Positions 1 to 64,000 of a DNA stretch of 64,000 nt are shown piece by piece. The notes beneath the pieces are model-generated. The model ran no database searches, was not told the origin of the DNA, and saw only the letters and a program-made list of their open reading frames with translations. A program made the position numbers and the translations under genes. The DNA is from Piscinibacter sp. XHJ-5 (GTDB lineage: Bacteria > Pseudomonadota > Gammaproteobacteria > Burkholderiales > Burkholderiaceae_C), in assembly GCF_029855045.1 (NCBI RefSeq), contig NZ_CP123228.1, positions 2,604,001 through 2,668,000 of the forward strand. The letters run 5' to 3'. The first letter of the stretch is position 1. The number at the start of each line of letters is the position of its first letter.

Positions 1-87
1 TTCCGCAATCTTCAACAGCACTTGGATGTGGCGAAACTTGCCTCGTGTCAGCAGTCGGTTAAGGAGCGTCGAGGCAGTCAGGTTCAA
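1..87 (-). CDS. LysR-type regulator, N-terminal fragment at window edge
   Basis: The first bases, read on the minus strand, give an open frame running off the window. It contains the pattern LLNRLLTRGKFRHIQVLLKI, which resembles the first helix and helix-turn-helix entry of LysR regulators (compare LLxRLRLRHLQxLVxLAE). The start is uncertain: an in-frame TTG lies at 87, and the frame stays open further upstream without an ATG. It is divergent from the DUF6351 gene at 200, the usual layout for a LysR regulator and its target. Only about 29 codons are visible, so the family call rests on a short match. Confidence 0.45.
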   Translation of the reverse strand, partial: MNLTASTLLNRLLTRGKFRHIQVLLKIAE

Positions 88-199
88 GATATCGGAAATT
101 CTAATACCAGGGCCGCCGAATTCATTGGTGGCAATGGCCGGCGATGGCTACCGTCTGTGGTCAAGGGTCTGACGGATACAGGCCTATCAGGAGACAACC

Positions 200-2449
200 A
201 TGGACTGCACCAGCAGCGCCGGCCCGAGCGGCCGCTTTCGTCGAGCCTTGCTCAGATGCGCAGGGGCCGTTGCGATATGCACAGCCGTATTCCCAGCCGC
301 CGCGGACTTTGGACCCGACTGGGAGATTCGGGTCGTGTCGAGCAGGCCTAACCTGGTTAGCGGCGGGGATGCGGTGATCGAGGTCCAGTTGCCTCGCTAC
401 GCACGCAAGCGTGATGTGGTCGTAAGGCTCAACGGCGCGGATGTCACGGATCAGTTGAGCGCCGACTCGTCCGGAGCCAAGCTGACCGGCTTGGTCAGCG
501 GGATGCGGGAAGGCAAGAACCGAGTCACTGTTGGCGACAGGCGGCAAAGCGGGTGGCAACACGCCGGATCCCTGGACGTGGTGAACTACCCAATCTCCGG
601 CGAGATGTTCGGGCCCCATCAGCGTCCGTGGATTTGCGAAACCGAGGCCTCAGGTCTCGGTGCTCCTCCCGCAGCGGGCCCGTGCATGGGTGCGACCAAG
701 TACGAGTGGTTCTATCGTTCCACATCCGGCGCACTGTTGCCCTTGCCGGCGGGTCCGCTGCCGGCAGATGTCGCAACAACCACCACGATCGACGGCACGA
801 CGGTGAAGTACATCGTGCGCGTGGAGTCAGGAACGATCAACGAATCCATCTATCGGATCGCGATCCTGGACGACCCGAGCAATCCGATCAGAGACCCGTG
901 GTCGCCGACGGGCAAGAAGCCAGGCCCGGGATGGAACGGCAAGCTGTTCTATCACTTCGTTGGTGGTGCCGCGGCCGGCTTCCGTTCCGGGCGTAATTCA
1001 GCGACCAACGCCATCAACGTCTCCGACACGATCTCAACGCGAGATGAACCTCTACGGCTCGGGTTCGCTGTGGCCACGGCGACGCGCAATGTCTTTGGCA
1101 CCGGATCCGACGAGGTGGTTTCGGCCGAGACGGTGATGATGGTCAAGGAGCGCTTCATCGAGCAGTACGGGGTTCCGAAATACACAGTTGCCTTAGGTAG
1201 TTCTGGCGGGGCCATTCAGCAGCAGCTTATCGCCCACAACTATCCAGGCTTGTTCGATGCCATCACGCCGGTGCGCAATTTCCCAGACGTCATGAGCATC
1301 TCGGTCGATGTCATCGACTGCGGGCTGCTCAACAACGTCTTCAGCAAGAACCCGGCAAATTGGCCCGCCGATCGGCGAGCGAAGGTCGACGGTTACGCCA
1401 TTGATCCCCGCGGGCGGACCAACTGTGATGGCTGGCTGCGCTTTTCTTTCGATTGGCCAGGGCCGACAGACGGATTTGACGACGTGGTAACCGAGGCGCT
1501 GAGATACAACGCCGCAAGCAACCCTGGGGGCGCACGCGGGACCCTGCAGGACGGCTCGGTCAATTCGATGGGGATCAGTCCGCTCACCGGCTTCGCGCGC
1601 ACCTACTACGACAACATCGGTGTCCAGTACGGATTGAAGGCACTCAACCAGGGTGCCATCACTGTGACAGAGTTTCTGGATTTGAATGAGAGCATCGGGG
1701 GCATCGACGTCGACGCCAATCCGGTGCCCACGCGCAGCCAGGGCGACCTCATCGGGATCAAGCACGCGTACCGGCACGGTCGCATCAATGACGGCGAGAA
1801 CATGACGTTGCCGATCATCCAATACAGGAACTACGTCGACTTCCAGGCGGACATCCACTCGTTTCATCGAAGCAGGGCCATGCTCGAGCGCATGAAGAAA
1901 GCAAACGGAACGACGGACAATGTCGCTCGGTGGACAATGCCGCAGAACGGTACTGTCAACTTCATGCGCATGGCGCTCCTGGCGCACGACGAGTGGCAGC
2001 GCAACATCGCAGCCGACAGAGCACCTGGCTCGTACGCCAAGAAGGTTATTCGCAACCGACCCGCCAGCCTCAAAAACCAGTGCTGGGACGACGCCGGCGT
2101 CACGCACGATCATCCGTTCGACACGAGCGATCCCGGGGTGTGCAACACACAATTCCCAGTGCACGACGACCCCCGCATCGCTGCGGGTGGGCCAACAGCG
2201 GGTGACATCCTGAAGTGCCAACTGAAGCCCGTGCGGCCGGCTGACTACAAAGTATCGTTCTCCAGCGCAGAGTGGGCCAGGCTGCAAGCGATCTTCCCGC
2301 AGGGCGTCTGCGATTGGTCCAAGCCGGGCGTCGAGCAGCGGCCGCTGAAGGACGCTTGGCTGGCCTTCCCGAAGCCGGGTCATGCCGTGCGATTGGATCG
2401 TGATTTTGATGCCGACGACGATCGCTATGACGACCACCATCACCGCTGA
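200..2449 (+). CDS. DUF6351 family secreted protein (hydrolase-like)
   Basis: This 749-residue protein matches the DUF6351 family as I recognise it. It has a positively charged N-terminus and a hydrophobic stretch ending in an AxA-type signal peptidase site near residue 36, so it is probably periplasmic. The mature N-terminus (WEIRVVSSRPNLVSGGDAVI) is the typical family opening, an Ig-like segment. A GSSGG motif (S334/S335) flanked by strand-like and helical residues resembles an alpha/beta-hydrolase nucleophile elbow, which suggests ester hydrolysis; the substrate is unknown. AGGAG lies 6 bases before the ATG. The C-terminus is rich in Asp and His. It stands alone on the plus strand, divergent from the LysR-like fragment. 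Confidence 0.8.
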   Translation: MDCTSSAGPSGRFRRALLRCAGAVAICTAVFPAAADFGPDWEIRVVSSRPNLVSGGDAVIEVQLPRYARKRDVVVRLNGADVTDQLSADSSGAKLTGLVSGMREGKNRVTVGDRRQSGWQHAGSLDVVNYPISGEMFGPHQRPWICETEASGLGAPPAAGPCMGATKYEWFYRSTSGALLPLPAGPLPADVATTTTIDGTTVKYIVRVESGTINESIYRIAILDDPSNPIRDPWSPTGKKPGPGWNGKLFYHFVGGAAAGFRSGRNSATNAINVSDTISTRDEPLRLGFAVATATRNVFGTGSDEVVSAETVMMVKERFIEQYGVPKYTVALGSSGGAIQQQLIAHNYPGLFDAITPVRNFPDVMSISVDVIDCGLLNNVFSKNPANWPADRRAKVDGYAIDPRGRTNCDGWLRFSFDWPGPTDGFDDVVTEALRYNAASNPGGARGTLQDGSVNSMGISPLTGFARTYYDNIGVQYGLKALNQGAITVTEFLDLNESIGGIDVDANPVPTRSQGDLIGIKHAYRHGRINDGENMTLPIIQYRNYVDFQADIHSFHRSRAMLERMKKANGTTDNVARWTMPQNGTVNFMRMALLAHDEWQRNIAADRAPGSYAKKVIRNRPASLKNQCWDDAGVTHDHPFDTSDPGVCNTQFPVHDDPRIAAGGPTAGDILKCQLKPVRPADYKVSFSSAEWARLQAIFPQGVCDWSKPGVEQRPLKDAWLAFPKPGHAVRLDRDFDADDDRYDDHHHR

Positions 2450-2677
2450 CCACGTCAGTACCGGCGCAAGTCAGCAAGGCCGGCGCCAGCCGCGCGCTGA
2501 ATATGCCTGCCTAATGCCATGGCGCGCGACGAACTCGGGCAATGCCGGCACCAGCAGGCTTTGGGTCGCCGACTCCGATCCGATCAGCCGCAGCATGCCG
2601 CCACCGCGATGGGAGCAAGCGGTTCAGCAGCGCGGTTGCGGAGGGATGCATCGCGCGGCGCAGTTTAGGGGACGTCG

Positions 2678-3655
2678 TTGAAACCCGTCACGCGCCGCTT
2701 GGCGGCATTCACGCTCGTGGCTCTCGGGACGGCGCCGTTCGCGCGCGCGCAGCCGGCGGCGTGGCCGACGAAGCCGATCCGGATCATCGTTCCCGCGCCG
2801 CCCGGCGGCGCCTACGACCGCACGATCCGTCCGCTGGCGCAGGAGATGTCGGCACAACTCAAGCAGCCCGTCTTCATCGAGAACAAGCCAGGTGCGGGCA
2901 ACATCATCGGCACACAGGCCGGCGCGACGGCGGCGCCCGACGGCTACACGCTGACGATGACCGGCATGCTGAACACCATCGCGCAAGGCATCTACGAGCG
3001 AGTGCCGTTCGACATCGTTGCCGACTTCGCGCATGTCGCCTGCATCGCGGGCGGCGAGCAATGGCTGGTCGTCAACAGCCAGGCCGGTATCGCGAGCTTT
3101 GCCGGCCTGATCGAGCAGGCCCGCCGCGAGCCGGGCAAGCTGAACTACGCCACCTCGGGCCAAGGCAGTACCGGTCACCTGGTGATGGAGCTGCTTCAAC
3201 GAGCTACCGGAACGCAGTTGACGCATGTGCCTTACAAGGGCGGCGCGCCGGCCCTGCAGGACGTGCTGGCGGGCCTGGTGCCGATCACGGTGATTCCCGG
3301 GAGCGGCGCCATGCAACACGTGCAGAGCGGCAAGCTGAAGGTGCTGGCGGTGTCGAGCGCCGCGCGCAGCCCCGAGCTGCCCCAGGTGCCCACCTTCGAG
3401 GAAATCGGCCACAAGCAGCTCACGGTGATCTCATGGGTCGGCCTGTCGGCGCCGAAAGGCACGCCGCCGGAGATCGTCGACAAGGTGTATGCCGCGGTGC
3501 GCGCGAGCATGGCCAGCAAGGACCTGATGGCGAAGCTGGCTGCCGAGGGCCTGACGGCGATGCTGATGTCGCCGTCACAGTACACCCAACTCGTGCGCAG
3601 CGACACCGAGCGCTGGGGCCAGCTCACGCGCAGCCTGAACCTGAAGGCGAATTGA
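2678..3655 (+). CDS. Bug-family tripartite tricarboxylate transporter substrate-binding protein (TctC-like)
   Basis: This 325-residue periplasmic binding protein has a short signal peptide (cleavage near ARAQPAAWP). It carries the family signatures WPTKPIRIIVPAPPGG, a GAGNIIGT ligand-loop motif and VPYKGGAPALQD. Family members bind carboxylates or aromatic acids for TctAB-type transporters or for signalling. No membrane subunits are adjacent, which is usual for orphan Bug proteins in Burkholderiales. The gene lies 21 bases before an alpha/beta hydrolase on the same strand, so the ligand may be a substrate of that hydrolase; this is inference from position. The start codon appears to be TTG (given as Met). 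Confidence 0.9.
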   Translation: MKPVTRRLAAFTLVALGTAPFARAQPAAWPTKPIRIIVPAPPGGAYDRTIRPLAQEMSAQLKQPVFIENKPGAGNIIGTQAGATAAPDGYTLTMTGMLNTIAQGIYERVPFDIVADFAHVACIAGGEQWLVVNSQAGIASFAGLIEQARREPGKLNYATSGQGSTGHLVMELLQRATGTQLTHVPYKGGAPALQDVLAGLVPITVIPGSGAMQHVQSGKLKVLAVSSAARSPELPQVPTFEEIGHKQLTVISWVGLSAPKGTPPEIVDKVYAAVRASMASKDLMAKLAAEGLTAMLMSPSQYTQLVRSDTERWGQLTRSLNLKAN

Positions 3656-3676
3656 GCACCACGAGGCAGGCACAGC

Positions 3677-4510
3677 ATGCCCTTTGTTCGTTCGCACGGA
3701 TGCGAGATCTACTACGAGCGCCACGGCGCGGGACCGGCGCTGCTGTTTTTGCACGGCGCAGGCTCCAACGCGGCCACCTGGTGGCAGCAACTGCCCGCAT
3801 TCTCGGCGCAGCACACGTGCCTGACGATGGACATCCGTTGCTTCGGACGTTCCATGGCGCCCACCGACGAGTTCACGCTTGGCCACTTCGTGGCCGACGC
3901 GGTGTCACTGCTTGATCACGAGAGGCTGGAACAAGTCGTCGTGATCGGCCAGTCGCTGGGCGGGATGATTGGATTGCAGTTGGCGCTGCGCCATCCGCAG
4001 CGGGTTTGCGGCTTCGTGGCCTGCGACAGCTCGCTGGCAGTGGACCATCCGCCGCTGGTGGCCAGCGTCGAGCGGCGCTTCTGTACTGTGTCGGCGCTCG
4101 CCATCGAGCAGCGCTCGCTGGGGCGCAAGTTCCTGGATGAGCAGCCTGCGCTCGCGGCGCTGTACGCGCAGATCAATCATTTCAACCCGAGCGCCCATCG
4201 CATTGCGCCCGAGGACTGGCATCGCGCGCTCCGGCGCTTGAACGAGCCGCAGTCGCTGACGCGCGTGGGCGACCTCGAAGCGCTGCTGTGCCCCACGCTG
4301 TTCGTGGTTGGCGCCGAGGACCCGATCGTCCCGGTGAGCGCGATGCATGACCTTGCGGGCGTTGTGCCGGGCAGCGAGGTGGTTGTGATCGAGCATGCCG
4401 CCCACTCGGCCTACTTTGAGCAGCCCGCCGAGTTCAACCGTCACGTGCTTCACTTCCTGCAGCGCCGCGTTGCAGGCCTCACAGGTCTCGATCCACCACG
4501 TACCGAATGA
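3677..4510 (+). CDS. alpha/beta-fold hydrolase
   Basis: This 277-residue cytoplasmic hydrolase has the oxyanion motif HGAG (26-29), a nucleophile elbow GQSLGG with S93, an acid in VVGAEDPIVP and a catalytic His in EHAAHSAYFEQP. The layout resembles enol-lactonases (PcaD type) and C-C bond hydrolases of aromatic catabolism. It probably forms one transcript with the Bug receptor upstream, and it overlaps the following lipoprotein remnant by ATGA. The broken enolase-superfamily gene downstream would fit a lactone pathway, but substrate specificity cannot be told from sequence. Confidence 0.88.
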   Translation: MPFVRSHGCEIYYERHGAGPALLFLHGAGSNAATWWQQLPAFSAQHTCLTMDIRCFGRSMAPTDEFTLGHFVADAVSLLDHERLEQVVVIGQSLGGMIGLQLALRHPQRVCGFVACDSSLAVDHPPLVASVERRFCTVSALAIEQRSLGRKFLDEQPALAALYAQINHFNPSAHRIAPEDWHRALRRLNEPQSLTRVGDLEALLCPTLFVVGAEDPIVPVSAMHDLAGVVPGSEVVVIEHAAHSAYFEQPAEFNRHVLHFLQRRVAGLTGLDPPRTE

Positions 4511-4829
4511 AGCATTCGGGTCGAATTGCCGTGCTGTCCGTGGCCGCCTTGGCGGTTGCTTGCGCGACGTCGCGGCATCCGTCGATGCCGACCGGTGCGG
4601 CGGCCGGCGACCGCCGCGGCGACAGCATCCCGCGGCGGCGGCGCTGTGCGCCGGAGGCAACCCGCTGGTGTGGAAGACCTACTCGGGCATCGTCAACGCC
4701 GCGTTCGACGACGAACTCGCCTTCGTCCGCCGCGCGCTGAACGCTCAGACGAACGAAAGCAACTGCGGCACGCTGACCGCACCCGCTGCGCCCGAGCCGG
4801 CCACTGCCGGGATCCGGTTCAACGATTGA
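4507..4829 (+). pseudogene. small lipoprotein gene, frameshifted
   Basis: The frame opening at 4507 encodes a lipoprotein-type signal (MKHSGRIAVLSVAALAVACA, Cys near residue 19), then degenerates into Arg/Ser-rich sequence near 4625-4640. A sensible protein continues in another frame (GNPLVWKTYSGIVNAAFDDE ...) and stops at 4829. Both halves make sense only if joined, so one indel near 4630 in a GGCGGCGGCG-rich run breaks the gene. The start is translationally coupled (ATGA) to the hydrolase. Function unknown; a sequencing error in the GC run is the alternative explanation. Confidence 0.6.
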
Positions 4830-4845
4830 CCGCCAGGGGCGATTC

Positions 4846-5395
4846 ATGGCCACGGTCTCGATCATCGCTGCAGCGACCTGCATTCCGCTGCGGCTGCCGT
4901 TCAACCACTGGGCCGATCCCCCGCTGTGCGTTGGCAAGCCGCGCACGACGCTGGACAGCGTGCTGGTTCGTGTGGCGCTCGGCAACGGCCTGGTTGGCTG
5001 GGGCCAAGCGTACGGCGGCGAAATCACCGCAGTGAGCGCGCTGATGCAAAGCCGCATCGCGCCTTTGGGTTGCGGCGAGGACGCCTCGGATCAGACCCTC
5101 ACCGCGCGGCTGGAGCGCACGTTGCACAACCCCGGACGTTCAGGTTCGTGCGGCATGCGTTGAGCGGGCTCGACATCGCGCTGTGGGACTTGCGCGGCAA
5201 GCTCGAGCGCAGGCCACTGTTCGATCTTCTCGGTGGCGCGGCGCGTTCCCGCGTGCCGGCCTATGCCTCGCTGCTGCAGTACTACGGCAGCAGCGCGCGG
5301 GTGGTGCAGAACGTGCAACGGGCCATCGACGCAGGCTATGGTGCCGTCAAGCTGCATGAGCGCAGCGTCGATGCCGTGGCCGCTGCGCGCAGCTC
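4846..5395 (+). pseudogene. mandelate racemase/muconate-lactonizing enzyme (enolase superfamily), truncated and frameshifted
   Basis: The first 100 codons give an enolase-superfamily N-terminal capping domain (VRVALGNGLVGWGQAYGGEI). Near 5140 the frame shifts, and the next frame continues with the barrel entry HALSGLDIALWDLRGK and DLLGGAARSRVPAYAS, ending at GYGAVKLHE. The metal-binding Asp/Glu/Glu and catalytic Lys/His residues of the barrel are missing, because the sequence switches near 5390-5400 into a reversed MFS transporter gene. About 180 of 370 expected residues remain and they cannot be active. It continues the catabolic group that starts with the Bug receptor. Confidence 0.8.
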
Positions 5396-5518
5396 GGTGC
5401 CGATGTCCGGGAACGCCGGCAGGATGATGTTGGCGGCCAACGCGCCGAGCGCAGCGAGCCCGGCAAGCAGCAGCAGCGAGCCGGTCGACAACGTGCGAGG
5501 GTCAATCGGCGCCGGCAT
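5396..5518 (-). pseudogene. Bcr/CflA-type MFS transporter, first ~40 codons only
   Basis: The minus strand from ATG 5518 reads a hydrophobic first helix with LLLAGLAALGALAANIILPA then FPDIGTELR, the hallmark start of Bcr/CflA multidrug MFS transporters. After about residue 45 the similarity ends at the junction with the enolase remnant, and the frame stops at 5336. Its start lies inside the end of the MarR gene (17-base overlap), so it was once the second gene of a marR-efflux operon. What remains is a non-functional stub marking a deletion or recombination joint. Confidence 0.7.
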
Positions 5519-5957
5519 CGTCGGCGTCAGCGGACAAACTGTCCAGGCAGTCGTCGAGCAGTTCGTGCAGTGCGAGCACGCGGTCGACGCCCAAGCGCCC
5601 GTTCAGCGCAGTCTGAGCCGCCTTCCAGGCGCGCAGCCCTTCAACTCGCTTCTCGTGACCCGCGGGTGTGGCCTCTACCGACCGGCTGCGGGCGTCCTCA
5701 CCCTCGCCGATCTTGATCCACCCCTGAGCAGTCAGGGGTTGGAGGTTGCGCGTCAATGTCGAAGGATCCATCTGCATGCGGCGCGCCAGGTCGCTTGGCC
5801 TCATCGGACCAAGCTTGACGACGTGGGAGAGCAGCGCGTACTGCATGTTCTTGAGGCCGGCCTCAGCAACATAGCCGTCGTAGTGCCGCGTCACTACGCG
5901 GCCAAGCTGACGCAGCATCAGGTTGGTACAGCCCTGCGGTTTAGTCTTGGTTTTCAC
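5502..5957 (-). CDS. MarR-family transcriptional regulator
   Basis: A winged-helix regulator of 151 residues from the GTG at 5957 (VKTKTKPQG). The open frame extends to 6275, but that extension would overlap the divergent thioesterase gene and shows no family similarity. Helix-turn-helix and wing: MRPSDLARRMQMDPSTLTRN followed by GWIKIGEGEDARSRSVEATPAG, with the conserved DxRSR wing. Members repress adjacent catabolic or efflux genes and respond to phenolic ligands. It is divergent from the thioesterase-thiolase-MaoC operon, with palindromes in the shared promoter region, and its original partner gene (MFS) is destroyed. Confidence 0.85.
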   Translation of the reverse strand: MKTKTKPQGCTNLMLRQLGRVVTRHYDGYVAEAGLKNMQYALLSHVVKLGPMRPSDLARRMQMDPSTLTRNLQPLTAQGWIKIGEGEDARSRSVEATPAGHEKRVEGLRAWKAAQTALNGRLGVDRVLALHELLDDCLDSLSADADDAGAD

Positions 5958-5965
5958 GTGTGATA

Positions 5966-5998
5966 TTGTATATACAACTATTGCAAATACAAGTTTGC
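5966..5998. promoter_or_regulatory. candidate MarR operators in the divergent promoter
   Basis: Between the MarR start (5957) and the thioesterase start (6012) lies a perfect 12-base palindrome TTGTATATACAA (5966-5977). It is followed by TTGCAAATACAA (5981-5992), which matches the first element at 10 of 12 positions at a 15-base spacing. The second element also sits within an inverted repeat GCAAA-N6-TTTGC (5983-5998). AT-rich dyads of this size in a marR divergent promoter are typical operators; binding itself is inferred. Confidence 0.65.
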
Positions 5999-6011
5999 GG
6001 AAGGGTTCGCA

Positions 6012-6572
6012 ATGACCACTGACGAAGTTCTTGAGCAATGGCAGGCCAGAGAGCGGCAAGTGCGCGACAGGCTTCTGCCAGCAGATGTGCAGCCAAGGGC
6101 GCACGTCTTCGGCCGCACAGGCATGCGGATCTTCGAGGCGATCTTTGCCGGGGAGCTGCCGCCGGCGCCCATCGGCGACACGCTGGACTTCATTCCCGTC
6201 CATATCGAGCCTGGCGTAGCCATCTTCCAGGGCCGGCCCCAGCGTCGTCACTACAACCCGCTGGGAACGGTGCATGGGGGCTGGTACTGCACCCTGCTGG
6301 ACTCAGCCGTGGGATGTGCCGTGCACTCGACGCTGCCGGCCGAGAAGGGCTACACGACGCTTGAGCTCAAGGTGAACATGATCCGCCCGCTCAGCGACTC
6401 AGTCCCGCTGGTGCGGGCTGAGGGCCGGGTCATCCATGCGGGTCGCCAGACCGCCACCGCGGAGGGGCGAATCGTCGGTCCCGACGGGAAGCTCTATGCC
6501 CACGCCACTACCACCTGCTTGATCTTCGACCACACCCCACCCGCTTCTGGAGCCCCCCATGTCCAAGCCTGA
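6012..6572 (+). CDS. PaaI-family thioesterase (hotdog fold)
   Basis: A 186-residue hotdog-fold protein. The signature NPLGTVHGGWYCTLLDSAVG places the HGG helix at about residues 88-91, followed by LELKVNMIRPL and the closing strand RVIHAGRQTATAEGRI, as in PaaI/YbgC acyl-CoA thioesterases. It probably releases CoA from aryl- or acyl-CoA intermediates. It is the first gene of a tight operon: its 3' end overlaps the thiolase by 14 bases and MaoC follows. It is likely controlled by the divergent MarR protein. Confidence 0.87.
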   Translation: MTTDEVLEQWQARERQVRDRLLPADVQPRAHVFGRTGMRIFEAIFAGELPPAPIGDTLDFIPVHIEPGVAIFQGRPQRRHYNPLGTVHGGWYCTLLDSAVGCAVHSTLPAEKGYTTLELKVNMIRPLSDSVPLVRAEGRVIHAGRQTATAEGRIVGPDGKLYAHATTTCLIFDHTPPASGAPHVQA

Positions 6573-7743
6573 GATCGTCCTTTGTTCACCTGTCCGGACC
6601 GCCATCGGCACCTACGGCGGAGCCTTGAAGGACACGCCAGCCCCTGACCTGGGTGCCGCCGTTGTCCGCGAGACCCTGAGGCGAGCTGGCCTTGCCGGCG
6701 AAAACGTCGATAGCGTCTTGCTTGGTCACGTCATCCAGGCCGGCACGAAGATGAATCCCGCCCGCCAAGCTTCGGTCGGCGGTGGTTTGCCGGTGAACGT
6801 GCCGGCGCTGACGTTGAACCGCGTTTGCGGCTCTGGCGCCCAGGCCATCGCGTCTGCGGCGCTCGAAGTGATGTCTGGCTATGCCACCGTCGTCGTCGCT
6901 GGTGGCATGGAGAACATGGATCAGGCGCCGTACCTGATGCCTGGTGGTCGCTGGGGGCATCGCATGGGCGACGCCCAGATCCTGGACAGCATGCTGCGCG
7001 ATGGCCTTCACGATGCGTTCAGTGGGCAGCACTCCGGGTGGCATACGGAGGACCTGGTCAGCCGCTATGACATCTCCCGTGAGGACCAGGATCGCTGGGC
7101 CGCACGCTCGCAGCAACGTTTCAGCCAGGCGCAGTCGGCAGGCAAGTTTGATGACGAGATCCTCGGCCTTGAACTGGCGGGCCGCAAAGGCCCGGTGCGC
7201 TTCGAACGCGACGAGGCGAACCGCCCCGACACCACGGTCGAGACGCTGGCCAAGTTGAAGCCGGCGTTCCGCAAGGACGGCACGATCACCGCCGGAAACG
7301 CCCCTGGCCTCAACAGCGCGGCGTCGGCCATGATCGTTGCGGAGCGAGCCACTGCGGAGCGGCTGGAGCTGAGGCCGTGGGCGCGGCTGGTTTCGCACGG
7401 CGTCGCCGCGGTCGAACCGGGCATGTTTGGCATCGGTCCCGTGCCGGCCGTCACTCTTGCCCTGCAGCGCGCAGGCTGGAAGATCGGCGACATCGACCGC
7501 ATTGAAATCAATGAAGCCTTCGCGGCGATCACGCTGGCCTGCCTGCGGGAGCTCGGCCTGCCTGAGGACATCGTCAATGTCGAAGGCGGCTCCATCGCCC
7601 ACGGACATGCCATAGGCGCCACCGGTGCGGTGCTTACCACGCGGCTGCTGCACTCCATGCGCAGGGACGGGTTGCGCCGCGGCGTGGTCACGCTGTGCAT
7701 CGGCGGCGGCCAGGGCATCGCGCTGGCCCTTGAAATGCTCTGA
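6559..7743 (+). CDS. acetyl-CoA C-acyltransferase (thiolase)
   Basis: A full-length 394-residue thiolase. The nucleophilic Cys is C90 (NRVCGSGAQA), the active-site His is H350 (GHAIGATG; Ala replaces the usual Pro) and the second Cys is C380 (LCIGGGQG). It catalyses thiolytic cleavage of 3-ketoacyl-CoA or its reverse in the cytosol. It overlaps the thioesterase gene and precedes MaoC by 13 bases. A second thiolase lies at 16538-17716 with the same motifs, so the window carries two such activities. Confidence 0.93.
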   Translation: MSKPEIVLCSPVRTAIGTYGGALKDTPAPDLGAAVVRETLRRAGLAGENVDSVLLGHVIQAGTKMNPARQASVGGGLPVNVPALTLNRVCGSGAQAIASAALEVMSGYATVVVAGGMENMDQAPYLMPGGRWGHRMGDAQILDSMLRDGLHDAFSGQHSGWHTEDLVSRYDISREDQDRWAARSQQRFSQAQSAGKFDDEILGLELAGRKGPVRFERDEANRPDTTVETLAKLKPAFRKDGTITAGNAPGLNSAASAMIVAERATAERLELRPWARLVSHGVAAVEPGMFGIGPVPAVTLALQRAGWKIGDIDRIEINEAFAAITLACLRELGLPEDIVNVEGGSIAHGHAIGATGAVLTTRLLHSMRRDGLRRGVVTLCIGGGQGIALALEML

Positions 7744-7756
7744 CCGGAGATTCGAC

Positions 7757-8209
7757 ATGCCCTCTCTGTACCTGGAAGACTTCGAGCCTGGGCAGCGCTT
7801 CACAGGAAGCACCCGCGTTCGTATCGACGACGAGCGGATCAAGGCATTTGCAGCTGAGTTCGACCCCCAGCCCTTTCACCTGGATGCGCTTGCCGCCTCG
7901 GCGACGTTCTTCGGTGGTTTGGCGGCCAGTGGTTGGCACACCGCCGCGGTGACGATGCGCCTGCTCGTGGACAGCGAGTTCAAACCTGTCGGCGGCATCG
8001 TGGGTGCCGGATTCGACGAACTTCGTTGGCCGCGGCCGGTCAGGCCGGGCGACGAACTGCACGTCGAGAGCGAGGTTCTGGAGGTGCGGCCTTCGAAATC
8101 TCGCCCAGACCAAGGGCTGGTGAAGGTGCGCACGAACACGTTGAACCAACACGGCGAGGTTGTTCAGACCTCGGTCGGCAATCTCGTCGTCCCTCGGCGA
8201 CCCGCGTGA
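7757..8209 (+). CDS. MaoC-family dehydratase (R-specific hydratase-like)
   Basis: A 150-residue hotdog hydratase from the ATG at 7757. It has the family motif FAAEFDPQPFHLD (catalytic Asp and His), FGGLAASGWHTAAV, and GFDELRWPRPVRPGDELHVE. It acts on enoyl-CoA double bonds, fitting the upstream thiolase. A close paralogue sits at 59602-60057 and shares FDPQPFHLD and GLAASGWHTAAVTMRLLV. It is the last intact gene of the MarR-divergent operon; the aldo/keto reductase remnant follows after 32 bases. Confidence 0.9.
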   Translation: MPSLYLEDFEPGQRFTGSTRVRIDDERIKAFAAEFDPQPFHLDALAASATFFGGLAASGWHTAAVTMRLLVDSEFKPVGGIVGAGFDELRWPRPVRPGDELHVESEVLEVRPSKSRPDQGLVKVRTNTLNQHGEVVQTSVGNLVVPRRPA

Positions 8210-8241
8210 TCGCGCGTCGAACACCATTTGTTTGAGCAGCG

Positions 8242-8740
8242 ATGAACTACGTGAACTTCGGCAAGACGGGCCTGCGGGTGTCGCAACTGGCCCTCGGCAC
8301 AGGCAACTTCGGACTTCGTGCTCGACCAAATTCAGCAACGGCGCCCAACCGGACGCCAATCGCCTCGTCACCGGCAACAGCCGCAAAGCCCTGGCGGCTT
8401 CGGTCGACGCCAGCTTGCGCCGGCTCAAGACCGATCGCATCGACGTCTATTGGGTCCGCCATCTGAATGGCATAACACCCATCGAGGAAATTGTCCGCGG
8501 CTTCGACGACCTCGTACGCCCCCGGCAAGGTTCTCTACGCCGGGCTCGAACTTCCCAGCATGGCGGCTGTCACGCGCAGTGACCTGGGCAGAGCTGACCC
8601 GTTTGGTGCCGATCGCCGCTGCCCACTTCGAGCACAGCCTGGTTCGCCGCGAGCCGGCGGCCGACCTTTTCCCGGCTGCGCGGGCGCTCGACATCGGTGT
8701 CGTCGCTGTCATGCGTCGGTGGATGCGATTCGTCCCGCTG
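8242..8740 (+). pseudogene. aldo/keto reductase, multiply frameshifted
   Basis: A run of AKR pieces in three frames: the start MNYVNFGKTGLRVSQLALGTG at 8242; then AASVDASLRRLKTDRIDVYW and GITPIEEIVRGFDDLV in a second frame (about 8395-8513); GKVLYAGLELPSMAAV in a third (8525-8575); and HFEHSLVRREPAADLFPAAR (8625-8685) in another. The order matches an intact AKR, but at least three frameshifts and a deletion after the first 24 residues (the catalytic Tyr/Lys region) destroy it. The 3' end is undefined and runs into the convergent TetR gene. Confidence 0.78.
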
Positions 8741-8777
8741 CCAAGGCGGCGTACATCTCGGGAAATCGAGACGGAGC

Positions 8778-9392
8778 TCAGTCTGGGTGGCTGTTCGGCG
8801 AAGGCCGTGCTTCAGCCTGAGGCGCCGCCAGCGACCCGAGGAGTGCGTCCCGGCAAACCTCGAGCAATTCGCCTGCAAGTGGCGAGTCGTCCGGGCAGGC
8901 CCGAGACATGACGAGCGCGCCCACGGCGTGCGAGAGCAAGTCGACGATCCTGCTTCGCGTTTGACTGGCGTCTGTCGCGGGCGCCGTGTCACCGCCACGG
9001 CTCAGTGCCGCGATCAAGGACTCGATGCCAGTCGCGAAAGCCGCTCGGACGGAGTCGGGCTGACGCGCAGCATCTCCGCCAAGCGCGGCCATGGTGCAAC
9101 CGGTGGCTCGGCTGTCTCGGTGCTCACGCGACAGGTATTGCCTGACGAACTCTGCGGGATCCGCACCGTCGCCAGTCAGCGCCGCGGTCTGGGCCATTCC
9201 GCAGGCCGTCGATTCGGCAATCAGGTCGGTCTTGGAGCCGAAGTGCTTGTAGAACCCGCCGTGGGTGAAACCCGCTGCAGCCATCAGGTCGGCCACGCCG
9301 ACGCCGTCGTAGCCGCGCTCGCGAAACAGCTGGGAAGCCGTCTCGACGATGTGCGCCCGGTTCGCCTCTGCTTGTGCCTTGGTGACCTTCAT
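8778..9392 (-). CDS. TetR/AcrR-family transcriptional regulator
   Basis: A 204-residue one-domain repressor. The N-terminal helix-turn-helix runs VGVADLMAAAGFTHGGFYKH at about residues 31-50, preceded by IVETASQLFRERGYDG. The C-terminal helices (FVRQYLSREHRD, GCTMAALGGD) match the TetR_C subgroup found next to oxidoreductases. It is divergent from the hydrolase-OYE-SDR-hydrolase series that starts at 9524, with a 16-base palindrome between them, so it probably represses that series in the absence of a small hydrophobic or electrophilic ligand. Confidence 0.88.
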   Translation of the reverse strand: MKVTKAQAEANRAHIVETASQLFRERGYDGVGVADLMAAAGFTHGGFYKHFGSKTDLIAESTACGMAQTAALTGDGADPAEFVRQYLSREHRDSRATGCTMAALGGDAARQPDSVRAAFATGIESLIAALSRGGDTAPATDASQTRSRIVDLLSHAVGALVMSRACPDDSPLAGELLEVCRDALLGSLAAPQAEARPSPNSHPD

Positions 9393-9437
9393 AACGAGCT
9401 GACTGATTTTTCGCTGTGCCAGGAGGTTCCACTATAC

Positions 9438-9492
9438 ATTGATGTCGTTCATCATCAAATCCTTGACAAGTTGGATGATGATCATCATCATT
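9438..9492 (+). promoter_or_regulatory. promoter with TetR-type palindromes upstream of the 9524 hydrolase
   Basis: A TTGACA -35 box (9463-9468) and a CATCAT -10-like box (9486-9491) are 17 bases apart. A perfect 16-base palindrome GATGATGATCATCATC (9474-9489) covers the spacer and -10. A second imperfect dyad, ATTGATG-N8-CATCAAAT, lies at 9438-9460. Occupation would block RNA polymerase, as expected for the divergent TetR protein. Operator identity is inferred from position and symmetry. Confidence 0.65.
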
Positions 9493-9523
9493 GATGGGTC
9501 TTTACTTGAAAGGACCCTGATCC

Positions 9524-10369
9524 ATGAGCAACACGCACCTGACCGCACCCACCCAGTTCGTGGAGGTCGATGGCGACAAGTTCGCCTACCGCCGGTGGGG
9601 CAACGCCTTCAGTTCGCAGCCCCCGCTGTTCTTCGTGCAGCACTTCCGCGGTGGCATGGACCACTGGGACCCGCTGCTGACCGATGGCCTCGCCGAAGGC
9701 CGCGAGGTCATCCTCTTCAACGGCCGTGGCATCGCTTCGTCGAGCGGCACCCCACGCAACCGCATGGAGGACATGGCCGACGACATTGCGCGGGTGATCC
9801 AGGCGCTGGGTCTGTCGCAGGTGGATCTGCTGGGCTTCTCGCTCGGCGGCTTCCAGGTGCAGGAGGTGACGCTGCGCCATCCGCAGCTCGTGCGCAAGTT
9901 GCTGCTGCTGGGCACCGGGCTGCGCGGCGGCGATCCGAACATGGAGCCCAAGGTGCTCGAAGTCGCGCCGCGACCGGTGCCCACGGTGGAGGACTTCCTC
10001 TACCTGTTCTTCGGGCGCTCCGACGCCGCCAAGCAGGCTGGGCTGGCGTTCTGGGAGCGCCGCCATCAGCGTGTCGATCAGGACCCGCCCAGCTCCGCGG
10101 CGGTGGCCCAGGCACAGACCGAAGCCCATGCCGCCTACCTGCCGCCGCTGGCCGGCGAGAACCCCTACGCCTACCTGAATGCCATCCAGCAGCCAACGCT
10201 GGTGCTCAACGGGGTCAAGGACGTGATGATCCCCACGATCAACTCCTGGCACCTGGCGCAGAACATTCCCAACGCCCAGTTGCTGATCTACCCGGACGCC
10301 GGCCACGCCGCGCAGTTCCAGTACCCCGAGCGCTTCCTCAAGCACGCGATCCAGTTCCTGGCGGAGTGA
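9524..10369 (+). CDS. alpha/beta-fold hydrolase
   Basis: A 281-residue cytoplasmic hydrolase. Elements are VQHFRGGMDHWDP (oxyanion loop), nucleophile elbow GFSLGG with S106, the acid in LNGVKDVMIP and His in DAGHAAQFQYP. It resembles the non-heme chloroperoxidase/hydrolase subgroup that often accompanies OYE reductases in stress-response operons. The secreted relative at 12459 shares the DAGH-FQY ending, and the 24-codon stub at 13437 is a copy of its N-terminus. It is the first gene after the TetR-type promoter. Confidence 0.88.
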   Translation: MSNTHLTAPTQFVEVDGDKFAYRRWGNAFSSQPPLFFVQHFRGGMDHWDPLLTDGLAEGREVILFNGRGIASSSGTPRNRMEDMADDIARVIQALGLSQVDLLGFSLGGFQVQEVTLRHPQLVRKLLLLGTGLRGGDPNMEPKVLEVAPRPVPTVEDFLYLFFGRSDAAKQAGLAFWERRHQRVDQDPPSSAAVAQAQTEAHAAYLPPLAGENPYAYLNAIQQPTLVLNGVKDVMIPTINSWHLAQNIPNAQLLIYPDAGHAAQFQYPERFLKHAIQFLAE

Positions 10370-10471
10370 CGGCGCGCACAAATATCTGCGCCACCAGCCA
10401 TTGAGTTCACTCGGCGGCCGCATGCCGCGCATCGGCCGCACGTCCATCCATTCAAGAGAACGAATACGAAC

Positions 10472-11560
10472 ATGAGCAAGAAAGCGCTCTTCGAGCCGTA
10501 CAAGCTGGGACCTCTGACCCTCGCCAATCGCATCGTCATGGCGCCGCTGACCCGCAACCGCGCCGGCGCCGGCCTGGTGCCCAGCGAACTGGCCGCGACC
10601 TACTACGCCCAGCGCGCTTCGGCCGGCCTGATCATCACCGAGGCCACGCAGGTGTCGGCCCAGGCCCAGGGCTACCAGGACACCCCCGGCCTGTACACGC
10701 CCGGGCAGATCGCCGGCTGGCGCCGGGTCACGGATGCCGTGCACGCGAAGGGCGGGCGCATCTTCGTGCAGCTCTGGCACGTGGGCCGCGTGTCGCACGT
10801 CAATGTGCAGCCGGGCGGCGCCGCGCCGGTCGCGCCTTCGGCCATCCGCGCGGCGACCAAGACCTTCGTCAACAACGGCTTTGCCGACGTGTCCGAGCCG
10901 CGCGCCCTCGAACTGAGCGAGTTGCCGGGCATCGTGAACGACTTCCGCCAAGCGGCGGCCAACGCCATCGCCGCCGGCTTCGACGGCGTGGAGATCCACG
11001 GCGCCAATGGCTACCTGCTGGAGCAGTTCATCAAGGACGGGGCCAACCAGCGCACCGACGCGTACGGCGGCTCCGTCGAGAACCGCGCCCGCCTGCTGCT
11101 GGAAGTGGTCGCGGCAGCGGCGAAGGAGATCGGCGCCGATCGCACCGCCGTGCGCATCTCGCCGGTGTCGCCGGCCAACGGCATCTCCAGCAGCGATCCG
11201 CAGCCGCAGTACGACTACATCGTCGAACAGCTCAGCACGCTGGGCATCGTCTACCTGCACGTGGTCGAAGGTGCGACGGGCGGCCCGCGCGACGTGGCCC
11301 CGTTCGACTACGCCGCGCTGCGCAGCCGCTTCAAGCAGACCTACCTCGCCAACAACGGCTACGACCTGGAGTTCGCCGCCGCCCAGCTGGAAGCGGGCAA
11401 GGCTGACCTTTTTGCCTTCGGTCGGCCGTTCATCAGCAACCCTGACCTGGTCGACCGGCTCAAGAGCGGCGCGCCGCTGGCACAGCTCAACCCGGCCACG
11501 CTCTATGGCGGCGGCGCCGCGGGCTACACGGACTACCCCACGCTGGCCGAGGCCAGGTAA
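10472..11560 (+). CDS. alkene reductase, Old Yellow Enzyme family (NemA-like)
   Basis: A 362-residue FMN-dependent ene-reductase with the TIM-barrel start LFEPYKLGPLTLANRIVMAP, FVQLWHVGRVSH, the substrate-binding pair H176/N179 in EIHGANGYLLEQF, the motif NQRTDAYGGSVENRARLLLE, and a C-terminal phosphate-binding region FAFGRPFISNP. It reduces activated C=C bonds or nitro groups with NAD(P)H. It lies 102 bases after the hydrolase and before an SDR. A second, broken OYE of a different subgroup lies at 13512-14205. Confidence 0.93.
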   Translation: MSKKALFEPYKLGPLTLANRIVMAPLTRNRAGAGLVPSELAATYYAQRASAGLIITEATQVSAQAQGYQDTPGLYTPGQIAGWRRVTDAVHAKGGRIFVQLWHVGRVSHVNVQPGGAAPVAPSAIRAATKTFVNNGFADVSEPRALELSELPGIVNDFRQAAANAIAAGFDGVEIHGANGYLLEQFIKDGANQRTDAYGGSVENRARLLLEVVAAAAKEIGADRTAVRISPVSPANGISSSDPQPQYDYIVEQLSTLGIVYLHVVEGATGGPRDVAPFDYAALRSRFKQTYLANNGYDLEFAAAQLEAGKADLFAFGRPFISNPDLVDRLKSGAPLAQLNPATLYGGGAAGYTDYPTLAEAR

Positions 11561-11618
11561 GCAAACACGCGCCGGGCCGAACGCTGCGGCCCGGTGCCCT
11601 CTGATCTGCGGAGAACCC

Positions 11619-12407
11619 ATGACCACCCAATCCACCGCCCTCATTACCGGCGCTTCGACCGGCATCGGCGCAACCTACGCTGAGCGCCTCGCACAGCGCG
11701 GCCACGATCTTGTACTGGTCGCGCGCGACCAGGCACGCCTGGACGCACTTGCGCGGCGCCTGCGCGACGAACACGAGGTTGCCGTGGACGTGCTGCAGGC
11801 CGACCTGACGAAACAGGCCGACCTGGCTGCCGTCGAAGCCCGTCTGCGTGACGACGCCCGCATCGACATCCTGATCAACAACGCCGGCATGGCCCAGTCG
11901 GCCGGCTTTGTGCAGCAGACGGCGGAGAGCATCGAACGCCTGATCACGCTCAACACCACTGCGCCGACGCGGCTAGCCGCTGCTGTCGCACCCCGCTTCG
12001 CGCAAGCGAGCACCGGCTCGATCGTCAACATCGGCTCCGTGGTCGGCTTCGCGCCCGAGTTCGGCATGTCGATCTATGGCGCCACCAAGGCGTTCGTGTT
12101 GTTCTTGTCGCAGGGCTTGAACCTGGAGCTGGCTCCCAAGGGGGTCTACATCCAAGCCGTACTGCCAGCGGCCACCCGCACCGAGATCTGGGAGCGCGCC
12201 GGGATCGACGTCAACACGCTGACCGATGTGATGGATGTCGGCGAACTCGTCGATGCGGCATTGGTCGGATTCGACCGCCGCGAACTGGTCACGATCCCGC
12301 CGCTGCACGTGGCCGAGCGCTGGGACGCATTGGACGGCGCGCGCCAGGGGCTGCTGGCGAACATCCGGCAGGCACACGCTGCCGACCGCTATCGACGGCA
12401 ATCCTGA
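11619..12407 (+). CDS. SDR-family NAD(P)-dependent oxidoreductase
   Basis: A classical short-chain dehydrogenase of 262 residues. It has the cofactor motif TGASTGIG (10-17), NNAG (87-90), and the catalytic Ser140, Tyr153 and Lys157 (YGATK). The open frame extends upstream to 11007, but only the ATG at 11619, preceded by a GGAGAA ribosome site, starts the SDR fold. An Arg after the second strand (VARDQ) suggests NADPH preference. It is co-directional with the OYE and hydrolases and probably supplies a second redox step in the same detoxification or catabolic series. Confidence 0.92.
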   Translation: MTTQSTALITGASTGIGATYAERLAQRGHDLVLVARDQARLDALARRLRDEHEVAVDVLQADLTKQADLAAVEARLRDDARIDILINNAGMAQSAGFVQQTAESIERLITLNTTAPTRLAAAVAPRFAQASTGSIVNIGSVVGFAPEFGMSIYGATKAFVLFLSQGLNLELAPKGVYIQAVLPAATRTEIWERAGIDVNTLTDVMDVGELVDAALVGFDRRELVTIPPLHVAERWDALDGARQGLLANIRQAHAADRYRRQS

Positions 12408-12458
12408 TCGTCCCCTCGGTTCTTCATCACTCCATCACCCTTTCCATTCGGAGACACC

Positions 12459-13421
12459 ATGCTCTACCTGTCCCGAGTCGGCGTGTGCCTGCTCGCTCTC
12501 TCTGCCACGCTGCTGTCGGCCTGTGCCACGGCCGACAAGCCGCCTGTGGCCGCAATCTCAACCGCCAACGTCGCCACGGCGCAGGGCGCGACATGGAAGA
12601 GCGTGCCAACGCAGGTCGTCTCTGCGGGCGGCGTTGACTTCGCGTACCGCGAACTGGGCCAGAAGAACGCCGGCACGTCGGTGATCTTGCTCACCCATCT
12701 GGCCGCCGTTCTGGACAACTGGGACCCCCGGGTGGTGGATGGCATCGCCGCGAAACACCACGTGGTCGCGTTCGACAACCGCGGCGTCGGCGCCTCGACC
12801 GGCTCGCCGGCCAACACCATCGAACAAATGGCGGACGACGCCATCACCTTCATCAAGGCCAAAGGCTTCAAGCAGGTGGATCTCTTCGGCTTCTCGATGG
12901 GCGGAATGATCGCCCAGGAGATCGTGCTGAAAGAGCCGCAGCTCGTGCGCAAGCTGATCCTGACGGGTACCGGCCCAGCGGGCGGGCCGGGCATCAGCAC
13001 CGTGGCGGGCGTATCGAACTACGACCTGCTGCGCGCGACGTTCACCGGCCAAGACCCCAAGCAGTACCTCTTCTTCACCCGCACGCCGAGGGGTATCGAG
13101 GCAGGGAAGGCTTTCCTGAAGCGCCTGCAGGAGCGCACGCAGAACCGCGACAAGGACATCGCCGTGGGTGCGTACGTGGCGCAGTTGCAGGCACTCAGCG
13201 CATGGGGGCAGAAGCGCCCGGCCGACCTGTCGGTGATCAAGCAGCCGGCCCTCGTGGCCAATGGCGACGACGACCGGATGGTGCCGACCAGCAATTCGCA
13301 TGACCTCGCCAAGCGTCTGCCGAACGCCCAGCTCGTCATCTATCCGGATGCCGGCCACGGCGGGATCTTCCAGTACCACGAGGACTTCGTGCCGAAGGCA
13401 CTGGCCTTCCTGGCGAACTGA
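12459..13421 (+). CDS. alpha/beta hydrolase, predicted lipoprotein
   Basis: 320 residues with a lipoprotein signal peptide (lipobox LSAC, Cys22), so it is exported and lipid-anchored. The hydrolase domain has DNWDPRVVDG, FDNRGVGASTG, nucleophile GFSMGG (S146), the acid in NGDDDRMVP and His in DAGHGGIFQYHE. It is a relative of the cytoplasmic hydrolase at 9524, sharing the order of motifs and the ending PNAQL-IYPDAGH, which suggests gene duplication with new localisation. It follows the SDR by 51 bases and is the last intact gene of the TetR-divergent series. Confidence 0.9.
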   Translation: MLYLSRVGVCLLALSATLLSACATADKPPVAAISTANVATAQGATWKSVPTQVVSAGGVDFAYRELGQKNAGTSVILLTHLAAVLDNWDPRVVDGIAAKHHVVAFDNRGVGASTGSPANTIEQMADDAITFIKAKGFKQVDLFGFSMGGMIAQEIVLKEPQLVRKLILTGTGPAGGPGISTVAGVSNYDLLRATFTGQDPKQYLFFTRTPRGIEAGKAFLKRLQERTQNRDKDIAVGAYVAQLQALSAWGQKRPADLSVIKQPALVANGDDDRMVPTSNSHDLAKRLPNAQLVIYPDAGHGGIFQYHEDFVPKALAFLAN

Positions 13422-13436
13422 GTGCGGAGGTCCCCC

Positions 13437-13511
13437 ATGACTGACACCCATCTCCCCGCGCCCACCCGTTTTGTGGACGTCGGCGGCACTGGGTTCGCCT
13501 ATCGCCGCTGA
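13437..13511 (+). pseudogene. 24-codon remnant of an alpha/beta hydrolase N-terminus
   Basis: A GGAGG ribosome site followed by ATG encodes 24 residues (MTDTHLPAPTRFVDVGGTGF then AYRR) and a stop. These align almost residue for residue with the start of the 9524 hydrolase (MSNTHLTAPTQFVEVDGDKF then AYRR). Sequence after the stop belongs to an OYE-type reductase in another frame. It is the left edge of a deletion that removed the rest of a third hydrolase copy. Confidence 0.75.
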
Positions 13512-14205
13512 GGCACGACGCGCGCTCGGCGAGCCGGGCAACGTCGTGATCGAGGACGAGTCCGACATGGCCATCCTGCGGCAATGGACGCAGGCCGCGA
13601 CCGCACAAGGCTCGGCCTTGTGAGCGCAACTCAACCATCCGGGCAAGCAATCGACGCGAGGGTTGAATGCGTTCAACCTGGCGCCCTCTGCCGTTCCCTT
13701 CCGCGAGGCATGGCGGCGTTCTTCGACACCCCACGCGAGGCCAGCAGCGGTGACATCCACGACATCATCGCTCGCTTCGGGCGCAGCGCGGCTGTCTGCA
13801 AGAAGGCAGGGTTCCATGGCGTGCAGATCCACGCTGCACACGGCTACCTGATCAACCAGTTCCTCTCGCCGCACCACAACCGCCGAGACGATGAATGGGG
13901 CGGCACGGCCGAGAAACGGCGGCGCTTCGTGCTGGCCGTCTACGCCGAGATCCGCCGCCACGTCGGCCCGGGCTTCCCCGTGGGCATCAAGCTCGACTCG
14001 GCCGACTTCCAGCGCGGCGGGTTCACCGAGGACGACTCGCTCGAGACGATCCGTGCACTGTCCGATGCGGGCATCGACCTGATCGAGATCTCCGGCGGAA
14101 CCTACGAGGCGCCCGCGATGAGCGGCGCGATGCATCAATCGAAGAGGGCATCCACGGCCGCCCGGGAGGCTTACTTTCTCGAGTTCGCGGAGAAGGCACG
14201 CGGGG
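13512..14205 (+). pseudogene. NADH:flavin oxidoreductase (OYE family), broken
   Basis: The sequence resumes inside an OYE-type barrel: ESDMAILRQWTQAATAQGSAL, an in-frame TGA at 13621-13623 where Trp is expected, then AQLNHPGKQSTRGLNAFNLA. A frameshift near 13720 leads to the next piece with HDIIARFGRSAA, GFHGVQIHAAHGYLINQFLS, NRRDDEWGG and IEISGGTYEAPA, ending near AYFLEFAEKARGAV. The first 70-80 and last ~90 residues are missing. Its 3' end joins the integrase remnant directly. It is non-functional by any reading. Confidence 0.82.
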
Positions 14206-14530
14206 CGGTTGGCAACTTGTCCTTGCTGGCTTGCTCGAAGAGCTCGGCCGTCACGTCGGGAAGCTTGATTGCCGTGAGCTTGGCCAGGGCTCCGGGACGA
14301 AAGCGGAAGCTGGCACAGTCCGCGAAGGAAGGCTGCGAGATCCGGTGCTGCCTTCTCGATGAACTTCATTCGCTGCGGTCGATCGAGGTAGAGCTCTCGC
14401 CGGTGGTCGGCGTTCTTGATAGGGCGAAGCTTGCTGCGCCCGGCGGAGTCCGTGTTAGCAGGCCGTCTACATAGGCGAGGTTGAGTGCTGCGCGGAAGCA
14501 CGTCATGTCACGGTTTAGCGTGCTGTCAGA
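14206..14530 (-). pseudogene. tyrosine-recombinase integrase, internal remnant
   Basis: Minus-strand pieces of a phage-type tyrosine integrase in three frames: LNRDMTCFRAALNLAYVDGL (core-binding domain, about 14520-14460), RPIKNADHRRELYLDRPQR and DLAAFLRGLCQLPL (about 14455-14320), and FRPGALAKLT joined to AIKLPDVTAELFEQASKDKL (about 14315-14220). The segment expected between the last two parts is deleted, and the catalytic His/Arg/Tyr C-terminus is absent. It lies right beside the tRNA-Val half-gene, the normal position for an element's integrase. Confidence 0.72.
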
Positions 14531-14534
14531 TCGA

Positions 14535-14580
14535 CTTGACATGGTGGGGGTCGTTGGTTCGAGTCCAATCGCGCCTACCA
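14535..14580 (+). other. 3' half of tRNA-Val(GAC): attachment-site scar (att repeat)
   Basis: The 46 bases start in the anticodon loop (TTGACAT, anticodon GAC at 14538-14540). They continue through the 3' anticodon stem GGTGG, a GGGTC-type variable region, the T-arm with TTCGAGT loop, and the acceptor 3' strand CGCGCCT, discriminator A and encoded CCA. The 5' half is absent: bases before 14535 do not pair with the anticodon stem. Tyrosine integrases recombine in tRNA anticodon or T-loops and leave such 3' copies at the distal element end. The adjacent integrase remnant supports this. It is not a functional tRNA gene. Confidence 0.8.
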
Positions 14581-14594
14581 AATTCGGTAGACAG

Positions 14595-14626
14595 AAAGCA
14601 CTTAGCGGAGACGCCAGTGCTTTTTT
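14595..14626 (+). terminator. Rho-independent terminator after the tRNA-Val half-gene
   Basis: AAAGCACT (14595-14602) pairs perfectly with AGTGCTTT (14616-14623). An inner GCG-GAGA-CGC stem-loop (605-614 of the same block) makes a longer hairpin, followed by a T tract (14621-14626). This is a textbook intrinsic terminator just 14 bases after the encoded CCA, so it is probably the original tRNA-Val terminator carried with the 3' half. Confidence 0.8.
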
Positions 14627-14633
14627 GTTGGTG

Positions 14634-14654
14634 GTACCAAAAAAGTACCAAAAG
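14634..14654. repeat. tandem GTACCAAAA repeats beside the att site
   Basis: GTACCAAAAAA (14634-14644) is followed directly by GTACCAAAAG (14645-14654). Short direct repeats close to a tyrosine-integrase core site can be arm-type integrase binding sites. That reading is tentative; they may simply be flanking chromosome. Confidence 0.35.
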
Positions 14655-14809
14655 TCTCTCCTCCGCGGCTGTCCACTTGACCATTGACCTTGCGGCCGAT
14701 GGCGCAGAGAGTCACTCCGGGTGGAGCGCGCCTACGGTCCACGTCATGCAGCCGGGAGAGGCCTGCAGGTCGCGGAGAGTTTCCCCGCGACAGCCAGACT
14801 GGAATCGCC

Positions 14810-15175
14810 ATGCACCTTCAAGTACCCATCACCATTGCGGACGAGCTCGACGAGCAGATCGTGGACTCGGCCGGATTCCTGGACCTCGCCAGCGGTGAGA
14901 TCCACGAAGTGACCTACGCCAACTACGACGTGAAGGCGAAAGGCATTCCGGCGACGCTGCCTGACTACGCGTTCACAAGCGGCAAGCTGTCCCATGCCGG
15001 GAAGGACGTCGAGTTCGGCGTACAGGTCGACCTCTTCAGCGGTCGCTACAGCGTCACGGCCAACGAGCTGCTCGACATCAAGGTCCGCGCCGCCAAGCTC
15101 TTCGCGGGGATCCAGGCCAAGGATCTTGCGCGCGTCGGCGGCCATCCGGGAACGTCGCGCAGGGACATTCACTGA
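14810..15175 (+). CDS. hypothetical protein, 121 residues
   Basis: I do not recognise a named family. The start at ATG 14810 (MHLQVPITIADELDEQIVDS) is chosen over the upstream open frame, which is Arg/Ser-rich and not protein-like. The product is soluble, acidic in its N-terminal half, with no signal peptide or membrane segment. Strand-rich stretches (VEFGVQVDLFSGRYSVTANE) are followed by a helix (LDIKVRAAKLFAGI). It stands alone just right of the attachment scar and may be the first gene of the original chromosomal flank. Confidence 0.6.
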   Translation: MHLQVPITIADELDEQIVDSAGFLDLASGEIHEVTYANYDVKAKGIPATLPDYAFTSGKLSHAGKDVEFGVQVDLFSGRYSVTANELLDIKVRAAKLFAGIQAKDLARVGGHPGTSRRDIH

Positions 15176-15325
15176 CACGAGCGGTCAGGCGATCAGCGGC
15201 GGGGGAACGCGACTGACAGCGACTTCCGGTTCCGACACGCAGAGGGTCATGGACTGACATCTCCCAAGGAGGCATGCATGGCGGCCGCTCCACGCGCTTG
15301 GCCGCCGTTGCGTTCAGTCCTCAGC

Positions 15326-16390
15326 TCAGAGCCGATCCACGTCGACGATGGCCTGAGCGAATGCCTGCGGGGCCTCTTGAGGCAAGTTGTGACCGATCCC
15401 GCCTTGGAGGGTCCGGTGCTCGTACTTTCCGGTGAAGCGCTTGGCATAAGCGGCTGGATCGGGATGCGCGGCACCATTCGCGTCCCCTTCCATGGTGATG
15501 GTTGGCACGTTGATCGCCGGAGCCTGGGCCAGCTTGCGCTCGAGGTTGTCATACCTGGCCTCACCCTCGGCCAGGCCGATCCGCCACCGATAGTTGTGGA
15601 CGGAAATGGCCACGTGGTCCGGATTGTCGAAGGCGGCGGCGCTGCGCTCGAAGGTCGCATCGTCGAAGTTCCATTTCGGCGAAGCGATCTGCCAGATGAG
15701 CTTTGCAAAGGCGCGCCGATGCTTCTCGTAGCCGGCGCGGCCACGCTCCGTGGCGAAGTAGAACTGGTACCACCACTTCAGCTCCTCCTGCGGCGGCAGT
15801 GGCGACTGGTTGGCTTCGCGGTTGCCGATCAGGTAGCCGCTGACCGACACGAGCGCCTTGCAGCGCTGGGGCCAGAGCGCTGCGACGATGTTGGCGGTTC
15901 GTGCACCCCAGTCGCATCCGCCGACGATGGCCTTGTCGATGTCCAAAGCGTCCAGCAGCGCGATGGCGTCGACGGCGAGAACCGACTGCTGGCCATTGCG
16001 CGCGGTGTCGTCGGACAGAAAGCGCGTCGTGCCGTACCCGCGCAGGAACGGGACGATCACCCGGTAACCCTTCGCGGCGAGCAACGGCACGACATCGACA
16101 TACGTATGGATGTCATACGGCCAACCGTGCAGCAGCAACACCGCGGGTCCGGCAATCGGGCCGGACTCGGCGTATCCGACATTCAGAACGCCGGCTTGCA
16201 CCTGCTTCAGCGGGCCGAACGAGGTGTTGGTGCCGGGCTTCAAGGCCGGAACTGCGCCCGGCCGGGAGTCACTTTCTTGCGCCGATGCAGTGCCGACTCC
16301 CCATGCGGTAGCGCTGATGGCCATGGCGGCATTGCCCAGAAAACGACGGCGACTCGCGCTCGGCGTTTGATTGGATTCGGGGGAATTCAT
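15326..16390 (-). CDS. Tat-exported alpha/beta hydrolase (epoxide-hydrolase-like)
   Basis: 354 residues from ATG 16390 (the open frame extends 26 codons upstream without similarity). The N-terminus has a twin-arginine signal SRRRFLGNAAM with a hydrophobic core ending at SAQ, so the folded enzyme is predicted to reach the periplasm. The hydrolase core has LLLHGWPYD, FLRGYGTTRF, and a nucleophile elbow GGCDWGA in which Asp replaces Ser, as in epoxide hydrolases and dehalogenases; a C-terminal GGIGHNLPQE carries the His. It is the last gene of the minus-strand operon with the thiolase and another HDWGG hydrolase. Confidence 0.87.
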   Translation of the reverse strand: MNSPESNQTPSASRRRFLGNAAMAISATAWGVGTASAQESDSRPGAVPALKPGTNTSFGPLKQVQAGVLNVGYAESGPIAGPAVLLLHGWPYDIHTYVDVVPLLAAKGYRVIVPFLRGYGTTRFLSDDTARNGQQSVLAVDAIALLDALDIDKAIVGGCDWGARTANIVAALWPQRCKALVSVSGYLIGNREANQSPLPPQEELKWWYQFYFATERGRAGYEKHRRAFAKLIWQIASPKWNFDDATFERSAAAFDNPDHVAISVHNYRWRIGLAEGEARYDNLERKLAQAPAINVPTITMEGDANGAAHPDPAAYAKRFTGKYEHRTLQGGIGHNLPQEAPQAFAQAIVDVDRL

Positions 16391-16537
16391 GAGCAGGTTC
16401 TCGACAGGTTTCAAGGTCGACGGGATCGATGGAAGATGCCTGCGCCCGTGGGATTGCACATCCGACACGGGACAGGGACATCGTCGCGACCATTGGCATA
16501 CCCCGGCTGCAGGGGCCGCCAGCCCCGAGTCCTGGTC

Positions 16538-17716
16538 TCAGGCGCGCTCGACGCAAAGCGCGATGCCTTGACCTCCACCGATGCACAACGAGACGACTGC
16601 CTTCCGGCCTCCTGTGCGCCTGAGGGCATGCGCTACCTTGGTCAGAAGGATGGCGCCGGTCGCTCCAATCGGGTGGCCATGCGCGATGGCACCGCCGTCG
16701 ACATTGAATCGGTCCGGGTCGACCTTCAGCTCGTCACGCACGACGAGCGCAATGGCCGCAAACGCCTCGTTGACCTCGAAGCGATCGACCTCCTCGATGT
16801 TCCATCCCGCGCCTTGCAGGGCCAGGCGAATGGCGGGCAAGGGCCCAAGTCCGAAGTAGCCGGGCTCGACGCCTGCCACACCGACGCCGCGGATGACGAG
16901 CAACGCGTCGAGTCGGGCCTCGTCAGCGACCTTGCGATTGCAGACGATCATGGCTGCTGCGCCGGCGTTCACGCCGGGCGCGTTGCCCGCAGTGATGGTT
17001 CCGTCGGGCCGAAACGCGGGCTTGAGCCGAGCCAGGCTCTCGACGGTCGTTTCGGGCCGGTTGGACTCGTCCGCAACGAAGGAGAGCGTTCCCTTCTTTC
17101 CCTTCAAAGTCAGCGGTTCGATCTCGGACTTGAACCAGCCAGCCTCCTGCGCGGCGGCGAACCGCTGCTGGCTTTGCGCGGCAAACTCATCCTGTGCTTC
17201 GCGGCTGAGCCCGAAACGCGTCACCAGGTCTTCGGTGTGCCAGCCCGAGTGCTTCGTCGAGAAGGCGTCGTGAAGCCCGTCGTGGAGCAACGAGTCGATC
17301 ATCTGCGCGTGACCCATGCGAGCCCCGAAGCGCATGCCCGGCACGAGGTACGGCGCGCGATCCATGTTCTCGACGCCGCCGGCGATGACGACGCGGGACA
17401 GTCCGGAGGACACCTCCGCGTAAGCCGAGACCACCGCCTGGGCGCCGGAGCCGCACACCCGGTTGACCGTCATGGCCGGCACGCTGACCGGCAAGCCGGC
17501 GTTCACGGAGGCTTGGCGAGCCACGTTCATGCCGTTGCCGGCCTGAACGACGTTCCCCATGACGACAGAGTCGACCTTCGCGGGATCCAGTCCCGATCGA
17601 CGGATGACCGCATCGATGACGTGTGCGCCGAGCGCGCTGGCGGGCATGTCCTTCAGCGAACCGCCGAAGCCGCCGATGGGGCTGCGAACCGGATGGCAAA
17701 TGACGATGTCATTCAT
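16538..17716 (-). CDS. acetyl-CoA C-acyltransferase (thiolase)
   Basis: 392 residues from ATG 17716. Active-site residues are C88 (NRVCGSGAQA), H348 (HPIGATG) and C378 (LCIGGGQG). It overlaps the preceding hydrolase gene by 8 bases, so translation is probably coupled. It is a paralogue of the thiolase at 6559 (shared WHTEDLV, NRVCGSGAQA and GHxIGATG blocks). The neighbours (two Asp-nucleophile hydrolases and a SnoaL-like protein) suggest beta-oxidation-like processing of a ring or epoxide-derived acyl-CoA, which is inference. Confidence 0.93.
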   Translation of the reverse strand: MNDIVICHPVRSPIGGFGGSLKDMPASALGAHVIDAVIRRSGLDPAKVDSVVMGNVVQAGNGMNVARQASVNAGLPVSVPAMTVNRVCGSGAQAVVSAYAEVSSGLSRVVIAGGVENMDRAPYLVPGMRFGARMGHAQMIDSLLHDGLHDAFSTKHSGWHTEDLVTRFGLSREAQDEFAAQSQQRFAAAQEAGWFKSEIEPLTLKGKKGTLSFVADESNRPETTVESLARLKPAFRPDGTITAGNAPGVNAGAAAMIVCNRKVADEARLDALLVIRGVGVAGVEPGYFGLGPLPAIRLALQGAGWNIEEVDRFEVNEAFAAIALVVRDELKVDPDRFNVDGGAIAHGHPIGATGAILLTKVAHALRRTGGRKAVVSLCIGGGQGIALCVERA

Positions 17717-18572
17717 GTCGGGCTCCTGTGGGTGCCGGCAGCGTGGCGAGCCACGAGCGGATTTCCTGATTGACGCGGGCAGGGGCGTCCTGATGCACCC
17801 AATGTCCCGCGGAGGGCACTGTGGCCAATCGGAGCGAAGCGGCAAAGTACTCCGTCAGCCCATCGAGCACACGGGGCGCGAAATACTCTTCGTCAGTACC
17901 CCAGACGATGAGGGTCGGAATGCCGAATCGGTAGCCGGCGGGCGTTTGCGGCCGGTAGGGAGGCGCGGCATAGTTGGCCTTGTAGTAGGCCATCATTCCG
18001 TCAATCGGATTCTCATTCAGATATCGGCTGATGGTCGCCTGCCAGTCGGAATTGCGGATGTTCCTGGTCACGAGCTCGACGTTCTTGTCGTCGCCCGGCT
18101 GGTATTGAAGATAGGGCAGGGTGTACGCCGACATCGCCTGCTGCTTTCTGTCGCCGTGCACGACGGAATCGAAGGTCGATAGCACGGGCGCATTCAGCAG
18201 CGCGAGCCCCTTCACCACGTGGGGAAATCGCAGCGCGACTGCCTGAGCCAAGGCGCCGCCCCAGTCATGCCCAACGATAACGGCCGGCCCTTGGCCGAAG
18301 TGCTCGACGATGGCCGCGACGTCCTCGGCCACGGCCGGCAGCGCGTAACTCTCAACCCCCACCGGGACGCTGCTGGGCGGAAAGCCTCGCAGGCGCGGTG
18401 TCACGACGAGATGGTCGCGGGAGAGATCTTCGATCTGTGCTGCGAAGGTGCCTTCATGATCGGGAAAGCCATGCAGAAGAATCACGAGCGGGCCCTGACC
18501 GTAGCTCGCGTAGAGGATGTCGATATTCCCGTTGCGAATGAACGCAGCAGGATCGCGTGACGAAACGGGCAT
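17709..18572 (-). CDS. alpha/beta hydrolase (epoxide hydrolase/haloacid dehalogenase-like)
   Basis: 287 residues, cytoplasmic. The motif order is LHGFPDHEGTF (HGxP oxyanion motif), VGHDWGG with an Asp nucleophile, the acid in VWGTDEEYFAP and His in SAGHWVHQDAP. HGFP plus HDWGG is the signature of soluble epoxide hydrolases and fluoroacetate-dehalogenase relatives. It lies between the SnoaL-like gene (37 bases upstream) and the thiolase (8-base overlap) on one transcript. Confidence 0.9.
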   Translation of the reverse strand: MPVSSRDPAAFIRNGNIDILYASYGQGPLVILLHGFPDHEGTFAAQIEDLSRDHLVVTPRLRGFPPSSVPVGVESYALPAVAEDVAAIVEHFGQGPAVIVGHDWGGALAQAVALRFPHVVKGLALLNAPVLSTFDSVVHGDRKQQAMSAYTLPYLQYQPGDDKNVELVTRNIRNSDWQATISRYLNENPIDGMMAYYKANYAAPPYRPQTPAGYRFGIPTLIVWGTDEEYFAPRVLDGLTEYFAASLRLATVPSAGHWVHQDAPARVNQEIRSWLATLPAPTGARHE

Positions 18573-18609
18573 TTGTTGCCCTCCATGTTTGATGATGTCG
18601 AATGCCGAA

Positions 18610-19158
18610 CTACTTCTTCGCCGTCGGCAGATACGGAGTGAAGTATTCGGGGTCGGTGCGCGATGGAGTCAGGCGGTCGTTGGTCGTCGTGGAACCGACA
18701 TAACGCTCGAAGATCTTCCATCCCCTGTCCGAGCGGCGCAGGCGGTCGACCATGGTCGAGTAGATCCAGATCGCCGGAAGATCGTCGGGACTCTCCATGG
18801 CCTGGCCCGCCGCCAGCGCTGGTGCCGCTTCGGGGTGGGCGAACCTCACCAGCAGATTGTGGTAGCGGACGATGACGCCTCCGTCCTCATCCGAGTCCAC
18901 GATGTGATTGGTGGCGTGCCGACTGACCCCCGGGATGATGTAGGGATAGATGTCGTTGAAGAAGCGACGGGTTTCATCCTGGCCTCGGTTCGTTCCGTGC
19001 CAGTGGTAGGTGACGCTGTCCGGCAGGAACGCGTCGACCAGGGCATCGACGTCCCATACGTCGAAGAGCCAATTGACTCGGTTGACGAAGTCGATCGCGC
19101 TCGCGCGATCCTCGGTCGTCACGGTGCTGTAGGGCCGTACGGGTGGGAGTTGAATCAT
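18610..19158 (-). CDS. nuclear transport factor 2/SnoaL-like protein
   Basis: 182 residues from ATG 19158; the longer open frame upstream is Arg-rich and unlike protein. The pattern AIDFVNRVNWLFDVWDVDAL then SVTYHWHGTNRGQDETRRFF and HIVDSDEDGGVIVRYHNLLV fits the cone-shaped NTF2/SnoaL fold used by small isomerases, dehydratases and ring-hydroxylase partners. A DRLRRSDRGWKIFERYVG closing strand is typical. It is the first gene of the minus-strand hydrolase-thiolase operon. The specific reaction is unknown. Confidence 0.78.
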   Translation of the reverse strand: MIQLPPVRPYSTVTTEDRASAIDFVNRVNWLFDVWDVDALVDAFLPDSVTYHWHGTNRGQDETRRFFNDIYPYIIPGVSRHATNHIVDSDEDGGVIVRYHNLLVRFAHPEAAPALAAGQAMESPDDLPAIWIYSTMVDRLRRSDRGWKIFERYVGSTTTNDRLTPSRTDPEYFTPYLPTAKK

Positions 19159-19304
19159 GAGGATGGGTTGAGCGCCGCGGAGAGCTGACTTGAATGAGTT
19201 CGCAAAGGGTAGCGTCCTCTGCGGCTGCCATGGACAGGCGGCGCCGGAAACACGTTTTGCATTTCCATCAATAGTGGCCGCCTGCATTCGCAGGCGATGC
19301 CTGG

Positions 19305-22300
19305 CTAGGCCCGCCACCACCGGTGGCCTCGCCCCCGCTTGGCATACGCGGCCGCGGCGGGAATGATCAGCTCGACGCGCGTACCGGCGTCCGGCTTGCT
19401 GTGGATCTCGAGTGAGCCATGCACGAGCAGCGCGCGCTCGCGCATGCCAGCGAGCCCATGGTGACCCGGTCGCCCGGCATTCAGCACGTCGGCAGCAATG
19501 CCCTGCCCGTCGTCGCAGATCGACAGCCACAGGCTGCGCCGCTGGTACCGGATCACCATGTCGATGCGTCGGGCACCTGCGTGCCGCCAGGCATTGCGCA
19601 CCGCTTCGCGGGCAATGCGGTAGACCTCCTCGCGCACGAGCGGCGCCAGGTCACGCGGCTCGCCCTCGACGATCACGTGCAGCGCGGGGCCCTCCTGGCC
19701 ATCCTCGTCGCTCGCCAGCTCGTCACCGAGCGCGCGGATGCCCTCGGCGAGCTCGTTGCCGAAGAGCGTGGAGGAACGCAGGGCTTGCACCGCATCGCGT
19801 CCTTCGACGATCGCCTGCTCGGCCTGTTCGATGACGCCTTGCAGCTTCTGCCGAGCCTCGGGACGGTCGGGGAGCATGTAGGTGACGGCATGAAATTTCA
19901 GCAGCACGCCTTGGAAGCTCTGCAACAGCGTGTCGTGCAGCTCGCGTGCGATGCGCATGCGCTCGCCTACGCGGTCTTGCGTGCGCAACTCGTAGCGGCG
20001 ACGCAGCAGGCGCAGCCGCAGCCTGTACAGCATGAACAAGGCAGCGACCAGCGCCGCACCGCAGGCGGTGCGAAACCAGGTGGTCTGCCAGTACGCCGGG
20101 CTCACCGAAAACGCGAGCGATGCACCGGTCTCGTTCCACACGCCGTCGTTGTTGGAGGCGATCACCGTGAACCGGTAGTCGCCCGGCGGGAGGTCGGTGT
20201 AGAAGGCTTGCCGGCGCGTGCCCACATCCTGCCACCGGCCGTCGTGGCCTTCCAGCTTGTAGCGGAAGTTCATCTTCTCGGGCGCCACGAGGCTCAGCGC
20301 CGTGTAGTGGATCTGCAGATCGCGCACCAGCGGCGGCAGCCGCAACCGTTGTCCCGTATCGCTCGTCGCCGCGTACGCCTGGCGATCGGCGATGACCTGT
20401 TCGACATGCACGGGCGGCGGCAGCCTGTTGCGGCGCAGGCGGGTCGGGTCGACGATGCTTGCGATGGCGAGGTTCGTGTACCACAGCCTGCCATCCGCGG
20501 CCTTCGCGGCACGCGGACCGTTGCTGCCGAACGCGGCCGAGGGCCTGACCCCGTCGGAGCTGTCCAGCACGGTGAAGGGAACCGTCCGGTCGACGATGCG
20601 TCCCTGGTCTGCGGCTGCTGTCCACGCCTCCATCTCCGCGCGCGCGATGCGGACCAGCCCGCACGCCGTGTGCAGCCACAGGTCACGCGCGTCGTCCTCG
20701 AGGGTCCAGTCGACCGGATCGCAGGGCAGTCCTCCCTTGGTGTCGAGTGTGGCGACGCGCCCGTTCTTCAATCGGCTCACGCCGCCCTGGGTGGCGGCCC
20801 AGAGCGCGCCGTCGCGATCGAAGCGCAGGTCGTGGACGCGACCCCGTCCCAGGCCGTCGGCCGTCGCATAGCGCGCCAGCACCTGGCCGTCCGATACGTG
20901 GGCGATGCCTCCGGTCGCGAATCCCAGCCAGAGGCCGGTGCCCGCCGGATCGGCGGCCAGCCGTGTCGCGGCGCCTGCGTCGCCGAGGCTGGACCAGGGA
21001 AGCTCATCGAGCCTGCGGTCCGCGGACCAGCGCAACAAGCCCCGTTCACGGTGTGCGATCCACACGTTGCCCCGGCTGTCCTCTGCGAAGCTGTCCACGA
21101 TCCCGGCGGGTACACCCACCGCGATGATGACGTGATGGTCCTTCACGTAGCCGACCTCCCCCGTGCCGGCGAACCAGATCCTTCCCTGCGAATCCTGGAA
21201 GAGCGATCCCACCCGGCGGAGCGCTTCGACGCGGCCTGCGCGCGGCTGGTAGACCGTCATCCGGCCCTCGCTCCATCGGTTCAGGCCGGTCCGCGTACTG
21301 AACCAGAGGCTTCCATCGGATGCGGAGAGGACAGCGCCAACCCAGTCGTCCGACAAGCCCTGCCGAACGGTCAACGTGGTGACAGCCAACTCGCGAAAGC
21401 GATCGAGGCCCTCCCGGGTGGACACCCAGATGTTGCCCTCCCGGTCCTCGAAGATCCGGTGGACCGAGTCGTTCGAGAGCCCGTCCGCGAGTGCATACCG
21501 GTCGACGCGTCCATCGTGGAGGTGCAGCAGCCCCTGCTCCGTTCCGATCCACAGCGCGCCCTGGCGGTCTCGCAGCAGCGACTCGTACAGGACCGGACCG
21601 GCGACGCCCGCCAGCGCCAGGGGATCGACACGGCCGTCGTCGACGCGAACGATGCCGCCCCGGGTGCCGAGCAGCAGCGTGCCATCCTTGTCGATGGCCT
21701 GGCTTCCGATGCCTGCAGGGACATGGCCGACGAGTGGATAGCGTTGCGGCGGCCCGGGACGCCAGCGCCACAACCCGCTGGCCGCCACGACCCACAAGCG
21801 GGCGTGCGAGTCCTCGTGCAAGGCCGCCACCCATGGGCCGAACGTGCCGTCCTGGCCATCGCAGTGGACGCCGGCCGCGCGGACAGCGCAGACGTGGCCG
21901 TCCGCGGCCGTCGACTGCGTACCGACCCAGATCGTCCCTTGACGATCCTCGAACAGCGCATTGATGCCCCGACCCGCCAGCGGCGGATAGGCGGTGAGAT
22001 GGCGGCCGTTCCAGCTGGCCAGCCCCGACAGCGTCCCGATCCACAGCGTCCCGTCGCGCGCGACGAGCAGCGTTCGGATGAAGCTGTTGGGAAGCGCTTC
22101 GCCCGCCGGTGGCAGCCAGGGCACGTTGCGCACGCCGTCGAAACGCGTCAGGCCGAAATCGGTGCCGAGCCACAGATAGCCGTCCGGCGTCTGCGCTATA
22201 GGGCCGATCGTTCCCTTGGCGAAGCCTTCGCTCAGGCGCCACGCCGTGTGGGCGTACTGGCCGATGTCGAGCGCCGGATCCAGCGCCTGCGCGCACCGGC

Positions 22301-22355
22301 ACCACGCGATGAGCGCCGCGCAGAACGCCACCCCGAGTGACCCGCCGACCCTCAT
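19305..22355 (-). CDS. two-component propeller sensor histidine kinase (Reg_prop, Y_Y_Y, HisKA_3, HATPase_c)
   Basis: 1,016 residues from ATG 22355, which overlaps the TonB receptor stop (ATGA). A signal peptide is followed by many beta-propeller blades of the type GYLWLGTDFGLTRFDG, LWIGTLSGLASWNG and NIWVSTREGLDRF (to about residue 680). Then come a Y_Y_Y domain (FRYKLEGHDGRWQDVG), one membrane helix (about 755-775), HisKA_3 with H807 in ARELHDTLLQSFQG, and HATPase (DDGQGI, GLAGMRERA). It should sense a periplasmic ligand and phosphorylate a NarL/FixJ-type regulator. The architecture resembles Bacteroidetes glycan sensors but lacks a fused output domain. Confidence 0.92.
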   Translation of the reverse strand: MRVGGSLGVAFCAALIAWCRCAQALDPALDIGQYAHTAWRLSEGFAKGTIGPIAQTPDGYLWLGTDFGLTRFDGVRNVPWLPPAGEALPNSFIRTLLVARDGTLWIGTLSGLASWNGRHLTAYPPLAGRGINALFEDRQGTIWVGTQSTAADGHVCAVRAAGVHCDGQDGTFGPWVAALHEDSHARLWVVAASGLWRWRPGPPQRYPLVGHVPAGIGSQAIDKDGTLLLGTRGGIVRVDDGRVDPLALAGVAGPVLYESLLRDRQGALWIGTEQGLLHLHDGRVDRYALADGLSNDSVHRIFEDREGNIWVSTREGLDRFRELAVTTLTVRQGLSDDWVGAVLSASDGSLWFSTRTGLNRWSEGRMTVYQPRAGRVEALRRVGSLFQDSQGRIWFAGTGEVGYVKDHHVIIAVGVPAGIVDSFAEDSRGNVWIAHRERGLLRWSADRRLDELPWSSLGDAGAATRLAADPAGTGLWLGFATGGIAHVSDGQVLARYATADGLGRGRVHDLRFDRDGALWAATQGGVSRLKNGRVATLDTKGGLPCDPVDWTLEDDARDLWLHTACGLVRIARAEMEAWTAAADQGRIVDRTVPFTVLDSSDGVRPSAAFGSNGPRAAKAADGRLWYTNLAIASIVDPTRLRRNRLPPPVHVEQVIADRQAYAATSDTGQRLRLPPLVRDLQIHYTALSLVAPEKMNFRYKLEGHDGRWQDVGTRRQAFYTDLPPGDYRFTVIASNNDGVWNETGASLAFSVSPAYWQTTWFRTACGAALVAALFMLYRLRLRLLRRRYELRTQDRVGERMRIARELHDTLLQSFQGVLLKFHAVTYMLPDRPEARQKLQGVIEQAEQAIVEGRDAVQALRSSTLFGNELAEGIRALGDELASDEDGQEGPALHVIVEGEPRDLAPLVREEVYRIAREAVRNAWRHAGARRIDMVIRYQRRSLWLSICDDGQGIAADVLNAGRPGHHGLAGMRERALLVHGSLEIHSKPDAGTRVELIIPAAAAYAKRGRGHRWWRA

Positions 22356-24955
22356 GTCTGCAGGCGCAGTCGCACGTAGATCGTGCGGCCGACGAGGTCG
22401 TAGTTGTAGACGTCGTAGCCCCGGAAGTGCGTGGAGTACGGCGGCAGCTTGTCGGCCAGGTTGGTGGCGCCGACGCGAAGGCTCATTGCACTCAACATGC
22501 CCGCTGCGCCACCCAGCATCCGACCGACCGCGACCTCGATGCTCGCGTCCAGGTACCACACGTTGCCCAGCGTGCGCGGGGGCGTGTAATCGGTGTAGCG
22601 CCCGACGTGGCGAGCGGCAAGGTACACGTCGAGCGCGTCGTCGGGCTTCCAGCCCAACGACGCCGTGGCCTTGAGCCGCGGCGCGAAGATGCCGTCGGCC
22701 TTGGCGCGCGACAGCCGGTCCACGTCCGCGCCGCCGGGCGTGCTCGCACCGTTGAACTTGGTCATGTAGGTGGCTGCGATCGCGGGTGTGAACACGCCGG
22801 CCGTCGTCTTCACGTTCCAGTCCACGCTGGCGTCGATCCCTTCCTGGCGCATCGCGCCGAAGTTGATGTAGGTGCCGTCGACCGTCACGATGGGGCCCGG
22901 CTGGCCGCCGGTGGACGGGCCTCGCACGACGCGGCCGGGGTAGAGGCTTTCGTTGTCGACGATGAACTGCCCACCCGGCAGGTTGATGGCGTTGTCGATG
23001 CGCAGCGTCCACGCGGTCAGCGACAGGTTGAGCGCGCCCGCGTTTTGCGGCGACCACACCAGGCCCAAGGTGGCCGACCTGCCTGTCGTGGGCTGGAGGG
23101 CGGGGTTGCCGCCCTGGATCTGCTGGACGATCACGGTCTCCCCGTTGCGCACCGGATCGACGGCGGACTGCGAAAACCGGACCAGCGGCGCAGCCAGGTT
23201 GTAGAGCGTGGGCGGCTTGAAGGCGGTACCCACCGTGCCGCGCAGCACCAAGGGCTCGACCGGACGCAGCTCCATGCCGGCCTGCCACGTCGTCTTGCTG
23301 CCGAAGTCGCTGTAGCGGTCGCCGCGTGCCGCGCCCGTCAGGGTCAGCAACTCGCGCCGCCCGCCGCGCTCGTCGCTGCGCGCCAGCAGCGGTGCGCGCA
23401 GCTCGGCGAACAGCGACTTCGCGGTGCGCTCCGCATCGAAGCCGCGCGCGAGCGTGCTCTTCTCGACCTCGACGCCGACCACGGCGTCGAGCATGCCTGC
23501 CGGCAATCGCAGCGCCGGACCCCGCACGAATCCGTTGACCAGCCTGGCATCGCCTTTGAACGGTGCAGGAGTGAATGTCGAATAGATCGACGCCAGCACG
23601 TCAGAGCCGGCCATGGGCCCGTCGACGAACGGATTCAGCGCCGTGCGCGGATCCGACGACGCGAGCGCCGAGCCGAGCCGTGCTGCGTCGGGCCGTCCGT
23701 AGACGTCAAACGAGCCCCGGTCCCGCGACGCCAACGCCGAGAACTCCCAGTTCCAGTTGCCGAGCTCGCCGCGCGCGCCCACGACAGGGCGCACGAAGGC
23801 CTCGTGGAAGCTGCTTCGCGACAGCGGCTCGGCGCCTTGCACCACCCCCGAGACGCGCACGTCCGTGCCGAAGGGGTTGAAGGCGTTGGTGGCCGGCACG
23901 GTGTTCAGCTGCAGGAAGGGCGGCGCGTTCGTCACGTCCTCTTCATAGCGCGATGCGAGCATCTCGGCGAACAGGACGATGCCGTTGGCCAGCCGGTAGT
24001 CCCCCGCAAGGAAGACGCCCGTACGTCGTGACGCCGGCACGAGCGACTGGTACGACGTGAAGGAACCCGTGTTCTGCATGCCGGCCGTGGCCGCGAAGTC
24101 GGCCGGCCGCAGTCCGATGCCGGAGCTGCCGACCGGCACGGCCGCGAAGCTTGCATTCAGGCCCGGCAGATTGCCCGACACCGAGACGACATTGGCGGGA
24201 GTGCCGAAGAAGGGCGAACCGAGGTTCGGCCCGCCGAAGCGGCGATAGTCGGGGGATGCAGTGATCTCGCGATCGCGACCGTGCATCGCCGAGCGCTCGC
24301 TGTACAGGCCCATGATGGACAGGCGCACGGCATCGCGCTTCCATCCGGCGCCCAGCGACACGTTCTTCTCGTCGGTGTTCTTCGCGCCCTTGTAGCCGAG
24401 CGTCGCTTCCGCGCCGTGGAACTCGGACCGCAGGACGATGTTGACCACGCCGGCCAGCGCCTCACCTCCATAGATGGCTGATGAACCGCTCGGGAGCACG
24501 TCGATGCGCTCCACCATCGACAGGGGGATGGTGTTGAGGTCGAAGAAGCCGAACGGCGCCACGCCGCCCGTGACGGCGTGCGTGCGCCGCCCGTTGATCA
24601 GGATCAGCGTCGAGCCCTCGCGCGCGCCGCGCAGCCGCACCGAGGTTCCGATGAACGTGGACTCCAGCGAGTTGAGCGACGCTTCAGGCACCGTGGCGAG
24701 GAAATCGGCGACGCTGGTCTGGCCGCTGCGCTCGATCCGCTCGCGCTCGTAGGTGTGCACGTCCTGGGCTGACTGCACGGCCGCGCGCGGCAGGCGCGAC
24801 CCGGTGACCTGGACCGGCTCCAGACGCTGTGCGGCCAGCTCGCTTCCCGTGCGCTCGAGCTGGGCGGCTGCGAGCTGCGCCCCGCACGCTGTGCACACCG
24901 CGGCTGCCCGTCCGCCCATGCGCTGCCAAGAGTCACCGGTCTGCGAGCCCGACAT
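22352..24955 (-). CDS. TonB-dependent outer-membrane receptor
   Basis: 867 residues. The plug domain contains VQVTGSRLPRAAVQSAQDVH (TonB-box-like), SVRLRGAREGSTLILINGRR, VERIDVLPSGSSAIYGGEAL and GVVNIVLR. The barrel ends NLADKLPPYSTHFRGYDVYN and finishes in an aromatic-poor RLRLQT. The N-terminus (MSGSQTGDSW) is a weak signal peptide containing two Cys, so the true start may differ. It most resembles large TonB receptors of the oligosaccharide/organic-ligand class rather than siderophore receptors. It is translationally coupled to the propeller kinase, implying co-ordinated uptake and sensing. Confidence 0.92.
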   Translation of the reverse strand: MSGSQTGDSWQRMGGRAAAVCTACGAQLAAAQLERTGSELAAQRLEPVQVTGSRLPRAAVQSAQDVHTYERERIERSGQTSVADFLATVPEASLNSLESTFIGTSVRLRGAREGSTLILINGRRTHAVTGGVAPFGFFDLNTIPLSMVERIDVLPSGSSAIYGGEALAGVVNIVLRSEFHGAEATLGYKGAKNTDEKNVSLGAGWKRDAVRLSIMGLYSERSAMHGRDREITASPDYRRFGGPNLGSPFFGTPANVVSVSGNLPGLNASFAAVPVGSSGIGLRPADFAATAGMQNTGSFTSYQSLVPASRRTGVFLAGDYRLANGIVLFAEMLASRYEEDVTNAPPFLQLNTVPATNAFNPFGTDVRVSGVVQGAEPLSRSSFHEAFVRPVVGARGELGNWNWEFSALASRDRGSFDVYGRPDAARLGSALASSDPRTALNPFVDGPMAGSDVLASIYSTFTPAPFKGDARLVNGFVRGPALRLPAGMLDAVVGVEVEKSTLARGFDAERTAKSLFAELRAPLLARSDERGGRRELLTLTGAARGDRYSDFGSKTTWQAGMELRPVEPLVLRGTVGTAFKPPTLYNLAAPLVRFSQSAVDPVRNGETVIVQQIQGGNPALQPTTGRSATLGLVWSPQNAGALNLSLTAWTLRIDNAINLPGGQFIVDNESLYPGRVVRGPSTGGQPGPIVTVDGTYINFGAMRQEGIDASVDWNVKTTAGVFTPAIAATYMTKFNGASTPGGADVDRLSRAKADGIFAPRLKATASLGWKPDDALDVYLAARHVGRYTDYTPPRTLGNVWYLDASIEVAVGRMLGGAAGMLSAMSLRVGATNLADKLPPYSTHFRGYDVYNYDLVGRTIYVRLRLQT

Positions 24956-25050
24956 GGTGCGCCTCCGTCGGCCGGCCCGGCGCCGTTGCCGGGTCCAACG
25001 CGGACTCTACGCGCTTGGGCGGGCGCCTGAGCAGACGTGGTACGCGAGCG

Positions 25051-25809
25051 TCACCCCGCTGAGACGGCGCACGGCCGCGCCGCCGGCAGGGCACTTCCGA
25101 CCGATCGCCGTTCGAAGGACCGCAGGATGCCCAGTCGTGCCGCGATGGTCACCAGTTCGGGCAGGGATGCGGCCTGCATCTTGCGCATGAGGCTGCCCCG
25201 ATGCGCCTTGACCGTGATCTCGCTGATACCCAGCTCGCTGCCCACCTGCTTGTTGAGCAGGCCGCAGACGACGAGGCCCATCACCTGGCGTTCGCGCCGA
25301 CTCAGCGATGCATAGCGGCCGCGCAGCGGGTTCAGCTGAATCTCGTGGTCGAGCGCGACCCGGCTGCGCTCGAGCGCGCTCGTGATGGCACCGATCATCA
25401 CGTCGTTGCGAAACGGCTTGGTCAGGAATTCATAGGCGCCGGCCTTCATGGCCTGAACCGTCATCGGCACGTCCCCATGGCCCGTGATGAAGATGATGGG
25501 CATGTCGGGACGTTCGGCCGCCAAGCGCCTTTGCACCTCCAGGCCGTCGAGACCGCCCGGCATGGTGATGTCGAGGACCAGGCAGCTCGGCTCGCGACGG
25601 CGCGCAGACGCGAGGAACTCCTGTGCGCAGGCGAATGTCTCGGGCCGCCAGCCGGCAGACACGATGAGCAACTCCAGCGACTCGCGCACGGACACGTCGT
25701 CATCCACGACGAACACGACCGGATTCGTGTTCGAATTGCAGGTGATGCCGGCGAACGTCCCTGCGACGTCGATGTCTGCCGAAGTGATCGGGTTGTCGAT
25801 GCTGAGCAT
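25051..25809 (-). CDS. FixJ/LuxR-type response regulator
   Basis: 252 residues: receiver domain (VVFVVDDDVSVRESLELLIV, phospho-acceptor D80, TGHGDVPMTVQAMKAGA, K in FLTKPF) and a C-terminal LuxR helix-turn-helix (LSRRERQVMGLVVCGLLNKQ, LGISEITVKAHRG). It is first in the minus-strand set RR - TonB receptor (96-base gap) - propeller kinase, so it is the likely output of that kinase and probably self-regulated. A close paralogue is at 54300-55010. The divergent promoter region contains CCCGATTCGGG and CCCCGATCGGGG dyads. Confidence 0.92.
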   Translation of the reverse strand: MLSIDNPITSADIDVAGTFAGITCNSNTNPVVFVVDDDVSVRESLELLIVSAGWRPETFACAQEFLASARRREPSCLVLDITMPGGLDGLEVQRRLAAERPDMPIIFITGHGDVPMTVQAMKAGAYEFLTKPFRNDVMIGAITSALERSRVALDHEIQLNPLRGRYASLSRRERQVMGLVVCGLLNKQVGSELGISEITVKAHRGSLMRKMQAASLPELVTIAARLGILRSFERRSVGSALPAARPCAVSAG

Positions 25810-25920
25810 GATGGTTCCAGGAGCTGGGGCGTTGGAAATGGGTTGCGTGATCGGCGCCGTCGTGAATCTTCAGCGCGCTGCTGAACTTCAGGCTAGTGCA
25901 CGGACGGCCGCCTCTCAATT

Positions 25921-25980
25921 CCCGATTCGGGTCCATTTGGATGCGCCACATAGACCGGTCGCGCGCTCCCCCGATCGGGG
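25921..25980. promoter_or_regulatory. two dyads between divergent two-component genes
   Basis: CCCGA-T-TCGGG (25921-25931) and the perfect 12-base palindrome CCCCGATCGGGG (25969-25980) lie 38 bases apart between the FixJ-like gene (start 25809) and the NarL-type kinase gene (start 25987). They share the CCCGAT/ATCGGG half-site and may bind one of the two adjacent regulators. The second dyad touches the kinase start region, so it could block translation initiation or transcription. Confidence 0.45.
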
Positions 25981-25986
25981 AATCGG

Positions 25987-26922
25987 ATGAGCACTCGAAC
26001 GCGTGTTTGTGCGGCGGGGTGCAAGCATCTAGAGTGGGAGCCTCTGGCTTCCGTGGGGCGCCCCGTGCGCATCGGAATCTTTCTTGCCTTCGCGAGCGCC
26101 GCGCTCCTTCTCGGAGCCGCCCACGGCGGCGCCCTCGATATCGCCTTGCCCGCGCAAGCCATGGCCGCGACGGGATGGCTGCGGACCCTCTTCGAAATCG
26201 CCTTGCTGCTGGTAGTCGCCTGGTTCTATCGCGTCCGACTGCGCCGGGCGGCTCGCCGCATGCAGGTCTGCGAGCAACGCCTGATCGAGCGCGAGCGCAC
26301 CTCGCGCGAGCTGCACGATGGGCTGGTGCAGGGCTTCCAAGGTCTCGTGCTCAAGTTCCAGGGCGCCATGCAGCAGCTGCCCGATCTTGCGCAGACGCGG
26401 CAGTCGCGCACATTGATGGAGCAGGCGTTGAAGCGGGCCGATGCCGTGCTGGCCGAGGGTCGGGACCGCATGCGCGACCTGCGCGACTCCGTGGGGGTGT
26501 GTGAGCTGTCGACCGCGTTGTCGGCGGCGGCGCAGGAGCTGTCGCAGCTCGCTCCCTCCGTTGCGTTCGAGTTGCGCGTACGCGGCAACACCTTCGCCAT
26601 GCGCCCGGATGTCACGGACGAGGCGTACCGAATCGGCCGCGAGGCCCTCTCGAACGCGTACTTCCACGCTGGCGCGCGGCACATCGCCGTCGATGTCGAC
26701 TACGGATGGTCGCGCTTCGCCCTGCGGGTCCGCGACGACGGCAAGGGCATCGCCAGCGCGGCGTTGGACGCCGGCGTCCCCGGCGATAAGGGGTTGGCCA
26801 GGATGCGCGAACGCGCCACGCGCCTGGGCGGCACCCTCGCCATCCACAGCGCACCCGGCGCCGGTACGGAGGTGGAGTTCGAACTGGCGGCCGCGGCCGC
26901 GCGCGCGGAGTCGGTGTCGTGA
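25987..26922 (+). CDS. NarL-type sensor histidine kinase (HisKA_3)
   Basis: 311 residues with two predicted membrane helices (about 28-48 and 64-82) and a short 15-residue periplasmic loop, so it has no obvious ligand domain. The HisKA_3 motif SRELHDGLVQGFQG carries H110 and is followed by HATPase boxes (EALSNAYFHAGA, RDDGKGI, GLARMRERATRLGG). The N-terminal Cys-rich MSTRTRVCAAGCKH is unusual and could instead be untranslated if a later start is used. It overlaps its partner regulator gene by GTGA, a standard kinase-regulator operon. Confidence 0.9.
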   Translation: MSTRTRVCAAGCKHLEWEPLASVGRPVRIGIFLAFASAALLLGAAHGGALDIALPAQAMAATGWLRTLFEIALLLVVAWFYRVRLRRAARRMQVCEQRLIERERTSRELHDGLVQGFQGLVLKFQGAMQQLPDLAQTRQSRTLMEQALKRADAVLAEGRDRMRDLRDSVGVCELSTALSAAAQELSQLAPSVAFELRVRGNTFAMRPDVTDEAYRIGREALSNAYFHAGARHIAVDVDYGWSRFALRVRDDGKGIASAALDAGVPGDKGLARMRERATRLGGTLAIHSAPGAGTEVEFELAAAAARAESVS

Positions 26923-27557
26923 CCGGGAACGCCGGCGACCGCCGCATTCGCGTGCTGATCGCCGACGATCATCCACTGCTGCGCGAGGGCGTCGCTGCCG
27001 TGCTCGAAAGCCAGCCGGACATCGAGCTGGTGGCGCAGGCCACCAACGGTCGCGAGGCGGTCGAGGCGTTCCTCGAGCATCGTCCCGACGTTGCACTGGT
27101 GGACTTGCAAATGCCGGAGATGAACGGCATCGAGGCGATCGATGCGATCCGCGCTGAAGTCCCAGACGCGGTCATCGTCGTGCTGACCACCTACAAGGGC
27201 GACGTCACTGCCATGCGGGCGCTCCGTGCCGGCGCTGCGGGCTACCTGCTCAAGGGTGAGATGCGTACCGAGCTCGTCGAGACGATCCGCCAGGTGCACG
27301 CGGGAGGGCACCGCGTCCAGCCGGAGGTCGCCTCGGAGCTCGCGGCCCATCTGCGCGACGATGCGCTCTCGGAGCGCGAGATCCAGGTCCTGCGCAGCGT
27401 GGCGCAGGGCAACTCCAACAAGCGCGTAGCCCTTGAGCTCGGCGTGACCGAGGAGACGGTGAAGGCGCATATGAAGCGCATCGTGTCCAAGCTGGGTGCC
27501 AATGACCGCACCCACGCCGTGACGATCGCGATCAAGCGGGGGATCATCGAGATCTGA
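26919..27557 (+). CDS. NarL-type response regulator
   Basis: 212 residues from GTG 26919, which overlaps the kinase stop. The receiver has IRVLIADDHPLLREGV, phospho-acceptor D62 in VDLQMPEMNGIEA, T in VLTTYKGD and K in YLLKGEMR. The LuxR-type helix-turn-helix (LSEREIQVLRSVAQGNSNKR, LGVTEETVKAHMKRI) is C-terminal. It is the cognate output of the upstream HisKA_3 kinase. NarL-family regulators of this length usually control catabolic or redox genes; targets may include the divergent operon. Confidence 0.93.
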   Translation: MTGNAGDRRIRVLIADDHPLLREGVAAVLESQPDIELVAQATNGREAVEAFLEHRPDVALVDLQMPEMNGIEAIDAIRAEVPDAVIVVLTTYKGDVTAMRALRAGAAGYLLKGEMRTELVETIRQVHAGGHRVQPEVASELAAHLRDDALSEREIQVLRSVAQGNSNKRVALELGVTEETVKAHMKRIVSKLGANDRTHAVTIAIKRGIIEI

Positions 27558-27560
27558 ACG

Positions 27561-27580
27561 CCCTCGTTTCAGCACGAGGG
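27561..27580 (+). terminator. hairpin after the NarL-type regulator
   Basis: CCCTCGT (27561-27567) pairs with ACGAGGG (27574-27580) around a TTCAGC loop, 4 bases after the regulator stop. No T tract follows, so it may be a weak or bidirectional terminator between convergent genes rather than a classical one. Confidence 0.4.
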
Positions 27581-27633
27581 GGCCGCGAGGCCAGCGGTGA
27601 GCCGTGCCGCACGCGCCATGTCTCACCGCACGG

Positions 27634-28230
27634 TTAGAGGAACGGCGAAATGTTTGCCATTGCGCGCGTCACGTAGGCTTCCTTCTCCCCCACCGGGGCG
27701 ACATGGTGAATCGCGTCTCGTGCAGCCTCGACACCTTCCAGACGTGCGATGAACCAGGCCGCCAGATACTGCGATGACAGGCACCCGCCAGCGGTCGCAA
27801 GGTTTCGCTTTGCCACGAACGGCTGGTTGAGCACGGCCACGCCGGCCTCCTGGACCCACGGCTTGGTGGTCAGGTCCGTGCAGGCTGGAACGCCGTCCAG
27901 CAGCCCCAGCTTGGCGAGTATCAGCGTGCCCGAGCATTGCGCGCCCAGCAGCTGGCGCGTCGGATCGAGCCTCAGCTGCGACATCAACGCGGCATCGGCG
28001 ACAACGTCCCGGGTCTTGATACCACTGCCGACCAGCACGGCGTCGGCGTCACATGCGTCCTTCAGCGACGCTTGCGCCTCCAGCACCACGCCGTTCATCG
28101 AACGCACCTTGTCCGCCGGACTGGCGATCGAGGCCCGCCAGCCGGGCTTCTTGACCCGATTGAGGATGTTGAATGCGATCAGCGAGTCGAGTTCGTTGAA
28201 GCCTTCGAAGGTCAGGATGGCGATGTGCAT
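27634..28230 (-). CDS. DJ-1/PfpI-family protein
   Basis: 198 residues with the class I glutamine-amidotransferase-like fold. The nucleophile-elbow Cys is C99 (GAQCSGTLILAKLG) and an early acidic residue sits in FEGFNELDSL. The family includes glyoxalase III, isonitrile hydratases and stress proteins; the FNELDSLIAFN pattern is nearer the isonitrile-hydratase/AraC-partner group. It is divergent from a MocR regulator, so it is probably induced through it. Exact function is uncertain. Confidence 0.85.
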   Translation of the reverse strand: MHIAILTFEGFNELDSLIAFNILNRVKKPGWRASIASPADKVRSMNGVVLEAQASLKDACDADAVLVGSGIKTRDVVADAALMSQLRLDPTRQLLGAQCSGTLILAKLGLLDGVPACTDLTTKPWVQEAGVAVLNQPFVAKRNLATAGGCLSSQYLAAWFIARLEGVEAARDAIHHVAPVGEKEAYVTRAMANISPFL

Positions 28231-28281
28231 GGCGCGCTCGTGCAGGTGGAGATGTTGCGTCGTTCCATCGTAGAACCGATA

Positions 28282-28318
28282 CTCAATACATTCAAATAAT
28301 TGTCATGGATACATTGAG
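28282..28318. promoter_or_regulatory. candidate MocR operator
   Basis: CTCAATACAT (28282-28291) and ATACATTGAG (28309-28318) form an imperfect inverted repeat (8 of 10 positions pair) in the 90-base divergent region between the DJ-1 and MocR genes. MocR regulators usually bind paired sites in such regions and autoregulate. Confidence 0.45.
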
Positions 28319-28320
28319 GC

Positions 28321-29652
28321 ATGCCTCAGGCCCGCTACAAGCAACTGGTCGACCAGCTTGCGGCCGACATCCGTGCAGGCCGCCTGCGTCCTGGGACACG
28401 TCTGCCGACGCACCGCGACCTCGCCGCTCGCGCAGGCCTGGCGCTGGTCACGGCCACGCGGGTCTATGCGGAGCTGCAAGCCATGGGGTTGGTCAGCGGC
28501 GAAACGGGCCGGGGCACGTTCGTCAAGGAAGCTCTCCCTCGCGGGCAAGGCATGGACCTGCATGCCTGGAGCGCTGACACGGTGGACCTGAGCTTCAACT
28601 ATCCGTCTTTGCCAGGCCAGGCCGACCTTCTCAGGGCAGCGCTGCGCCAGCTCGCAGCGTCGGGTGATCTGGACTCCCTGCTTCGATACCAACCTCACGG
28701 CGGGCGCGAACATGAGCGGGCGACGGTGGCGCGCCACCTGGCCCGCCAGGGTCTGGCAGCGTCGGTCGAAACCACAGTGCTCGTGAGCGGCGCACAGCAC
28801 GGGCTGACGACGACCGCCATGTCCTTGCTCGAGCCCGGCGACGTGGTGGCCGTGGACACGCTGACCTATCCGGGATTCAAGCTGGCTGCCGAGGCCAATC
28901 GGCTGGAGCTCGCGCCGGTTCCGGCCGCTGGGCACGGCCCCGACCTGGACGCATTGGCCGCCCTGTGCAAGCGGCGGCGCGTGCGCGCCGTCTACGCCAT
29001 GCCGACGCTGCACAACCCGCTCGGTTGGGTCATGAGCGCCACGCGACGTCGGGATCTCGTCGCCATCGCCCGGCGGCACGGACTGATCCTCATCGAGGAT
29101 GCCGCCTATGCATTCTTGGCCGAGGGGGCGCCGCCTCCGTTGGCAGCGCTTGCTCCCGAGACGACGGTCCATGTGTCGAGCTTGTCGAAGAGCGTCGCGA
29201 CGGGTCTGCGCGTGGGCGTGGTCTGTGCACCGCCCGCATGGATTGCCAAGCTCGAACGGGCCATCCGGGCGACGACCTGGAACACCCCCGCAACGATGAC
29301 AGCCATCGCCTGTGGCTGGCTGGAGGACGGCACGGTGGCCCGGCTTGAAGACGACAAGCGGCGTGATGCCATGCTGCGCCAGAGCCTTGCCGCCGAGACC
29401 CTCGGCCGACTGAAGAGGATCAGCCATCCCTCTTCTTACTTCGTCTGGCTTCCCCTGCCGCAGGAGGCCCGGGCAGACGCCGTCGCGATGGTGTTGATAC
29501 GCGAAGGGATCTCGGTGTCGACGGCTTTGCCGTTCTCGACTTCGGCGCGCGTACCTCATGCCATTCGATTGGCACTCGGCTCCGTCGACTTGACGACGCT
29601 CAAGCGGTCCCTGGAAACCGTGGCCCGGGTTGTTGCCGATCAGACGTTCTGA
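28321..29652 (+). CDS. MocR/GntR-type regulator with aminotransferase domain
   Basis: 443 residues. The N-terminal GntR winged helix has YKQLVDQLAADIRAGRLRPG and LPTHRDLAARAGLALVTATR. It is followed by a type I aminotransferase fold with D260 (LIEDAAYAF) and the PLP-binding K290 (HVSSLSKSVATGLRVG). The architecture is that of MocR regulators (PdxR, GabR, EhuR), which sense amino-acid-like ligands via PLP. The 3' end overlaps the convergent DUF1275 gene by 53 bases. The likely target is the divergent DJ-1/PfpI gene. Confidence 0.93.
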   Translation: MPQARYKQLVDQLAADIRAGRLRPGTRLPTHRDLAARAGLALVTATRVYAELQAMGLVSGETGRGTFVKEALPRGQGMDLHAWSADTVDLSFNYPSLPGQADLLRAALRQLAASGDLDSLLRYQPHGGREHERATVARHLARQGLAASVETTVLVSGAQHGLTTTAMSLLEPGDVVAVDTLTYPGFKLAAEANRLELAPVPAAGHGPDLDALAALCKRRRVRAVYAMPTLHNPLGWVMSATRRRDLVAIARRHGLILIEDAAYAFLAEGAPPPLAALAPETTVHVSSLSKSVATGLRVGVVCAPPAWIAKLERAIRATTWNTPATMTAIACGWLEDGTVARLEDDKRRDAMLRQSLAAETLGRLKRISHPSSYFVWLPLPQEARADAVAMVLIREGISVSTALPFSTSARVPHAIRLALGSVDLTTLKRSLETVARVVADQTF

Positions 29653-30352
29653 ACACCGACGCCGCAGCCAACGCCATCAAGATCAGCAGCGGCAGTCCCA
29701 GCGCCCATAGCGCCGCATGGAGATGCGCGATCGCGCCGCAGATCGCGCCGGTGCCGAATGCCACCGCAGGCCACAGGAACTTGCCGATGCGCCCGCGCAC
29801 GGCCTCATCGCCTGCGCCTCTCAGCAGATCGACGGCATCGATGACGAGTTGGGTGACGTTCCCGGTCATCACTGTCGTGGGTGCAAGTGCGCCGAAAGCG
29901 AGTCGACTTGCCGCGTTCTGCACGCCCATGGCCGCCGCGCCCAGCACGCCGGTCACGAGAACCCACGGCGCCGCGGCGTCCACGATGGGTTGGGCTCGCC
30001 AGCCCGCCAGCATGCAAGCCGACAGCAGAACGCTCTGAAGGAGCAGAAGCGGCCCTGCAGGCGATCGTCCCTGCCTTGCGGCAAGCAGTGCAAGCAAGCG
30101 GGACGCCGCGACGGCGGCAATGAACGCGGGGAACGCCAGCAGCTTCACGAGCACGCCGTGCGTGGGATGCGCGATCTCGCTGCCGAGCAGAACGAAGTTG
30201 CCTGTCACGTGCGCCGTGAAGAGGCCGAACAGCGCAATGAACCCCACGGTATCGACGTACCCGGCAACGAAGCCGAGCGACGAAGCGACGACCGACGGAC
30301 GGCTCAGCCAACTCACTTGAAGTGATCCCGAGTCTTGCCATGCGACCAGCAC
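29600..30352 (-). CDS. DUF1275 (YoaK) family membrane protein
   Basis: About 250 residues with six predicted membrane helices. Hallmarks are SLGFVAGYVDTVGFIALFGL near the start, FTAHVTGNFVLLGSEIA, and APTTVMTGNVTQLVIDAVDL. The start is uncertain: GTG at 30352 (7 bases after the amidohydrolase stop, with GAGAG upstream) gives 250 residues and GTG at 30316 gives 238; the open frame reaches 30457 but would invade the amidohydrolase gene. Family function is unknown; a transporter role is suspected. It is the last gene of the isochorismatase-XapX-amidohydrolase series. Confidence 0.83.
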   Translation of the reverse strand: MLVAWQDSGSLQVSWLSRPSVVASSLGFVAGYVDTVGFIALFGLFTAHVTGNFVLLGSEIAHPTHGVLVKLLAFPAFIAAVAASRLLALLAARQGRSPAGPLLLLQSVLLSACMLAGWRAQPIVDAAAPWVLVTGVLGAAAMGVQNAASRLAFGALAPTTVMTGNVTQLVIDAVDLLRGAGDEAVRGRIGKFLWPAVAFGTGAICGAIAHLHAALWALGLPLLILMALAAASVFRTSDRQQPGPRFPGTA

Positions 30353-30359
30353 CTGACTC

Positions 30360-32252
30360 TCATCCTGCCCAGCATGCGCATCCCAGCGCTCCCCAAAAAT
30401 TGTTGGGATCCGACACCGGGATCGACGAGTCCGCCGCCACCAGATGGTTGTGGCCATGCACGTTGCAGGCGTTGCTGCAGCCGCACATGGCTACTGGATG
30501 GCGCCGCAGGGCTTGCTGCATCGTCGCGCCCTCCCGGTCTCCCCATGCGGCATATCCGCCGAAGGTGCGCACGGGCGACCAATCGGGCATGGCCGAAGGC
30601 GGCTTTCTGTCGTCCCACCGGGAGAATTCGCCGGCAGCGTAGACGACCTTTCCACCCACGACCGTGAGCAGAGCCGTCGTGCTCGCGATCTCGGACTCCG
30701 GACAGATGAAGAGGTCGCGGTCCGGCACGCACAGATCGGCGAGATGGCCGTCCTTGATCAGCCCCTTGTTGCCTTCCTCGTCGGAGAACCATGCCGCGCG
30801 TTCGGTCCACAGGCGCAAGGCGGTCTCCCGATCCAGGCAGTTGTGCTGCCGCGTGAGTTGAAGCCCTCCGACTGTCTTGCCGGTGATCAACCAAGCCAGC
30901 GACACCCACGGGTTGTAGGAGGCAACGCGCGTTGCATCGGTACCGGCCGAGACGTGGATGCCTTTGCTCAGCATCCTGGCCACCGGCGGCGTGGCCTCGG
31001 CCGCCACTGCGCCATAGCGCTCGACGAAGTACTCGCCTTGGTAGGCCATGCGATGCTGCACGGCAATTCCGCCGCCGAGCGCCGCAATGCGGTCCATCGA
31101 AGCGTCGGAGATGGTTTCGGCGTGGTCGAAGAACCAATGCAGACCGTCCAACGGGATGTCGCGGTTCACGCGCTCGAACACATCGAGGGCACGGTGGATC
31201 GTTTCGTCATAGGTCGCGTGCATGCGCCAGGGCCAACGGTTCTCGGCCAGGATGCGGACCACGTCTTCGAGATCGCCCTCCATGTCCGCAGGCATGTCCG
31301 GGCGCGGTTGACGGAAATCCTCGAAGTCGGCGGCCGAGAACACCAGCATTTCGCCCGCGCCGTTGTGGCGGAAGTAGTCGTCGCCCTGCTTGTACCTGGA
31401 GGCAGTGGTCCATCTCAGGAAGTCTTCCTTCTCCTGCTTCGCCTTCTGCGTGAACAGGTTGTACGCGACGCGCACGGTGATCTGGCCCTCGTCGGCCAGC
31501 TTCTGGATGACTTCGTAGTCCTCGGGGTAGTTCTGGAAGCCACCCCCTGCGTCGATGACGCTGGTCACGCCGAGGCGGTTGAGCTCGCGCATGAAGTGGC
31601 GCGTGGAATTGATCTGGTACTCCAGCGGCAGCTTCGGTCCCCTGGCCAGCGTCGCGTACAGGATGGCGGCGTTGGGCTTCGCAAGGAGGAGGCCGGTCGG
31701 GTTGCCGTTCCTGTCGCGCGCGATCTCGCCCCCGGGGGGATTCGGCGTTTCCTTCGTGTAGCCCACGGCTCGCAGGGCGGCTGCGTTCAGGAGAGCGCGG
31801 TCGTACAGATGGAGGATGAACACCGGGGTGTCCGGCGCTACGGCGTTGAGCTCCTCGAGCGTCGGCAGCCGCTTCTCTGCAAACTGCTGCTCGGTGAAAC
31901 CGCCCACGACGCGCACCCATTGCGGCGGCGGCGTCACGGCAACCTGGCGCTTGAGCATGGCCATCGCGTCGGCCAGGCTGTGCACGCCATCCCAGCGCAA
32001 CTCCATGTTGAAATTCAGGCCGCCACGGATGATGTGCGTATGGCTGTCGCACAGGCCCGGCAGGACTCGCCGACCGTTCAGGTCGATGACCTTGGTGGCG
32101 GGAACGGCGAGCTGCATGACCTCCGCGTCCGTCCCTACACGCGTGAACCGGCCGCCCTTGATGGCGACCGCCTGTGCGGTCGGTCGCTCGCGGTCCAGCG
32201 TCGTGAACGCTCCGTTGCGAAGGATGAGGTCCGCAGCAGTGGGGTCAGCCAT
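30360..32252 (-). CDS. amidohydrolase-family protein (YtcJ-like metal-dependent hydrolase)
   Basis: 630 residues from ATG 32252. It starts DLILRNGAFTTLDRERPTAQ, with the metal motif GLCDSHTH (H71, H73). Further motifs are VGGFTEQQF, VIDAGGGFQNYPEDY, HATYDETIHRALDVFE and SAGTDATRVASYNPWVSLAW. The closing VAADSSIPVSDPNNFWGALG is characteristic of the YtcJ-like group. It is probably cytosolic and zinc-dependent, acting on an amide or cyclic C-N bond. Its start overlaps the XapX gene by 8 bases, a co-translated pair. Substrate unknown. Confidence 0.9.
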   Translation of the reverse strand: MADPTAADLILRNGAFTTLDRERPTAQAVAIKGGRFTRVGTDAEVMQLAVPATKVIDLNGRRVLPGLCDSHTHIIRGGLNFNMELRWDGVHSLADAMAMLKRQVAVTPPPQWVRVVGGFTEQQFAEKRLPTLEELNAVAPDTPVFILHLYDRALLNAAALRAVGYTKETPNPPGGEIARDRNGNPTGLLLAKPNAAILYATLARGPKLPLEYQINSTRHFMRELNRLGVTSVIDAGGGFQNYPEDYEVIQKLADEGQITVRVAYNLFTQKAKQEKEDFLRWTTASRYKQGDDYFRHNGAGEMLVFSAADFEDFRQPRPDMPADMEGDLEDVVRILAENRWPWRMHATYDETIHRALDVFERVNRDIPLDGLHWFFDHAETISDASMDRIAALGGGIAVQHRMAYQGEYFVERYGAVAAEATPPVARMLSKGIHVSAGTDATRVASYNPWVSLAWLITGKTVGGLQLTRQHNCLDRETALRLWTERAAWFSDEEGNKGLIKDGHLADLCVPDRDLFICPESEIASTTALLTVVGGKVVYAAGEFSRWDDRKPPSAMPDWSPVRTFGGYAAWGDREGATMQQALRRHPVAMCGCSNACNVHGHNHLVAADSSIPVSDPNNFWGALGCACWAG

Positions 32253-32505
32253 GGTGCGGTTCTCCAACATCCTTGCATTTGGGCAACTCGCCGAACATGT
32301 GCGGCTTGACCTGGTCCTGTACCCAGGAAACCGTCTTCCGTGCCTTGAAGGTCTGCTTGACCAGCGGCGGAATCTGCTCGCCCAGAAGGATGCCGAGCAG
32401 CCCGACCAGCGCGATGATCGGCGGCGCCGGCGAGCGCACGTTGAACAGCGAATAGATGACACCGACCAGAAAACCGACGGCGAGCGAGACGATGTATGGC
32501 TTCAT
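32245..32505 (-). CDS. XapX-domain (DUF1427) small membrane protein
   Basis: 86 residues. The first 50 form two membrane helices with the XapX pattern MKPYIVSLAVGFLVGVIYSL, the FNVRSPAPP loop, and IIALVGLLGILLGEQ. A 35-residue soluble tail (VKQTFKARKTVSWVQDQ) follows. The domain often accompanies amidohydrolases or isochorismatase-like hydrolases, as here, and its role is unknown. It overlaps the amidohydrolase start by 8 bases, which suggests it is needed in stoichiometric amounts. Confidence 0.88.
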   Translation of the reverse strand: MKPYIVSLAVGFLVGVIYSLFNVRSPAPPIIALVGLLGILLGEQIPPLVKQTFKARKTVSWVQDQVKPHMFGELPKCKDVGEPHHG

Positions 32506-32559
32506 GACGTATCCCGTCGACGCAGGAGGCCGCGCGGCGGCGGCCTCCTGCTGGTCAGC

Positions 32560-33213
32560 TCAGCCCTCGTGCGCGTTGAACATCGTCCCGGCGTAGACGA
32601 TGCCGAGGCCATACGCACCCCCATGCTTGCTGGCAATGCCGGTGGTGAGCCCGTACGTCTCGCTGCGGCCCCAGTCGCGCTGCAACTCCAGCAGGTACTG
32701 CAGGGACGTCATGGGACGCGCGCCGGCCTGCACCATGCGTTCGACGGCGCGTTCGTGCGCCTCGCTCGAGACGTCGCCACAAGCGTCGGTGATGACGTAC
32801 ACGTCGAAACCCTGTTCCAGCGCGGACAGGGCCGGTCCGACGATGCACACCGACGTCCACAGGCCGGCGAGAACCACGCGGTTCTTTCCGATTGCGTTGA
32901 CCACCGTGATGACATTGGGATCTTCCCAGGCATTCATGGTGGTCCTGTCGATGAGCTCCTGGCCCGGGAAGGGCTTGACGACCTCATCGAACATCGGACC
33001 GGAGAACGTCTTCTCCGCCACGGTGGTCAGAACGGTCGGCACCTTGAAGCCGGCGGCGGCATTGGCGATGAGTGCGGCGTTGTTGCGCAGCTCGATGCCG
33101 TCGATCGATCGGGTGGCAAAGGCCATCTGCGACTGGAAGTCGATCAGGACCAATGCATGGTCCTTGGGGGTGAGGAGCGACGATCCGGCCGCGGGCTTGG
33201 CATTGGATGCCAT
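32560..33213 (-). CDS. isochorismatase-like cysteine hydrolase
   Basis: 217 residues of the cysteine-hydrolase fold. The catalytic Asp lies in ALVLIDFQSQM (D25), the Lys in a later loop near 90-112, and the nucleophilic Cys in GLWTSVCIVGPALSALEQGF (about C122), with VYVITDACGDVSSEAHERAV after it. Family members hydrolyse amides or enol ethers (nicotinamidase, N-carbamoylsarcosine amidase). Gene order with XapX and the YtcJ-like amidohydrolase is a recurrent association in proteobacteria as I recall it. It is probably the first gene of that set. Confidence 0.9.
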   Translation of the reverse strand: MASNAKPAAGSSLLTPKDHALVLIDFQSQMAFATRSIDGIELRNNAALIANAAAGFKVPTVLTTVAEKTFSGPMFDEVVKPFPGQELIDRTTMNAWEDPNVITVVNAIGKNRVVLAGLWTSVCIVGPALSALEQGFDVYVITDACGDVSSEAHERAVERMVQAGARPMTSLQYLLELQRDWGRSETYGLTTGIASKHGGAYGLGIVYAGTMFNAHEG

Positions 33214-33376
33214 GGATTGATTCCTTTCAGGGGGATGGACAGGGTTGAAGATTCGCGGCCGGGTGGCTGCGGCCCGTCATCACTATGGTCCGGGGTCGGG
33301 GATTGCGAATGTCCCTTCGGCAAGTGGTCGGGGTATGTCCGAAGTTCAGTGACAGTGGCGGATGCAACTCACGACA

Positions 33377-34815
33377 CTAGACGTCCGCCCACCCGCCACC
33401 GAGTGCGAGGAACAGGTTGACCTGGTCGGCCGCGACGCGGCTTTCGGCTGCGGCCACGCTCTGCTCGATCTGGCTCAGCGTGCGCAGCGCATCCAGCACC
33501 GGGAGGTAGCCGATCCGGCCCGCTTCGAACAGGCGCTGCGTATCGCGCGCCGCGTTCTGCGCCTGCGTGCGGGCAGACTCCAGGATGATGCGCCGCTCCT
33601 GGTCACGGGCATGGACCTCCAGCGCGCTCTCCGTCTCCTTCAACGCGGTCAGCACGACACCGTCGAAGCGCGCGAGCAGCGCCTCGCGATCCGCCTGGGC
33701 GGCACGGATGCGCGCCTTGACTCTGGTTCTGTCCGGAAACTCCCAGCTGATGAGGGGACCGAGCGAGAACTTGAAGCTGTCGTTGCGCAAGGCGTGCTGA
33801 TCCACACCGACGGACCCGATCGAAGCGCCGAGAGCGACCTTCGGATAGAGGTCGCCCGTCACCACGCCGATCCTGTCCGACGCGGACAGCACGTCGAACT
33901 CCGCGCGGCGGATGTCGGGGCGACGCCGAAGCAGAGCGGCCCCGTCGCCGATCGGGATCGGCTTGGCCAGGCGCGGCTCCTGGTCGCAACGGCCCAGTTC
34001 CTCGGGAAGCTCCCGAGGCGTGCGGCCCGTGAGTGCGGCCAGGCGATACATCGCAACGCGCCGTTGCGCCTCGAGCGTGGGGATGGAGGCGCGCACCTGC
34101 TCTTCCTGGGCCGAGGAGCGATCGACGTCGACCGGGGTGCCTCGGCCATGGACGGCCAACCTGCGCGTGAGCTCCGTGCTGCGGGCCTGCAGGCTCACCT
34201 GGTTTTGCGCCACGACGATCTCCCTGCCCGCAGAGCACAGCTCCAGGTAGGCACGCGTCGTTTCGGCCACCACGCTCACGCGCGCGCGGCGTCCCGGGCC
34301 GCGGTGGCGGACCCGACATCGGCCTGCGCTGCGTCGATGCTGCGCTGGATCTGCCCGAACAGGTCGACCTGGTAGGAGACGCCGAACCCCGCGCCATAGA
34401 CGAACTTGCTGGGAAACGGCTTGCCCGGATGGAGCTCTTCCTGCGCCGAGCGCCGGGCGAAGGAGGGTTGGGCGCTGAGCGTGGTGGAAGGTTCCTGTGC
34501 GGCGCTGGCCAGGTCGAGCGCCGCTTGGGCCTTCAGCAGGTTCGCAGCGGCCGTCCGCAAGTCCGTGTTCGCCGCCAACGCCTGCTGCACCAGGCCATCG
34601 AGCGTCCGGCTGTCGTACAGGCGCCACCAGGCGTCGGGGACGGGCTCCTGGGCGACGTACCCATTGCTCGTGCCGATGAACGAGCCTTGCGCCGTGGGCT
34701 TGTTGAGCGCAGCAGCCTCGGGCAGCGGGGCGCGCGGTGGAATGAAGCCGGAGCAGCCGGCAAGCAAGGCGGCGAGCACGAGCGTGGCCAGCCGCTTCAT
34801 GGCGGGCGTTCTCAT
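33377..34815 (-). pseudogene. RND-type outer-membrane efflux lipoprotein (NodT/OprM family), frameshifted
   Basis: A NodT-family factor split in two frames. Part 1 (34815 to about 34280) has a lipobox signal (ALLAGC), the start IPPRAPLPEAAALNKPTAQG and YQVDLFGQIQRSIDAAQADV. Part 2 (about 34280 to 33377) continues VVAETTRAYLELCSAGREIV and LLRRRPDIRRAEFDVLSASD to its end. The break lies in a GCGCGCGCG run at 34280-34290; removing two bases (or adding one) restores one frame of about 478 residues. Either a recent inactivation, phase variation or a sequencing error. It is coupled (ATGA) to the HlyD gene. Confidence 0.85.
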
Positions 34816-35702
34816 CGCTTGCTCAACTGCAGGCGATCGGCGCCCAGCACGTCCACGCTGGCCGTGCGTCCCATGATCAGCCTGCGGTCCTCGGGCAGCG
34901 TGTCCAGCCGCACGCGAACGGGGATGCGCTGCGCGAGGCGCACCCAGTTGAACGTGGGGTTCACGTTGGCCAGCAGGTTCGAGCTCGGGCCGCGCTCACG
35001 ATCCTCGATGCCGGCGGCGATGCTGTCCACATGCCCGTAGAGGGGCTCGCTCTCGCCGATCAGGCGCACCCGCACGGCGTTGCCGACCTGCACGCGCGCG
35101 ATCTTCGTCTCCTCGAAATAGCCCATGACGTGGATCGAGTCCTTGTCGACCAGGGCCATGACCGCCCGCCCCGTCGTGGCATAGGCTCCCGGGCGCAGGT
35201 CCAGGTTCGTGACCCAGCCGTCCACCGGCGCCACGACGCGCGTGCGCGCGAGGTTCACCTTGGCGTTGTCGACGGCGGCGAGCGCCTGGGCCAGCGACGC
35301 ATTGAGCTGGTCCAGCTTCTGCCCGCTTTGCTCGCCGGTCTCCGCCGGCACCAGGTCGCCCAGCGCATGGTTTCGACGGTCCTCGCGCTGCGCCTGCGCG
35401 AGCTGCGACTTGAGGCCGCGAACCGACGCCTCGGCCTGGGCCAACGCAATGCGCGGGCGCACCGAGTCGACGGTGAACAGCAGGTCGCCCTTGTGCACGG
35501 CCTGGTTGTCGTGCACGGCAATGTGCTCGACGATGCCCGAGACGTCCGGAGCGATCTGCACCACGTCGGCTCGCACACGGCCGTCGCGTGTCCAGGGCGC
35601 CTCGCGATAGTGCTGCCACAGTCCGAAGCTCGCCCAGGCGCCGGCCGCGACGATGGCGACAGTGGCGCCCACCTTGAGAATGCGTTGGACCGGTATCTCC
35701 AT
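34812..35702 (-). CDS. HlyD-family periplasmic adaptor (AaeA-like)
   Basis: 296 residues from ATG 35702. One N-terminal membrane helix (VGATVAIVAAGAWASFGLWQ) is followed by lipoyl/barrel-sandwich halves (VRADVVQIAPDVSGIVEHIA and ARTRVVAPVDGWVTNLDLRP) around a coiled coil (residues 95-150), and a beta-barrel FEETKIARVQVGNAVRVRL. It matches p-hydroxybenzoate efflux adaptors that join a FUSC/AaeB pump with an outer-membrane channel. Neighbours are DUF1656 (7-base gap) and the outer-membrane factor (ATGA overlap). Confidence 0.92.
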   Translation of the reverse strand: MEIPVQRILKVGATVAIVAAGAWASFGLWQHYREAPWTRDGRVRADVVQIAPDVSGIVEHIAVHDNQAVHKGDLLFTVDSVRPRIALAQAEASVRGLKSQLAQAQREDRRNHALGDLVPAETGEQSGQKLDQLNASLAQALAAVDNAKVNLARTRVVAPVDGWVTNLDLRPGAYATTGRAVMALVDKDSIHVMGYFEETKIARVQVGNAVRVRLIGESEPLYGHVDSIAAGIEDRERGPSSNLLANVNPTFNWVRLAQRIPVRVRLDTLPEDRRLIMGRTASVDVLGADRLQLSKR

Positions 35703-35709
35703 CGTTGCT

Positions 35710-35940
35710 TCATCCCAGCAGGTAGACCAGATGCTCCTGGAAATGCGTGGCCGCGAGGGCCAACGCCAACCAGAGCACCGCGAACAGGGCGAGATCGACC
35801 AGCGGCGGATGCCAGACCCACCGGTACGCACCGAGGGCGACCAGCACGCGGCGCAGGATCGTCAACGCCGCGACGGCGACGAGCGCGGTGATCAGCGCCA
35901 CATCGAAGAACAGGCCGAACAGATTGATGTCGGCGATCAC
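35710..35940 (-). CDS. DUF1656 small membrane protein (AaeX-like)
   Basis: 76 residues from GTG 35940, which overlaps the FUSC stop (GTGA). Two membrane helices flank the conserved loop (FFDVALITALVAVAALTILR, then GAYRWVWHPPLVDLALFAVL). The WHPPLVDLALF motif is diagnostic of DUF1656, the small subunit found between AaeB and AaeA in aromatic-acid efflux operons. The longer open frame in this region is an artefact antisense to FUSC similarity. Confidence 0.9.
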   Translation of the reverse strand: MIADINLFGLFFDVALITALVAVAALTILRRVLVALGAYRWVWHPPLVDLALFAVLWLALALAATHFQEHLVYLLG

Positions 35941-37988
35941 GCAGGGGCCCCGTTCGCGGTTGAGGTGACGCGGCTCGGCGGAAAAAGTCCCAGCCGCAGG
36001 CCTGTCGCTGCCGTGAGCCCCTGCACGCGCAGAGCATCCGGATCGGACTCGACCAGCCTCGCGATGGCGCGGTCGATGGAGTCCAGGATGGTCGCCGCCG
36101 GGGCGATGTCCGGGCGTTCCAGACGTTGCCGGAAGTGAACCCCGATCTGCGTCAACGCGCTCTCGATGGCGGTGCGCACTTCCGGCTTCGCTGCCAGGCC
36201 CGCGTGACGCAGATCGAGCATGTTCACGCCGATCCTCAGATCGTCCAGCGCGCGCCCGGCCTGGGCTCGCAGCACGCCGCTCGTTGCGGCCATGCGCGGC
36301 AGCAGCAAGCCGATGCGGTCGAGCATGCGGCTGCCCCACGCCGCGCGGGAGAGCCCGTTCGTGTCGTCCGCCATGGCCGCGAGGTCGCGCCATGCTGCAC
36401 GCAGCAGCCTGCGCACCCGGGTCTCCGCGCCGATGACGCGGACCAGCGAGGTGACGACCAGCGCCACGGTGGAGCCCAGCACTGCTGCCATGGCCGTCGT
36501 CGTGAAGCTCCAGAAGTCGCCGGTCTGCATCGGCTGCAGGGCCACGAGGGTGAGCCAGATGATCGCGACGCCGAGGGCCGCCAGCCCCAACCTGGGCGTT
36601 GCGAGGTAGAGCGCGATGACGAAGAACAGCGGAGCCACCGCCAAGGCCAGCTCGACTGGACCGTCGAGCACCGGAAGGACCGCAAACACGTAGACCGCCG
36701 CGATGGGGATGGCGCCCAGCACCGCGGCACCGAGCAGCACCTTCTGGCCGGGACGCGGATCGTCGAGGGCCGCGAAAATCGAGCTCGACGAAGCGGCGAG
36801 GCCGACGGCCGCGGCACCCTGGTCCCAACCGAGCGTCCAGCAGATCGCACCGGCGACCACCACCGCCAACGACGCGGTCAGGCCTGACCATGCCGCCAGG
36901 GCGTGGTCGACGTGGCGGGGGTGCCGGGAGGCGTCCGCGAGCAGCCTGCGGATGCCACCCTCCGGAATGCTCTCGCTGTCGTCGAGATGCTGCAACAGGC
37001 TCAAGGAGTCGTTCCAGACGGCCAGCAGTTCGGCGAGCCTTTCCATTGCGCCGATCAGGAGCAGCTCGCTGTTCGCAAGCTCGGGCTGCTCCGCGTCGAT
37101 CAGAGCCTTGCCCGATGCGCCCAGACGAACGGCATCGGCCCGGGTGAGCGGTCGCTCGAGATGGAGCCGGACTGCCTTGAGGTGTGCATCGACTTTTGAC
37201 CCCAAGCGAGCATCGGTCGCCCGGATCGCCGGCAGCCGGTCTTCCACGCCGGCCAGGAGCGGCAGCAGCGCGAGCAGCCGCTCCTCGAGAGCGGTCACGA
37301 TGGCGATGTCCCGCGCGGTGATGCCCGGCTCGAAACGCAGATGGACGGCCAGGTTGCCCATCTCGGCCAGATCGGCGCCGAGACGCTCACGCGCGCGCCG
37401 TTGCGCGTCATCGGTCGGATCCGGCCCCAGCCCCTCCAGGAGCCAGCGTCTGGCGTCGCCGACGGTGGCGTGCACCCTGGCGACGAGGAGCGGCTTGACG
37501 CTACGGGGCGCGAAAACCGTGTGCACGGCCATCGACAGGGCCGCGCCCAGTGCGATCTCCTCCGCGCGCCACAGGGCCACGTCGAAGATGGACGATGGAT
37601 TGTTGGCCATCGGCATGCCGATCAAGGGCAAGGTGTACGCCGCCAGCAGGAACACATAGCTGCGTGGGCTGCGGTCCAGCAGCGACAGATAGAGGCACAG
37701 CCCGACCCACCCCGCCACGCCCAGGAGAAGCAACTCAGGCGCGGCGATGAAAGCAGGGATGACGAAGAGGGTGCCTGCGACGCCCAGCAGCGTTCCCAGG
37801 GCTCGATAGACCGAGCGCGAAACGACCGCTCCGGCTGCCGCCCCGAGCTGTTGACTCGTCAGGAAGACTGTCAGTACGGCCCATCCGGGATTGGTCAGGT
37901 TGAACCACAGCGCCAGCAACACGGCGGCGATGGCCGCCGCCGCTGTCTTGATCGCGAAGGCAACGCCACGAGCATTGAACGCATTCAT
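35937..37988 (-). CDS. FUSC-family aromatic-acid efflux pump (AaeB-like)
   Basis: 683 residues from ATG 37988. Two membrane bundles (about 10-170: IKTAAAAIAAVLLALWFNLT, SVYRALGTLLGVAGTLFVIP; about 350-500: LAVVVAGAICWTLGWDQGAA) each precede a cytoplasmic helical domain, as in AaeB/YccS. The protein exports hydroxylated aromatic acids or similar. It heads a four-gene operon (FUSC, DUF1656, HlyD, outer-membrane factor). Upstream are two copies of the CGAYACCAARGTATYG dyad, shared with the adjacent two-component modules, so the pump is probably under their control. Confidence 0.92.
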   Translation of the reverse strand: MNAFNARGVAFAIKTAAAAIAAVLLALWFNLTNPGWAVLTVFLTSQQLGAAAGAVVSRSVYRALGTLLGVAGTLFVIPAFIAAPELLLLGVAGWVGLCLYLSLLDRSPRSYVFLLAAYTLPLIGMPMANNPSSIFDVALWRAEEIALGAALSMAVHTVFAPRSVKPLLVARVHATVGDARRWLLEGLGPDPTDDAQRRARERLGADLAEMGNLAVHLRFEPGITARDIAIVTALEERLLALLPLLAGVEDRLPAIRATDARLGSKVDAHLKAVRLHLERPLTRADAVRLGASGKALIDAEQPELANSELLLIGAMERLAELLAVWNDSLSLLQHLDDSESIPEGGIRRLLADASRHPRHVDHALAAWSGLTASLAVVVAGAICWTLGWDQGAAAVGLAASSSSIFAALDDPRPGQKVLLGAAVLGAIPIAAVYVFAVLPVLDGPVELALAVAPLFFVIALYLATPRLGLAALGVAIIWLTLVALQPMQTGDFWSFTTTAMAAVLGSTVALVVTSLVRVIGAETRVRRLLRAAWRDLAAMADDTNGLSRAAWGSRMLDRIGLLLPRMAATSGVLRAQAGRALDDLRIGVNMLDLRHAGLAAKPEVRTAIESALTQIGVHFRQRLERPDIAPAATILDSIDRAIARLVESDPDALRVQGLTAATGLRLGLFPPSRVTSTANGAPA

Positions 37989-38043
37989 GAGAGAAGCGAT
38001 CTGACCGCAACCGGTGGCGCCGATCCATTGCACGTTGGTGTCG

Positions 38044-38102
38044 ACCGATACCAAAGCATCACCGTGGCACCGGAAGCAGACCGACACCAAAGTATCGTTT
38101 AC
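38044..38102. promoter_or_regulatory. two copies of the CGAYACCAARGTATYG dyad, FUSC/regulator divergent promoter
   Basis: Copy A, CGATACCAAAGCATCA (38046-38061), and copy B, CGACACCAAAGTATCG (38082-38097), are 36 bases apart centre to centre between the FUSC start (37988) and the receiver-only gene (38156). Copy B is a near-perfect inverted repeat, CGACAC-CAAA-GTATCG. Two further copies are at 38567 and 44638. Spacing of about 3.5 helical turns suggests binding on nearly the same side. The regulator is not identified. Confidence 0.6.
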
Positions 38103-38155
38103 CTCGGCCATCGCTCGGTGCATTCTTCCGCTCAGGGGGTGCAGCAAGGACCGTC

Positions 38156-38536
38156 ATGAAGCCGTCGGCTGAACCTGCGTTGATTTCCGTCGTCGATGAC
38201 GATGAATCGGTGCGCGAGGCGCTGCCTGATCTGCTGGGCGAATTCGGATTCGCGGCCCACGCGTTTTCGTCGGCCGCGGAATTTCTCGCGTCGGGCCACC
38301 TCGAGAGGACAGAGTGCCTCCTGCTCGACGTCGCGATGCCCGGGATGACGGGGCCGGAGCTGCAACTTGAGTTGAAGCGCCGCGGTGTGGGCATCCCGAT
38401 CGTGTTCATCACCGCACACAGCGACGAAGGCCTGCGTCCGCGGCTCATCGCGCAGGGTGCTGTGGAGTGCCTGTCGAAGCCTTTCAGCGACACGGCGCTT
38501 TTCGACGCCGTGACGACCGCCTTGTCTTCGAAATAG
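38156..38536 (+). CDS. receiver-only response regulator (FixJ-like N-terminal domain)
   Basis: 126 residues, a single CheY-like domain: SVVDDDESVREALPDLLGEF, phospho-acceptor D58 (LLLDVAMPGMTGPELQ), T in VFITAHSDEG and K in ECLSKPFSDTAL. No DNA-binding domain follows. It resembles the receiver half of FixJ. It precedes the giant kinase gene by 98 bases and is a clear paralogue of the 44190 receiver. Likely a phosphate relay or sink partner of the adjacent kinases. Confidence 0.92.
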   Translation: MKPSAEPALISVVDDDESVREALPDLLGEFGFAAHAFSSAAEFLASGHLERTECLLLDVAMPGMTGPELQLELKRRGVGIPIVFITAHSDEGLRPRLIAQGAVECLSKPFSDTALFDAVTTALSSK

Positions 38537-38563
38537 ACGAACCCCGCCGCGCGCGGCGGCGAC

Positions 38564-38590
38564 AACCGACACCAAGGTATTGTTTACGAC
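38564..38590 (+). promoter_or_regulatory. third copy of the dyad motif, upstream of the giant kinase
   Basis: CGACACCAAGGTATTG at 38567-38582 (followed by TTTACGAC) matches copy B (38082) at 14 of 16 positions, and also shares the following TTTAC. It lies 31 bases after the receiver gene and 52 bases before the kinase ATG (38635), consistent with a separate promoter for the kinase. Confidence 0.6.
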
Positions 38591-38634
38591 GGCCACACGT
38601 CGGCGCATGCTCGAGAGTCGGCGGAGCGACTTCG

Positions 38635-41600
38635 ATGAACCTACCCCTCGAGGCGTATTGCCCCATCGTGCCAACCGTGGACGGCGACGCCGCCATGGAG
38701 GTGCTGTGGCAGGACAGCGAGCGTGTCGTCCGGCGCGGGTGCCTTCCGTCGGCCGCAGGCCAGCGGCCGGTCCTGGCCGTGACGCTCGCCGAGGAGCACC
38801 CGGCTGCCGCGAGCCTGGATCGCCTCGCACACGAGTACGCGTTGCGTGACGACCTCGACGCCGAGTGGGCCCTGCGCCCCTTGCAGCTGGTGGGCGGGTC
38901 GCAGAAGCGTGTGCTGCTGTTGGAAGATCAGGGCGGCGAACCGCTCGAGCGGCTGCTCGGGACCCCCATGGAGGTCGGGCGCTTCCTGCACATCGCCGTC
39001 GGGATGACGGCCGCCCTGGCCTGCGTGCACGCTCGCGGCCTTGTTCACAAGGACATCAAGCCTGCCCACGTGTTCGTCGATGCCGCCGACCATGTGCGGC
39101 TCACCGGCTTCGGCATTGCATCGCGGCTGCCACGCGAGCGCCAGGCGCCCGAAGCGCCCGAGGTGATCGCCGGGACGCTCGCCTACATGGCGCCGGAGCA
39201 GACGGGGCGAATGAACCGCTCGATCGACTCGCGAAGCGACCTTTACGCGCTGGGGATCACGTTCTACCAAATGCTCACCGGGAGACTGCCGTTCACTGCG
39301 TCCGATCCCATGGCGTGGGTGCACGCGCACATCGCCAGGCGGCCTGTGCCGCCGGCGGAGCGGGTGCAGATGCCCGCCGTTCTGTCGGCCGTCGTCATGA
39401 AGCTGCTCGCCAAGACGGCGGAGGACCGATACCAGACCGCGGCGGGCGTGAACGTCGATCTGCAACGCTGTTTGAGCATGTACGAGGCGAGCGACGCCAT
39501 CGAAGCGTTTCCGCTCGGCGCCCACGACATTCCGGACGTGCTGCGCATTCCCGAGAAGCTGTACGGACGCGAGCCGGAGGTGGCCACGCTGTTGGCCGCC
39601 TTCGAACGCGTCGTTTCGCAAGGCGCGCCGGAGCTGGTCCTGGTGTCGGGGTATTCCGGCATCGGCAAGTCCTCGGTCGTCAACGAGCTGCACAAGGTCA
39701 TCGTTCCCCCGCGAGGCCTTTTCGCGTCGGGCAAGTTCGAGCAGTACCGGCGTGACGTTCCCTATTCCACGCTGGCCCAGGCATTCCAGACGCTCGTGCG
39801 CCAGGTGCTTGCCAGGAACGAAGCCGAAGTCGACCAGTGGCGCGAGGCCATGCGGGAGGCGCTGGGCAGCAACGCCGAGCTCATGGTTCGGCTCATTCCC
39901 GAGCTGGAGCTCCTGATCGGAAAGCCGCCACCGGTTCCAGAGCTTCCGCCGCAGGAAGCACAGGCCCGGTTCCAGCGAGTGTTCCGCCGGCTGCTCGGCG
40001 TGTTCGCGCGGCCCGAACATCCCCTGGTGCTGTTTCTCGACGATCTGCAGTGGCTGGACACGGCGAGCCTGACGTTGCTGGCCGACTTCGCCACGCAAAC
40101 TGAAGTGCGTCATCTCCTGCTTGTGGGCGCGTACAGGGACAACGAGGTCGATTCGTCCCACCCGTTGATGCGCAGCCTCGACGCCATCCGAAACGCCGGC
40201 GGATCCATCAGTGCGATCGTGCTGGCGCCCCTGGCACTTCGCGACCTCCGTGCCCTGATCGCCGATTCGCTGCATGGCGAAAATGATTGCGCGTCGCCGC
40301 TGGCAGATCTGGTCCATGAAAAGACCGCCGGCAATCCGTTCTTCGCGATCCAGTTTCTGGGTGCACTCGCGGAGGAGAAGCTCCTGACCTTCAACGCAGG
40401 CGATGGGACTTGGGTCGCGGACCTCGAGCGTATCCACGCGAAGGGGTACACCGACAACGTCGTCGACCTGGTGATCGGCAAGTTGCACCGGCTGCCGGCT
40501 GACACGCGGGAAGGTCTGAAACACCTCGCTTGCCTGGGAAGCCTCGCAGGGTCTGCCATCCTGGGCCGCATCTTCGGAGAATCGGCGGACCTGATGCAGG
40601 CGTCGCTGTGGCCCGCGGTTCGCGACGGCCTGCTCTTGCGCATGCCCGGAAGCTACGCCTTCGTGCATGACCGCGTGCAGGAAGCTGCCTACTCGTTGAT
40701 CTCGCAGCGCAGCCGGCCGGAGTTCCATCTGCGCATCGGGCGTGCCTTGCTGGCCTCCATGCGCGCGGACGAGGTCAACGACGTGGTCGACCAGTTCAAC
40801 CGCGGGGCCTCGCTGCTGGCGGATCCGCATGAGCGCGAGCAGATCGCGGAGCTCAACCTCCGCGCGGGACGCAGGGCGAAATCTTCGACGGCTTATGCCT
40901 CCGCCTGCACTTACCTGGCCGCCGGCGCGGCGCTGCTTCCCGAGAACGCGTGGAGCCGACGCTACGAACTTGCCTTCGCGTTGTGTCTCGAGCGGGCCGA
41001 ATGCGAGTACCTGAGCGGCAACTTCGACGCGGCCGAGGCGTTGATCGTGCAACTGCTCGCGCGCGCCGCATCGAACATCGACAAGGCCGCTGTCTACCGG
41101 CTCGAGGTCGACCTGCACGTGACGCGCTCGGAGAACCCGAAGGCCGTCGAGAGCGCGCTGGCCTGCCTGGCGCTGTTCGGCATCGTCATCCCGGCGCATC
41201 CCACCGCCGAACAGGTGGACGCGGAGTTCGAGCGTGTTTGGCGCAACCTGGCCGGCCGACCCATCGAAGACCTCCTGCATCTGCGCGAGATGACGGACCC
41301 CGCGCAGCGAGCGGCGATGGGAGTGCTCGGGTTGCTTTTCGCACCGGCCTACTTCACCGACGCCAACCTCGTGCAACTGCACCTGTCGTACTTGGTGAAC
41401 ATGACCCTGGAGCATGGGACGAGCGACGCTTCGGCCCACGGCTATGCGTGGTTCGGCGTCGTTGTCGGTACGCGCCTCGGTCGGTACACGGACGGCTATC
41501 GCTTCGCCAGGCTGGCCTGCGATCTCGTGGAGAAACTCGGGCTCGTGGCTTACAAGGCGAAGGTCTATTTCCCCACCGAATTGACGGCCCTCTGGGCACA

Positions 41601-44172
41601 GCCGGTTGCCACCGCGATCGACTACATCCGAGGCGCCCACCGCGCTGCCGTCGAGAACGGCGACCTCACCATCGCCTGCTACAGCTGCAACCACGCGGTC
41701 ACCGATCTGCTGCTTCGGGGCGATCCTCTCGACGAAGTGTGGCGCGAAACCGAGCGTGGCCTCGAATTCGCCCGCAAGGCGAAATTCCGCGACGTGGCGG
41801 ACATCATCGTGGCGCAACAGCGGTTCATCCAGGCCATGCGCGGGCGCACGACGACGTTCTCCAGTTTCAGCGACCCCGGTTTCGACGAGGCCGTCTTCGA
41901 GGCGGAGCTGACCGGCGAACGCATGGCCACCATGGTGTGCTGGTACTGGATCATCAAGCTGCAGGCGCGCTTCCTTGCCGGCGATCACGGCGCCGCACTC
42001 GATGCGAGCGCAAAGGCCAAGGCGCTCCTCTGGTCTTCGGATGGCCACATCCAGGTCTTCGACTACCACTTCTATACCGCGCTTTCGATCTGCGCGGCCT
42101 GGCGAGACCTCGCTGCGGAACGGCAAGGATCGGTGAGCGACGCGGTGCGAGAGCACCTGGACCGGCTCGCGGATTGGGCCGCCAACGGTGCCGTGACCTT
42201 CCGCGACCGGCATGCGCTGCTGCAGGCGGAGATCGCGCGCGTCGAAGGACGGGTGATCGAGGCCGAGCGGCAGTACGAGGAAGCCATCGGCCTGTCACGT
42301 GAGCACCGGTTCGTTCAGAACGAAGCGCTCGCCAGGGAGCTCGCCGGACGCTTCTATGCGGAACGCGGTTTCGCGGACATCGGCGAGCTCTACCTGCGCA
42401 AGGCTCGGCACTGCTATCTGCGCTGGGGAGCCGCCGGCAAGGTGCGGCAACTGGACGAAAGCTCACCGGGCCTGCGGGAGCAGGAGCACGAACCCGCTGC
42501 CATGGGGACGATCGGAGCGCCGGTGGAGCAGCTCGATCTGGCCACCGTGATCAAGGTGTCCCAGGCGGTTTCCGGCGAGATCGTGCTCGAGAGGATGCTC
42601 GACACGCTGATGCGCACGGCGATCGAACATGCGGGCGCCGAGCGCGGGCTGCTGATCCTGGCCCAGGCGGAGGGGCAAAGGATCGTGGCGGAGGCCACCA
42701 CCGCGGGCGACACCGTCGTCGTCCAGGTGGCGGCGCGGTCCGTGGCCGCGGCCGTCCTGCCGCAGTCCGTCCTGCAGTACGTTCTGCGCACGCACGAGAG
42801 CGTGATCCTCGGCGACGCGGTGGCACAGGGGCCGTTTGCCACCGACCCTTATGTGCGCGAGCGCGAGGCCCGGTCGATCCTTTGCCTGCCGCTGCTGAAT
42901 CGGGCCAAGCCCATCGGGGTGCTCTATCTCGAAAACAACCTGGCGGCGCACGTGTTCGCGCCGAGCCGCATCGCGGTACTGAAGCTGCTCGCCTCCGAGG
43001 CTGCGATCTCGCTGGAAAACACGCGCCTGTACCATGACCTCGCCGAACGCGAAGCGCGGATCCGGCGCCTGGTGGATGCCAACATCATCGGCATCATCAT
43101 CTGGGATTTCGCCGGCTGCATCCTCGATGCCAACGACGCGTTCCTTCGCATGGTGGGCTACGACCGCGAGGACCTCGTTTCGGGACGCATGCGCTGGACG
43201 GACCTGACCCCGCCCGAATGGCAGGAGCGCGATTCGCGCGAGCTCGTGCCCGAACTGAAATACGCGGGGAGTCTGCAGCCCTACGAGAAGGAGTATTTCC
43301 GCAAGGATGGCAGCCGCGTGCCTGTGCTGATCGGCGCGGCGAGCTTCGAGGCCGGCAACGAGGGCGTTGCTTTCGTGCTCGACCTGACGGAGCGCAAGCG
43401 TGCGGAAGCCGAAGCCCGTGACAGCGAGCGCCGTCACCACGAGATGCAGATGCGGCTCGCCGACGCGAACCGGCTCGCAAGCATCGGCCAGTTGTCCGCA
43501 TCGATCGCGCACGAGATCAACCAGCCGCTCGCGGGCATCGTCGCCAACGCCAACACCTGCGTGCGCCGGCTGGATGCCGACCCGCCGAACAACGCGGGCG
43601 CCGCCGAAGCGGCCAGGCGACTGATCCGCGATGCCAACCGCGCCTCGGAGGTCATCACGCGGCTGCGGGCCCTGTTCGGCAAGAAGGAGACGGCCACCGA
43701 GTGGGTGGACGTGGGCGAGACCGCACGCGAGGTGGTCGCGCTCTCGGCGACGGCGCTGCAGCACGAGCGCGTGGCGCTGCGCTGTGACTTCGCGCGGGAC
43801 CTTCCCCTCGTGAAGGCCGACCGCGTCCAGCTGCAGCAGGTGATCATGAACCTCGTGCGCAACGCGGCCGACGCGATGAGCGGCGTGGACGAAAGTGCGC
43901 GGGAGCTGGCCATCCGCACCGAACGCGACGAGGAAACCCACGTGCGGCTGACCGTCCAGGACACCGGCGTGGGACTCGACCCGCAGTGCGTCGACAAGCT
44001 GTTCGAGGCGTTCTACACGACCAAGAGCGGCGGCATGGGCATCGGACTGTCGGTCAGCCGCTCGATCATCGAGCGGCACCAGGGCCGCCTCTGGGCGGAA
44101 TCGAACGACGGACCGGGTGCGCGCTTCTCGTTCTCGCTTCCGGTCCCGCAGGCCAAGGACGCGCCCAGCTGA
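38635..44172 (+). CDS. multidomain sensor kinase: degenerate Ser/Thr kinase, AAA/STAND ATPase, helical repeats, GAF, PAS, HisKA, HATPase_c
   Basis: 1,845 residues from ATG 38635. Order: protein-kinase-like fold (about 1-290; HKDIKP at 138-143, MAPEQTGRMNRSIDSRSDLY); AAA/STAND ATPase (YGREPEV at 310, P-loop GYSGIGKSS 339-347, Walker B LVLFLDDLQWLD near 465-475); helical TPR-like region (about 780-1270); GAF (about 1300-1460); PAS (about 1475-1600, DLTERKRAE); HisKA with H1626 in SIAHEINQPL; HATPase ending SNDGPGARFSFSLP. The protein has no membrane helix, so it is cytoplasmic. The kinase-like domain lacks the ATP Lys (PVLAVT at 45-50), the catalytic-loop Asn (H145) and the DFG Asp (GFG 158-160), so it is probably a pseudokinase scaffold. 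Confidence 0.92.
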   Translation: MNLPLEAYCPIVPTVDGDAAMEVLWQDSERVVRRGCLPSAAGQRPVLAVTLAEEHPAAASLDRLAHEYALRDDLDAEWALRPLQLVGGSQKRVLLLEDQGGEPLERLLGTPMEVGRFLHIAVGMTAALACVHARGLVHKDIKPAHVFVDAADHVRLTGFGIASRLPRERQAPEAPEVIAGTLAYMAPEQTGRMNRSIDSRSDLYALGITFYQMLTGRLPFTASDPMAWVHAHIARRPVPPAERVQMPAVLSAVVMKLLAKTAEDRYQTAAGVNVDLQRCLSMYEASDAIEAFPLGAHDIPDVLRIPEKLYGREPEVATLLAAFERVVSQGAPELVLVSGYSGIGKSSVVNELHKVIVPPRGLFASGKFEQYRRDVPYSTLAQAFQTLVRQVLARNEAEVDQWREAMREALGSNAELMVRLIPELELLIGKPPPVPELPPQEAQARFQRVFRRLLGVFARPEHPLVLFLDDLQWLDTASLTLLADFATQTEVRHLLLVGAYRDNEVDSSHPLMRSLDAIRNAGGSISAIVLAPLALRDLRALIADSLHGENDCASPLADLVHEKTAGNPFFAIQFLGALAEEKLLTFNAGDGTWVADLERIHAKGYTDNVVDLVIGKLHRLPADTREGLKHLACLGSLAGSAILGRIFGESADLMQASLWPAVRDGLLLRMPGSYAFVHDRVQEAAYSLISQRSRPEFHLRIGRALLASMRADEVNDVVDQFNRGASLLADPHEREQIAELNLRAGRRAKSSTAYASACTYLAAGAALLPENAWSRRYELAFALCLERAECEYLSGNFDAAEALIVQLLARAASNIDKAAVYRLEVDLHVTRSENPKAVESALACLALFGIVIPAHPTAEQVDAEFERVWRNLAGRPIEDLLHLREMTDPAQRAAMGVLGLLFAPAYFTDANLVQLHLSYLVNMTLEHGTSDASAHGYAWFGVVVGTRLGRYTDGYRFARLACDLVEKLGLVAYKAKVYFPTELTALWAQPVATAIDYIRGAHRAAVENGDLTIACYSCNHAVTDLLLRGDPLDEVWRETERGLEFARKAKFRDVADIIVAQQRFIQAMRGRTTTFSSFSDPGFDEAVFEAELTGERMATMVCWYWIIKLQARFLAGDHGAALDASAKAKALLWSSDGHIQVFDYHFYTALSICAAWRDLAAERQGSVSDAVREHLDRLADWAANGAVTFRDRHALLQAEIARVEGRVIEAERQYEEAIGLSREHRFVQNEALARELAGRFYAERGFADIGELYLRKARHCYLRWGAAGKVRQLDESSPGLREQEHEPAAMGTIGAPVEQLDLATVIKVSQAVSGEIVLERMLDTLMRTAIEHAGAERGLLILAQAEGQRIVAEATTAGDTVVVQVAARSVAAAVLPQSVLQYVLRTHESVILGDAVAQGPFATDPYVREREARSILCLPLLNRAKPIGVLYLENNLAAHVFAPSRIAVLKLLASEAAISLENTRLYHDLAEREARIRRLVDANIIGIIIWDFAGCILDANDAFLRMVGYDREDLVSGRMRWTDLTPPEWQERDSRELVPELKYAGSLQPYEKEYFRKDGSRVPVLIGAASFEAGNEGVAFVLDLTERKRAEAEARDSERRHHEMQMRLADANRLASIGQLSASIAHEINQPLAGIVANANTCVRRLDADPPNNAGAAEAARRLIRDANRASEVITRLRALFGKKETATEWVDVGETAREVVALSATALQHERVALRCDFARDLPLVKADRVQLQQVIMNLVRNAADAMSGVDESARELAIRTERDEETHVRLTVQDTGVGLDPQCVDKLFEAFYTTKSGGMGIGLSVSRSIIERHQGRLWAESNDGPGARFSFSLPVPQAKDAPS

Positions 44173-44189
44173 GCCGCGGCCGCGCCGGA

Positions 44190-44573
44190 TCAGTGCCCGC
44201 CCAGTGCGAGCGCCAGGGCTTTCAGCAATGCCGTGTCGGTGAAGGGCTTGAACAGGCACTCCACCGCGCCCTGCGCAAGCAGCCGCTGCCGCACATCGTC
44301 CTCCGCGCGCGCGGTGATGAAGACGACCGGGATCGCATGGCCGCGGCGCGCCAGCTCGAGCTGCAGCTGCGGCCCGGACAGGCCGGGCATCGCGACGTCC
44401 AGGACGAGGCAGGCGATCCCCGCGATGCCATCGAAGGTGAGGAATTCCTCGGCCGACGCGAACACCCGGACAGCGTATCCGACCTGCATCAGCAGAGGGG
44501 GAAGCGATTCGCGCACCGACGAGTCGTCGTCGACGACGCAGACCAGTGGGCGCGCCAACTGCGGTTTCGGCAT
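44190..44573 (-). CDS. receiver-only response regulator (FixJ-like)
   Basis: 127 residues from ATG 44573. Receiver: VCVVDDDSSVRESLPPLLMQ, D59 (LVLDVAMPGLSGPQLQLELA), VVFITARAED, K in ECLFKPFTDTAL. No output domain. It is a paralogue of 38156 (shared DVAMPG, PQLQLEL/PELQLEL, IAQGAVECL/LAQGAVECL blocks). It converges on the giant kinase gene and is divergent from the second kinase, with the fourth dyad copy upstream. It probably pairs with kinase 44877. Confidence 0.92.
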   Translation of the reverse strand: MPKPQLARPLVCVVDDDSSVRESLPPLLMQVGYAVRVFASAEEFLTFDGIAGIACLVLDVAMPGLSGPQLQLELARRGHAIPVVFITARAEDDVRQRLLAQGAVECLFKPFTDTALLKALALALGGH

Positions 44574-44876
44574 GGGACCGCCCTTCGTGTCGATGGTTGT
44601 GCAAGCGAGGATGCGTTGTCTTGCGGCGACTGTCCACGATACTTTGGTGTCGTTTCGCGCCCGTTCATTGTTCGGGCTCGCCTCGGGCTGATGGACTGAC
44701 GCCGCGCAGCGACCCCTTGCGGGCATCGGAGCCCTTGTTTCCACCCGGGCCGCTGGGATAATCGTTCGAGCCGCTGATGACGGCGGCGAGGGGTCACCCG
44801 CGAAACGTATCGCTGGGATGTTCCGGACAGCGAGGTCCGCGATGAACCGATTTCTTGGTCTCGACATCGCAAGTCC
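44574..44876. promoter_or_regulatory. divergent intergenic region with fourth dyad copy
   Basis: This 303-base stretch separates the minus-strand receiver gene and the plus-strand kinase. CGATACTTTGGTGTCG (44638-44653) is the exact reverse complement of dyad copy B (38082-38097). It lies 65 bases before the receiver start and 224 bases before the kinase. I see no other gene or terminator in the stretch. Confidence 0.6.
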
Positions 44877-47330
44877 ATGAGCGCCATCCGTACCTCACGG
44901 ACGAAGGGTGCGCGCCCCGATGCGGCACGCTCGGTGCCGGTCGAGCAACTCGATCTGGCAACCGTGCTCGAGATCTCGCAAGCGGTGTTCGGCCAGACTG
45001 ATCGAGAGAAGCTGATCGCCACGGTGATGCGCCTGGCCCTGGAGCACACGGGTGCGCAGCGGGGTCTTTTGATACTTCCACGGGGCAATGCGTATCGGAT
45101 CGAGGCAGAGGCCCGGATCGGCGGCAATGAGGTGGTTGTCGATCTGCAGTCCGCCGACGTCACGGGCGCGCATCTGCCGGAGTTGGTTTTCCAACAGTGC
45201 GTGCGCACCAGGGAAAGCGTCCTGCTGCAGGATGCCTCGACAGAAGACCCGTTCTCCAACGACGAGTACCTGCGCAGTCACCCCGCACGTTCCGTGCTCT
45301 GCATGCCTTTGCTCAAGCAGACCCAGCTGGCCGGTGTCATCTACCTCGAGAACCAACTGGCTTCAAGCGTCTTCACAGCCGCCCGGATGACCTTGCTCAA
45401 GCTGCTGGCGTCCGGGGCGGCCATTTCGCTGGAGAACGCGAGTCTCTATCGCCATCTTCAGGAACGCGAGGCGAGGGTTCGTCGGCTGGTCGATTCCAAC
45501 ATCATCGGCATCGTCATCTGGCACGCCGATGGCCGGATCCTCGACGCCAACGAAGCGTTTCTCCGCATGATGGGGCACGACCTCGACGGCCTGGTCTCCG
45601 GCAATGTGCGATGGACCGATCTGACTCCATCGGAATGGCAAGTCCGCGACGCGCAGGCGATGGAGGAGTTGAGGTTGGTCGGAGTGGCCCGGTCATATGA
45701 AAAGGAGCTCTTCCGGAAAGACGGCACCCGCGTGCCGGTGCTGGTCGGAGGCGCGAGGTTCGAAGCGATGCCGGACGAGGGCGTGGCGTTCGTCGTCGAC
45801 CTGACCGAGCGCAAGCATGCGGAGGATGCACTGCGCGAGAGCGAGCGGGAGTCGCGCCTCATCGTGGACACCATTCCAGGCCTGGTCGCCATCCTGACGC
45901 CGGCCGGCGAGGTCGACGTCGTCAACAACCAGCTCATCGAGTACTGCGGGCAGTCGCTGGAGGCGATGAAGCAATGGGGCACGAACGGCACGGTTCATTC
46001 GGACGACCTGCCTCGCGTCGGTCAGGTGTTTGCGGCAGCGATCACCTCGGGCGAACCCTATGACTTCGAGGCGCGCATCCGGCGTTTCGATGGCATCTAC
46101 CGTTGGTTCCAGGTTCGTGGGCTCCCCCTTCGCGACAGCGGCGCGCATGTCGCCCGTTGGTACGTCCTGCTGACGGACATCGACGACCTGAAGAGCGCCG
46201 AGGCCGAACTCAGGCGCGTGTACGACAGCTTCAGCGATGCCCAGCGGTTGAGCAAGACGGGCAGCTTCATCACCGATCTGGTGGCGGACCACCACAACTG
46301 GTCCGAGCAGGCTTTCCGGATCTTCGACTTCGAGCCGGGGACGAAGGTCACGTTGAAGCGGGTTCGAGACACCATCCATCCCGACGACCTGGCGTCGTTC
46401 GAATCCATGATCGGGCGCGCCATGACAGGGATCGACGTCAGTTTCGCGTTCCGGACCGTGACGGCCCGGGGGATCGTGAAGCATGTGCGCGGCGTCGCCC
46501 ATGTCATCGAACATGTCGAGGGTCGCCCCATGTTCGTAGGCGCCATGCAGGACGTGACGGAGAGCATGGTCGCCGAGGAGGCCCTCAACAGGGCGCGCTC
46601 GGAGCTTGCCCATGTGGCTCGGGTGACGACCCTCAGCACGTTCACCGCTTCGCTTGCCCATGAAGTCAACCAGCCGCTCTCCGGGATCATCACCAACGCC
46701 GGCACATGCCTGCGCATGCTGGATTCCGATCGTCCGAATATCGAGGGCGCGTGCGAAACCGCGAGGCGGATCATTCGCGATGGCAACCGCGCATCGGACG
46801 TGATCACGCGGTTGCGTGCGCTGTTCAGCAAGAAGGAATTCACCCTGGAATCGCTGGACCTGAACGAGGCCACCCAAGAGGTCATCGCGGTGTCGTTGAG
46901 TGATCTCCAGAGAAGCCGCGTGACTGTCCAGTCGGAGCTGGCCGAAGATCTCCCCAGGGTCACCGGCGACCGGGTCCAGCTCCAGCAGGTCATCCTGAAC
47001 CTGCTGCGCAACGCGTCCGACGCCATGACGGGTGTCGACGATCGCCCTCGGCTCCTGAGGGTCATGACGGCGCGCGAAGACGGCGATCGTGTGCGCGTGA
47101 GCGTGCGGGATGCCGGCGTGGGCGTCGACCGTCAAAGCGCGGAGAAGCTCTTCGAGCCCTTCTACACGACCAAGCGCGGCGGCATGGGTATCGGGTTGTC
47201 CGTCAGCCGCTCGATCGTCGAGCGACATCATGGCCGTCTCTGGGCAGAGTCGAACGACGGGCCGGGTGCGACGTTTTCATTCTCCATTCCTTGCGCGCCC
47301 GATGGCCCTGCGAGAAGCGTCCATGGGTGA
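44877..47330 (+). CDS. GAF/PAS sensor histidine kinase
   Basis: 817 residues, no membrane helix. Order: GAF (about 25-185, LDLATVLEISQAVFGQTDRE), PAS1 (about 198-320, LVDSNIIGIVIWHADGRILD), PAS2 (about 330-440, IVDTIPGLVAILTPAGEVDV), PAS3 (about 450-565), HisKA with H595 (SLAHEVNQPLSGI), HATPase (LRNASDAM, DAGVGVD, GGMGIGLSVSRSIVERHHGR). It is colinear with the C-terminal 550 residues of the giant kinase, with two extra PAS domains and no kinase-like/ATPase front, so one derives from a duplication of the other or both from a common kinase. It partners with the adjacent receiver. Confidence 0.93.
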   Translation: MSAIRTSRTKGARPDAARSVPVEQLDLATVLEISQAVFGQTDREKLIATVMRLALEHTGAQRGLLILPRGNAYRIEAEARIGGNEVVVDLQSADVTGAHLPELVFQQCVRTRESVLLQDASTEDPFSNDEYLRSHPARSVLCMPLLKQTQLAGVIYLENQLASSVFTAARMTLLKLLASGAAISLENASLYRHLQEREARVRRLVDSNIIGIVIWHADGRILDANEAFLRMMGHDLDGLVSGNVRWTDLTPSEWQVRDAQAMEELRLVGVARSYEKELFRKDGTRVPVLVGGARFEAMPDEGVAFVVDLTERKHAEDALRESERESRLIVDTIPGLVAILTPAGEVDVVNNQLIEYCGQSLEAMKQWGTNGTVHSDDLPRVGQVFAAAITSGEPYDFEARIRRFDGIYRWFQVRGLPLRDSGAHVARWYVLLTDIDDLKSAEAELRRVYDSFSDAQRLSKTGSFITDLVADHHNWSEQAFRIFDFEPGTKVTLKRVRDTIHPDDLASFESMIGRAMTGIDVSFAFRTVTARGIVKHVRGVAHVIEHVEGRPMFVGAMQDVTESMVAEEALNRARSELAHVARVTTLSTFTASLAHEVNQPLSGIITNAGTCLRMLDSDRPNIEGACETARRIIRDGNRASDVITRLRALFSKKEFTLESLDLNEATQEVIAVSLSDLQRSRVTVQSELAEDLPRVTGDRVQLQQVILNLLRNASDAMTGVDDRPRLLRVMTAREDGDRVRVSVRDAGVGVDRQSAEKLFEPFYTTKRGGMGIGLSVSRSIVERHHGRLWAESNDGPGATFSFSIPCAPDGPARSVHG

Positions 47331-47347
47331 CGACCACCGCAGGACCG

Positions 47348-48721
47348 TCAGCGCAGGCCCTCTCCGGCCAGCGCATCACCGGTGAAGAACCGCGGGGGCT
47401 GGCGCCTCGCGGTGGGTTGGAAATAGCCGCGCGCGTAATCCGCTTGCACCAGGTAGGCCCCGGTCTGGAAGTCGAAGGTGACGGAAGCATCGCCGAATCC
47501 TTGATCGGCGGTTTCATAGAAGGGGATGTAGAAGCCGAACACCGACCGGTACAGCTTGCCGGCGGCGTCAAAGTTGTCGGACGCTCCTACTTCCGGCTGG
47601 TCTTCGTCGAAATAGAACTTGCGCTTGGCATAGACGTGACGTGCGCCTGCCTTGAGCGTCGCTTCCACTTCCCAGACTCGATGCAACTCCCAGCGCAGGC
47701 AGTCCGGCCCGGGGTGGCCTTTCAGGTAGCGCCTCGCCTCGGGACACGCGGCTTCGTCGAACAGCCTGAACGCGTTGTAGGGAATCAGCATCTCCCGCTT
47801 GCCGATCAGCTTGAAGTCGAAGCGATCCAGGCCCCCGTTGAAGACGGTAGCCTCGTCCATGACGGCCGCACCACCCGATATCGGATTGGGGGTGTCGTAC
47901 GCCAGTTCGGGCGTGAGCTTCACGCGTCGTTGCCCGGGCAAGTACTGCCATACCTTGCGGCGATTCTTGATGGGATCCACGTAGTCGATCAGAACGAGCT
48001 TTTCGCCCACCTTTCGCGCCGGGCCGGTGTAGTCGACGCGAACCAGCCAATACGAATCCGACGCAGACATCACCGCGTTGTTGTCGAGATAGAAGGCGGG
48101 GTACTCCTGCCAGATGTCGAGTTCGCCCTGCACGTTGATGCCCCCTGCGGCATCGATCATGATGTTTCGGAAGCTCGCCACGTAGGACGGTGACTGGTAC
48201 CTCAGGTTGTGGTTCCACATGACCTCGTTGCCGGTCTTCGGGATCGGAAACGGTACGCCGCCGTAGCAGCCTTCGAGCGCCAGTCCGTCCTGCGTTGTCT
48301 TGCAAGCGCTGGCGTTCTTCACGGAACGCTCGTTCACGTGGGCGGGATAGCGCTGGGTGCGGTGGCTCGGGTAGACGTCCAGCCGGAAGCTCGGGTACTT
48401 TTGCAGCAACGCCTTCGCTCCATCGCTGAGCTTGTCTGCGTGCTGGGCCATGTTGGCTCCGGTCACGCTGTACAGCGGCCTTTCGTCGGCGAACGGGTCC
48501 GGGCGCACGCGCGGATTCTTCGAGTCGAAGCTGGCAGGAGGCTTGACCTGGCCGTCGGTGTAGGGCGGGATGGTGCCTTCCTTGTTGCCGGCTTTCTCTG
48601 CGCCCCAAGGCATGAGCGTGGTGCCGAGTTGCCGGGCCTCGTCGGCGCTGACTGCCGCCATGGCCGCGGCCGAACCGCCGAGCATCACCGACGCCGCGGC
48701 TGCGCGAAGGATGGGGTTCAT
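47348..48721 (-). CDS. DUF1329 outer-membrane/periplasmic protein
   Basis: 457 residues with signal peptide (MNPILRAAAASVMLGGSAAA, cleavage after AMA). DUF1329 signatures are ADEARQLGTTLMPWGAEKAG, DGTIPPYT-like GTIPPYTDG, GGVPFPIPKTGNEVMWNH, and RRKVWQYLPGQRRVKLTPEL. The fold is related to LolA/LolB-like lipoprotein carriers, which suggests lipid or hydrophobic cargo binding. It is the last gene of the DUF1302-YCF48-MMPL-DUF1329 operon (22 bases after the transporter). Confidence 0.93.
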   Translation of the reverse strand: MNPILRAAAASVMLGGSAAAMAAVSADEARQLGTTLMPWGAEKAGNKEGTIPPYTDGQVKPPASFDSKNPRVRPDPFADERPLYSVTGANMAQHADKLSDGAKALLQKYPSFRLDVYPSHRTQRYPAHVNERSVKNASACKTTQDGLALEGCYGGVPFPIPKTGNEVMWNHNLRYQSPSYVASFRNIMIDAAGGINVQGELDIWQEYPAFYLDNNAVMSASDSYWLVRVDYTGPARKVGEKLVLIDYVDPIKNRRKVWQYLPGQRRVKLTPELAYDTPNPISGGAAVMDEATVFNGGLDRFDFKLIGKREMLIPYNAFRLFDEAACPEARRYLKGHPGPDCLRWELHRVWEVEATLKAGARHVYAKRKFYFDEDQPEVGASDNFDAAGKLYRSVFGFYIPFYETADQGFGDASVTFDFQTGAYLVQADYARGYFQPTARRQPPRFFTGDALAGEGLR

Positions 48722-48743
48722 GTCTCGTCTCCTTGTCGAGGGT

Positions 48744-51155
48744 TCATGGCCGGGTCGTGGCCTTGCCGATGTCGCGCAACAGGAAATGCGACAGCGCCGG
48801 AACGAGCGTCAACGCCGCCAGCATGTTCCACACGAACATGAAGGTGAGCAGGATGCCCATGTCCGCCTGGAACTTGATCGGTGACCACGCCCAGGTGACG
48901 ACGCCGGCCGCCAGCGTGATCCCGACCAGCGCAACAACCTTGCCGACGAATGACACGGCATGGCGCCAGGCGTCGGGCAGCGATGCACCTGCGCGCTGGT
49001 GTGCGAGCTGCACACTCACGAGATACAGCGCGTAATCCACGCCGATGCCGACGCCCAGCGCCACCACCGGCAGCGTGGCCACCTTGAGGCCGATGCCCAG
49101 GCACACCATGAGCGCCTCGGCCATGACGGACGTGAGCAACAGCGGCAGGACGGCGACGACGACCGCGCGCCAACTTCCGAAGGCGATGAAGCACAGCACG
49201 ATGACCGCTGCATAGACGCACATCAGCATCCGCGCGTTGGACTGCTCGACGACGATGTTGGTGGCGGCTTCGATGCCGGATGTGCCCGCCGCGAGAAGGA
49301 ACCGGCGATCCGTTGTCCCGTGGCCGGCGGCGAAGCGATTCGCGGTCGTCACGACGCCGGTCAGCGTCTCGGCCTTGTGGTCAGCCAAGTAGGCAACCAC
49401 GGGAATCACCGAGCACTCCGGCGTGAGCAGCTCGGAGTTCCACGACACCGCGTTGCTCACTTGCGAATCGATGATCCGCTGGTCGCCGGCCACGGTCAGC
49501 CACTTCGGGGTGCCGTCGAACGAGCCCGCGGTGTAGGCACGTATCGTGTCGGCCAATGACTCGACCTTCTGCACGCCCGGCAACTGGGCCAGGGTCCAGG
49601 CCAGGCGGTCCGCCTCGATCAGGTTCTCGTAGGTCCCGCATTGATCCTTGGGCGTCCTCACGATCACCGCGAATACATCGCTCGAGATGCCGTAGTGGGC
49701 AGCGACATAGGCGTTGTCCTGGTTGTAGCGCGAGTCCGCGCGGAGTTCGGGTGAGCCGGGGTCGAGGTCACCGACCTGCAACTGAAGGCTGACAAGGAAG
49801 GCCGCGACCCCAAGCGCGGCAGCGATCACGAGGGCCGCCGTCGCCCAACGCCGCTCGGTCAGCTTGTCCAGGGCAGCCGGGAGGCGGCCGGTGCCGTGGC
49901 CGATGGCTTGCTCCCTTCGGCTGCCCGCCTCCGTGCTCACGCCGACGTAGGACAGCAACACGGGCAGCAGCACCAAGTTCGTGAAGATCAGAACGGCGAC
50001 TCCCAAGCTTGCCGACAGGGCGAGCTCGCGAATCACGGGGATGTCGATGACCGTCAGCACCGCGAAACCGAAGGCGTCGGCCAGCAAGGCAGTCAGACCG
50101 GCCATGAACAGGCGCCGGAACGTGCAGCGCGCGGCCACCAGGCGGGACGCGCCGCGGCGGGTGTCCTGCATGATGCCGTTCATCTTCTGCGCGCCGTGGC
50201 TGACACCGATGGCGAACACCAGGAACGGAACCAGCACCGAGAACGGGTTCAGCTCGTAGCCGAGCATGGCGACGAGGCCGAGCTGCCATGCCACGGCAAT
50301 GAGCGAGCACGACAGCACCAGCGCCGTGCTGCGCCAGCAGCGCGTGTAGCCGAGCAGGATGGCTGCGACGATGGCGGCGGCGACCGCGAAGAACGCCATG
50401 ATCTTGCGCACGCCCTCGATCAGATCCCCCATGAGCTTGGCAAAGCCGATGATGTGCACTCGCACCGGCGCGGCGCCTGCGTCGCTGACAGACTGCTCGT
50501 ATTTCTGCCGGATCGCTTCGAGCGAGGATGCGAACCGGTGGTAGTCCAGCAGTCGCCCCTCGCCATCCTTGGCCAGCAGTGGCACCACAACGGCGATCGA
50601 GCGGTAGTCGTTTGCCACCAGGCTGCCGACGACGCCGGCGCGCGCGATGTTGAGGCGCAGCGCCTCTATGGAAGCGCGCGAGCCGTCGTAATCCTGTGGC
50701 ATCACCGGCCCACCCACGAAACCGTCTTCCGTCACCTCGGTCCAGCGAACCACGGGCGTCCAGACCGACTTCATCCACGCGCGATCCACGCCCGGCAACA
50801 GGAAGATCTCGTCATTGATCGCCTGGACGACGGCGAGGTAGGGGCGATCGAAGATGTCGCCCTGCGGGTTCTCGACCACGATGTGCACCGAGTCGCCCAG
50901 GCCACGCAACTGACTCCTGTTGTCGAGGTAGTTCCTGATGTAGGGGTGGCTCTGCGGAAGGGCCTTCTCGAAGCTCGCACTGACGAGGAGGCTGCGGAGC
51001 TGGCCGGCGAAGAGAGCGGTGAGCAACACGCACACGACCAGCACCCACGGGCGATGGTTGAAGATCAGGCGCTCGAGCGGGCTGCCGCTCGATGAGTCGA
51101 AGCGGTCGAGGTCGGACCCCGCGACCGCGCCACCTTCGATGCCCGGGGCGTGCAT
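48744..51155 (-). CDS. RND-superfamily (MMPL-type) transporter
   Basis: 803 residues in two similar halves, each one helix plus a large periplasmic loop plus five helices (twelve in all). Features are FEKALPQSHPYIRNYLDNRS in loop 1, VFAIGVSHGAQKMNGIM in half 1 helix 4, and LGVGIGVDYALYLVSVQL in half 2, which carries the proton-relay Asp-Tyr typical of MMPL/HpnN-like exporters. It probably moves a lipid or hydrophobic acid across the periplasm, energised by protons. It is flanked by the YCF48-like protein (21 bases) and DUF1329. Confidence 0.93.
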   Translation of the reverse strand: MHAPGIEGGAVAGSDLDRFDSSSGSPLERLIFNHRPWVLVVCVLLTALFAGQLRSLLVSASFEKALPQSHPYIRNYLDNRSQLRGLGDSVHIVVENPQGDIFDRPYLAVVQAINDEIFLLPGVDRAWMKSVWTPVVRWTEVTEDGFVGGPVMPQDYDGSRASIEALRLNIARAGVVGSLVANDYRSIAVVVPLLAKDGEGRLLDYHRFASSLEAIRQKYEQSVSDAGAAPVRVHIIGFAKLMGDLIEGVRKIMAFFAVAAAIVAAILLGYTRCWRSTALVLSCSLIAVAWQLGLVAMLGYELNPFSVLVPFLVFAIGVSHGAQKMNGIMQDTRRGASRLVAARCTFRRLFMAGLTALLADAFGFAVLTVIDIPVIRELALSASLGVAVLIFTNLVLLPVLLSYVGVSTEAGSRREQAIGHGTGRLPAALDKLTERRWATAALVIAAALGVAAFLVSLQLQVGDLDPGSPELRADSRYNQDNAYVAAHYGISSDVFAVIVRTPKDQCGTYENLIEADRLAWTLAQLPGVQKVESLADTIRAYTAGSFDGTPKWLTVAGDQRIIDSQVSNAVSWNSELLTPECSVIPVVAYLADHKAETLTGVVTTANRFAAGHGTTDRRFLLAAGTSGIEAATNIVVEQSNARMLMCVYAAVIVLCFIAFGSWRAVVVAVLPLLLTSVMAEALMVCLGIGLKVATLPVVALGVGIGVDYALYLVSVQLAHQRAGASLPDAWRHAVSFVGKVVALVGITLAAGVVTWAWSPIKFQADMGILLTFMFVWNMLAALTLVPALSHFLLRDIGKATTRP

Positions 51156-51176
51156 GCGATGTCGTCCGGTGCGTGA

Positions 51177-52253
51177 TCAGCGGGGGGCACTCGCCGACCA
51201 GGGCAGCGGCGCCCCGAAGGCTCCGGCCGGTCCGGTGAGGACGAGGTTGCCGTTGCGACCCGGAGCCACGCCGTAGCAGGGCACGGGTCGTTTCAGCCGC
51301 GTGGCGACGAAAGTCCTGCCGCCATCCAGGCTGATATGGATGCTGCCGCCCTGATCGACGAGCGCGATGCGGCCGTCCGGCAGCGCTGCACCGGCCGTGA
51401 TGCCGGCGTCCGTGTTCATCGACACCTTTTGCCACGTGGCACCCTCGTCGGGACTGCGCCAGACCGAGCCGCGCATGCCGAAGGCGAGCAGGACGTCCGG
51501 GTCGGCGACCACGAGGCCGAAGAACGTGCCCGTGTAGGACGTTGTGACGGGCACGAACTTTTTCGCGCTCGCCTGCAGGCGCCAGACCTTGCCCTGCTCG
51601 CCGGCGAGGAACACGCGCCCTGGACGGCCACGCACCGCATAGAAGTGCAGCTCTTGCGCGTTCGATGTCCGGTCCATCCACGGCACCCAGGTCTTGCCTC
51701 CGTCCTCGGTGCGCAGGATGGTGTTGAAGGCGCCGACGACGAAGCCGGATGTCTCGTTTTCGAACTGCACGTCGAGGAAGGGCTGCGCGGTGGCCTGCGC
51801 CAAATGGGCCTCGGCCTGCGCGAGGGCGCGCGTTTCTTCCGGCGTGGGGGCACTGCGACCCTGGTAATACCGCCTGGCGATTTCGGCGGCTTGTTTCCCG
51901 GCAAGCTGTTTCGTCCATGTCGCCCCACCGTCCCGTGTCGCGAGCACGACGCCGCCGTGCCCCACGGCCCAGCCGATCCTGGGGCTGGGAAAGCTGATGC
52001 CCAGCAAGTCGACGCTGACGGGCACGGCGGCTTGGCGCCAGGTGGCGCCACTGTCGTCCGAATAGACGATGTGCCCCCGATGGCCGACGGCCACCACGCG
52101 ATCGCCGGCGCGCTCGGCGGCGAGCAGCGGAGAACGCGCGGCAAGCGAGCTCATGAGTGCGGGCTCGTCGGTGGGCTGGACGAAGCCACCAGCGAGACTC
52201 GCTGTCACCAGCGCCCACACCAAGAGCACGAGCACCTTCGGGCGGCGTGACAT
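51177..52253 (-). CDS. YCF48/BNR-like secreted beta-propeller protein
   Basis: 358 residues from ATG 52253. A signal peptide (VLVLLVWALVTASLAGGFVQ) is followed by BNR/Asp-box-type repeats: YSDDSGATWRQ, ATRDGGATWTKQL, RTEDGGKTWVPW, RSPDEGATWQKV and SLDGGRTFVATR, each a propeller blade. The family relates to YCF48/HCF136 assembly factors. It always appears, as I know the cluster, with DUF1302, MMPL and DUF1329 genes, probably as a periplasmic assembly or docking partner of the transporter. Gap to DUF1302 is 35 bases. Confidence 0.9.
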   Translation of the reverse strand: MSRRPKVLVLLVWALVTASLAGGFVQPTDEPALMSSLAARSPLLAAERAGDRVVAVGHRGHIVYSDDSGATWRQAAVPVSVDLLGISFPSPRIGWAVGHGGVVLATRDGGATWTKQLAGKQAAEIARRYYQGRSAPTPEETRALAQAEAHLAQATAQPFLDVQFENETSGFVVGAFNTILRTEDGGKTWVPWMDRTSNAQELHFYAVRGRPGRVFLAGEQGKVWRLQASAKKFVPVTTSYTGTFFGLVVADPDVLLAFGMRGSVWRSPDEGATWQKVSMNTDAGITAGAALPDGRIALVDQGGSIHISLDGGRTFVATRLKRPVPCYGVAPGRNGNLVLTGPAGAFGAPLPWSASAPR

Positions 52254-52288
52254 GGTGAGTGCTTTCGGATCTTCGAGTCCCCGCGGGG

Positions 52289-54073
52289 TCAGAACGTCGC
52301 CTTGAAGGTGAACGATATCCAGCCCCGGTCCCACTGTGCGCCGATTCCGCCGATGGCGCCGACCTGCTGCTGCCCGAACGCGTTGACCGAATCGTTGTGG
52401 TGCCTGGCGCGCGAGCCGTTGTAAGCGAGGGCGAAGTTGTACTTGGCCTTCATGTCGAGTGCGACACCCAGGCTGTAGCTGCTGCCCCCTTCATAGCCGC
52501 CAAAAAGAACCGGCGACGTGCCCTTGAGGCCGATCGAATAGAGCAAGGGCATCGACAAGTCCGCGCCCGGAACCACCTGGAACCACGTCGGCACGAACCG
52601 GACGGCGAGGCCCCATGCGTCGCTGGTTGCGCAGCCCAGCCGATCCGCGATCGCCTTGCAACCGTGGTCGACGGAATTGAAGTTCGCGGGGTTGTTCTTC
52701 ACCTTCCCGAGACGGCTGTAGGTCAGCTCGGCAGTCAACGTTGCGGAATCGAACGCCGCGGTCTTGCCGACGTAGGCAATCGCGTTGATCAGTGCATGCG
52801 TCGTGTTCCCGGTCGGCTCCGCACCGAGGAATGTCGCCGGACCCATCAACAACGGCGTATCGATGCGGCGCGCGATTTCGGCGCTGACACTCACGCCTGC
52901 GATCACCCTGGAAACGCTCGCACCGACGAGGGTGACCCGCTTGTCCTGGTAGCTCAAGCCCAGGGACGTGGGTATCGGCACACCGAACGCGAGCGGCGCC
53001 GCCTGCAGCCCGCCCAGCACGATCTGCGGCAGCTTGTCGGTGTACTTGCGAAGGTACACCCCCGCCGTGCCGGACAGCCACGCCGGGCTCCAGCGCGCCA
53101 TCAAGCCCCAGTCGCCGGTCTTGCGCGGTTGCTTGTACGTTGGAATGAATGGCACTGCGGCGACCGGTGTCCCGCCGAGGGCGCTGGAAATGGCCGACGC
53201 CTGCGCCGGATTGATCACGAAGGTGCCGCCTCCTTGGGTCAGGGCATCGAGCACGCCGAAGTAGGTGCCGCCGTCGGGGAACGCACTGGGCTTCCAGTCG
53301 AAGTAGTACTGCCCGGCCACGATGAGCTCGTCGCGCAGCTGGGCCGTTGCGGAGAGCTGGCTGAGCGGCTTGAACACTTCCTTCGCCTCCACGCCCGGAT
53401 TGGCCAGCGCCTTGCGGATGTCGACCGGACCCTGCGCGTACGACACCCCGTGAACGAACGAGAACAGCGACTCGCCCCAGTAGATGGTGTGCTTCCCGAG
53501 CTTGAGGTTGACCGGCACGGTGCCGAGGTCGAACCCTGTGAAGGCGAAGGCGTCGAGGAGTTCGCCGGACGGGCCCCTGTTCCACCGCTTCGTGAATCGG
53601 GTGTAGGTGTTGTCGGGGTACGCCGCGCTGATGTCCCCCAGTCCCGGGATCACGAAATTCGGGTTGGCGGTCTTTTCGGCATCGCTGCGGTACGCGTGGT
53701 CGTACCAAAGCGCCGCGCTGGCGCGCAGTCCCGACCGCTTCTTGTAGACCAGGTCCGATTCGGTCAGGACATCGAGCCGGTTCGTGACGATGTCTTTGCG
53801 CTCGAACTTGCTGTCGGAATTGTCGTAGGTGCTGTTGTTCAGGATGTTCGCATCCTGCGACTGCGCCCGGACCCCGAGGTTGTAGCGCACGCTGTTGTCC
53901 CATCGAAGCGTCAAGTCGGGATTGCCCGTGTCGACGGAGAAGGCGTGGGCGGGCCCTGTGCCGGCGACAGCCGTGACCAGTGCGCCATCGAGCACCGCAC
54001 GAGCCAGGAGGCGCAGCCGATCCGAGGGCCAGTTGATGCACATGGTGGGCTCCATAGACGCTCGTTCAACCAA
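52289..54073 (-). CDS. DUF1302 outer-membrane protein
   Basis: 594 residues: a beta-barrel-type protein with Aro-rich alternating strands. Start choice is uncertain: ATG 54073, or the in-frame ATGs 6 and 10 codons later. Signatures are LTLRWDNSVRYNLGVRAQSQ, NRLDVLTESDLVYKKRSGLR, LGKHTIYWGESLFSFVHGVS and the ending GWISFTFKATF with a C-terminal Phe. It is the first gene of the operon and probably the outer-membrane port for the MMPL pump. The homologous cluster is associated with degradation or export of steroids, terpenes and other hydrophobic compounds in other proteobacteria (from memory). Confidence 0.92.
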   Translation of the reverse strand: MVERASMEPTMCINWPSDRLRLLARAVLDGALVTAVAGTGPAHAFSVDTGNPDLTLRWDNSVRYNLGVRAQSQDANILNNSTYDNSDSKFERKDIVTNRLDVLTESDLVYKKRSGLRASAALWYDHAYRSDAEKTANPNFVIPGLGDISAAYPDNTYTRFTKRWNRGPSGELLDAFAFTGFDLGTVPVNLKLGKHTIYWGESLFSFVHGVSYAQGPVDIRKALANPGVEAKEVFKPLSQLSATAQLRDELIVAGQYYFDWKPSAFPDGGTYFGVLDALTQGGGTFVINPAQASAISSALGGTPVAAVPFIPTYKQPRKTGDWGLMARWSPAWLSGTAGVYLRKYTDKLPQIVLGGLQAAPLAFGVPIPTSLGLSYQDKRVTLVGASVSRVIAGVSVSAEIARRIDTPLLMGPATFLGAEPTGNTTHALINAIAYVGKTAAFDSATLTAELTYSRLGKVKNNPANFNSVDHGCKAIADRLGCATSDAWGLAVRFVPTWFQVVPGADLSMPLLYSIGLKGTSPVLFGGYEGGSSYSLGVALDMKAKYNFALAYNGSRARHHNDSVNAFGQQQVGAIGGIGAQWDRGWISFTFKATF

Positions 54074-54299
54074 AGCGCCATGCTGCGCGCGGCGTGCCGA
54101 GATGGCGCGGACGACCCACTGCTCGACCGCGGATCAAACCGGAAGCGCGTGACCGAGTCAACTGGACGAAGGTATCGGTCGACGCCGCGCTGCGGCCCCA
54201 GTAACCATGACAACGATGAGCACTACCGAAGTCGGTCACGAACCATATACATTGCTGTCAGCACGCAACGGCGCGTGCTTGCGCTCCAGCGAGGGGGAC

Positions 54300-55010
54300 A
54301 TGGCGTCACGATACCCATCCGAGTCCGGGGTGACGTCTGCGACGGGCACGATGCCGATCGTGTTCGTGGTCGACGACGACGTATCCGTGCGGGAGTCATT
54401 GGAACTGCTGATCGTCTCCGCCGGCTGGCATCCGGAGACGTTCCCGTCCGCGCAGGAGTTCCTCGGCCGTCCCCGTGTCCAGGCGCCGAGCTGCCTTCTC
54501 CTCGACGTTGCCATGCCGGGCCTCAATGGCCTGGAGTTGCAGAAGCGCGTCGCGGTCGAGCGCCCCGACATGCCGATCATCTTCATCACCGGCCATGGCG
54601 ACGTGCCGATGACGGTTCAGGCGATGAAGGCGGGCGCCGTGGAGTTCCTGACCAAACCGTTGCGGGATGACGTGGTCGTCGATGCTGTCGCGAGCGCTCT
54701 CGAGCGCAGCCGGCTCGCGCTCGACCACGAGTCGCAGATGACCGCGCTGCGCGATCGGTACGCGTCGTTGAGCCGGCGCGAGCGGGAAGTCATGGCCCTC
54801 GTGGTGGCCGGCCTGCTGAACAAGCAGGTCGGCGGCGAGCTGGGCATCAGCGAGATCACGGTCAAGGCGCATCGGGGCCGGGTGATGCAGAAGATGAAGG
54901 CCGCGTCCTTGCCCGACCTGGTCACGATGTCGACGCAACTCGGCATCCTCGGCCTGCCCGAAGCCGGATCGCAAGCGGTCGGTCCAGCGCAAGCGGGCCT
55001 GGGTCGCTGA
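54300..55010 (+). CDS. FixJ/LuxR-type response regulator
   Basis: 236 residues from ATG 54300, chosen because GAGGGGG lies just before it; the frame is open to an ATG at 54207 that lacks a ribosome site. Receiver: IVFVVDDDVSVRESLELLIV, LLLDVAMPGLNGLELQ (phospho-acceptor D69), TGHGDVPMTVQAMKAGAVEF, K in FLTKPLRDD. LuxR helix-turn-helix: LSRREREVMALVVAGLLNKQ, LGISEITVKAHRGRVMQKMK. It is nearly colinear with the regulator at 25051. No kinase is adjacent; it is divergent from the DUF1302 operon and is its likely activator. Confidence 0.9.
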   Translation: MASRYPSESGVTSATGTMPIVFVVDDDVSVRESLELLIVSAGWHPETFPSAQEFLGRPRVQAPSCLLLDVAMPGLNGLELQKRVAVERPDMPIIFITGHGDVPMTVQAMKAGAVEFLTKPLRDDVVVDAVASALERSRLALDHESQMTALRDRYASLSRREREVMALVVAGLLNKQVGGELGISEITVKAHRGRVMQKMKAASLPDLVTMSTQLGILGLPEAGSQAVGPAQAGLGR

Positions 55011-55029
55011 CCTCGAGTCCGCGCCAGGC

Positions 55030-55506
55030 TCAGCGCGACTGGAGAGCGTGGCGCTGACCCGCCGTGCTGTTGCGGGCTTCGATCGCCTTCACGGAGTGGT
55101 CAAACGCCCGCTCCAGAACGCGCCTGCCAATGGTTCCGAGGACCAAGCCGAGCAGGCGTCCCTTGAGGTTCTTGCCCTCGCGCACGATGATCGCGTCGAT
55201 GCTGGTGATGCCGTTGGGGTGCCGCGTGAAGGTGTAGGTGTGGCCTGAGGCGCCTCCCCACACGTTGGAGTCGACCGTCGTGAGGACGACGCGGCTGGAA
55301 TCGGACCAGTCATAGTGCAGTCGTTCCCAGATGCCGCCCGAGCCTTCCGTGACGTCGGCGTGCAAAGAGTCCTGGTGATGCACCGTGAGGACCTCGTCGG
55401 CGCTGTTTTTGAAGAGCGTCGAGCGGCCGGGCCCGAAGTCGGTGAGCCCGGCAACGTATTGCTCGGGAGTTGACGTGGTCGTCTGGTGGAGGTGGATCGT
55501 GGGCAT
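55030..55506 (-). CDS. SRPBCC-family (Bet v1/START-like) protein
   Basis: 158 residues from ATG 55506. The polyketide-cyclase/START-like pattern is IHLHQTTTSTPEQYVAGLTD, ERLHYDWSDSSRVVLTTVDS and GHTYTFTRHPNGITSIDAII, ending in the long C-terminal helix LVLGTIGRRVLERAFDHSVK. Such proteins bind hydrophobic ligands in a deep pocket. It lies 17 bases after the secreted hydrolase gene on the same strand. Function not assigned. Confidence 0.8.
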   Translation of the reverse strand: MPTIHLHQTTTSTPEQYVAGLTDFGPGRSTLFKNSADEVLTVHHQDSLHADVTEGSGGIWERLHYDWSDSSRVVLTTVDSNVWGGASGHTYTFTRHPNGITSIDAIIVREGKNLKGRLLGLVLGTIGRRVLERAFDHSVKAIEARNSTAGQRHALQSR

Positions 55507-55523
55507 GGGTGCTCCGTGCCTCC

Positions 55524-56291
55524 TCAGCGCGCCGCGGCCGCGATGATGGCGTCGGCGACTTCCTTCGGCCGCGACTGCTGAGGCACGTGGCTGGTGGGCA
55601 GGCTGACGACCTTCGCACCGATGGCCTTGGCCATCGCTGCCTGCTGGGCCGGCGGGATCATGTGGTCCTGCTGGCTGAGGATGTACCACGACGGGCGGGT
55701 CTTCCACGCCGCGATGGTGGTTCGGGCGTCGAAGTTGGCGCCGCGCACCGGTCCTTGCGTGACCGCCATCAGGTTCGTCTCCGACGCCGGGAGGTCCTGT
55801 GCGAAGTGCTTCGCGATGCCTTCCGGTGTCAGCGTCAGAAAGCCTTCCTTGTCCGTCACGATGTGCTTGAAGCCCTCCGGCGTCGGATAGTCCTTCGACA
55901 TCTCGGCGACCGATTGGCCTTCGGAAGGCGCGAAGGCGGACACGTAGACCAGCGACTTGACCCGCTCGTGCTGTCCCGCTTCGGAGATGACGACGCCACC
56001 CCACGAGTGGCCGACGAGGACCACCGGCCCCGTCTGCGCGTCCAGCACGCGGCGTGTCGCGGCCACGTCGTCGGCCAGCGAGGTCAGCGGGTTCTGAACC
56101 GAGACGACCTTGAGGCCCTCGGCTTGCAGGCGAGGCACGACACGGTTCCAGGCGGAACCGTCGGCGAAGGCGCCATGGACCAGGACGACCGTGGTGGGCG
56201 CCGCCGAATCGGGCGAGGCGGGTGCCGCGCCGGCTGAGAGAGTCAGGGCGATGGCTGTGGCGGCAATGGCGTTCTTGACGAGGCGAGTCAT
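55524..56291 (-). CDS. secreted alpha/beta hydrolase
   Basis: 255 residues with a Sec signal peptide (AIAATAIALTLSAGAAPA). Core motifs: VVLVHGAFADGSAWNRVVPR, nucleophile GHSWGG (S near 95), FAPSEGQSVAEM, the acid in LSQQDHMIPPAQQ and His in LPTSHVPQQSRP. This is the AB-hydrolase group near plant salicylate/methylketone esterases, usually esterase-like. It is co-transcribed with the SRPBCC gene; divergent from the molybdenum hydroxylase genes. Confidence 0.88.
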   Translation of the reverse strand: MTRLVKNAIAATAIALTLSAGAAPASPDSAAPTTVVLVHGAFADGSAWNRVVPRLQAEGLKVVSVQNPLTSLADDVAATRRVLDAQTGPVVLVGHSWGGVVISEAGQHERVKSLVYVSAFAPSEGQSVAEMSKDYPTPEGFKHIVTDKEGFLTLTPEGIAKHFAQDLPASETNLMAVTQGPVRGANFDARTTIAAWKTRPSWYILSQQDHMIPPAQQAAMAKAIGAKVVSLPTSHVPQQSRPKEVADAIIAAAAR

Positions 56292-56549
56292 GCGAAGGTC
56301 CTTGGAGAGAAAAGGGTGCGGTGCGAGACCACCGAGATGGAGGTCTCAGCGTTGGCTTGAATATCGGACTTCCGGCATTTCAGGACAAGGTGAAGTAAGG
56401 CCGACACATCGATGTCACCGCGGTGGGACGTTCGCGTACGACCTTGGACCGACCTCTGCGTGCCGACTCCGCCGGATGCCAGCCCGCCGCCGCTTTCCTA
56501 TCGTCGCTGCGTCATGAGTTGCGCCGCCGCGCTGACCGAGGACTGCAAG

Positions 56550-57020
56550 ATGACGCAAAGGATCAAGGTCAATGGCTCTAGCCGCAGTGTCGATGTCGAT
56601 GCAGACACGCCCGTGCTGTGGGTGCTGCGCGATGTCCTCGGCATGACGGGAACCAAGTTCGGGTGCGGCATGGGCCTTTGCGGCGCGTGCACCGTCCATG
56701 TCGACGGCGTGGCGGCGCGCTCTTGCGTGACGCCGGTGGAGTCGGTCGGCAAGGCGGACATCACCACTATCGAGCACCTGTCGAGATCGAGGGTAGGGCA
56801 GGCTTTGCAAAAGGCCTGGATCGACCTCGAGATACCGCAATGCGGCTATTGCCAGTCCGGACAACTGATGTCCGCGGCCAGCCTGCTCTCGCGCAATCCG
56901 TCGCCCACCGACAAGGACATCGACGAGGCGATGTCCGGCAACATCTGCCGGTGCGGTACCTACAACCGGCTTCGCGAAGGCATCAAGACCGCTGCGAGAG
57001 CTCTATCGAAGCATGCATGA
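56550..57020 (+). CDS. (2Fe-2S)-binding small subunit, isoquinoline 1-oxidoreductase type
   Basis: 156 residues from ATG 56550 (GAGGA 8 bases upstream; the open frame extends to 56412 without similarity). The first cluster uses C39, C44, C47 and C59 (KFGCGMGLCGACTVH, ARSC). The second uses C98, C101, C133 and C135 (QCGYCQSGQ, NICRCGTY). It passes electrons from the Mo cofactor to an acceptor. It pairs with the large subunit 9 bases downstream. No FAD subunit follows, as expected for IorA-type enzymes that use a cytochrome or dye acceptor. Confidence 0.93.
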   Translation: MTQRIKVNGSSRSVDVDADTPVLWVLRDVLGMTGTKFGCGMGLCGACTVHVDGVAARSCVTPVESVGKADITTIEHLSRSRVGQALQKAWIDLEIPQCGYCQSGQLMSAASLLSRNPSPTDKDIDEAMSGNICRCGTYNRLREGIKTAARALSKHA

Positions 57021-57029
57021 GGAGCCGAC

Positions 57030-59222
57030 ATGATCCTCGATCGACTTCAAGAACATCTGGCCGACCGTGAAGAGCCGGGCGTCTCGCGCCGCACGCTGCT
57101 GAAGGCCGCGCTTTCTGCCGCCGGTGGCCTGATCATCGGTGTCGGGTCCGTCACGGGCGCGGCGGCTGCGACTGGCGGCAAAGGTTCCGGTGCGTTCGCC
57201 CCCAACGCCTTCGTGCGCATCGACCCCGACGGCCGGGTGACGATGACCATGGCATACATCGAGATGGGGCAGGGGACGTACACATCGATTGCCATGCTCA
57301 TCGCCGAGGAACTCGAAGTCGATCTGAGTTCGGTTCGCTGGGAACATGCTCCGCCCGACGACAAGCTCTATCGAAACGGGATTTTCGGGTTCCAGGTGAC
57401 GGGGGGCTCCACGACGATCCGCGCAAGCTTCGACCCGATGCGATCCGCCGGTGCCGCGGCGCGAATGATGCTGGTACAGGCGGCGGCACAGCGATGGGGC
57501 GTGGACGCGAGGGAGTGCAGGGCCGAGAAGGGCGAAGTGGTCCACTCCGCCAGCCTTCGGCGCTTGAAGTACGGCACGCTCGTGGCCGATGCTGCGAAGC
57601 TGCCCGTGCCGACGGACGTGCCGCTCAAGCGCATCGACGAATTCAAGCTGATCGGCACGCCCGCCAAGCGGCTGGACACCCCAGGCAAGGTCAATGGGAC
57701 CGCCCGGTATGGCATCGACACGCGAGTGCCGGGAATGAAAGTGGCCACCCTGATGCAGGCGCCGGCCTACGGTGGTCGGCTCCGCAGCGTGAACGACCGT
57801 GCCGCGCGCGCGGTCAAGGGGGTGCGGCAGATCGTGAGACTGGACGACTGCGTCGCCGTGGTCGCGGACCACATGGGCGCGGCCAAGAAGGGTTTGGCTG
57901 CCCTGGTGCTCGAGTGGGACGACGGCCCGAACGCCCGGATCGACACCGCCGACATCGTCAAGTCGATGGAGCAAGCCTCGAAGGGGCGGGCCGCCGTCGC
58001 GAGAGCGGAGGGCGACTTCAAGGGAAGCTATTCGGGCGCACATCAACGTGTCGAAGCGGTCTACGAGGTTCCATTTCTTGCCCATGCCACCATGGAGCCG
58101 ATGAACTGCACGGTTCATGTTCGCAAGGACGAGTGCGAGATCTGGACCGGAACACAGGTGCTCACTCGCGCGCAGAAGGTCGCGGCGGATGTGACCGGCC
58201 TTCCGCTGGAGAAGGTCATCGTTCACAACCACCTGCTGGGCGGCGGCTTCGGCCGGCGACTCGAAGTCGATGGCGTCGCACGCGCCGTGCAGATTGCCAG
58301 GCAGGTCGACGCGCCGATCAAGGTCGTCTGGTCGCGCGAGGAAGACATACGTCGCGACATGTTCCGGCCGTACTTCTTCGACAGGATCAGCGCGGGCCTC
58401 GATGCACAAGGAAGGCCGGTGGCGTGGAACCATCGCATCACGGGCTCGTCCATCCTGAAGCGGTGGGCGCCACCGCTGTACCAGAACGACTTCGATCCCG
58501 AGACCATCGACGGTGCGGTCCACACTCCATACGCGATCGCGAACGTCCTCGTCGAGTACGTCAACCATGAGCCGCCGCACATCCCGACAGCGTTCTGGCG
58601 CGGCGTCGGCCCCACCCACAACGTCTTCGTCGTCGAGAGCTTCATCGACGAACTGGCAGCGCAGGCTGGTCAGGATCCGGTGGCGTACCGCCTGTCAATG
58701 CTGGACAACAATCCGAGAGCCAAGGCCGTGTTGCAACTGGCGGCGCAGAAGTCGAACTGGTGCCAGGCCATGCCCAAAGGCATGGGGCGCGGGGTAGCGC
58801 TTCAGTTTGCGTTCGGCACCTACATGGCGCTCGTGGCCGATGTCGAGGTGCTGCCCGACGGCCAGGTTCGCGTTCACAGGGTCGTGTCGGCCCTGGATTG
58901 CGGCGTGGTGGTGAACCCCGACACGGTCGAGGCGCAGGTCCAGAGCGCCGTGATCTTCGGTGTCTCGGGCGCCCTCTTCGGTGAGATCACCATCAAGAAG
59001 GGACGGGTGGAGCAGTCCAATTTCCATGACTACCGTCCCATCCGGATGAACGAGGCCCCTGCCGTCGACGTGCACATCGTCAAGAGCACCGAGAAGCCCG
59101 GTGGCATGGGCGAGCCCGGAACGTCGGCGCTGGCTCCGGCGGTGACCAACGCCATCCATGCCGCCACCGGCAAGCGGATCCGGCGGCTTCCCGTGGACGC
59201 TGCGCTTCTGAAGAACGCCTGA
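57030..59222 (+). CDS. molybdopterin-binding large subunit, isoquinoline 1-oxidoreductase type (xanthine oxidase family)
   Basis: 730 residues. A twin-arginine signal (SRRTLLKAALSAAGG) means the folded Mo enzyme is exported together with its small partner. MCD-binding regions: AYIEMGQGTYTSIAMLIAEE, FQVTGGSTTIRASFD, LLGGGFGRRLEVDGVARAVQ, AFWRGVGPTHNVFVVESFID; the catalytic Glu is E695 in GGMGEPGTSALAPAVTNAI. The enzyme hydroxylates an aldehyde or N-heterocycle with water as the oxygen source. No dedicated XdhC-type chaperone is adjacent. Substrate is not determined. Confidence 0.93.
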   Translation: MILDRLQEHLADREEPGVSRRTLLKAALSAAGGLIIGVGSVTGAAAATGGKGSGAFAPNAFVRIDPDGRVTMTMAYIEMGQGTYTSIAMLIAEELEVDLSSVRWEHAPPDDKLYRNGIFGFQVTGGSTTIRASFDPMRSAGAAARMMLVQAAAQRWGVDARECRAEKGEVVHSASLRRLKYGTLVADAAKLPVPTDVPLKRIDEFKLIGTPAKRLDTPGKVNGTARYGIDTRVPGMKVATLMQAPAYGGRLRSVNDRAARAVKGVRQIVRLDDCVAVVADHMGAAKKGLAALVLEWDDGPNARIDTADIVKSMEQASKGRAAVARAEGDFKGSYSGAHQRVEAVYEVPFLAHATMEPMNCTVHVRKDECEIWTGTQVLTRAQKVAADVTGLPLEKVIVHNHLLGGGFGRRLEVDGVARAVQIARQVDAPIKVVWSREEDIRRDMFRPYFFDRISAGLDAQGRPVAWNHRITGSSILKRWAPPLYQNDFDPETIDGAVHTPYAIANVLVEYVNHEPPHIPTAFWRGVGPTHNVFVVESFIDELAAQAGQDPVAYRLSMLDNNPRAKAVLQLAAQKSNWCQAMPKGMGRGVALQFAFGTYMALVADVEVLPDGQVRVHRVVSALDCGVVVNPDTVEAQVQSAVIFGVSGALFGEITIKKGRVEQSNFHDYRPIRMNEAPAVDVHIVKSTEKPGGMGEPGTSALAPAVTNAIHAATGKRIRRLPVDAALLKNA

Positions 59223-59315
59223 CTCCGCTCGACCTCGCGGTCCCTGTTGGTGAAGGACGAGGACGACTTGTCCTGGGAACGCATGTCGTGGAGTCTTCAT
59301 GGCCTGGCTCGCCCG

Positions 59316-59331
59316 GCAGCCGGAGGGCTGC
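59316..59331. terminator. small hairpin between convergent genes
   Basis: GCAGCC (59316-59321), loop GGAG, GGCTGC (59326-59331) lies between the end of the molybdenum subunit gene (59222) and the 3' end of the small minus-strand ORF (59342). No T tract on either side, so termination is only suggested. Confidence 0.35.
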
Positions 59332-59341
59332 GGCCGGGGTT

Positions 59342-59473
59342 CATCGGAATGCGCACACCAGCCCGTAGACGATGCCGACCGCCGCACAGGAGACGATCAG
59401 CGCCGGAAGAATGAACAGCGCAACGCCGTACTCTTCGTGATGCGCTTCGAGATGCTGAAAGATCCGGTTCATG
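59342..59473 (-). CDS. 43-residue single-span membrane peptide
   Basis: Reading the minus strand from ATG 59473 gives a 43-residue frame. It has a charged, His-rich N-terminus (MNRIFQHLEAHHEEYG), one hydrophobic helix (VALFILPALIVSCAAVGIVY) and a short basic tail ending FR. GGAG lies 7 bases before the ATG. The composition (acidic amphipathic start plus one span) is that of a real small membrane protein and not of random GC-rich sequence. It is not a family I recognise. It has its own site between two oppositely oriented genes. Confidence 0.6.
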
Positions 59474-59601
59474 AGGTTCTCCGCTGCCGTGACGCTGGTG
59501 AGATGTCCTGCTTGTTCACAGCGTAGGCGCTCACCGGCGGCCCTTAAAGGTCGACACTTCCAAAGCGTTTTTGCAGAAGACGAAACAATTCCCGTGGTCT
59601 T

Positions 59602-60057
59602 TCAGCGGGACGTCGGCCGGCGGGGGACCATGAGCGTCGCGGTCATGCTCTGGACAACGACGCCGCGCTGGTTGAGCGTGTTCGATCGCATCACCACGAC
59701 GCCGCGGTCGGGACGCGAGCGAGAGGGCGTGACCTCGATCACCTCGCTCTCCGCATGCAGCACGTCGCCAGGCCGGGTCGGCGCTTTCCAGGCGAGTTCG
59801 CCGCCCGCGCCGACGATCCCGCCGGCCAGGCGCGGCCCGCTGGTCACCAGCAGGCGCATCGTCACGGCCGCGGTGTGCCAGCCGCTGGCCGCCAAGCCGC
59901 CAAAGATGGAGTGCGTCGCGGCGGCTTCGTCGAGGTGGAACGGCTGCGGGTCGAACTGCTGGGCGAACGACGTGATCTGGTCGAGGTCCAGCGCATGCGT
60001 GTCGGTCTTGAAGGTGTCGCCCACCTTCAGGTCGTCGAGGTACAGAAGGTCGTTCAT
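59602..60057 (-). CDS. MaoC-family dehydratase
   Basis: 151 residues, hotdog-fold hydratase: FAQQFDPQPFHLDEAAATHS (catalytic Asp/His), FGGLAASGWHTAAVTMRLLV, GGELAWKAPTRPGDVLHAES. It is a paralogue of 7757-8209 with nearly the same motif order, so it probably has a similar enoyl-CoA hydratase role. It stands alone on the minus strand; 60058-60301 upstream contains no gene that I can see and presumably holds both promoters. Confidence 0.9.
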   Translation of the reverse strand: MNDLLYLDDLKVGDTFKTDTHALDLDQITSFAQQFDPQPFHLDEAAATHSIFGGLAASGWHTAAVTMRLLVTSGPRLAGGIVGAGGELAWKAPTRPGDVLHAESEVIEVTPSRSRPDRGVVVMRSNTLNQRGVVVQSMTATLMVPRRPTSR

Positions 60058-60301
60058 CGGCGTCTCGTCGAGTTGGTGCGTCGAAATCTAGGAACTGCGG
60101 CGCCACGGGAGAAGGCTCCGGCGCTGAAAGACTCTTTCCAGATCCGACAAAAATCGGACGCGGCCTGCATCGCCGGGGGGAGGGAGCGGGAAGGTTCCAT
60201 CGTTGCACTGATTGCAAAGACGAATTGCAGGCACTCCTCTGGTTCGGTCTGTGCCGTCCACCTAGATTGGATTGCATAGGACGACGCTCTTGGAGACTGC
60301 G

Positions 60302-60511
60302 ATGACGCACCACAACGCTTCTCTTCCGGCCCCCCGCTTCGAAATCCGCTTCCAGTCGCTCTTTCAAGAGGGCCGCGGCATGGCGTTCCCCTGCGATGCC
60401 AGCGGTCAGGTCGACCTGGACACGCTGTCCGACAAGGGCCGCTCCAACTACCTCTTCGCCAGAGCGATGGTGGGCCGCGAATACACGATGCCCAGCGTCT
60501 GCGCAGCATGA
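60302..60511 (+). CDS. conserved small protein (69 residues), coupled to the acetyltransferase
   Basis: ATG 60302 preceded by GGAG opens a 69-residue frame: RFEIRFQSLFQEGRGMAFPC, DASGQVDLDTLSDKGRSNYL, then FARAMVGREYTMPSV. The pattern resembles short uncharacterised proteins seen in Burkholderiales (recalled, not searched). No signal or membrane segment. The stop overlaps the GNAT start (ATGA at 60508), so both are translated together. Function unknown. Confidence 0.7.
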   Translation: MTHHNASLPAPRFEIRFQSLFQEGRGMAFPCDASGQVDLDTLSDKGRSNYLFARAMVGREYTMPSVCAA

Positions 60512-60999
60512 ACACGCACATCCGCCCGATCGAGGCCAAGGACCTCGGGCTCGAAGTGGAGTTCGTCGAAAGCCTGTCGGCGGCGACGGGCTATCAGCGC
60601 CTGATGTCAGCTCGCCGGCCGACGATGGAGGAGCTCAGGCGCTGGACGAACATCGACCACGCCCGCGAAGTCGCCCTCATCGCGACAGCCCTGGTCGATG
60701 GCAGGGAGTGCCAGCTGGGCGTCGCCCGATACGTCCGCGATGCCGACACGCAAGACGCCGAGTTCGCGATCGTGCTGCGCGATGACAGCCAGGGCCGTGG
60801 TCTTGGACGCGAGCTGCTGCTGAGGCTGCTCGACGCGGCAAAGCGTGCGGGACTCCACCGGCTGGTGGGCACCACCCTGTCGGACAACCAGGCGATGGTG
60901 ACCCTGGCACGCCGGCTGGGCTTCCGTGCGTCGAGAACGCCTGGTGGCGCATTCATGACGACCCTCACGCTCGACCTGGCTGCATGGCAGCCGCAATGA
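60508..60999 (+). CDS. GNAT-family N-acetyltransferase
   Basis: 163 residues. The acetyl-CoA pyrophosphate loop is RDDSQGRGLGRELLLRLLDA (Q/RxxGxG/A motif), followed by the helix and TTLSDNQAMVTLARRLGF. The N-terminal half (LGLEVEFVESLSAATGYQRL) contributes the acceptor side and is not diagnostic. It resembles the acetyltransferase domain found fused to acyl-CoA synthetases (Pat-type) in motif spacing, but here it is free-standing. Coupled to the 69-residue ORF. Acceptor substrate unknown. Confidence 0.88.
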   Translation: MNTHIRPIEAKDLGLEVEFVESLSAATGYQRLMSARRPTMEELRRWTNIDHAREVALIATALVDGRECQLGVARYVRDADTQDAEFAIVLRDDSQGRGLGRELLLRLLDAAKRAGLHRLVGTTLSDNQAMVTLARRLGFRASRTPGGAFMTTLTLDLAAWQPQ

Positions 61000-61012
61000 C
61001 TGCGCGATGTCG

Positions 61013-61798
61013 TCAGACGCCCGACTGCGTCTGGCGCGCAATGCGCGCCAGCTGGGCCGGGCCCGCGGCGACGCCGCTCAGCAGCAGCGAGATCGAGAAC
61101 TGGATCATCTCCTGCACGTCGATGACGCGGTCCGAGCGGGGCACGCGGGCCGCGAGGATCAGGGTCGCCAATCCGTGCTCCACCGACCACGCAGCATGGA
61201 CGACATGGTTGAGGTTCTCCACCGGCCAGCCCTTGGTGCGCGCGTAGTCGCACACCGCGGAAGCGAACAGATTGAACGACGACGAAATCGCCTGGTTGAG
61301 CTCCTCGTACGCATCCTTGGCAAGGATGCGCGGGCCGACCATCAGGTCGAACAGGCCCTTCTCCCGCTGGGCGAAGCCCACGTAGCTCTCCATCATCCGA
61401 TGGACCTTGATGAGCGGATCGGCCGTCGACTCGTCGATGCTGCGGCGCTCGTCGGCGAGCTCCCTGAAGCCGTCGGCGGCGATCGCGGCCAGCAAACCTT
61501 CCTTGCCGTCGAAGTGGCGCGACGGTGCGGCGATCGACACGCCGACGGAGCGCGCGACATGGCGCAGGCTCAGCTCGTGTGTTCCCACTTCGTCGAGCAC
61601 GCGGCGACCCTCGACGATCAACGCATTGCGCAGGTCTCCATGGTGGTACGAGGCGCTGTGGGACTTGGACGCGCGCTTGCGCGGAGTCGGGGTGGCAGGC
61701 TGCTTGCGCATGTCGATGGCACTGGGTTGGTCCGAAATCATAGGGCGCATGCCGCAGGCCTCGCGGGCTCGATAGGCGCCGAGGCGACTTTCCGACAT
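61013..61798 (-). CDS. TetR/AcrR-family transcriptional regulator
   Basis: Up to 261 residues from ATG 61798; in-frame starts at residues 17, 20 and 30 (MRKQPATPTPRKR) give a shorter, more typical protein, so the start is uncertain. The N-terminus is basic (PRKRASKSHSASYHHGDLRN). Helix-turn-helix: LSLRHVARSVGVSIAAPSRH, FDGKEGLLAAIAADGF. The TetR_C-type sensor domain follows. It is divergent from the enoyl-CoA hydratase/CoA-transferase operon with a perfect dyad between them; probably a repressor relieved by an acyl-CoA or related acid. Confidence 0.88.
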   Translation of the reverse strand: MSESRLGAYRAREACGMRPMISDQPSAIDMRKQPATPTPRKRASKSHSASYHHGDLRNALIVEGRRVLDEVGTHELSLRHVARSVGVSIAAPSRHFDGKEGLLAAIAADGFRELADERRSIDESTADPLIKVHRMMESYVGFAQREKGLFDLMVGPRILAKDAYEELNQAISSSFNLFASAVCDYARTKGWPVENLNHVVHAAWSVEHGLATLILAARVPRSDRVIDVQEMIQFSISLLLSGVAAGPAQLARIARQTQSGV

Positions 61799-61812
61799 CG
61801 GTGCTTTCCCGT

Positions 61813-61841
61813 TTGATGATTTAAGTTAGCAGTGCTAACAT
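61813..61841 (+). promoter_or_regulatory. promoter overlapped by a perfect TetR-type operator
   Basis: GTTAGCA-G-TGCTAAC (61825-61839) is a perfect inverted repeat with a one-base centre. It overlaps a plausible promoter for the plus-strand operon, TTGATG (61813-61818) and TAACAT (61836-61841) 17 bases apart. Position between the divergent TetR gene and its likely target supports an operator. Confidence 0.65.
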
Positions 61842-61899
61842 TGTCCCACGTTTTCGATCACTCCCGCTGTCCCCAGGCGCCCACGAAAGGCTTGCACCC

Positions 61900-62676
61900 A
61901 TGAGCGACGACATCATTCTCAAGACGCAGGACGGCAACGTGACCGTCCTGTCGATGAACTACCGGCCCTACAACCTGGTCGGGCCGAACCTGAACCGGCC
62001 GCTGCTGGCAGCCATGCGAGAGGCGGTGGAGCAGGGCAGCCGCGCGATCGTGCTGCGCAGCGCGCTGCGGCACTTCTCGGCCGGCGCGGACCTCAACCTC
62101 TTCTCGGCGCGCATCGATTCACAAGGCAAGGCGGTGATGAGCCCGCTCGAGACGCTGCGAGGCCTCGAGACGCTGCCGGTCCCGATCGTCGCGAGCGTGC
62201 ACGGCGTCTGCCTCGGCGGCGGCTTCGAGCTGGCGCTCGCCAGCGACTACATCGTCGCGGCGGCCTCCGCGAAGATCGGCTCGGTCGAGGCGACGCTGGG
62301 CCTGCATCCGCTGATGGGCGGCATCCAGCGCCAGGTGCAGCGCGCCGGCATGGCGCGCGCGAAGGAGATGTCCATGCTCGCGCGCCGCTACGACGCGGCG
62401 ACGCTCGAGCGCTGGGGCCTCATCAACCTGGTGGTGCCCGACGAACAGCTCGACGACGCCACGATGTCCATCGCGAGGGAACTGGCGAACGGCCCGACGC
62501 TGGCGCACGCGGCGACCAAGCAGCTCGCGTCGATCGCGGCCAACGAAGGCGTGGACGCGGCCGACGAAGCGATGCTCGAGCTGCAGAAGCCCATCTGGGC
62601 TTCCGCGGACCTCAAGGCCGGACTGGCGTCCTTCCGCGCCAACGGCCCCGGCCTGGCTCAGTTCGAGGGGCGCTGA
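61900..62676 (+). CDS. enoyl-CoA hydratase/isomerase family protein
   Basis: 258 residues of the crotonase fold. The oxyanion and CoA motifs are SALRHFSAGADLNLFS (AGAD loop), VHGVCLGGGFELALASDYIV and IGSVEATLGLHPLMGGIQRQ. The usual second catalytic Glu is present in the SVEATLG stretch. It acts on enoyl- or hydroxyacyl-CoA in the cytosol. It is the first gene of the TetR-regulated set, two bases before the CoA-transferase. Confidence 0.9.
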   Translation: MSDDIILKTQDGNVTVLSMNYRPYNLVGPNLNRPLLAAMREAVEQGSRAIVLRSALRHFSAGADLNLFSARIDSQGKAVMSPLETLRGLETLPVPIVASVHGVCLGGGFELALASDYIVAAASAKIGSVEATLGLHPLMGGIQRQVQRAGMARAKEMSMLARRYDAATLERWGLINLVVPDEQLDDATMSIARELANGPTLAHAATKQLASIAANEGVDAADEAMLELQKPIWASADLKAGLASFRANGPGLAQFEGR

Positions 62677-62678
62677 GC

Positions 62679-63944
62679 ATGGCCGGCCCTCTGCAGGGAG
62701 TGAAGGTCGTCGACTTCTCGCGCGTGCTCGCAGGCCCGCTCTGCGCGCGCACGCTCGCCGATCTCGGCGCCGAAGTGATCAAGATCGAGCCGCCGCGTCC
62801 CGACGTGTCGCGATTCGCCTTTCCCTTCGACGACGGCATGTCCGGCTACTACGCGCAGCAGAACGCCGGCAAGCGCAACGTCAGCATCGACCTCAACGTG
62901 GCCGGTGCGCGCGAGCTGGTGCTCAAGCTGTGCGACACCGCCGACGTGGTCGTCGAGAACTTTCGCGCCGGCACGCTGAAGTTCTTCGGACTGGACTACG
63001 AAACGCTGTCGCGGCGCAACCCGCGCCTGGTCTACGTCTCCATCACCGGCTACGGGCAGGGAGGGCCGTGGGCTTCGCGCATGGCTTATGCCCCGACCGT
63101 GCAGGCCGAAGCAGGCTTCACGCACAACACGCTGCGCCACTTCGGCGACGGGTTGAGCCGGCCGCAGACCGATGCGCTGTCGCACGCCGATGTCTACGCC
63201 GGGCTGCAGGCGGCCATCGCCGTGCTCGCGGCGCTGAAGCGCCGCGAGGTGACCGGCCGCGGACAGCACATCGACGTCGCGATGGCCGCCGTGCTGATGT
63301 CGATCAACGAGCGCGCACACGTCGACCTGTCCGATATCGACACGGGCGCCGAACCGGCGGTCCTCGGCGCCACCGACGGCCCGTTCTTCCGCGGCCCCGG
63401 TGGAGAGCAGTTCGTTGCGGCGCAGAGCCTGGTCGGCAGTCTGACTTTCCCGAACTACCTGCGCGCGATGCGTCGCGCCGACCTGGCTCGCGACCCGCGC
63501 TTCGAGTCAGCCGCGCTGCGCCTGCAGAACTTCGCCGCGCTGCATGCGGTGGTCCAGACGTGGATCCTCACCTTCCGCGACATGGAGGCGCTGGACGCCC
63601 AGCTCGACGAAGCCAAGATCGCCATCGGCCAGGTCCGCACCCTGAAGGAGCTGGCCGACAGCGAATGGGCCGAGTACTGGGGCGCGGTGCATGAAGTGCC
63701 CGACCGGCGCGGCGGCACCTACAGGCTGCAAGGGCGACCGTGGCGCTTCTCCGAAGACGGGTTGAGCGCGCCGGGCCTTCCGGCGTTTCGCGGCGAACAC
63801 AACGCCGAGGTGTTCGCCGAGCTGGGCCTGAGCCGGCAGGAAATCCAGCATTCCATCGACGCCGGCATGCTCATCGAGCACTCGCACGCGACGCCGCCGG
63901 CACCCAGCCCTGCGGGAGCGCGCGCGGAAGAGGTCGCTGCTTAG
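62679..63944 (+). CDS. family III CoA-transferase (CaiB/BaiF/Frc-type)
   Basis: 421 residues. N-terminal VVDFSRVLAGPLCARTLADL, GAEVIKIEPP, ENFRAGTLKFFGLDYE and SITGYGQGGPWASR are the diagnostic blocks. The likely catalytic Asp that forms an acyl anhydride is D171 (LSHADVYAGLQAAIAV), inferred from alignment with Frc. It moves CoA between carboxylic acids, activating the substrate for the neighbouring hydratase. Two-base gap to the hydratase; a third gene begins 20 bases later. Confidence 0.93.
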   Translation: MAGPLQGVKVVDFSRVLAGPLCARTLADLGAEVIKIEPPRPDVSRFAFPFDDGMSGYYAQQNAGKRNVSIDLNVAGARELVLKLCDTADVVVENFRAGTLKFFGLDYETLSRRNPRLVYVSITGYGQGGPWASRMAYAPTVQAEAGFTHNTLRHFGDGLSRPQTDALSHADVYAGLQAAIAVLAALKRREVTGRGQHIDVAMAAVLMSINERAHVDLSDIDTGAEPAVLGATDGPFFRGPGGEQFVAAQSLVGSLTFPNYLRAMRRADLARDPRFESAALRLQNFAALHAVVQTWILTFRDMEALDAQLDEAKIAIGQVRTLKELADSEWAEYWGAVHEVPDRRGGTYRLQGRPWRFSEDGLSAPGLPAFRGEHNAEVFAELGLSRQEIQHSIDAGMLIEHSHATPPAPSPAGARAEEVAA

Positions 63945-63964
63945 TCAACTTCCAGGAGCACTGC

Positions 63965-64000
63965 ATGAAAGATGCACTTCGCAAGGTGCGGCGCCGCGGC
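63965..64000 (+). CDS. start of a third operon gene, cut by the window edge
   Basis: ATG 63965 is preceded by AGGAG and opens MKDALRKVRRRG before the window ends. Only 12 codons are visible, so no family can be named. The position implies the same operon as the CoA-transferase. Confidence 0.55.
   Translation, partial: MKDALRKVRRRG

Follow-up and report, generated by a model that had tools for sequence, protein, structure and literature searches.

A 16-bp dyad around a two-component module and a FUSC efflux operon is a probable StyR/TodT-like FixJ operator

A 64,000-nucleotide stretch of Piscinibacter sp. XHJ-5 DNA (the window) carries four copies of a 16-bp dyad beside genes for an efflux pump and for signalling proteins, which raises the question of what protein reads the dyad and which genes it would control. 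The original prediction held that one transcription factor ties the pump to its own sensors, and the comparative evidence favours this arrangement. The dyad, as judged from sequence, is very probably the binding site of one control-protein family that would switch on the efflux pump, detoxifying enzymes and sensor genes together. The pump and sensors do belong to the proposed regulon, which is however wider than was thought and has members outside the window. The features of the window are listed in Table 1. By domain matches, the FUSC, HlyD and OEP genes stand together as a three-part pump operon, and PF00069, PF00512 and PF02518 occur in one chain (window ORF 38467-44172) that combines a Ser/Thr kinase with a histidine kinase.

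Table 1 Genes, dyads and predicted promoter elements of the window.
Feature	Position	Strand	Remark
Outer membrane efflux protein (OEP)	33377..34627	-	
HlyD-type membrane fusion protein	34812..35831	-	
FUSC-family inner-membrane efflux protein	35937..37988	-	ATG 37988
FixJ-A, receiver + GerE response regulator	25051..25809	-	candidate binder
Receiver 1, receiver-only response regulator	38156..38536	+	no HTH
Giant Ser/Thr kinase - AAA - GAF - PAS - histidine kinase	38635..44172	+	ORF from 38467
Receiver 2, receiver-only response regulator	44190..44573	-	no HTH; longer ORF called, start corrected
HK2, GAF-PAS histidine kinase	44877..47330	+	divergent from receiver 2
DUF1302 - YCF48/BNR-like - MMPL transporter - DUF1329 genes	47348..54073	all -	putative target operon
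FixJ-B, receiver + GerE response regulator	54207..55010	+	candidate binder
Dyad CGATACCAAAGCATCA	38046-38061	+ as found	reads toward FUSC (-); window pattern match
Dyad CGACACCAAAGTATCG	38082-38097	+	receiver 1 promoter
Dyad CGACACCAAGGTATTG	38567-38582	+	giant kinase promoter
Dyad CGACACCAAAGTATCG	44637-44652	-	receiver 2 promoter
Promoter-like TTTACC - 17 bp - CATTCT	38098..38126	+	directly after dyad; predicted from spacing
Promoter-like TTTACG - 17 bp - CATGCT	38583..38611	+	directly after dyad; predicted from spacing
Promoter-like TGGACA - 17 bp - CATCCT	44608..44636	-	directly after dyad; predicted from spacing
Second element CGACACCAACGTGCAAT	38027..38043	-	FUSC composite operator, 2 bp after dyad
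-10-like hexamer TCAGAT	37999..38004	-	22 bp after FUSC second element; predicted from spacing
Second element CGATACCTTCGTCCAGT	54161..54177	-	faces DUF1302; preceding dyad half degenerate
-10-like hexamer TTTGAT	54133..54138	-	22 bp after 54161 second element; predicted from spacing

All four 16-mers are present, and the copy that had been placed at 44638 begins one base earlier, at 44637. A search of the 64-kb window with CGAYACCAARGTATCG at up to three mismatches yielded 7 matches against 0.74 expected and a maximum of 4 in 100 shuffles. The four dyads are the best of these matches, with 0, 0, 1 and 2 mismatches, and the remaining three have 3 each. Three of the four overlap longest-ORF calls because those ORFs take upstream start codons. 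With the starts that we judge correct, ATG 37988 (FUSC), 38635 (giant kinase) and 44573 (receiver 2), from which the reading frames begin as expected for their families, all four dyads are intergenic, as had been claimed. They precede FUSC, the first receiver, the giant kinase and the second receiver as proposed, but the pattern search of the window found no good dyad facing HK2, the kinase of the second pair.

Many coding hits genome-wide would have spoken against a regulatory site. CGAYACCAAAGTATCG at up to two mismatches occurs at only seven places in the whole genome (6,648,202 bp), namely the four window dyads, two intergenic places at 2718753 and 2731299, and 6434732 within a gene, such that six of the seven lie between genes after start correction. 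The claim that the dyad is confined to the surroundings of the signalling modules and efflux operon thus holds for the window and fails for the genome, which has further sites outside it. CGATACYNNRGTATCG at up to one mismatch returns 38082 and 44637 only. Two looser patterns were set aside: ATACCAAAGTAT, a looser core, has 16 genome places, several within genes, and CGAYACCAAGGTRTYG at up to two mismatches has 77 places against 24 for reversed controls and is too loose. A second giant Ser/Thr kinase-AAA-GAF-PAS-histidine kinase, 1831 amino acids long, is encoded at L034:1022-6517 (genome 2711022-2716517), near three operator sites outside the window.

The receivers adjacent to the dyads were rejected as DNA binders since neither has an HTH or any other DNA-binding domain; the binder must therefore be encoded elsewhere. 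The two FixJ-like regulators named in the original prediction, FixJ-A and FixJ-B, are the best candidates in light of the comparative evidence. They are 72% identical paralogs, and both contain PF00072 and PF00196; the database entry for FixJ-B (P0002) starts further in and has 236 amino acids. No dyad was found in the FixJ-A promoter and no site faces FixJ-B. The surroundings of FixJ-A (19305-27557) encode a Reg_prop/Y_Y_Y histidine kinase, a TonB receptor, a HisKA_3 kinase and another receiver-GerE regulator. A third FixJ paralog (51%) lies with a receiver-only gene and kinases at L040:7009-10036 (genome about 1787009-1790036). Only weak, altered sites, ATACCAAAGTCT and ATACCAAGGTGT, occur at this third locus, and they perhaps represent a sister specificity.

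The association of the dyad with the regulator was examined in other genomes. A FixJ-B query against 299 genomes of the G289 family identified 57 genomes at E <= 1e-58, and the best locus of each of the 15 strongest genomes (62-73% identical) was compared with those of the 15 next (47-57%). CGATAC-N4-GTATCG with at most one mismatch is present at 10 of the 15 close-ortholog loci and at 1 of the 15 weaker-homolog loci (~3.6 kb each); the other five close-ortholog loci have no dyad within 1.5 kb. The HTH is nearly identical among the close orthologs. Sites are thus kept around orthologous regulators, which bears out the expected conservation in orthologous promoters. A receiver-only gene and an HK2-like gene accompany the regulator in 14 of the 15 close-ortholog regions, and regions L258 and L261 also contain a giant-kinase homolog (51-52%).

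Seventeen larger regions, comprising the 15 close-ortholog regions, the L141 contig and one weaker paralog (L247), were used for statistical controls. Their intergenic DNA contains 18 occurrences of CGATAC-N4-GTATCG (at most one mismatch) against a mean of 0.17 and a maximum of 3 for 179 permuted half-sites, and the pattern ranks first of 20,480 gapped palindromes (4096 hexamers at 5 spacings). Regions L253, L254 and L256 are near-duplicates, and the sites are therefore not all independent. No dyad was found in the fetched regions of L264 (G573) and L261 (G612), both of which touch contig ends. The same permutation control is weak in this genome's own 149 kb, where the CGATAC dyad occurs 3 times in intergenic DNA at up to two mismatches against a permutation mean of 0.58 and a maximum of 5, because this genome's sites resemble CGACAC and three of them are masked by start calls. 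A matrix built from 19 sites of other genomes and scanned over the same 149 kb ranks 44637, 38082, 38046, 2731299, 2718753 and 38567 at the top. These six score 22.0 to 19.1 bits, the next place scores 13.7, and the best of 40 first-order random sequences scores 16.3.

Among 60 relatives, seven including this genome have matches to the dyad at up to one mismatch, with a single place each in the other six, whose surroundings were read by tblastn only. CGATACYNNRGTATCG at up to one mismatch occurs at 57 places in 14 genomes against 18 for the reversed control, 15 of them within module regions and 42 outside, and at two mismatches G289 and G334 have no more places than the reversed control would give.

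Two promoter layouts recur. The single dyad, found before receiver 1, the giant kinase and receiver 2, lies 23 bp before a -10-like CATNCT. The tandem (composite) operator consists of a dyad, a gap of 0-2 bp and a second element, CRAYACCNWCGTSCAAT, which lies 22 bp before a -10-like box; it is found here at FUSC and cytochrome P460, and elsewhere at hydrolase, OsmC and DJ-1 genes. Within 70 bp either side of 25 sites CATNCT occurs 13 times, 9 of them at +23/+24, a count made on the very sites on which the -10-like boxes were first spotted by eye. The spacing between dyad and -10-like box fits a site ~40 bp upstream of the predicted transcription start. Within 120 bp of 50 dyads, CRAYACCNWCGTSCAAT at up to three mismatches occurs 21 times, 16 of them at +1/+2, and in L258 (cytochrome bd) the second element follows the dyad with no gap. 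At exactly 22 bp past the second element, the hexamer has T as its first base in 15 of 16 rows and as its last base likewise in 15, and T stands at both ends in five further promoters (2719927, 2723234, G825 twice and window 54161). In our reading the second element would be a copy of the dyad that has diverged and keeps an equal spacing to the -10 box. The FUSC ATG lies just 10 nt past the predicted -10 box, and the FUSC mRNA would therefore be nearly leaderless, with some 4 nt ahead of the start codon.

The second element delineates further members of the regulon. In this genome it occurs without mismatch at four places: FUSC, 2719927, 2723234, which precedes a GerE regulator, and 2731317, which precedes cytochrome P460. 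All four lie in promoters within 90 kb, as does one of the three matches with a single mismatch. Window place 54161 is a one-mismatch match, and the weaker relative of the dyad reported near 54164 is therefore a second element: the resemblance is real (54162-54177), but it belongs to this other kind of site and faces DUF1302. Composites in other genomes face genes for alpha/beta and epoxide hydrolases, histidine kinases (membrane-type and others), OsmC, DJ-1/PfpI and glyoxalase. In three genomes an OsmC gene has operator elements next to it (L034:13234-14241, L259:15436-16324 and L295:4501-5186), and among these only the gene in L259 is faced by a composite.

The exact composite is rare and accompanies the regulator. 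Of 398 genomes in the G289 family, 299 of which were searched for the regulator, 3 have it, as do 2 of 399 in the window's family, and the reversed control occurs in none. All five of these carriers, out of 797 genomes in total, encode the regulator. In the window's family the regulator is present in 4 of 399 genomes (E <= 1e-70), two of which have no exact composite. G530, G380, G441 and this genome had been used in defining the pattern. G878, the remaining carrier, had not been used; its regulator is 61% identical with one TGA within the match, and it has neither dyad nor second element in its regulator region. The held-out carriers G825 and G884 have second elements near the regulator, and G884 has an imperfect composite before an RND pump operon. 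The FUSC operon of G441 (L260) has a 2-mismatch dyad and its composite points away from the pump; it was not counted. The four genomes of the same genus have no regulator at E <= 1e-70, and the regulator is therefore accessory.

A scan of all species with the exact 16-mer dyad alone returned at least 119 stretches. Of the 119 listed stretches, 110 encode nothing related to any of 11 window proteins at 1e-8. The second element (at most three mismatches) stands at +1/+2 in 8 of the 119 listed loci and at other offsets 3 times; L141, one of the eight, had helped to define the element and the other seven had not. The eight derive from Mesorhizobium, Rhizobium, five Acidobacteria records and a Gemmatimonadetes MAG, and their neighbours include glyoxalase, DJ-1/PfpI and DUF4331 genes. 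In Mesorhizobium kowhaii the composite operator precedes the DUF4331 gene (L048:6778), and in Rhizobium mesoamericanum it lies beside a truncated FixJ homolog with 81 amino acids aligned (L064:7505). Contig L265 (JADGNQ010000108.1), binned as Candidatus Sulfotelmatobacter, contains a FixJ-HK-receiver module and three composite operators, which precede DJ-1/PfpI, glyoxalase and one further gene. Given the other dyad-listed Acidobacteria with composites, this assignment may be real rather than a misbinning.

Among solved structures FixJ-B is closest to 1YIO (3.1e-55), followed by FixJ (5XSO, 5.8e-46) and NarL (1A04, 4.7e-12). 1YIO, deposited as 'response regulatory protein', is presumably StyR, which fits the K175/V176/H179 positions. 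FixJ-B shares the receiver + HTH architecture of FixJ but is less similar to it than to StyR, and the regions examined contain no oxygen-sensing FixL and no nif/fix targets. According to PMC5874301, StyR, TodT, TutB and TmoT recognise ATAAAC-N4-GTTTAT, and StyR uses Lys175, Val176 and His179. The likeness to these FixJ/NarL-type regulators extends to the 6-4-6 operator layout with its inner AC-N4-GT (PMC5874301); however, the half-site here is CGATAC rather than ATAAAC, and the contact positions in FixJ-B are K, A and G, such that only the lysine is kept. PMC2442086 describes StyR as activating from a site near -40 and binding several sites per promoter; the model proposed here would likewise place a site near -40 and, in output promoters, two sites. 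The regulator thus appears to work like StyR/TodT yet fails their operator and contact-residue definition.

The module also differs from its relatives in composition. Unlike StyS/StyR and TodS/TodT, it includes receiver-only proteins and a giant Ser/Thr-His kinase, and its predicted outputs are efflux and detoxification, not one catabolic operon. Like HstK-type dual kinases (PMC1262709), in which Ser/Thr kinase, GAF and histidine kinase domains share a single chain, the giant kinase unites these domains, but it adds AAA and PAS, sits in a FixJ/receiver module and is predicted to be under the operator of that module. The pump resembles FUSC/HlyD/OEP operons of the aromatic acid and fusaric acid type, three-part pumps with a FUSC inner-membrane protein, and unlike the better known of these it would be under a FixJ-type composite operator. 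To our knowledge, the better known FUSC-type pumps use other regulator types. No description of this operator or module was found in the literature searched, as judged by titles and the beginnings of abstracts.

CGATAC-N4-GTATCG is probably a StyR/TodT-like FixJ operator that mediates activation, with single sites for signalling genes and tandem sites for output genes. On sites whose presence, conservation, fixed spacing and association with the regulator are plain in the DNA, a phosphorylated FixJ dimer would bind just upstream of the -35 region, with its centre at about -43, and activate transcription. The regulator would be phosphorylated by HK2, the giant kinase or both. Receiver 1, the giant kinase and receiver 2 would each be served by one dyad. 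A tandem operator, the dyad plus its putative diverged copy 0-2 bp further, with the copy spaced from the -10-like box as a single dyad is, would serve the FUSC pump, cytochrome P460, the GerE regulator and the promoter at genome 2719927 here, and hydrolases, OsmC, DJ-1 and glyoxalase genes elsewhere. The sensors would be raised along with efflux and detoxification in a positive-feedback loop. Hydrolases, OsmC, DJ-1, glyoxalase and pumps recur among the targets, which points to organic or electrophile stress, and not to a single solvent, as the signal.

The same sites and regulator could instead serve repression, with the dimer lying over the -35 region and blocking polymerase until a signal releases it. 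The sites adjoin or overlie the presumed -35 region, and StyR can also repress PstyA once a second site is filled (PMC2442086). However, no -35 hexamer can be recognised at the proper distance in the output promoters, which is what promoters that depend on an activator should show, and StyR activates from its site at about -40 (PMC2442086), so we regard repression as unlikely. It is less likely still that another nearby regulator of LysR, GerE-only or AraC type binds the dyads. LysR genes adjoin two genome sites, one GerE regulator is itself a target, and an AraC-type protein, by our reading of its sequence, lies beside the G825 element, but none of these is found repeatedly in the 17 regions, unlike the FixJ gene with its receiver and kinase, and a 6-4-6 layout like that of the dyad is reported for the operators of StyR-like regulators (PMC5874301). 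That a promoter fragment was dispersed or duplicated and its copies have no regulatory meaning is hardly credible, since flanks and spacers vary between genomes while half-sites and the distance to the -10-like box are kept, even though the similarity of the 38082 and 38567 promoters extends somewhat past the 16-mer and some other genomes (L253, L254, L256) are near-duplicates of each other, and chance is excluded by the window shuffles, half-site permutations, matrix scan and dyad-selected loci.

Activation by a StyR-like FixJ regulator thus remains the preferred reading. It is somewhat favoured that this is a StyR-like branch with its own operator grammar, for which no description was found, and that dual kinases, lone receivers, pumps and detoxifying enzymes form one accessory stress regulon spread across phyla (Burkholderiales, Rhizobiales, Acidobacteria and perhaps Gemmatimonadetes) with operators conserved to the base pair. 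For the branch and its neighbouring giant dual kinases, this would define an operator, a promoter grammar open to testing, and a list of targets in many genomes. The model predicts joint induction of efflux, of peroxide, aldehyde, ester or epoxide detoxification, and of the sensors themselves. Set side by side, the operators ATAAAC-N4-GTTTAT and CGATAC-N4-GTATCG, whose regulators differ in two of the three contact residues, would offer a natural case of a change in FixJ-type DNA specificity.
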